Part shown: positions 1 to 20,389 of the stretch, piece by piece
How positions within the stretch are numbered: the stretch's first letter is position 1
Layout of the letters: each line of letters begins with the position of its first letter
Translations under genes and position numbers: made by a program
Virus record (IMG/VR): IMGVR_UViG_3300017708_001709
Coordinates: 1-20,389 of that record
DNA from: a virus
Strand: one strand, 5' to 3'
Length of the DNA stretch: 20,389 bases
The notes under the pieces: model-generated
The model's database searches: none
What the model was told of the DNA's origin: nothing
Seen by the model: only the letters and a program-made list of their open reading frames with translations

Positions 1-1
1 C

Positions 2-3000
2 CCAGTTATCAGAAACTAATTCTGCTCTGGTAATAGTACAAACTGCTCCACTAGTCTTTCCAACTACTTTAGCGCCTTTTTCAACATAACCATAGAATGG
101 TGCTGTTGGATTTGCAAGCCATCTTACACCAAAGTTGATAAGTTTAGATGTTGGAGAATATGTATCTCCTGGTCCAGGTCTATTTCTATCATATGGATCA
201 ACCTGATATTCTTCAACATAAACTGCAGGAGAACCCAATCCAGCACCAATGTCCGGTCTCGATTTATCACCAAACTTATGATTTGGTTTTTGGATTCTCA
301 TCACACCAATCTTTCTGCCAGTAGAATCAAAAACATCTGCATGTTCATAAATTCTAAAGGTTCCAGATTGCATTTCAATTTCACATACCTTTGGAATAAT
401 ATCAACTTGCTGACTGTCAAGATACAAATAGTGCTTAGAGTATGGTCTCAGACCATTAGCAGCAAAGAAAACATTTCTTGAACGCATCCAAGGATCTGCT
501 TCACCAGAAATTTTTACATCTTCAACATAATTAAACTCTCTTGATGGTCCTTTAAGTTTTGGTTTAAACTTAGTTTTGGTTGTAATTGTTGTTGTTGTAA
601 ATGCTCTTTTCTTCTTTTCTCCTCTACCACCGCCTTTTTTGTAAGTGACATACTCAGTTTTCTTATCAACATCTCTAGTTACTGTTGCCTCTTGCTTCCA
701 ATTAGCACCTGTTGATTCGGTTCTATGGTCATCAATATAAATTGTTCTAACCCAGTTATCAGATGCTGGATCTAAAACAACACCACCAACAAAAACAATA
801 ACATTAAATGGGTTTACATTTTCAACATTGGTAGCATGTGGTTGATTCAACCAATCTACTTCTTCATACTTGAGCGTAAGAAGATCTCCAGTTTTCTGGA
901 TGTTTGGATCTAATAGTTTAAGATTTTGACTAAGATCTGTTGTCGCAACATCAATTCCTGGGTCTAATGCCAATTCTGCTGCCATAGACCAGAAATCAAC
1001 AGGTGCAATACACATAGCACCTTCTTTTGATATATCCACTGTTGACAGACGAGGATCCATCAATGACTTATCTCTAAAGTCACTAACAATAAATCCACTC
1101 TTAAATCTACTAAGACCATTGGCATCAGTTACATCTAATGTCTTAGTACTCAGTTCGAGAAGAGATAGACTGGTTACTTCTTCTAGATTTTCAATTCTAT
1201 CCTCAAGTTTTCCAATATCACGCATCGTGAATCTTCTATTATCACGAAGTAGAATTTTAGGATCCTTGGTTGCACTATACAAATATGGAGGTAACAGAAT
1301 TTGTGCAACTTCCATTGCATCATCTGTGAGAACTGGTGCCTGAGGAGTGTCAGCAGGTTCTCCTTTAACAACTTCAATTTCACCCAGACGATTAATGCTA
1401 ACTAAATCAATTCTAGGCAGATAGTAACTATACCCTAAGAATGAAGTTTCATCTGGAGAAACAACATACTTATAATTGTATTCATACTGTCTAATACTAA
1501 ATGCAAATGGAGACGCATTTGTAGAAGGATCAAACTCCTTAACTCTAGGTCTGAAGTCTAAGAGATCAGAACATCGCAAACCATTTGGTAATGTTGGGAT
1601 ATCACTAGTAAACCTATCCTGCGAATAAGAATTTACAGTGAAAATATCGCCAGTATTATTTGATCCAACTTTATATGAATCAAATATAATTAGCAGTTGT
1701 TTAGAAGGTACTGCACTACCCTTTCTTCTGATAATTCTAGAATAGTCGCAGAATTGATGACGATGACCCTTATCTAATCTATAGTTTGCAGTTCTGTCAC
1801 TGTAACTACCTGGTGTTATTTCTTGAATTACACTCTCGATGGCAGAATTTTTAAACTTGACAGACTCTCCAACAGAGAAATTATTAGTATTCAGTTTTAC
1901 ATAATCAATACTATTTGCAGTTGTATTTACAACTTGTGCTACTGCTCTACTATCTTTTCCTACAATTTTTTCGCCAATAATTGCGTTCTGATCTAAAGAA
2001 AGACCAGTCGCAAAAGTTAACTTATCAAGAACAGGTGCTGCAGTATTAGTTGATTCGTAAATTGCACGTACATTTACAACATCAGGTACGTTTAGTGAAA
2101 TTTCGGCATCTTCAATTCTAGTTCCATAGAACTTAGAAGTTGTGAGACCAACTGTTGAAGTTGCACCAATAGTTTTAACAATTGATACCTTATTTGATCT
2201 TGCAAAATCCTTCGTTTTATTAGTTACACCTCTTTTCTTTAGAGTCGCCTGGACAGTAACTGCACCGTTAGCAAGACCACTGAAAGTTACAGAGTTGCCA
2301 TTAGCACCTAATGTAAAGTTTCCACTATTAAGTGCAATTGGAGATCCATTATTATCAGTAATTGTATATCTCTCAGCATCAAATGATTCAAAGAATACAC
2401 TAGTAATTCCTGCACTTACATCTACAGCATCAGCAACTTCTAAAGTAAGACTATTGCTTGTAACAGACTTACCTGTAATCTGTTTTGTAATTGTGAGATC
2501 AGCATTTGCTAGGTCAACAGTTGCAGTATTCTCTACTGGCATTGTTGCGTAGAGACCGTTTGATCCATATTGACGGATTCTTGGAACCATCAAGGAGAAA
2601 TTATATTGACCATTATCCACACTACTTTTGTTTACACCACCAACGGCAGTTGGTGCTGCCCCTAAAGTTACTGCACTTCCATCAGCACGGATTGCATTTA
2701 CAACATTAAAGTTTGGATCTCCACCTGTTTGGTACTTAATTATACTGCCAAGTTTAATGCCACCCTCACCATCTTGAAAGTTTCTTCCAGAAACTTTGCC
2801 GGTATTACTACCACTGATAACTAACTGATCCTTTACACCAAATCTTTCAAGTTCTTGCTCATAAAGAACAGTATCTGCAACGAAAGTTGTGAGTAAAGCA
2901 CTATTTAATCCGCTAGAATCTTGGAATACTGATTTAATATCAGACGTATCATAGATTGCCATCCCTGTGATACCAGTCTTAAATTTGGGATTCTCATTGA

Positions 3001-4639
3001 TGATTACTTGCTCACCAATTAAAAATCTTCCCGAAGTCTGAGTAAGACTATAATCATTGGTTGCAATAACCGAAACATACCCTGTAGCACCACTAGACAA
3101 ACCTCTAATATACGAAGTAACAGGTACGTCACCAGTGGTATATGCGTTTGCTAAAGTTAATTTTGTATATGTTTGAATATCATAGAGATATAAATCCCAA
3201 TTAGTTGATCCATCTTTATAAGAATCATCTGTCACACCCCACCAATAAACTCTTGCCTCACCAACCTTAGTTGATAATCCGGCACCAGATGCATTAGCAG
3301 TGTTGGTATTGCCTGATGCATTTCTCCTTTCGGAGTATAATTCAATAATATTAGTGTTGGTAGTATTTGCACCACCTGCTGCAGCGTCACCAATATTTAA
3401 ATATGGTGTTCCATTGACATTATTTACTCTTACTAAGCTTCCAAGAGCAAATGGAATTAGCGCACCACCTACTGTTTTAGTAGTTCTTGGTTTTTCTACA
3501 TCAATTATACTAGAACCAACAAGATCAATATCATATCCTTTAACGTAGGCAGTGCCAGCAGACACTCTAACGCCCATTAAATTGTCGCTAGGTGTATTCC
3601 CCTCATCCGTTACTTCGTCCTCTCTGAAGAGACCTCCGTTGCCAGTCTCATTGTTTAAAGTGTCAACAACATCTACAATAAAACTATCAACAGCATAATT
3701 ACCAGATTCTTCGTAAGTTCTCTTTGCAAAGTAATCTCTAATTAAATTATAATTTGATTTATTCTGTAACTTTTTAATTTCACCTTCATCAATTCTTACT
3801 AACTCAACAAAACTAGTGTCTTCGTTATCAGTGAGTTGTTTTTTAGTTAATTTAAGTTGAATTTTTAATCTATCTGCACCTGGTGCAGCATAGTTAGTAA
3901 AACCTTTTGCATTATCATTTAGTTTTGGATCTTGATCTGCATTTACAATTTCCTCAATAATATCATATCCAACTCTGAAAGATGGTTTATTGTCAAAGGG
4001 GTCAAGAACAATCTGTGCGTTTGGAACATCAACAAAAGTTCCTCTAATAAAATATACACCTTCTGCTACACCGACAGAATAACCGGTATTTGTCGAATTT
4101 ACTGAATTAACTGTGAAGACAGTATCGCCAGAGACAATAGAAGTATTTCCATACGTTATATTCTCTTGAAGGATTAGTGTCTCACCATCTTCAAACTCAA
4201 AACTTGTACCATCAACGCCACCATCTTGATACTTAACAAATAGTGTAATTTCTTCAACACCTTCTTCGGGGGGAAGTAAATATCCTTTAATTGTTCCGAC
4301 AATCTCCGAATTTTCTCCCTTTACCTTGGATCCCTTACCGTTATTTGCATTTACAACAGCATCCAAATATACTGTAATATCAATTCCTAAGTGGTCTCCA
4401 TTAACCTTAACCGTAGTAAAGGCATTATCACAAGTGATTCCTCCAGGAATCACCATGGAACCCTCTTTGAACATATGACTGCCAAAGGATTCTATCTGAT
4501 TTTGCAGAATCGATTGAAGACCTGATAATTCTCTAGCCTGAACAGGGTACCCCGGTTTAAACAGAACTTTGTAAAAATTATCTGCCTTATCAAAATCATC
4601 ATAATAAGGACTTACGTTTAAATTCGTCTTTTGTGGCAT
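2..4639 (-). CDS. DUF4815-type large virion (baseplate/tail) protein, 3'-truncated by window edge
   Basis: This is an open frame of 1546 codons from ATG at 4639 to the left edge; no stop was found on reading every codon, so the C-terminus lies outside. The N-terminus (residues 12-66: YYDDFD, FKPGYPVQARELSGLQSILQ, IESFGSHMFKEG) has the pattern of the DUF4815 family of phage structural proteins. Later family-like blocks are DKGHRHQFCDYSRI (from residue 956), a heptad-rich stretch MRDIGKLEDRIENLEE (about 1130-1160, probably coiled coil), NPFNVIVFVGG (about 1275) and ADPWMRSRNVFF followed by GLRP (about 1381-1400). Residues 1333-1366 form a Lys/Thr-rich basic tract. The gene starts 3 bases after gp8 stops and sits where T4 has genes 9 and 10, so a role at the wedge periphery or fibre connection is inferred. 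I see no clear similarity to T4 gp9 or gp10. The ribosome site is weak (GGA at about 4651-4653, inside gp8). Confidence 0.88.
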   Translation of the reverse strand, partial: MPQKTNLNVSPYYDDFDKADNFYKVLFKPGYPVQARELSGLQSILQNQIESFGSHMFKEGSMVIPGGITCDNAFTTVKVNGDHLGIDITVYLDAVVNANNGKGSKVKGENSEIVGTIKGYLLPPEEGVEEITLFVKYQDGGVDGTSFEFEDGETLILQENITYGNTSIVSGDTVFTVNSVNSTNTGYSVGVAEGVYFIRGTFVDVPNAQIVLDPFDNKPSFRVGYDIIEEIVNADQDPKLNDNAKGFTNYAAPGADRLKIQLKLTKKQLTDNEDTSFVELVRIDEGEIKKLQNKSNYNLIRDYFAKRTYEESGNYAVDSFIVDVVDTLNNETGNGGLFREDEVTDEGNTPSDNLMGVRVSAGTAYVKGYDIDLVGSSIIDVEKPRTTKTVGGALIPFALGSLVRVNNVNGTPYLNIGDAAAGGANTTNTNIIELYSERRNASGNTNTANASGAGLSTKVGEARVYWWGVTDDSYKDGSTNWDLYLYDIQTYTKLTLANAYTTGDVPVTSYIRGLSSGATGYVSVIATNDYSLTQTSGRFLIGEQVIINENPKFKTGITGMAIYDTSDIKSVFQDSSGLNSALLTTFVADTVLYEQELERFGVKDQLVISGSNTGKVSGRNFQDGEGGIKLGSIIKYQTGGDPNFNVVNAIRADGSAVTLGAAPTAVGGVNKSSVDNGQYNFSLMVPRIRQYGSNGLYATMPVENTATVDLANADLTITKQITGKSVTSNSLTLEVADAVDVSAGITSVFFESFDAERYTITDNNGSPIALNSGNFTLGANGNSVTFSGLANGAVTVQATLKKRGVTNKTKDFARSNKVSIVKTIGATSTVGLTTSKFYGTRIEDAEISLNVPDVVNVRAIYESTNTAAPVLDKLTFATGLSLDQNAIIGEKIVGKDSRAVAQVVNTTANSIDYVKLNTNNFSVGESVKFKNSAIESVIQEITPGSYSDRTANYRLDKGHRHQFCDYSRIIRRKGSAVPSKQLLIIFDSYKVGSNNTGDIFTVNSYSQDRFTSDIPTLPNGLRCSDLLDFRPRVKEFDPSTNASPFAFSIRQYEYNYKYVVSPDETSFLGYSYYLPRIDLVSINRLGEIEVVKGEPADTPQAPVLTDDAMEVAQILLPPYLYSATKDPKILLRDNRRFTMRDIGKLEDRIENLEEVTSLSLLELSTKTLDVTDANGLSRFKSGFIVSDFRDKSLMDPRLSTVDISKEGAMCIAPVDFWSMAAELALDPGIDVATTDLSQNLKLLDPNIQKTGDLLTLKYEEVDWLNQPHATNVENVNPFNVIVFVGGVVLDPASDNWVRTIYIDDHRTESTGANWKQEATVTRDVDKKTEYVTYKKGGGRGEKKKRAFTTTTITTKTKFKPKLKGPSREFNYVEDVKISGEADPWMRSRNVFFAANGLRPYSKHYLYLDSQQVDIIPKVCEIEMQSGTFRIYEHADVFDSTGRKIGVMRIQKPNHKFGDKSRPDIGAGLGSPAVYVEEYQVDPYDRNRPGPGDTYSPTSKLINFGVRWLANPTAPFYGYVEKGAKVVGKTSGAVCTITRAELVSDNW

Positions 4640-4642
4640 TTT

Positions 4643-6202
4643 TTAAAATTCCAGTATAATTTTGAGGTCTTCTTTTTGGCGGGCATTTCTAGCAATGCTA
4701 GATCTATTGTCGAGATAAATTAATTCTCCTGACCCTTTATTTATTTCAGGAACTGCCATGCCACTGGTGAAGTCAACACCAAGATTAATTAACTTTGTTC
4801 CTGTTGGGTTTGTTGTGATTCCTGCAAATCCAGTATCGATGGAAGCGGAAAAATTAGATACATTACCACTGATTACATTTGATGATGCTTCAAAATCATA
4901 TGGTCTACCATTTGTAGATATACCTGCATAATCTCTTTGATTGAAGGTTGTCTGATTGTAGAAAAGAGATCTATCTCTAAAATACTTCAAAACTTTAGTC
5001 TCAAGATCATATGATGCAACATAACCAAATGCTTTTCCAGTTCCACTAGAAACAACCTGTTCAATCTTTTCTCCAATTTTTGGTGTTCCTGTAATTGAAG
5101 AAAATTTGAAAGAACTTAATCCAGAGAAGGTATTTTCTTGATATACATCACTAGTTCCAACTTTTGTTGGATTCTTTACGATACCAACTTGTGCAAAACT
5201 TGTATCAACTGGAAAATCTTTTGTCGAATCGTCAAATCTTGCATAAACAAGAACTTTATCAGTACCCAATTCAGTGTATACATCAAATCCATGACCCTTC
5301 GATGGAGGAATGATAGGTATTAAATGTGCAGGAGTACCAGTGCTACCTGAATTAATTGATCCTAAGTCAACTAATGCATAACTGTAGTCTTTTCCTCCAG
5401 AAGTAACTGTAGTGTTTGTAATTTTAGTACCTTCTACATCAACCCTAACTTTTGCTCCAGTACCATCACCAATAATGTCAAATTCTTGTCCTAAACCATT
5501 TGCATACCCTTGACCAGATGCTTGAATGTAAACAGTCTTAATCTGGTTCTCATTTATGCTTGAGTCGGCAGATTCTCTAATAGTTCTTATTTGAGATTCT
5601 GTACTAGTTTGCCACTCATTAGGTACAGTAAGATATTCTGTAGAATCGAATTTGATAATATCGCTTGGAGGAATAGTGAATAGATATTTCCAAATATATC
5701 CATCTCCACTATCACCAGCTCTAGTTGGTTCTAGATCTGTAAATTTTGGTTGATCCTGGGAAACATTTCCTTTTGGATTATCACCACTAGATCCATTCTC
5801 AATACAGATATAAACTCTATAATCCTCATTCATCACATAATAATTTGCATCATATAATCTAGATGCATTAGTTATAGGTGCTGGACTAGTAATACTATAG
5901 TCATCACGATATATTTCATATCTACTTCCAGAGACCCAATTAATACGTCGGACTAATCGTCTTACATTGGCAGAAGTTACCTTCTTACCATATAAAACAA
6001 GATCACCCGCATGGTTGTTATAAGCAACACTATCAATTGGGGCTGGTGGATTGGTATTCCAAGCAACTGTCCTACCAAAACCAACATTAGTTGGGTTGGG
6101 TAGACCAACTGTGATATAGTAAGAGTTACTCGTGGATTCAACAGAATCCACAAAGTTACTGGCATTCAAAATTCTAAATTGATCAGTAACAATTGCTGAC
6201 AT
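4643..6202 (-). CDS. gp8: Baseplate wedge protein gp8 homologue (519 aa, enlarged)
   Basis: Both ends align by eye to T4 gp8, a dimeric wedge protein. The N-terminus AIVTDQFRI (3-11), then FVDSV, resembles T4 AIVTSKFRT and FYNSI. GDGYIWKYLFTIPP (166-179) matches T4 GDGYVWEYLFEIPP. The last 28 residues, beginning GELIYLDNR (492), match T4 GEMIYMENR and its C-terminal tail. Length is 519 against about 334 in T4; the extra residues lie mostly in the middle (about 200-480), where a GxGY beta repeat (GQGY at 230-233, then DGTGAKVRV) is shared with the giant upstream gene. The start at 6202 agrees with the conserved N-terminus and follows a TATAAATA late promoter by 17 bases. It has only a purine-rich leader (AGATAAAG) and no strong Shine-Dalgarno. 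It lies 30 bases after gp7 and 3 bases before the DUF4815 gene. The homology is strong; the function is inferred from T4. Confidence 0.93.
   Translation of the reverse strand: MSAIVTDQFRILNASNFVDSVESTSNSYYITVGLPNPTNVGFGRTVAWNTNPPAPIDSVAYNNHAGDLVLYGKKVTSANVRRLVRRINWVSGSRYEIYRDDYSITSPAPITNASRLYDANYYVMNEDYRVYICIENGSSGDNPKGNVSQDQPKFTDLEPTRAGDSGDGYIWKYLFTIPPSDIIKFDSTEYLTVPNEWQTSTESQIRTIRESADSSINENQIKTVYIQASGQGYANGLGQEFDIIGDGTGAKVRVDVEGTKITNTTVTSGGKDYSYALVDLGSINSGSTGTPAHLIPIIPPSKGHGFDVYTELGTDKVLVYARFDDSTKDFPVDTSFAQVGIVKNPTKVGTSDVYQENTFSGLSSFKFSSITGTPKIGEKIEQVVSSGTGKAFGYVASYDLETKVLKYFRDRSLFYNQTTFNQRDYAGISTNGRPYDFEASSNVISGNVSNFSASIDTGFAGITTNPTGTKLINLGVDFTSGMAVPEINKGSGELIYLDNRSSIARNARQKEDLKIILEF
4738..4745 (-). 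promoter_or_regulatory. Possible late promoter (AATAAATA) inside gp8, upstream of DUF4815 gene
   Basis: The minus strand reads AATAAATA, one mismatch from the T4 late consensus. It lies inside the gp8 coding region, 98 bases before the start of the DUF4815 gene. ATAAATA appears only three times on this strand in my scan, each time shortly upstream of a gene start, which is the main argument for it. AT-rich coding sequence can produce it by chance. Confidence 0.33.
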
Positions 6203-6232
6203 CTTTATCTTTTTTTATATATTTATAGGAGA
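6203..6232 (-). other. Only sizeable intergenic gap (30 bases): late promoter and leader of gp8
   Basis: This AT-rich spacer between the gp7-like stop codon (6233-6235) and the gp8 ATG (6200-6202) contains the late promoter motif and a short A-rich leader. I see no hairpin able to act as a terminator, so read-through from gp7 into gp8 is expected alongside new initiation. Confidence 0.8.
6220..6227 (-). promoter_or_regulatory. T4-type late promoter -10 element upstream of gp8
   Basis: The minus strand reads TATAAATA exactly, the T4 late promoter consensus used by RNA polymerase with the gp55 sigma factor and gp33. No -35 element is expected. The motif ends 17 bases before the gp8 ATG, which would put the transcript start about 10-12 bases before the start codon. 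It lies in the only real intergenic gap of the window, which supports a regulatory role. Confidence 0.72.
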
Positions 6233-9200
6233 TTACTGAATGTAGAATGACAAGTTGTTATCAGCTTCCAGACTTACACCATCAGCGCGTGGTTTTCTGG
6301 AACGTATTGCTCCAGTTTTGCCTTCACCAAAGTTTCCTCTCCTTTGGATAGTTGGGAAGGTTGATAATCCTGCATCAACAGTCAAACCAGTGACTCCAAT
6401 AGAAATTCCATTACTTCTATTGTCATAGTTATATATTCTTCCCCAAGAAAGTTTTCCAAGAGAAGTTGTTAATCCTGCCTGAAGATCATCAAAAGTGCCG
6501 CTTTCGAGTATTCCAATTACAGGACTACCAGAATCAATATTACAAATAATTTCGGCATTTGATGCAAGACTTGTTATTGAGTTGACAACATAAACGTTAT
6601 CAAGGAATGTCGTACCAATACCAACAATTGCAGAATCGCCACTATTTACGGAAGTAACTCCATTACCAACTGTGGTATCGTAAATCATGATAGGATATCC
6701 TGCTACCAAATCTAGTGCATCAGAAGCAACATTTGCTTCACCATTTTCGCCATAATCTTTCATTGCGCGGAAGTTAAACTTCAATGCAAGTGGGTGTCCA
6801 CCTGTACCGGTTGTTGTACTGATTCCAGTAATAATTCCACTAAATCCTTGAACATTTTGAACTGTATTGATAGTTTCATATAGGGGTGTGGGAAGTTCTG
6901 CAATAATTCTTGGTGGATTTGTATTTGTATATCCAAATCCAGGATTGATAACTGTAACTGAAGAAACTTGACCATTTGAAATGGTGGCAGTTGCGGTTGC
7001 AGTGGTTCCAATACCAACACCTATTTCTTTAGGTGCTGAGAACTTAATATCAATTGTAGAAGTTGTATATCCAAATCCAACATTGTCAATGGTTACTGCG
7101 GAGACAGTACCTGCAATGGAAACTGTGGAAGTAAACGCTGCAGAAACTGGTTCATTTGAAGTTTCCATCATAAATGCATCGAATGTAAATGTATTCTGAT
7201 TAAGATCCAGAATAATTTCATCATAATCAAAGAATTGTGCATTATCTACAAAGATATCACTTGAAGTTGGAGTAACATCACCAATAATTTTTGCAGTTGG
7301 GAAGATCTTAGTTTCTAATACCGGTCTTACCTTACTAACAATATCACCCTTCACATAGATATCTTTCTTCTGTTTAATCCAATCAAATGGTCTGAAGTTA
7401 GTATCATCAACACCTGGACCACTATAGATGTTAGTTTCTACAATGTCGGATCCTACAATTTCTGTGATTGCCCTATCGTTAATTTGACTTTGAGATGTTG
7501 AAATTAGTGGTTGTCTCAACATTCTTACATCATCACCAATCTTCAGAGTCTCAGTGGTTTCTACCTGAAGAACATCAACACCATCTTGACCAATGTAGAA
7601 GAAAATATCAACTTTATCATTTACCTTAGGTGCTTCCATAAACAAGAATGAAGTTCCACCAGTAAACTGATACGAATAACCAGGTGTTTGCAATACACCA
7701 TTAATGAAGATGACAAGAACTGAGTCAAGATCAATATTTGCAGAAAGAGGGTTATTTGGATCTAATTCAAAACTTAGGAGTTCACCATTATAATAAAGTG
7801 GGAATCTCTTTCTAGTTCCATTTTGATAACCAAAGATGCTATCAATATAGTCCATTTCACCAAAAGACCAAGAAGAGAATCTATCAGTAAATGTTTCAAC
7901 AACTTCAAGTTGGAAAGGTGCTATTGGTTGAGTATAATCTTTTGCTGTTACAAGACCAACAGCTTCAAGAATATCACCAGGTTTAAATGCATATCCAGAC
8001 CTTGCAATTTTGAAACTATCAATTAAGAATAGTGTAGATCCAATACCAACATTACTTGTTCCTGCTGCACCAACAGTAAGATTCAGCAAGAGGTTTCTAC
8101 CAGTTTCAGTTGTTGCGCCAATACCAAGTCTAGAGACACCAACAACTTCTACATTCTCATAGTTTGGTTCGGGAATAATCAATGCTGGATTGATGTATCC
8201 CTGACCAGGATTTGTGATTGAGAATGCTAAGGTTCCGCCAATACCAACGGTTGCATCAACTACGGCACCAGTTCCACTGCCACCAGCAGATCCAACACCA
8301 ACACTGATTGTATTAGTGGTGAATGATGTAATTCCTAGAGTTGCTCCTGCAGCAGGATCAGTTGATCTTGGATATGGTTGCTCAGTAAAGAAGTCATCAT
8401 CCGAGCAACTAAAGATTAAACCATCTGTTGCAATCTGAATGGTATCTGTAGTATCCAAACCATGACTTGGAATAGTAAGTCTCAATACACCTGTATGAGA
8501 AGTGTAATCTGCTTTAGTTGGTGTAAATGGTCCGCCATTACTTGCAGTAACACTATTATTTACAGATCTAATAAACTTATGTTCGTATGCTAGATCTGTA
8601 ATACCGATAGAAACTGGTTCTCTATATCCAGATCCAAAATTATTGGTAAAGTATCTTCTAACAGTCCCGCCAGTCTCATAAGTATGTGGAATTGTAGATG
8701 GACCCACTCTGATTGAAACTTTGGTTGCAGAAATTACCTGGACAACATCAACAGGATAATCATAATCTGGGAAGATGGTTGTTGTGCCATATCCAGTGCT
8801 ACCACAACTAAATTCTAGATTATTAAGTTTTACAAGATCTCCACCTAAAATATTGTGAGAATCGTTGGTTTCAATTTCAAGGATTCCTGTTATATTATTA
8901 TAAAGTGCGGTAGAAATAGCAACTGTAGAACCGACTGTATTGATACCAATGAGATCTGTAAGTTGACCTGTAGAATTCTTCAGAACTTTAATTTCTGCGC
9001 CAAGTAAAGGTGCATATCCAAGACCAGGAGTAGAACCTAAGGAAACGATCAGACCGCCTCTTGGGAGTTGATTTTGATTAATATCAAAATCGGATTGAAT
9101 AAATGATCCATCTACAGAAGTGATGCCTGTGTAAATTACACTAGTGACTCCTACTGTAGCATCATTATCAATTTCATAGTTATTTCCTGCATTATTTTCG

Positions 9201-12200
9201 GTTGTAGGAGTTTGGAATACCCCATTAATAAACAGAATACCGTTACCAGCATCAATACCCGTCGTATCTGCACCACCAACTTTCAATGTAAATGTCTTAC
9301 CAATTCCAGTAAAAGAATCTGAAATATCATCAAATACCATATTGGTGTCATAATCAGATCTTAGGAAAGTTCTTCCAGAGAATTGTGCAGTTACATATGG
9401 AAGATTGCTTTCGTTTCTTCTTGCTCTATTATTGCCTTTTGGTGGATCAATAAAGTGAACTTCATTTCCAACAATATTGAGAGCACCTCTATAGATTTGA
9501 ACGGTTGATCCGTCAATGTGAGATGTCGCTGCAGATCCAACAGCACCCCTCTGTACAGAGACTGTTGGGAATGTTGCAGCAACACCAGCAGCAATAAGAC
9601 CGTTAATGGGACCAAGAACTTGACCACCAATATTTGTACTAAGACCAACTTCAACAACCTTCATATACTCATCATCAACTCTCAGAAGATCTCTTGGTTG
9701 AACAGAAGAAATACCAGTAATATTAAATGTTGAAATACCTACAGAAATTCCTCCACTATTAAAATCAAGTTTGTGATTAATTGGGGTAAATGTTATTGGT
9801 TGTTGTACAATACCGTCAATAGCGATGACAGTTTTGCTCAACTTCTTAGTAAATTCTAATTCATGAGCATTTCCGATTCCTGCATCAGTGAAGGTAACGG
9901 ATATACCTGCAGTAGCGAACTGTGGTGTTGTTGATAATTTAAATGTATCTGGAGTTAGGGCAATTGGATAAACTCTATCTGGTAGTTTATCTGTTACAAT
10001 ACCAAGATGGTTTACAGTTGCACCAATTCCCATTGGTTGTGTTCCAATGCCAATAAAGGTCGAAGTTGGTCTATAAATCAATTCTTCTCCAGTATTAAAG
10101 AAATGATCTCTTAATGTGAATACACCTGTTGAATAATTAATATCAACAGTATTTGTGGGGTCAAATGTCTTCACATAAATTGGTTTACCTTCATGAGTTA
10201 GTGTAAAGTTAGTTCTATTTGCTCTCAAACCATTAAGTCCATCAAATGCAGAGAGGAATACCAACTGTTCAGTTGGACCATATGAAAGTGAATTTGCTTG
10301 ATTATCAAAGTCCATCTCTCTATAGAAGACTTCACTAAATGCTTGTGCCTCTATATCGTATCCCAAATCTGGATAGAAATTAAGATAGAATTCATTACCA
10401 CTAATCTCTCCACCAAATGTACCAAGACCAGTAACATTATTAACTGGTGCAAATGGTCCAGGAGTGACAGTAACTTCACTAGTTCTCGAATTTGAAAGAA
10501 TATTGACTTGATGAATTGCTGATGTTGTTCCAGCAGAAACACGAACGATTGCTGCCGCTGCAGAAATGAATCTGCTATCAAAAGTTCCAACTCTTACTAT
10601 ATCAGTACCAAATCCAATAGTCGATTCTAATCTTGCACTTCTTTCTGTTCCTGCAGGTTGATTATTGAGAAGGAATCTATATGTTCCAATTCCAGTTGTT
10701 GTATTACCAAATCCAACAATATGTGTTCTGTAGTCAAAAGCATCAACCTGATCAAAGTTACGACCACGTACAGAAACAATACCTGAATTAGCATCGTAAA
10801 TTGCACTTACAAGTCCAACATTTGATGCACTATATGACTGTGTAGTATGATCAAAATAATATTCACTTACATAAGTATCAGTTCCATCAAAATCAATTGT
10901 AGCTTCGACATAGTTAGTTTCTCCACTAAATCTATTTGAAATCTCAATATTTGCAAATAATCCATTGAAATTATTATCATTGAATTCTGCAAGTGTTCCA
11001 ATATCATTACCACCGGATACACTAGAAAGACCGACAAAGGAACTGATAAGATTTACAGAACCAATTGCTTGAGTACCAATACCCGAGTTTCCAGGAGGAA
11101 GTGCTTGGAAAAGATATGATTTTTTGAGGATTTTGATATCATGATCTGTTTCAAAAGCATCTGTTGGAGTAAAAATGAGAGTTTTTCTTCCAAAACTATC
11201 AATATTTGCACTAAAGTCTCCAAGTTTGGTAGATGTAAATGAACTGTACTTCTCAAATACAAAAATATCATTGGTAGTTGATTGAACAACTAATTCGGAT
11301 AATTGAACATCTTTACTATCTGGATCGGCAATTTGTATTACATACCTTACATGGTTTTCTACAAAATCTATTTCTTCAATTTCAACGAAAGTATCTTTAA
11401 ATCCTCTACTAGAAAATTTATTACTAATATCATCATGAATGAGAACTCTATTAGTTCTACACTCAATATAATCTGTTAATTTTCTATTTTGAATCTGTAG
11501 AGCATTTGACTGCGTAAGACCTGTAACAGGACTTACTCTTGGATCAACATCTACTGCATTATCGAAGTTATTGATAATATCAACTCTTCTTTCATTAACT
11601 ACATCAAGAATTACGATTGCTGTAGTTGTTCCACCAAGACCAATACTACTCCTACCAATAGAAGTTACACCAACATCCGCAAAGTTCTTGAGACCTGCTG
11701 GGTGAACAATACTGTTTACTGGGGTAGATAGTTCATCCCAGGTTATGGGACTCTTAATTGAGTATGAAAGATTCTGATAATAGTCATTATTAGGAGTTAC
11801 TTGATAATCCTCACTAATTTTGCCAATATCATCACTCCAACCAAGTTCCATTCTTGAGGAGTAGTCAACTACAAATTTTGCTCTCTTTCTATCAATATTA
11901 GTTACTTGTGCAATTACGCCACTAATAATTCCTTTGACAATATCACCTTTTTTGAGATCATATCTTCCAGTATACTTAATATAATCATCTCTTACTAGAG
12001 AAATAAACACATCTTCAGAACGGAATCCATTGCCATCACTATTAACAAATAGTCGTTCATTCTTAACAAATGTTCCCCTATTTTGTTTAATATCAATGCG
12101 TGGATAGATGTTTTCATTGATAAGAGTTGCATATCCTGATTGATATGTCTTGGCAATACCTGCATTGGTTGTAAGACCTACACCTGAGGCATCAATTAAT

Positions 12201-15200
12201 TGGAAAGTCAACGTTGCTGGACTAGTGTTTGCAAACTGTATTACTTTGAATAATTGATAGTCGTAGTCACTAGAATTAAATCCTGATCCATCTGGAGAGG
12301 ACATTTCAATACCCTCAACAAATACTCTATCATCAACAGAAAATGGTGCTTGATTGTATCCAAGAATTGGTGTTTTAAGTACACAAGTTGCAATTCCAGT
12401 TGGTCCACTAACCATCGAAACGATACCGACACCATTTGAGTTATTGATTGTAATAATTTTATGTGGTTCAGAATCTAATCCAAATATTGGTGCCAATTGA
12501 ATGATTTCGGAAATAGATCCATTAGGCGCTTTTGCAACAAGAGTTGTTGTATTAACAATACTCTTAGTTGTATCATTCCAGAGGATAACATCTGGATCGG
12601 CAAGATATTTTGCACCGGCAAACTTAATATCAATTTCTTGAATCGTGTCTAAATTATCAACAGTGACAATTGGTGGTACAAATGCTTCTGGTCTAAGAGT
12701 TTTATCTGAAGGATAATCATATCCAATATCACGAAGTCTACTCTTTTTGATTCTACCAATAGAAGTGGATATTCCAACAATGTTGGCATTTATACCATTA
12801 GCAGATGTGACACCTTCAAATGTAGGGAGTTTGTCAAAATTAAATCCTTCTGAAATAACTCTTACTTTAGAAATACTTCCATTAAGTGCATTTGAAGATT
12901 TAGTATTATATTCTAAAATGTCACATTCATCATTACTGTATGATAATATATTTGGATACCTAAATGGTGAAATTTTAAACTCTGTTGTTGATGATGTTGT
13001 TGAAATCCCAAATACAGAGTACGTTCCATTATATTCACTATTTTCATATCTAATTTCTGAATATGCTTTGACTTCAGTATCCGCAGTGCTGATGTATCCA
13101 CCCTTTTCTAAACCATAATAAAGTCTTGATGGAATATTATTAGAGTAATTTAAAGTCAGTGAAGAATCGGAATCAGTACCAAAACCAACACTACCAAGAC
13201 CAACTACATTGAAGTCTCTGGAATCTCCGGAACTGATGTATTCATTAGTGAAATTCTTGTCTCTGTAAATCTTTAATTGATATCCTCTGAGTGAAGTATC
13301 CTGAAGGTTGAACTTCAAGTCACTATTTCTTACAACATCAATTGGTGGATTGATAGCAGAAATGTAATGATTAACACCACCAGTTGCACTAATACTTACT
13401 CCACTTTCTGTTTTTGGATTAGATTCATATAAAGTTTCTGCAAGTCTAAACTCATCGACACTATCCTGAATTATATAATAAATTCCAGTTGTTATACCAG
13501 AAGCAACTTCCGCTGCTTCATAGAATACTTTATCACCAGTTTTATATCCATGATCTTGATAGGTAAATGATCCGTTAGAGAGACTAATACCTGTCGAATT
13601 GATACCAATTGTATTGACAAGAATTTTCTTCTCATCTAAATTCAATTTTATATTCAATGCTCCAGTTGTTCCAAAACCAACAACAGTATTTGGGACTACA
13701 TTTAGTTTGATAACGTCTTTATTCAGTAGACCATGAGTTGACGAAGTACTAACAATAGTTGTAATTCTATCAACATTTCCAAGAATTTGTTCGTTATTAG
13801 TTTCTAAAAGATACTCTGAATTATTAGATCCATCACTATAGAAGAACAATCCTTCAGATGCAGTGGTTAAACCAACTTGCGTTGTTAATCCAATGAGATT
13901 TTCGCCTTTGTTTATAACAAATACTTCACTTGATAATGTATTTGTATCTGGAATAAAGAATGTCCCTTGGTTAAGCGAATTATTCCCCACAATAAGAGAA
14001 TCTACGCCAGCAAGAGTGCTCTTAGTAAATGTAATTCTTTCTCCGGTTCTTAATCCATGATTAGGGATATAAATTGCTCTGCACGGGACAGAAACGCTAG
14101 ATGTAGTGACTCCAACTGTTCTTACTTTCTTTTGAGCTCCACCTGCAGTAGTTCCAACACCAACTGATGTTACTGCATTGAAATAAATTAGTTTATTTCT
14201 CTCGGAATCAAACTTTGTAGTTTTTACTGGAAGTCTGACTCTATCAGAACTCAAACTAAGATCACTTCCGAAGGAGTGTGCTACACCAGTAGATCCAAAT
14301 CTCTTAACAGTAAGTACACCGTTTGAATAGTCATTGAGAACTCTTACAGTCTCATTACCATCGGAGGATGTAATTGTTATAGAATTGCCAATCGATACTT
14401 CTCTAAATCTTCTAGAAACGAAAATATCCTCAAATTTACCACCAGGAAGACCTGAATAACTGGTCATTGTTCCTGCAAGACCAACAGACTCTGTAGTAAA
14501 TCCTATTCTCTTAGATCCACTAAGGAATGGCACAGAGGTCGAAAGACTGCCGACAAGAACGGTATCGTTATTATTTAAATCATATCCATTGCGATTGTAA
14601 GCAGAAACTTGATTGTCATTATCCCAAACAAGTACACAGTTTACATTTCTTTCCAATTCAGTTCTAATAGAAGATATACCAGCACCTTTCAATTCTTGAA
14701 CTTCTCCTCTAAGACCAGCACCACCTGTATTTTCAAAATTAAAGTTAACCCTATCACCAATAGAGTAACCAACTCCACCATCAATGACTCTAATTTCATC
14801 AACAGCACCCTTTGTAACTGATTCTACATTAGAACGTTGTTGGAAAGTTTCATAAGATTCATTGATAAAGTCATAATCTGCATGTGGATCACCGACTTTA
14901 TATGGGAAAGTATTTCTAACAAGATTATTTCCATTAAAATCAAATGTTTGATCTAAAATTAGATTTTCACCTATTACTTGCGATTTAAATTTATTTCCAA
15001 CAAAATATGGATATGCTGGTGCAAATTTTGCAGAGTTTTGCCCACTGGTTGTAACTCCAACAAAGTATGCATAAACTCCATTTGGAAACTCTGGAGTTTT
15101 ACAGAATCTACCATTGTGTAAATCTAGATCACCACTATTAGTATATAAGTAATCTTCTTTGAAGAATCCTGGTTCAAAAGTAGGTGGTCTATTAACAATA

Positions 15201-18200
15201 GAATTGGTGCTTAATTCATACCCAGTTTCAAGTCTAGCAACACCTGACTGAACATTATCTGCCGTTTGATATCCAAAGGGACCATAAATTGGATTTCCGT
15301 CATATGCCCATCCAATAATGGGTGAGTGAGATCCATTTAAAGATTCAAAGTTTGATGCAAGGTCTTCGGAGTATCCATATATTCCATAAACCAAAGAATC
15401 CTGCTTCTCATCCTTATAAAGACTAGAATAGATTTCTGGATTTCTTGTTGCAGAAATTTTTCCAAATCTAAACGCATCGTTTACTGTTAAATCTCTAACT
15501 CTCGTATCGAAAATTGCACCAGATCCTCTAGAATCTACAAATAGTGAGGTAGAAGATGTGCTATACCCAATACCTGGATTAATGACAATAACATCATCAA
15601 TCTTTCCATTTAAAAGTACGGGTCTGAGAATTGCACCTACTCCACCAGAAGGATCTTCAATTTTAAGTTCTGGGATTGAATTATATTCAGATCCTTTATT
15701 CAATACTTGAACATCAACAATTCTTCCATTAGAAATAATTGGGGCAAGTTGAGAATTCTTACCTTTACTTATTGAAATTCTTGGTTTTGTATGTAAATTA
15801 AATACGGTAGATCCATATCCAGTTCCAGATTCATACAAATAGGCATCAGTAATCTCACCAGTTACAATTGGTGTAAAGGTAAAGGTTCCAATACCAGATG
15901 CTCCAAAAGAAACATTAGCATTAACTTTAATCTCTGGATATTGAAAAATATGGTAACCACTTCCAATAGAATCAAATTTACTAAACTTTGATTTTTCAAG
16001 ATCATCAGCAAATGTTCCAGCAATGCCAACATTTACAAGTCTAAATTGATCTGAATCTACAAGTTGAATAGAATAACTATTTAAAGTAGAGAGACCAACA
16101 ATAGGATTACCTGTTGATTTATATGTAACTATTTCTCCAGTCTTAAATCCATGATTATTAAAGTATACTGAATTATACTCTGTAGAAATACCACTAGATT
16201 TTACTCTTAATTTTCTGTGAGCATAACCAGATCCACTATTAAGAACAGTAATAGATCTTACATTTTTTTGCGATAGAGTTCTAAATTTATGAATACCGGA
16301 TGCTGATGTAGCAGCTGAAAGACCAATAGTATTGATACCAGTACTTACAGTGGTAATACCTGATGCAGAAGGTGCAAATGCATCATTATCATTTTTAAAT
16401 AATCTAATAGTTGAAGTATTTACAATTCTAATTACATATTCATCACCACTACTCAAACCTCCTGTTGAGATATTATTTGGATCATATGCTTGTCCAATCT
16501 CAATAGGATTATTACCATTTTGATTGTAGATAATATGATCACCATCTGCAAGATTATGTGCCTTTATAAATGTAATGGTTTCATTACTGGGATCAATTCC
16601 GCCACCAACATCTAATCTGCGACTGTCAAAAGATATCTCTCTAAATCTTGTTCCAATAACTGGTTCCAAAGAGCAACCAGATCCATTACCACCTACTAAA
16701 TCCAGAGATAAGAATTCATCAAATCCGAATTCTTGAGGGTCAACAATAACTTCCTTAACACTACCAATAATAACTGGCTCAACCTTTGCACCAGTTCCAT
16801 CAGGAAGACCAGATCTTGCTGCAATATCAGCAATATTTAATTCAGGTGGATTTATAATATCATATCCTTTACCACCATTAAGAACTTCAAATTCTTCTAT
16901 AGGTCCATAATAAATTTTATCCGTGGAATCGGGACTTACAATCTCTACACCATCAATCAATACTCCAACATTACTTACAGTCCTATCAACACTTTTACTA
17001 CCTTGTAGTTGCTGTGATAATGGAAACTTTCTAAGAATTTTTTTACTTGAAAGAGTTCTATTTTCATGTCTCTTTAAAGTAAAATTATGTGCCCCAACAC
17101 CAAAGTTTGGATTAAATCTAACAATATCATCAAAGTTTGCCTCAGTTTTAGCATTATTGGCAAGTTGAGACTTTGAAGGGTATAATTTAATTTCGTTTGC
17201 AGCAACAAGTTTTACATAATAACTTTCTCCAGATGAAAGTCCAATTAAAGGACTTTCTGCAGTGTAAACTATTTCATCACCATCTCTAAAATTAACTGGT
17301 GTTGAAAATACAATAGTTTCATAAACCTTATAATAAGGACTATAACCACCCAATCCTTGAGTATTGTTTGAACCTAATGTTTTAATATATCCATCTGGAA
17401 GTATAGATTCAACAATATCATCTTTTATAGTGTATCCTGGAAGGGAATTTGATGCCAAATATCCAAAGATTGCAGAATCATCTACGTAGATATTAGATGT
17501 ATTTGCAAGGTATACTTCATTACCTACAGTAAGAACTACTCCAGAACTCTTTGCCTTTACAATCTTTCGTCTAATACTATAATCCTTATTAGGATCTGGT
17601 ATAAAAGATCCAATATTAGATAGAGTAACTTCTTTAGTTAATGTGTTTATTGAAGATACTGTTGCAAATGATGCATTAGTAACATTTGGATCAGGTACAA
17701 CTACCTGTTGACTATTGCCAATGAGAACCTCAACAGAATCTCCTAGTTTAAGGTATGCCTTATCAATATCAGAAAACAGTGTGAATACTGAAGAATTTAC
17801 TTCTTCTACCTTAAATCTTGGGCTGGTATTATAAACCCAAGAATTGGCAAACATTTCCTTATAGGTCCTATCAACGATAGGATTCTCAATAACCTCTCCA
17901 ACATTTTTTGTGGTTATCTCCTCACCTTCTTCCATCAAAGGGATATCTACCAAAGGTTTTAATTCTGATAGAACTCCAGTGATTCTCATATCACATCTAT
18001 TCTCAATATCACCATCCTCATAACCAAAAATGGTTTCATCTGCCCTTATAATATCAGAGAGATTAATCTTTGATGTGATACCAGTACAACCATAAAACTG
18101 ATTAATACTCTTTGAAGTATAATCAATTCTATTGTTTCCAGAAATAACAGTCCCTGTTTGACCAAATCCAATTGTAGAGTCGACACTAATTACAGACGCA

Positions 18201-19177
18201 TTTACTTCAACTGGTTCTAATGATCTAGATGCTCCAGGAATAGTAAAAATACCCTCTACAAGGTCTCTATCATTATATCCAACAAAGACACCAAGTTTAT
18301 AAAAAGTTTTAGTGTCTCTTGTAAAAATCTCAACATCAGAAACTGATGCATTTGTATCGAGATCATTTGACTTAAATATTGTCTGACCTTCTAACCCAAA
18401 AGGATTACCAGAAATATTTTCTGCTACAATAATTTCTCTTCTGATATATTCGGCAGAAGATGGTTTAATTAGTCTACTTTCAAGATCTAATACTTCAGCA
18501 TGAACACCATAGAGAACTTTGAAAAGAATTCTAATAGATTCTGCAATACCCTTTGATTGATAAAAGTTCCTTGCATGCTTGATAAAGTTTCCAACATCTA
18601 AATCAGAAACAAAATCATACTCTTCTAGTCCTGGAGTAAAGGTTTTTTTTAATTTTTTATAAAATTCTTGTAAGAAAATAACACTTAAGTTCTTGACTAC
18701 TGATCCATTGGCCGCGGCGGATGCAGAAGTTTCACTAAAAATAATATTTTGACTGTTTACATTGCTGAAAATATTGGAAATTCCCGTGTCATATCCAGAA
18801 ATTCCACTAAATCCACGAACACAACTGGTGAAAGAAGTGTCAGTCTTTGATTTATAGGTAATAATTTCATCACCAATTTGTAAAAGACCATACTCATCAG
18901 GAAATCCTTTCGTAGAAGTTACCTGAATAGTATCTTGAGAAGATGTAATATCTCCTGTAAGAGATGTCTCACCTACAACAACCTCTGGAACGAGATTATC
19001 TACTCTGATATATCGATCAAGATTATCTACAAGATCTACACTACCGCCCTGATGTTCTAAAGACAAATAATATTGTCTAAAAAATTCTATAGCGTTTGGA
19101 AAATCAGCAACTAAAAACTCTGGAAGTTGGCTCTCAATAATTTTATTGAGTTGCACTCTCTTCTCAAATTGCGACAT
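6233..19177 (-). CDS. gp7: Giant gp7-like baseplate wedge / virion structural protein (4314 aa)
   Basis: This uninterrupted 12.9-kb frame lies between gp6 and gp8, the place of T4 gene 7 (1032 aa). Residues 1-270 form a helical N-terminal block. FYQSKGIAESIRILFKVLYG (205-224) and LEGQTI (262-267) match T4 gp7 FYSTKGIEASYKFLFKVLYN and LVGQTI. A second gp7-type block, with YYQNLSYSIKSP (from 2466) and HPAG (2492-2495), matches T4 YYVMKIKS and HPVG, which in T4 lie close after the first. Between them are about 2,200 residues of beta-rich Gly/Ser/Thr/Asn repeats and a YHYH-like domain (1284-1395); about 1,700 residues of further repeats follow. No signal peptide or membrane segment is apparent. 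The start is supported by AGAGAGG at 19187-19193 and by conservation; the gene begins 3 bases after gp6 stops. The wedge role is inferred; part of the protein may instead form a tail or baseplate appendage. Confidence 0.85.
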   Translation of the reverse strand: MSQFEKRVQLNKIIESQLPEFLVADFPNAIEFFRQYYLSLEHQGGSVDLVDNLDRYIRVDNLVPEVVVGETSLTGDITSSQDTIQVTSTKGFPDEYGLLQIGDEIITYKSKTDTSFTSCVRGFSGISGYDTGISNIFSNVNSQNIIFSETSASAAANGSVVKNLSVIFLQEFYKKLKKTFTPGLEEYDFVSDLDVGNFIKHARNFYQSKGIAESIRILFKVLYGVHAEVLDLESRLIKPSSAEYIRREIIVAENISGNPFGLEGQTIFKSNDLDTNASVSDVEIFTRDTKTFYKLGVFVGYNDRDLVEGIFTIPGASRSLEPVEVNASVISVDSTIGFGQTGTVISGNNRIDYTSKSINQFYGCTGITSKINLSDIIRADETIFGYEDGDIENRCDMRITGVLSELKPLVDIPLMEEGEEITTKNVGEVIENPIVDRTYKEMFANSWVYNTSPRFKVEEVNSSVFTLFSDIDKAYLKLGDSVEVLIGNSQQVVVPDPNVTNASFATVSSINTLTKEVTLSNIGSFIPDPNKDYSIRRKIVKAKSSGVVLTVGNEVYLANTSNIYVDDSAIFGYLASNSLPGYTIKDDIVESILPDGYIKTLGSNNTQGLGGYSPYYKVYETIVFSTPVNFRDGDEIVYTAESPLIGLSSGESYYVKLVAANEIKLYPSKSQLANNAKTEANFDDIVRFNPNFGVGAHNFTLKRHENRTLSSKKILRKFPLSQQLQGSKSVDRTVSNVGVLIDGVEIVSPDSTDKIYYGPIEEFEVLNGGKGYDIINPPELNIADIAARSGLPDGTGAKVEPVIIGSVKEVIVDPQEFGFDEFLSLDLVGGNGSGCSLEPVIGTRFREISFDSRRLDVGGGIDPSNETITFIKAHNLADGDHIIYNQNGNNPIEIGQAYDPNNISTGGLSSGDEYVIRIVNTSTIRLFKNDNDAFAPSASGITTVSTGINTIGLSAATSASGIHKFRTLSQKNVRSITVLNSGSGYAHRKLRVKSSGISTEYNSVYFNNHGFKTGEIVTYKSTGNPIVGLSTLNSYSIQLVDSDQFRLVNVGIAGTFADDLEKSKFSKFDSIGSGYHIFQYPEIKVNANVSFGASGIGTFTFTPIVTGEITDAYLYESGTGYGSTVFNLHTKPRISISKGKNSQLAPIISNGRIVDVQVLNKGSEYNSIPELKIEDPSGGVGAILRPVLLNGKIDDVIVINPGIGYSTSSTSLFVDSRGSGAIFDTRVRDLTVNDAFRFGKISATRNPEIYSSLYKDEKQDSLVYGIYGYSEDLASNFESLNGSHSPIIGWAYDGNPIYGPFGYQTADNVQSGVARLETGYELSTNSIVNRPPTFEPGFFKEDYLYTNSGDLDLHNGRFCKTPEFPNGVYAYFVGVTTSGQNSAKFAPAYPYFVGNKFKSQVIGENLILDQTFDFNGNNLVRNTFPYKVGDPHADYDFINESYETFQQRSNVESVTKGAVDEIRVIDGGVGYSIGDRVNFNFENTGGAGLRGEVQELKGAGISSIRTELERNVNCVLVWDNDNQVSAYNRNGYDLNNNDTVLVGSLSTSVPFLSGSKRIGFTTESVGLAGTMTSYSGLPGGKFEDIFVSRRFREVSIGNSITITSSDGNETVRVLNDYSNGVLTVKRFGSTGVAHSFGSDLSLSSDRVRLPVKTTKFDSERNKLIYFNAVTSVGVGTTAGGAQKKVRTVGVTTSSVSVPCRAIYIPNHGLRTGERITFTKSTLAGVDSLIVGNNSLNQGTFFIPDTNTLSSEVFVINKGENLIGLTTQVGLTTASEGLFFYSDGSNNSEYLLETNNEQILGNVDRITTIVSTSSTHGLLNKDVIKLNVVPNTVVGFGTTGALNIKLNLDEKKILVNTIGINSTGISLSNGSFTYQDHGYKTGDKVFYEAAEVASGITTGIYYIIQDSVDEFRLAETLYESNPKTESGVSISATGGVNHYISAINPPIDVVRNSDLKFNLQDTSLRGYQLKIYRDKNFTNEYISSGDSRDFNVVGLGSVGFGTDSDSSLTLNYSNNIPSRLYYGLEKGGYISTADTEVKAYSEIRYENSEYNGTYSVFGISTTSSTTEFKISPFRYPNILSYSNDECDILEYNTKSSNALNGSISKVRVISEGFNFDKLPTFEGVTSANGINANIVGISTSIGRIKKSRLRDIGYDYPSDKTLRPEAFVPPIVTVDNLDTIQEIDIKFAGAKYLADPDVILWNDTTKSIVNTTTLVAKAPNGSISEIIQLAPIFGLDSEPHKIITINNSNGVGIVSMVSGPTGIATCVLKTPILGYNQAPFSVDDRVFVEGIEMSSPDGSGFNSSDYDYQLFKVIQFANTSPATLTFQLIDASGVGLTTNAGIAKTYQSGYATLINENIYPRIDIKQNRGTFVKNERLFVNSDGNGFRSEDVFISLVRDDYIKYTGRYDLKKGDIVKGIISGVIAQVTNIDRKRAKFVVDYSSRMELGWSDDIGKISEDYQVTPNNDYYQNLSYSIKSPITWDELSTPVNSIVHPAGLKNFADVGVTSIGRSSIGLGGTTTAIVILDVVNERRVDIINNFDNAVDVDPRVSPVTGLTQSNALQIQNRKLTDYIECRTNRVLIHDDISNKFSSRGFKDTFVEIEEIDFVENHVRYVIQIADPDSKDVQLSELVVQSTTNDIFVFEKYSSFTSTKLGDFSANIDSFGRKTLIFTPTDAFETDHDIKILKKSYLFQALPPGNSGIGTQAIGSVNLISSFVGLSSVSGGNDIGTLAEFNDNNFNGLFANIEISNRFSGETNYVEATIDFDGTDTYVSEYYFDHTTQSYSASNVGLVSAIYDANSGIVSVRGRNFDQVDAFDYRTHIVGFGNTTTGIGTYRFLLNNQPAGTERSARLESTIGFGTDIVRVGTFDSRFISAAAAIVRVSAGTTSAIHQVNILSNSRTSEVTVTPGPFAPVNNVTGLGTFGGEISGNEFYLNFYPDLGYDIEAQAFSEVFYREMDFDNQANSLSYGPTEQLVFLSAFDGLNGLRANRTNFTLTHEGKPIYVKTFDPTNTVDINYSTGVFTLRDHFFNTGEELIYRPTSTFIGIGTQPMGIGATVNHLGIVTDKLPDRVYPIALTPDTFKLSTTPQFATAGISVTFTDAGIGNAHELEFTKKLSKTVIAIDGIVQQPITFTPINHKLDFNSGGISVGISTFNITGISSVQPRDLLRVDDEYMKVVEVGLSTNIGGQVLGPINGLIAAGVAATFPTVSVQRGAVGSAATSHIDGSTVQIYRGALNIVGNEVHFIDPPKGNNRARRNESNLPYVTAQFSGRTFLRSDYDTNMVFDDISDSFTGIGKTFTLKVGGADTTGIDAGNGILFINGVFQTPTTENNAGNNYEIDNDATVGVTSVIYTGITSVDGSFIQSDFDINQNQLPRGGLIVSLGSTPGLGYAPLLGAEIKVLKNSTGQLTDLIGINTVGSTVAISTALYNNITGILEIETNDSHNILGGDLVKLNNLEFSCGSTGYGTTTIFPDYDYPVDVVQVISATKVSIRVGPSTIPHTYETGGTVRRYFTNNFGSGYREPVSIGITDLAYEHKFIRSVNNSVTASNGGPFTPTKADYTSHTGVLRLTIPSHGLDTTDTIQIATDGLIFSCSDDDFFTEQPYPRSTDPAAGATLGITSFTTNTISVGVGSAGGSGTGAVVDATVGIGGTLAFSITNPGQGYINPALIIPEPNYENVEVVGVSRLGIGATTETGRNLLLNLTVGAAGTSNVGIGSTLFLIDSFKIARSGYAFKPGDILEAVGLVTAKDYTQPIAPFQLEVVETFTDRFSSWSFGEMDYIDSIFGYQNGTRKRFPLYYNGELLSFELDPNNPLSANIDLDSVLVIFINGVLQTPGYSYQFTGGTSFLFMEAPKVNDKVDIFFYIGQDGVDVLQVETTETLKIGDDVRMLRQPLISTSQSQINDRAITEIVGSDIVETNIYSGPGVDDTNFRPFDWIKQKKDIYVKGDIVSKVRPVLETKIFPTAKIIGDVTPTSSDIFVDNAQFFDYDEIILDLNQNTFTFDAFMMETSNEPVSAAFTSTVSIAGTVSAVTIDNVGFGYTTSTIDIKFSAPKEIGVGIGTTATATATISNGQVSSVTVINPGFGYTNTNPPRIIAELPTPLYETINTVQNVQGFSGIITGISTTTGTGGHPLALKFNFRAMKDYGENGEANVASDALDLVAGYPIMIYDTTVGNGVTSVNSGDSAIVGIGTTFLDNVYVVNSITSLASNAEIICNIDSGSPVIGILESGTFDDLQAGLTTSLGKLSWGRIYNYDNRSNGISIGVTGLTVDAGLSTFPTIQRRGNFGEGKTGAIRSRKPRADGVSLEADNNLSFYIQ
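6920..7072 (-). repeat. Tandem GxGY beta repeats, two units (giant protein 4034-4083)
   Basis: Two units, GFGYTTSTIDIKF (from 4034) and GFGYTNTNPPRI (from 4080), lie 46 residues apart and are joined by SNGQVSSVTVINP. Isolated units of the same kind occur in the giant protein at GKGY 769-772, GSGY 982-985, GVGY 1468-1471 and GQGY 3658-3661, and one occurs in gp8 at 230-233. Confidence 0.7.
7682..9817 (-). repeat. Three dispersed [ND]G[VI]xQxP modules in the C-terminal third of the giant protein
   Basis: DGIVQQP (3121-3127), NGVFQTP (3318-3324) and NGVLQTP (3826-3832) are each preceded by a hydrophobic strand and followed by a strand with Phe/Tyr/Asn, as in YSYQFTGGTSFLFMEAP after the last copy. 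I know this motif as a recurring module of tail and structural proteins in marine T4-like phages. No exact DNA repetition was seen, so the copies are old. Confidence 0.6.
11408..11830 (-). other. gp7 core, second half (about residues 2450-2590 of the giant protein)
   Basis: YYQNLSYSIKSP (from 2466), ITWDELSTPVNSIVHPAG (ending 2495) and LKNFADV resemble T4 gp7 YYVMKIKS, SRWKSDVIRFVHPVGF and the residues that follow. Further on, LTDYIECRTNRVLIHDDIS (about 2566-2586) is of a type I recognise from other marine T4-like tail proteins. In T4 the equivalent HPVG motif is only about 120 residues after LVGQTI; here the gap is about 2,225 residues. Confidence 0.68.
14993..15328 (-). other. Degenerate YHYH-type domain (residues 1284-1395 of the giant protein)
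   Basis: HSPIIGWAYDGNPIYGPFGY (1284-1303) is the hallmark first motif of YHYH-family proteins (bacterial forms read like GYAFDGFPIYGPYGY). It is followed in family order by DLHNGRFCKTPEFPNGVYAYF (1352-1372) and APAYPYFVG (1386-1394). The name-giving YHYH position reads YAYF here, so both its His position and the final Tyr/His are replaced. Function in this family is unknown; in a phage tail it may be a binding or purely structural module. Confidence 0.75.
15560..15840 (-). repeat. Tandem GxGY beta repeats, three units (giant protein 1118-1205)
   Basis: Three units follow one another at about 40-44 residue spacing: GTGY (1118-1121), GSEY (1162-1165, Gly replaced by Glu) and GIGY (1202-1205). 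Each is preceded by a strand of the V-x-V-x-N-x-G kind and followed by P-x-L/I-x-I and a G-x-G-A turn. This is a protein-level repeat; I did not see long exact DNA repeats. Confidence 0.7.
18368..19177 (-). other. gp7 core, first half (residues 1-270 of the giant protein)
   Basis: The opening helices (LPEFLVADFPNAIEFFRQYY, residues 18-37) have the look of the FEAFCEAYIQYL region of T4 gp7. They lead to FYQSKGIAESIRILFKVLYG (205-224) and, after about 40 residues, LEGQTI (262-267), with the same order and spacing as in T4 gp7. A beta insert with IQVTSTKGFP, LLQIGDEIITY and CVRGFSGI sits at about 80-130 and is absent from T4 gp7 as I recall it. Confidence 0.8.
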
Positions 19178-19180
19178 ATT

Positions 19181-20389
19181 TTATTTCCTCTCTAGATCTC
19201 CGTTGGAATAACTTGAAGTATAATAGTCTCTTGTGAAAGACACGCCAGAAATATCTTCACCAGATGCAATAACATCTTTAACCATATTTATTGTACTACT
19301 TGAAACGCCAAAACTGAGGTAAAGGTCTTTTAAACCAACCACATCATTGGATTCTGGGAAAGCCTGAATCTCAACAATATTATTTGGTCTTTCAGTTTCA
19401 ACAATATTGATAGTATTGAGAATAACTTCCCCCTTCATATAATCAACTACACCCGCTTCTTTGGCAACAACAGTTTTTATTCCATTAGCGCCAATCTTAA
19501 CTATGGAAACAACTCCACTCTTAAGGTCTGCATTTGGTAGATCTGTGATATACACCGTTGAAGTATCACCAACAATTTTAAATCCTGTAGATTTAATATT
19601 CAGTCCATTTGGTTTGACATTAAATCTATTGCCAAAGCAAATTTCGTATTGAGCAAACTGATTAACCAATGCCTTCATATCTCTTCTAATTTTCACCTTA
19701 GTGATATTAGAAGTAATTGCAGTATCAACACGATCAATTAGTTGAAGAACCTTACTATACTTAAATCTTCCACCAAAACGATTCATATCAACGTCTTTAG
19801 AGTATTTTGTAAGACTATCAATAATATTAGTCCTTAAACCATCAACAGTAGCAACCTGTGAGGAGTTATAATAGATATTAGATTCAATTTCAACATAAAG
19901 AACCTTAAGATCAATAATTTTTTGATTAATACCTGCAATTGAGTATTGCTTGATCTTATTCAGAATATTTCTTTTATCAAAATCGGAGACATATGTGCCA
20001 TTTTTGGGTTTTATGCTAATTTGAACGGTACCAAACTGTGGTGGTACTAATTCTTCACCACCAACAACTGCAACAGACTCGGTATTTGGATAAACTGAAG
20101 CAATAATTGCCTCATAATCTCTTGATGTAACCGCTCTGTATTGCGCTGAGTACAGTCTTGGGGCGAAATACTTAATAGAAGACACATCTTCAATTCTACC
20201 ACCATTCATCGCCTTCTGAATGGTTATAACAGGCACTGACCCACTAGGAATTACTCTCTCACCTTTCTGATCTTGAAGATTTGCTTGAAATTCAAAGACG
20301 GAAGGTCCATTTCCTGCTTCACCATCAGTAACAATGTAACTTACGGAGATAAGTTTGCCATTTTCCAACTTTTTACCAAAATATCCATC
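19181..20389 (-). CDS. gp6: Baseplate wedge protein gp6 homologue, C-terminal 402 residues (5' end outside window)
   Basis: The frame is open to the right edge, beginning DGYFGKKLENGKLISVSYIV, the FGKK-L-xxG pattern of baseplate-J/gp6 proteins. Next comes YFAPRLYSAQYRAVTSRDYE (residues 74-93 counted from the edge) and then VYPNTESVAVVGGEE, typical of gp6, where the baseplate-J core ends and the C-terminal domain begins. T4 gp6 is 660 aa and forms the dimer ring that links wedges around the hub; about 250 residues are therefore expected upstream of this window. A TTG at 20368 could be mistaken for a start, but it is an internal Leu codon in the conserved region. The stop codon is 3 bases before the gp7-like ATG. 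Confidence 0.9.
   Translation of the reverse strand, partial: DGYFGKKLENGKLISVSYIVTDGEAGNGPSVFEFQANLQDQKGERVIPSGSVPVITIQKAMNGGRIEDVSSIKYFAPRLYSAQYRAVTSRDYEAIIASVYPNTESVAVVGGEELVPPQFGTVQISIKPKNGTYVSDFDKRNILNKIKQYSIAGINQKIIDLKVLYVEIESNIYYNSSQVATVDGLRTNIIDSLTKYSKDVDMNRFGGRFKYSKVLQLIDRVDTAITSNITKVKIRRDMKALVNQFAQYEICFGNRFNVKPNGLNIKSTGFKIVGDTSTVYITDLPNADLKSGVVSIVKIGANGIKTVVAKEAGVVDYMKGEVILNTINIVETERPNNIVEIQAFPESNDVVGLKDLYLSFGVSSSTINMVKDVIASGEDISGVSFTRDYYTSSYSNGDLERK
19187..19193 (-). promoter_or_regulatory. Shine-Dalgarno site of the giant gp7-like gene
   Basis: The minus strand reads AGAGAGG, then AAATAAAAT, then ATG, giving a GAGG core 9 bases from the start codon. It is the strongest ribosome site in the window. 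It overlaps the last codons of gp6, which fits translational coupling across the 3-base gap. Confidence 0.75.
19285..19292 (-). promoter_or_regulatory. Possible late promoter (AATAAATA) inside gp6, upstream of the giant gene
   Basis: The minus strand reads AATAAATA within the gp6 coding region, 107 bases before the ATG of the gp7-like gene. It has one mismatch to the T4 late consensus. Support is the position, parallel to the similar motif 98 bases before the DUF4815 gene; chance occurrence in AT-rich coding DNA is the alternative. Confidence 0.33.

Follow-up and report, generated by a model that had tools for sequence, protein, structure and literature searches.

A giant gp7-type baseplate wedge protein whose T4-like core is divided by a long internal run

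The window analysed here is an IMG/VR record of 20,389 bases, a metagenomic contig, and most of it is taken up by one long reading frame that stands between genes for gp6 and gp8, with a VrlC-type gene beyond (Table 1). A preliminary description of this DNA had proposed the gene order 6-7-8 and a single polypeptide of roughly 450 kDa; the order is borne out by gp6 (PHROG 219) and gp8 (Phage-Gp8) on either side of the 4314-aa frame, and the single giant reading frame stands, with its predicted mass corrected to 467 kDa. Two Pfam Gp6 domains were also matched in the 19181-20389 frame, both under their cut-offs. The slot of the VrlC-type gene carries the label VrlC or VriC in four of the compared loci (L003, L005, L007 and L012, the last being HTVC008M). 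NCBIfam returned no match for any of the four window proteins, phage records contained no near-identical DNA when queried with 7,768 bases, and a whole-protein sequence search of the PDB gave a single irrelevant match (E 0.19). The window gp6 lies nearest to P-SSM2 gp6 in a 34-row gp6 tree (67% identity; sister at 99/96), so that, judged by this sequence, the DNA most likely comes from a myovirus infecting Prochlorococcus or Synechococcus.

Among the annotated genomes, gp7 is labelled between gp6 and gp8 in P-SSM2, S-CAM7, ACG-2014f, S-SM2 and T4, and the gene that follows the gp7-slot protein bears a label other than gp8 in S-RIM2, pf16 and IME-SM1. A gp9/10-type protein (E 1.4e-12) comes directly after the 6,378-aa gp7 of S-RIM2 (L010, 20295-21527), unlike P-SSM2, S-CAM7, ACG-2014f and S-SM2, where gp8 occupies that slot. 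The window gp8 (4643-6202) has the same kind of GxGY stretch as gp7, and PHROG 460 is matched by both gp8 (E 5.2e-4) and gp7 (E 6.4e-12); a single module is perhaps common to several baseplate proteins.

Table 1. Genes of the window and parts of the gp7-type protein (residue numbers refer to that protein).
Feature	Position	Strand	Basis and remarks
VrlC-type protein, 1546 aa, 3' end off the window	2..4639	(-)	PHROG 358; DUF4815 186 bits
gp8, 519 aa	4643..6202	(-)	PHROG 438 E 1.4e-159; Pfam Phage-Gp8 54.8 bits, cut-off 25
gp7-type baseplate wedge protein, 4314 aa, 467 kDa	6233..19177	(-)	uninterrupted frame, ATG start; PHROG 2885 end to end
C-terminal extension, residues 2511-4314	6236..11647	(-)	comparison with isolates; absent from S-CREM2 and S-B68
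Block B, residues 2451-2510 (YYQNLSYSIKS...HPAG), counterpart of T4 gp7 ~865-911	11648..11827	(-)	profile matches
Putative giant run between domain V and block B, residues 413-2450	11828..17941	(-)	beta modules where modelled (to 1389); approximate boundaries
GxGY module, residues 2100-2131	12785..12880	(-)	iterative module HMM
GxGY module, residues 1457-1488	14714..14809	(-)	iterative module HMM
YHYH-family domain (YAYF), residues 1264-1376	15050..15388	(-)	Pfam PF14240 86.8 bits, cut-off 25
Two GxGY modules, residues 1151-1221	15515..15727	(-)	iterative module HMM
GxGY module, residues 758-783	16829..16906	(-)	iterative module HMM
Domain-V-like beta barrel, residues 242-412, with inner beta domain 313-381	17942..18454	(-)	structure match, model residues 53-223
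Block A helices, residues 161-241, with FYQSKGI...LFKVLYG (205-224)	18455..18697	(-)	hhalign to Straboviridae gp7; helices predicted
Putative N-terminal inserted module between two helical parts, residues 46-160	18698..19042	(-)	sequence
Putative N-terminal helices, residues 1-45, counterpart of T4 gp7 helical domain (643-689)	19043..19177	(-)	
gp6, C-terminal 402 aa, gene runs past the window edge	19181..20389	(-)	PHROG 219 E 1.5e-102; 67% identical to P-SSM2 gp6

The giant frame has many relatives. PHROG 2885, named 'baseplate wedge subunit', aligns positions 6-4178 of its 4179 with residues 4-4280 in one stretch (3768 bits), and the first 300 residues match 469 phage records (E up to 1e-3), 457 of them named as Synechococcus phage, Cyanophage or Prochlorococcus phage, 7 as Sinorhizobium phage and 5 as marine virus. 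P-SSM2 gp7 (YP_214343.1, 5195 aa) shares the slot between gp6 and gp8 and is 64.5% identical to the window protein over the first 300 residues, but its C-terminal part is ~860 residues longer; P-SSM4 gp7 reaches 7,312 aa by coordinates. The window protein is one more member of a large, already annotated giant family, and the giant form is common to the cyanophages examined.

Two motif blocks lie at residues 205-267 and 2466-2495, where the preliminary description had placed them. Block A consists of FYQSKGIAESIRILFKVLYG at residues 205-224 and LEGQTI at 262-267, and block B of YYQNLSYSIKS at 2466-2476 and HPAG at 2492-2495. In T4 gp7 (1032 aa), FYSTKGIEASYKFLFK starts at 734, LVGQTI at 781 and HPVG at 884. 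The spacing given earlier for the window (~2,225 residues) agrees with the 2,224 that we measured, whereas the ~120 residues given for T4 between LVGQTI and HPVG are in fact 97. Neither of the two motif patterns that match the real protein appears in 2,000 shuffles of it.

We compared the blocks of 54 giants (44 metagenomic, 9 isolates and the window) with six Straboviridae gp7 sequences using hhalign. Block A aligned to T4 gp7 at ~722-814 with an E of 2.6e-9, against 0.15 for reversed rows and 0.099 for gp8 rows as controls. A block A profile built without the T4 row found gp7 exactly once in each of 13 whole genomes translated in six frames, T4 at E 4.7e-9; eight of these genomes had supplied rows to the profile, and the independent ones are ACG-2014f, S-T4, S-RIM2, S-CREM2 and T4. 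The one extra match is antisense in S-RIM2 (E 0.0015). Among 177,635 PDB sequences, block A matched two gp7 sequences (4.4e-6 for T4 gp7, and 7.6e-6), and the next entry followed at 0.077. When a model without T4 was run on 313 entries (the frames of 19 loci, gp7 among them, plus 6 reversed rows), all 6 Straboviridae gp7 ranked straight after the family itself. By its sequence, block A is clearly gp7.

The evidence for block B points the same way at lower strength. It aligned to T4 gp7 864-889 with an E of 0.0033 and a probability of 10% (controls: reversed 0.41, gp8 0.22), and its profile found gp7 in 13 of 13 six-frame genomes, T4 gp7 at E 0.0021 in the right place and order. Seven of the 13 had supplied rows and six, T4 among them, are independent; the one extra match is a stop-broken stretch of S-SRM01 (E 0.045). 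In the PDB, gp7 ranks first but at E 0.14. Within the 313 entries the block B model recovered all six Straboviridae gp7, four of which come next after one internal module match, and two of which fall among decoys (Aeh1 0.068, nt-1 0.16). We regard the homology of block B to T4 gp7 as moderately supported by these profiles, and as weaker than that of block A. The two profile comparisons with T4 gp7 suggested in the preliminary description thus gave a strong match for block A, by hhalign and in whole genomes and the PDB alike, and a weaker one, at the right place, for block B.

A separate gp7 gene elsewhere in the genome would speak against this assignment, and searches of 12 complete relatives with the block A, block B and T4 gp7 profiles found none. 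Of 12 genomes other than T4, the T4 gp7 family profile hit this gene alone in 6 and had no hit in the remaining 6, in a search whose control matched in 1 of 14 named genomes. Models drawn narrowly around T4 do not reach the giants: the window protein matched none of PHROG 964, Pfam Gp7_helical, Gp7_5th and Gp7_6th at E up to 1, and the first 640 residues of T4 gp7 had no match in it. PF20893, tried as a gp7 family, is DUF6845 and found nothing. The window protein, with its T4-gp7-like blocks A and B, is a gp7-type wedge protein, a homology that the preliminary description had read rightly.

A family model shows where the core is divided. PF23786 (Baseplate_wedge) has a curated cut-off of 27 bits and 284 positions, in which an N part is followed by block A, reaching to ~221, and then by block B, from ~226 on. 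HTVC008M, pf16 and all six compact contigs match it in three ordered pieces within one frame, and S-CAM3 matches at 11-207 and 233-281 within one frame of 3,045 aa. The N and A pieces are found in IME-SM1 and S-SM2, block B alone in S-CREM2, and block A alone in P-SSM2, S-CAM7 and the window; ACG-2014f and T4 gave no match. Single pieces mostly fall under the cut-off, as does the window protein (16.9 bits), and the cut-off is passed by 10 of 10 compact metagenomic relatives scanned and by pf16, HTVC008M and IME-SM1. The model also matches the N termini of several relatives, but not that of the window protein. For these N-terminal helices, a compact-relative profile (26-61) aligned weakly to T4 gp7 643-678 (hhalign, E 0.024). 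That a gp7 core is split by an insertion of ~2,200 residues, as first proposed, is upheld: both blocks match T4 gp7, they are collinear, and they lie in one frame.

In T4 gp7 the place between the two blocks is taken by domain V (766-861 in Pfam), and the giant run thus enlarges a site that is already occupied in T4. In a model of a compact relative (L020 6225-8816, 864 aa; mean pLDDT 68, with ~48-69 in the core helices and 26-49 in block B), the predicted fold matches T4 gp7 765-853 with Z 8.9 over 89 residues at 2.2 Å, and Foldseek returned a gp7-length chain of a Klebsiella phage baseplate (E 1.3e-4) followed by T4 gp7 (E 2.9e-4). We also modelled residues 190-1389 of the window protein (pLDDT 84, pTM 0.69). 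The barrel at 242-412 matches T4 gp7 760-852 (Z 7.8, 90 residues, rmsd 3.8) as the fifth hit, with many unrelated barrels near Z 7, and T4 gp7 is absent from the 50 best Foldseek hits of this model. For the inner domain at 313-381 the match is a chain from a phage tail tube (Z 8.9, 69 residues, rmsd 1.9); unrelated ATPases also score near Z 7. The modelled domain V match fits, but does not prove, the order A, domain V, giant run, B. We also considered that the insert interrupts T4 domain V itself, and rejected this. In the compact model the first barrel (~245-343) seems to be whole, and a further barrel at 513-582 may account for the long range reported by the aligner; hhalign follows T4 to ~831 without opening a gap in the T4 sequence, and PF23786 has A and B adjoining.

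The length of the run between the two blocks is graded among natural relatives, which range from ~500 aa to the giants. Measured from motif to motif, the separation is 149 residues in T4, 314 in pf16, 333 in IME-SM1, 597 in HTVC008M, 1,690 in S-B68, 1,713 in S-CREM2, 1,876 in S-CAM3, 2,286 in the window and 2,304 in P-SSM2; it spans 2,230-2,304 across S-CAM7, ACG-2014f, the window, S-SM2 and P-SSM2, the values for T4 and S-CAM7 resting on a second pattern match. Metagenomic frames with both blocks number at least 193, at least 76 with 255-473 residues between the profile matches and at least 117 with 1,900-2,299. This sample came from four queries, with at least 316 frames carrying A and at least 197 carrying B among the matches listed, so the empty range from 474 to 1,900 is no proof of a gap, and S-CREM2, S-B68 and S-CAM3 fall inside it. 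Frames with one block touch a contig end, save five complete frames (340-533 aa) with A alone.

The C-terminal extension varies separately. S-CREM2 and S-B68 have the insert and end 25-27 residues after HPxG, which indicates that the extension is independent of the insert. In the gp6 tree the giants and the S-CREM2 clade group together (93/84, not starred) with S-CREM2 inside, so its missing extension may be a loss; branches are long and the deep order is unsure. The presence of domain V at the T4 junction, together with the graded relatives, suggests growth at an internal site and, separately, at the C terminus. In S-SKS1 (L014 5900-18292, NC_020851) the gp7 slot is read as overlapping separate frames of 710, 1601 and 1113 aa, a further 739-aa frame may belong to it, and ~7 kb are unannotated; the pattern reflects either sequencing errors or a real break.

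The preliminary description had called the insert modular beta repeats, which holds for it as predicted beta modules as far as the model extends (residue 1389). An iterated HMM seeded from compact relatives found eight GxGY modules in the whole window chain, six of them between A and B, where HTVC008M and IME-SM1 have three each. Anywhere in the chain, each of 59 compact relatives has 2-4 modules, and 12 giants including the window have 5-22. None was found in T4 or in pf16, even though pf16 has a separation of 314 residues. One GxGY region of the compact model (376-485) is similar in fold to gp18, the sheath protein of T4, in its domain I (Z 9.1, 73 residues). The Pfam model of gp18 domain I gave E 3.4e-5 in IME-SM1, below cut-off, and E 0.0067 in one of 10 compact relatives, and beyond these the structural likeness is on its own; it hints at outer domains common to sheath and baseplate. 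Wedge proteins of the HTVC008M type (L012 5436-8486) match PHROGs 3465, 4406, 701 and 19630, filed under head closure or head and packaging, which are probably misnamed through shared beta modules.

Residues 1264-1376 of the insert form a YHYH-family domain, whose name we take to imply the motif YHYH. That motif occurs in 0 of 93 aligned sequences, most of which have YAYF and six YAYH. Published passages link the domain to host recognition or cell-wall attack (PMC7029224, PMC7824862), and one of them proposes a metal hydrolase (PMC7824862). With YAYF in place of YHYH, such a hydrolase is probably inactive in the window protein. Over residues 190-1389 the window protein can be aligned from one end to the other with 92 metagenomic relatives of 31-95% identity. 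These were drawn from the 161 frames, out of 237, that cleared a filter on coverage and length, by which large rearrangements would have dropped out. Against eight isolates, identity is 19-46% in the insert, 27-72% in block A, 18-51% in block B and 12-51% in the C-terminal part; in all eight the insert falls below block A and lies near block B and the C-terminal part. Because many relatives are collinear with the first half of the insert, the evidence leans to a built-in scaffold more than an adhesin, with cell contact possible.

Set beside known wedge proteins, the giant chain shows both kinship and difference. T4 gp7 (PDB 5iv5, 5hx2) has both blocks and the order 6-7-8 in common with the window protein, and probably also a domain-V-type barrel between the blocks. 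It differs by ~640 extra N-terminal residues, and the window protein by its long C-terminal extension. The gp7-slot protein of HTVC008M (1016 aa) is compact, yet the phage belongs to the family Kyanoviridae like the cyanophages, and at least 65 complete compact metagenomic frames (853-1,267 aa) have A and B in order along with GxGY modules. S-CREM2 ORF122 (1937 aa) has a long A-B insert like that of the window protein but ends 25 residues after HPxG, without the C-terminal extension. By the description in part of PMC10457771, the gp7 orthologue of XM1 (gp17, 242 aa) partners two gp6-type chains, and two sets of tail spikes are anchored by an internal loop and by the C terminus; unlike the giant single chain, it is tiny and its appendages are separate spike proteins. 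Relatives are present in virions: Table 3 of PMC10665884 reports 91 unique peptides and 27.2% coverage for S-CREM2 ORF122, and Table 1 of PMC9146016 reports 71 peptides and 13.5% coverage for S-SZBM1 208 (6,619 aa), in which we located A at 663-802 and B at 3475-3669. According to a passage in PMC7029224, pelagi- and cyanomyophages lack T4 gp7, which seems to be replaced by VrlC; our results disagree with it. We found no paper on a split gp7 core in the open-licence literature; as far as that literature shows, the split-core anatomy is new.

We propose, with a probability of about 0.8, that cyanophage gp7 is a wedge scaffold that has kept its core and has grown between A and B and, separately, after B. 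T4 gp7 joins two gp6 chains into the core of the wedge, and by analogy with T4 and XM1 the cyanophage protein would do the same in its baseplate. The conserved core would be made up of a pair of N-terminal helices, the helices of block A, and block B. The site between A and B holds one barrel (domain V) in T4, and would hold the barrel and a few modules in pelagiphage-type proteins, and up to ~2,000 further residues in cyanophages. After domain V the chain would exit the core, run as a string of beta domains and return for block B, followed by a second, variable extension. A and B would still be packed together, and the insert would project outward as an outer baseplate structure, mainly as a scaffold, perhaps with binding sites.

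Several other accounts of these observations have to be weighed. The source is a 20 kb metagenomic contig, and an assembly or gene-calling error might in principle create such a frame; isolates have a comparable frame at this position in the gene order and PHROG 2885 covers it end to end, so the isolates exclude this explanation and its probability is close to nil. A subtler doubt is that gp7 homology stops at block A, the HPxG segment of block B having arisen by chance or convergence. The match of block B to T4 is weak when taken alone (hhalign probability 10%, PDB E 0.14) and two of the six Straboviridae gp7 sit among decoys in its ranking, but the whole-genome search placed it on T4 gp7 in order and in position, four of the six are its best non-family frames, and PF23786 has A and B adjoining, with both matched in relatives. 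We therefore think coincidence very improbable. Slightly less so, but still improbable, is a polyprotein cut after synthesis that would leave A and B in different subunits. The published peptide counts, as tabulated in PMC10665884 and PMC9146016, do not show an intact chain, and the S-SKS1 slot is read as overlapping separate frames; that pattern fits sequencing errors as well, A and B share one uncut frame in at least 117 metagenomic giants and in the other cyanophage isolates read, and cleavage would separate the two halves of a core found unbroken in T4.

The more serious alternative, which we consider unlikely without dismissing it, is that the insert is an appendage serving mainly to bind receptors, a fibre that arose within a wedge protein and touches the cell surface. 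It draws on the XM1 orthologue holding tail spikes by its internal loop and C terminus (as described in part of PMC10457771), on the presence in the insert of a domain associated with host recognition or cell-wall attack in passages of PMC7029224 and PMC7824862, and on insert conservation below that of block A in 8 of 8 isolates. But residues 190-1389 are collinear from end to end in the 92 metagenomic relatives, albeit these were chosen for coverage, the at least 117 metagenomic giants all have 1,900-2,299 residues between the profile matches, insert identity is near that of block B and the C-terminal part, and the YHYH motif is absent in 93 of 93 sequences. The related suggestion in the preliminary description, that the wedge protein became a scaffold on which a long appendage is built, in place of fibres from separate genes, is at most tentative, as the first half of the insert is collinear and gene content gives it no support. 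Among 14 records, the T4 gp9/10 N-domain is above cut-off in S-RIM2, T4 and Aeh1 only and GP11 in T4 and Aeh1 only. The three compact isolates likewise yielded neither, which means that lacking them does not go along with having the giant insert, and gene content lends no support to the insert as a stand-in for separate gp10/gp11-type chains.

The proposal of a scaffold grown at an internal site bears on a widespread group. Passages of PMC3037559 call T4-like myoviruses ubiquitous, with genes among the ocean's most abundant, and name gp7 under the non-cyanophage core. Knowing where the split gp7 core lies allows the cyanophage wedge to be set in correspondence with that of T4, and for structural biologists it pinpoints a known core within a chain of several hundred kDa. 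The relatives form a graded natural series of a baseplate part growing without losing its joint. As a tentative extension, about which we have more doubt than confidence, the A-B junction may be a general growth point, the copies of cyanophage gp7, one per wedge, may build much of the outer baseplate, and gp7 may belong to the universal T4-type core set. If this is true, the junction would be nearly empty in the smallest wedge model, hold one barrel in T4, a few modules in pelagiphages and two thousand residues in cyanophages; the outer baseplate would lie inside gp7 where T4 recruits gp10, gp11 and others as separate chains; and gp7 would join a universal core gene set of T4-type phages that has left it out.
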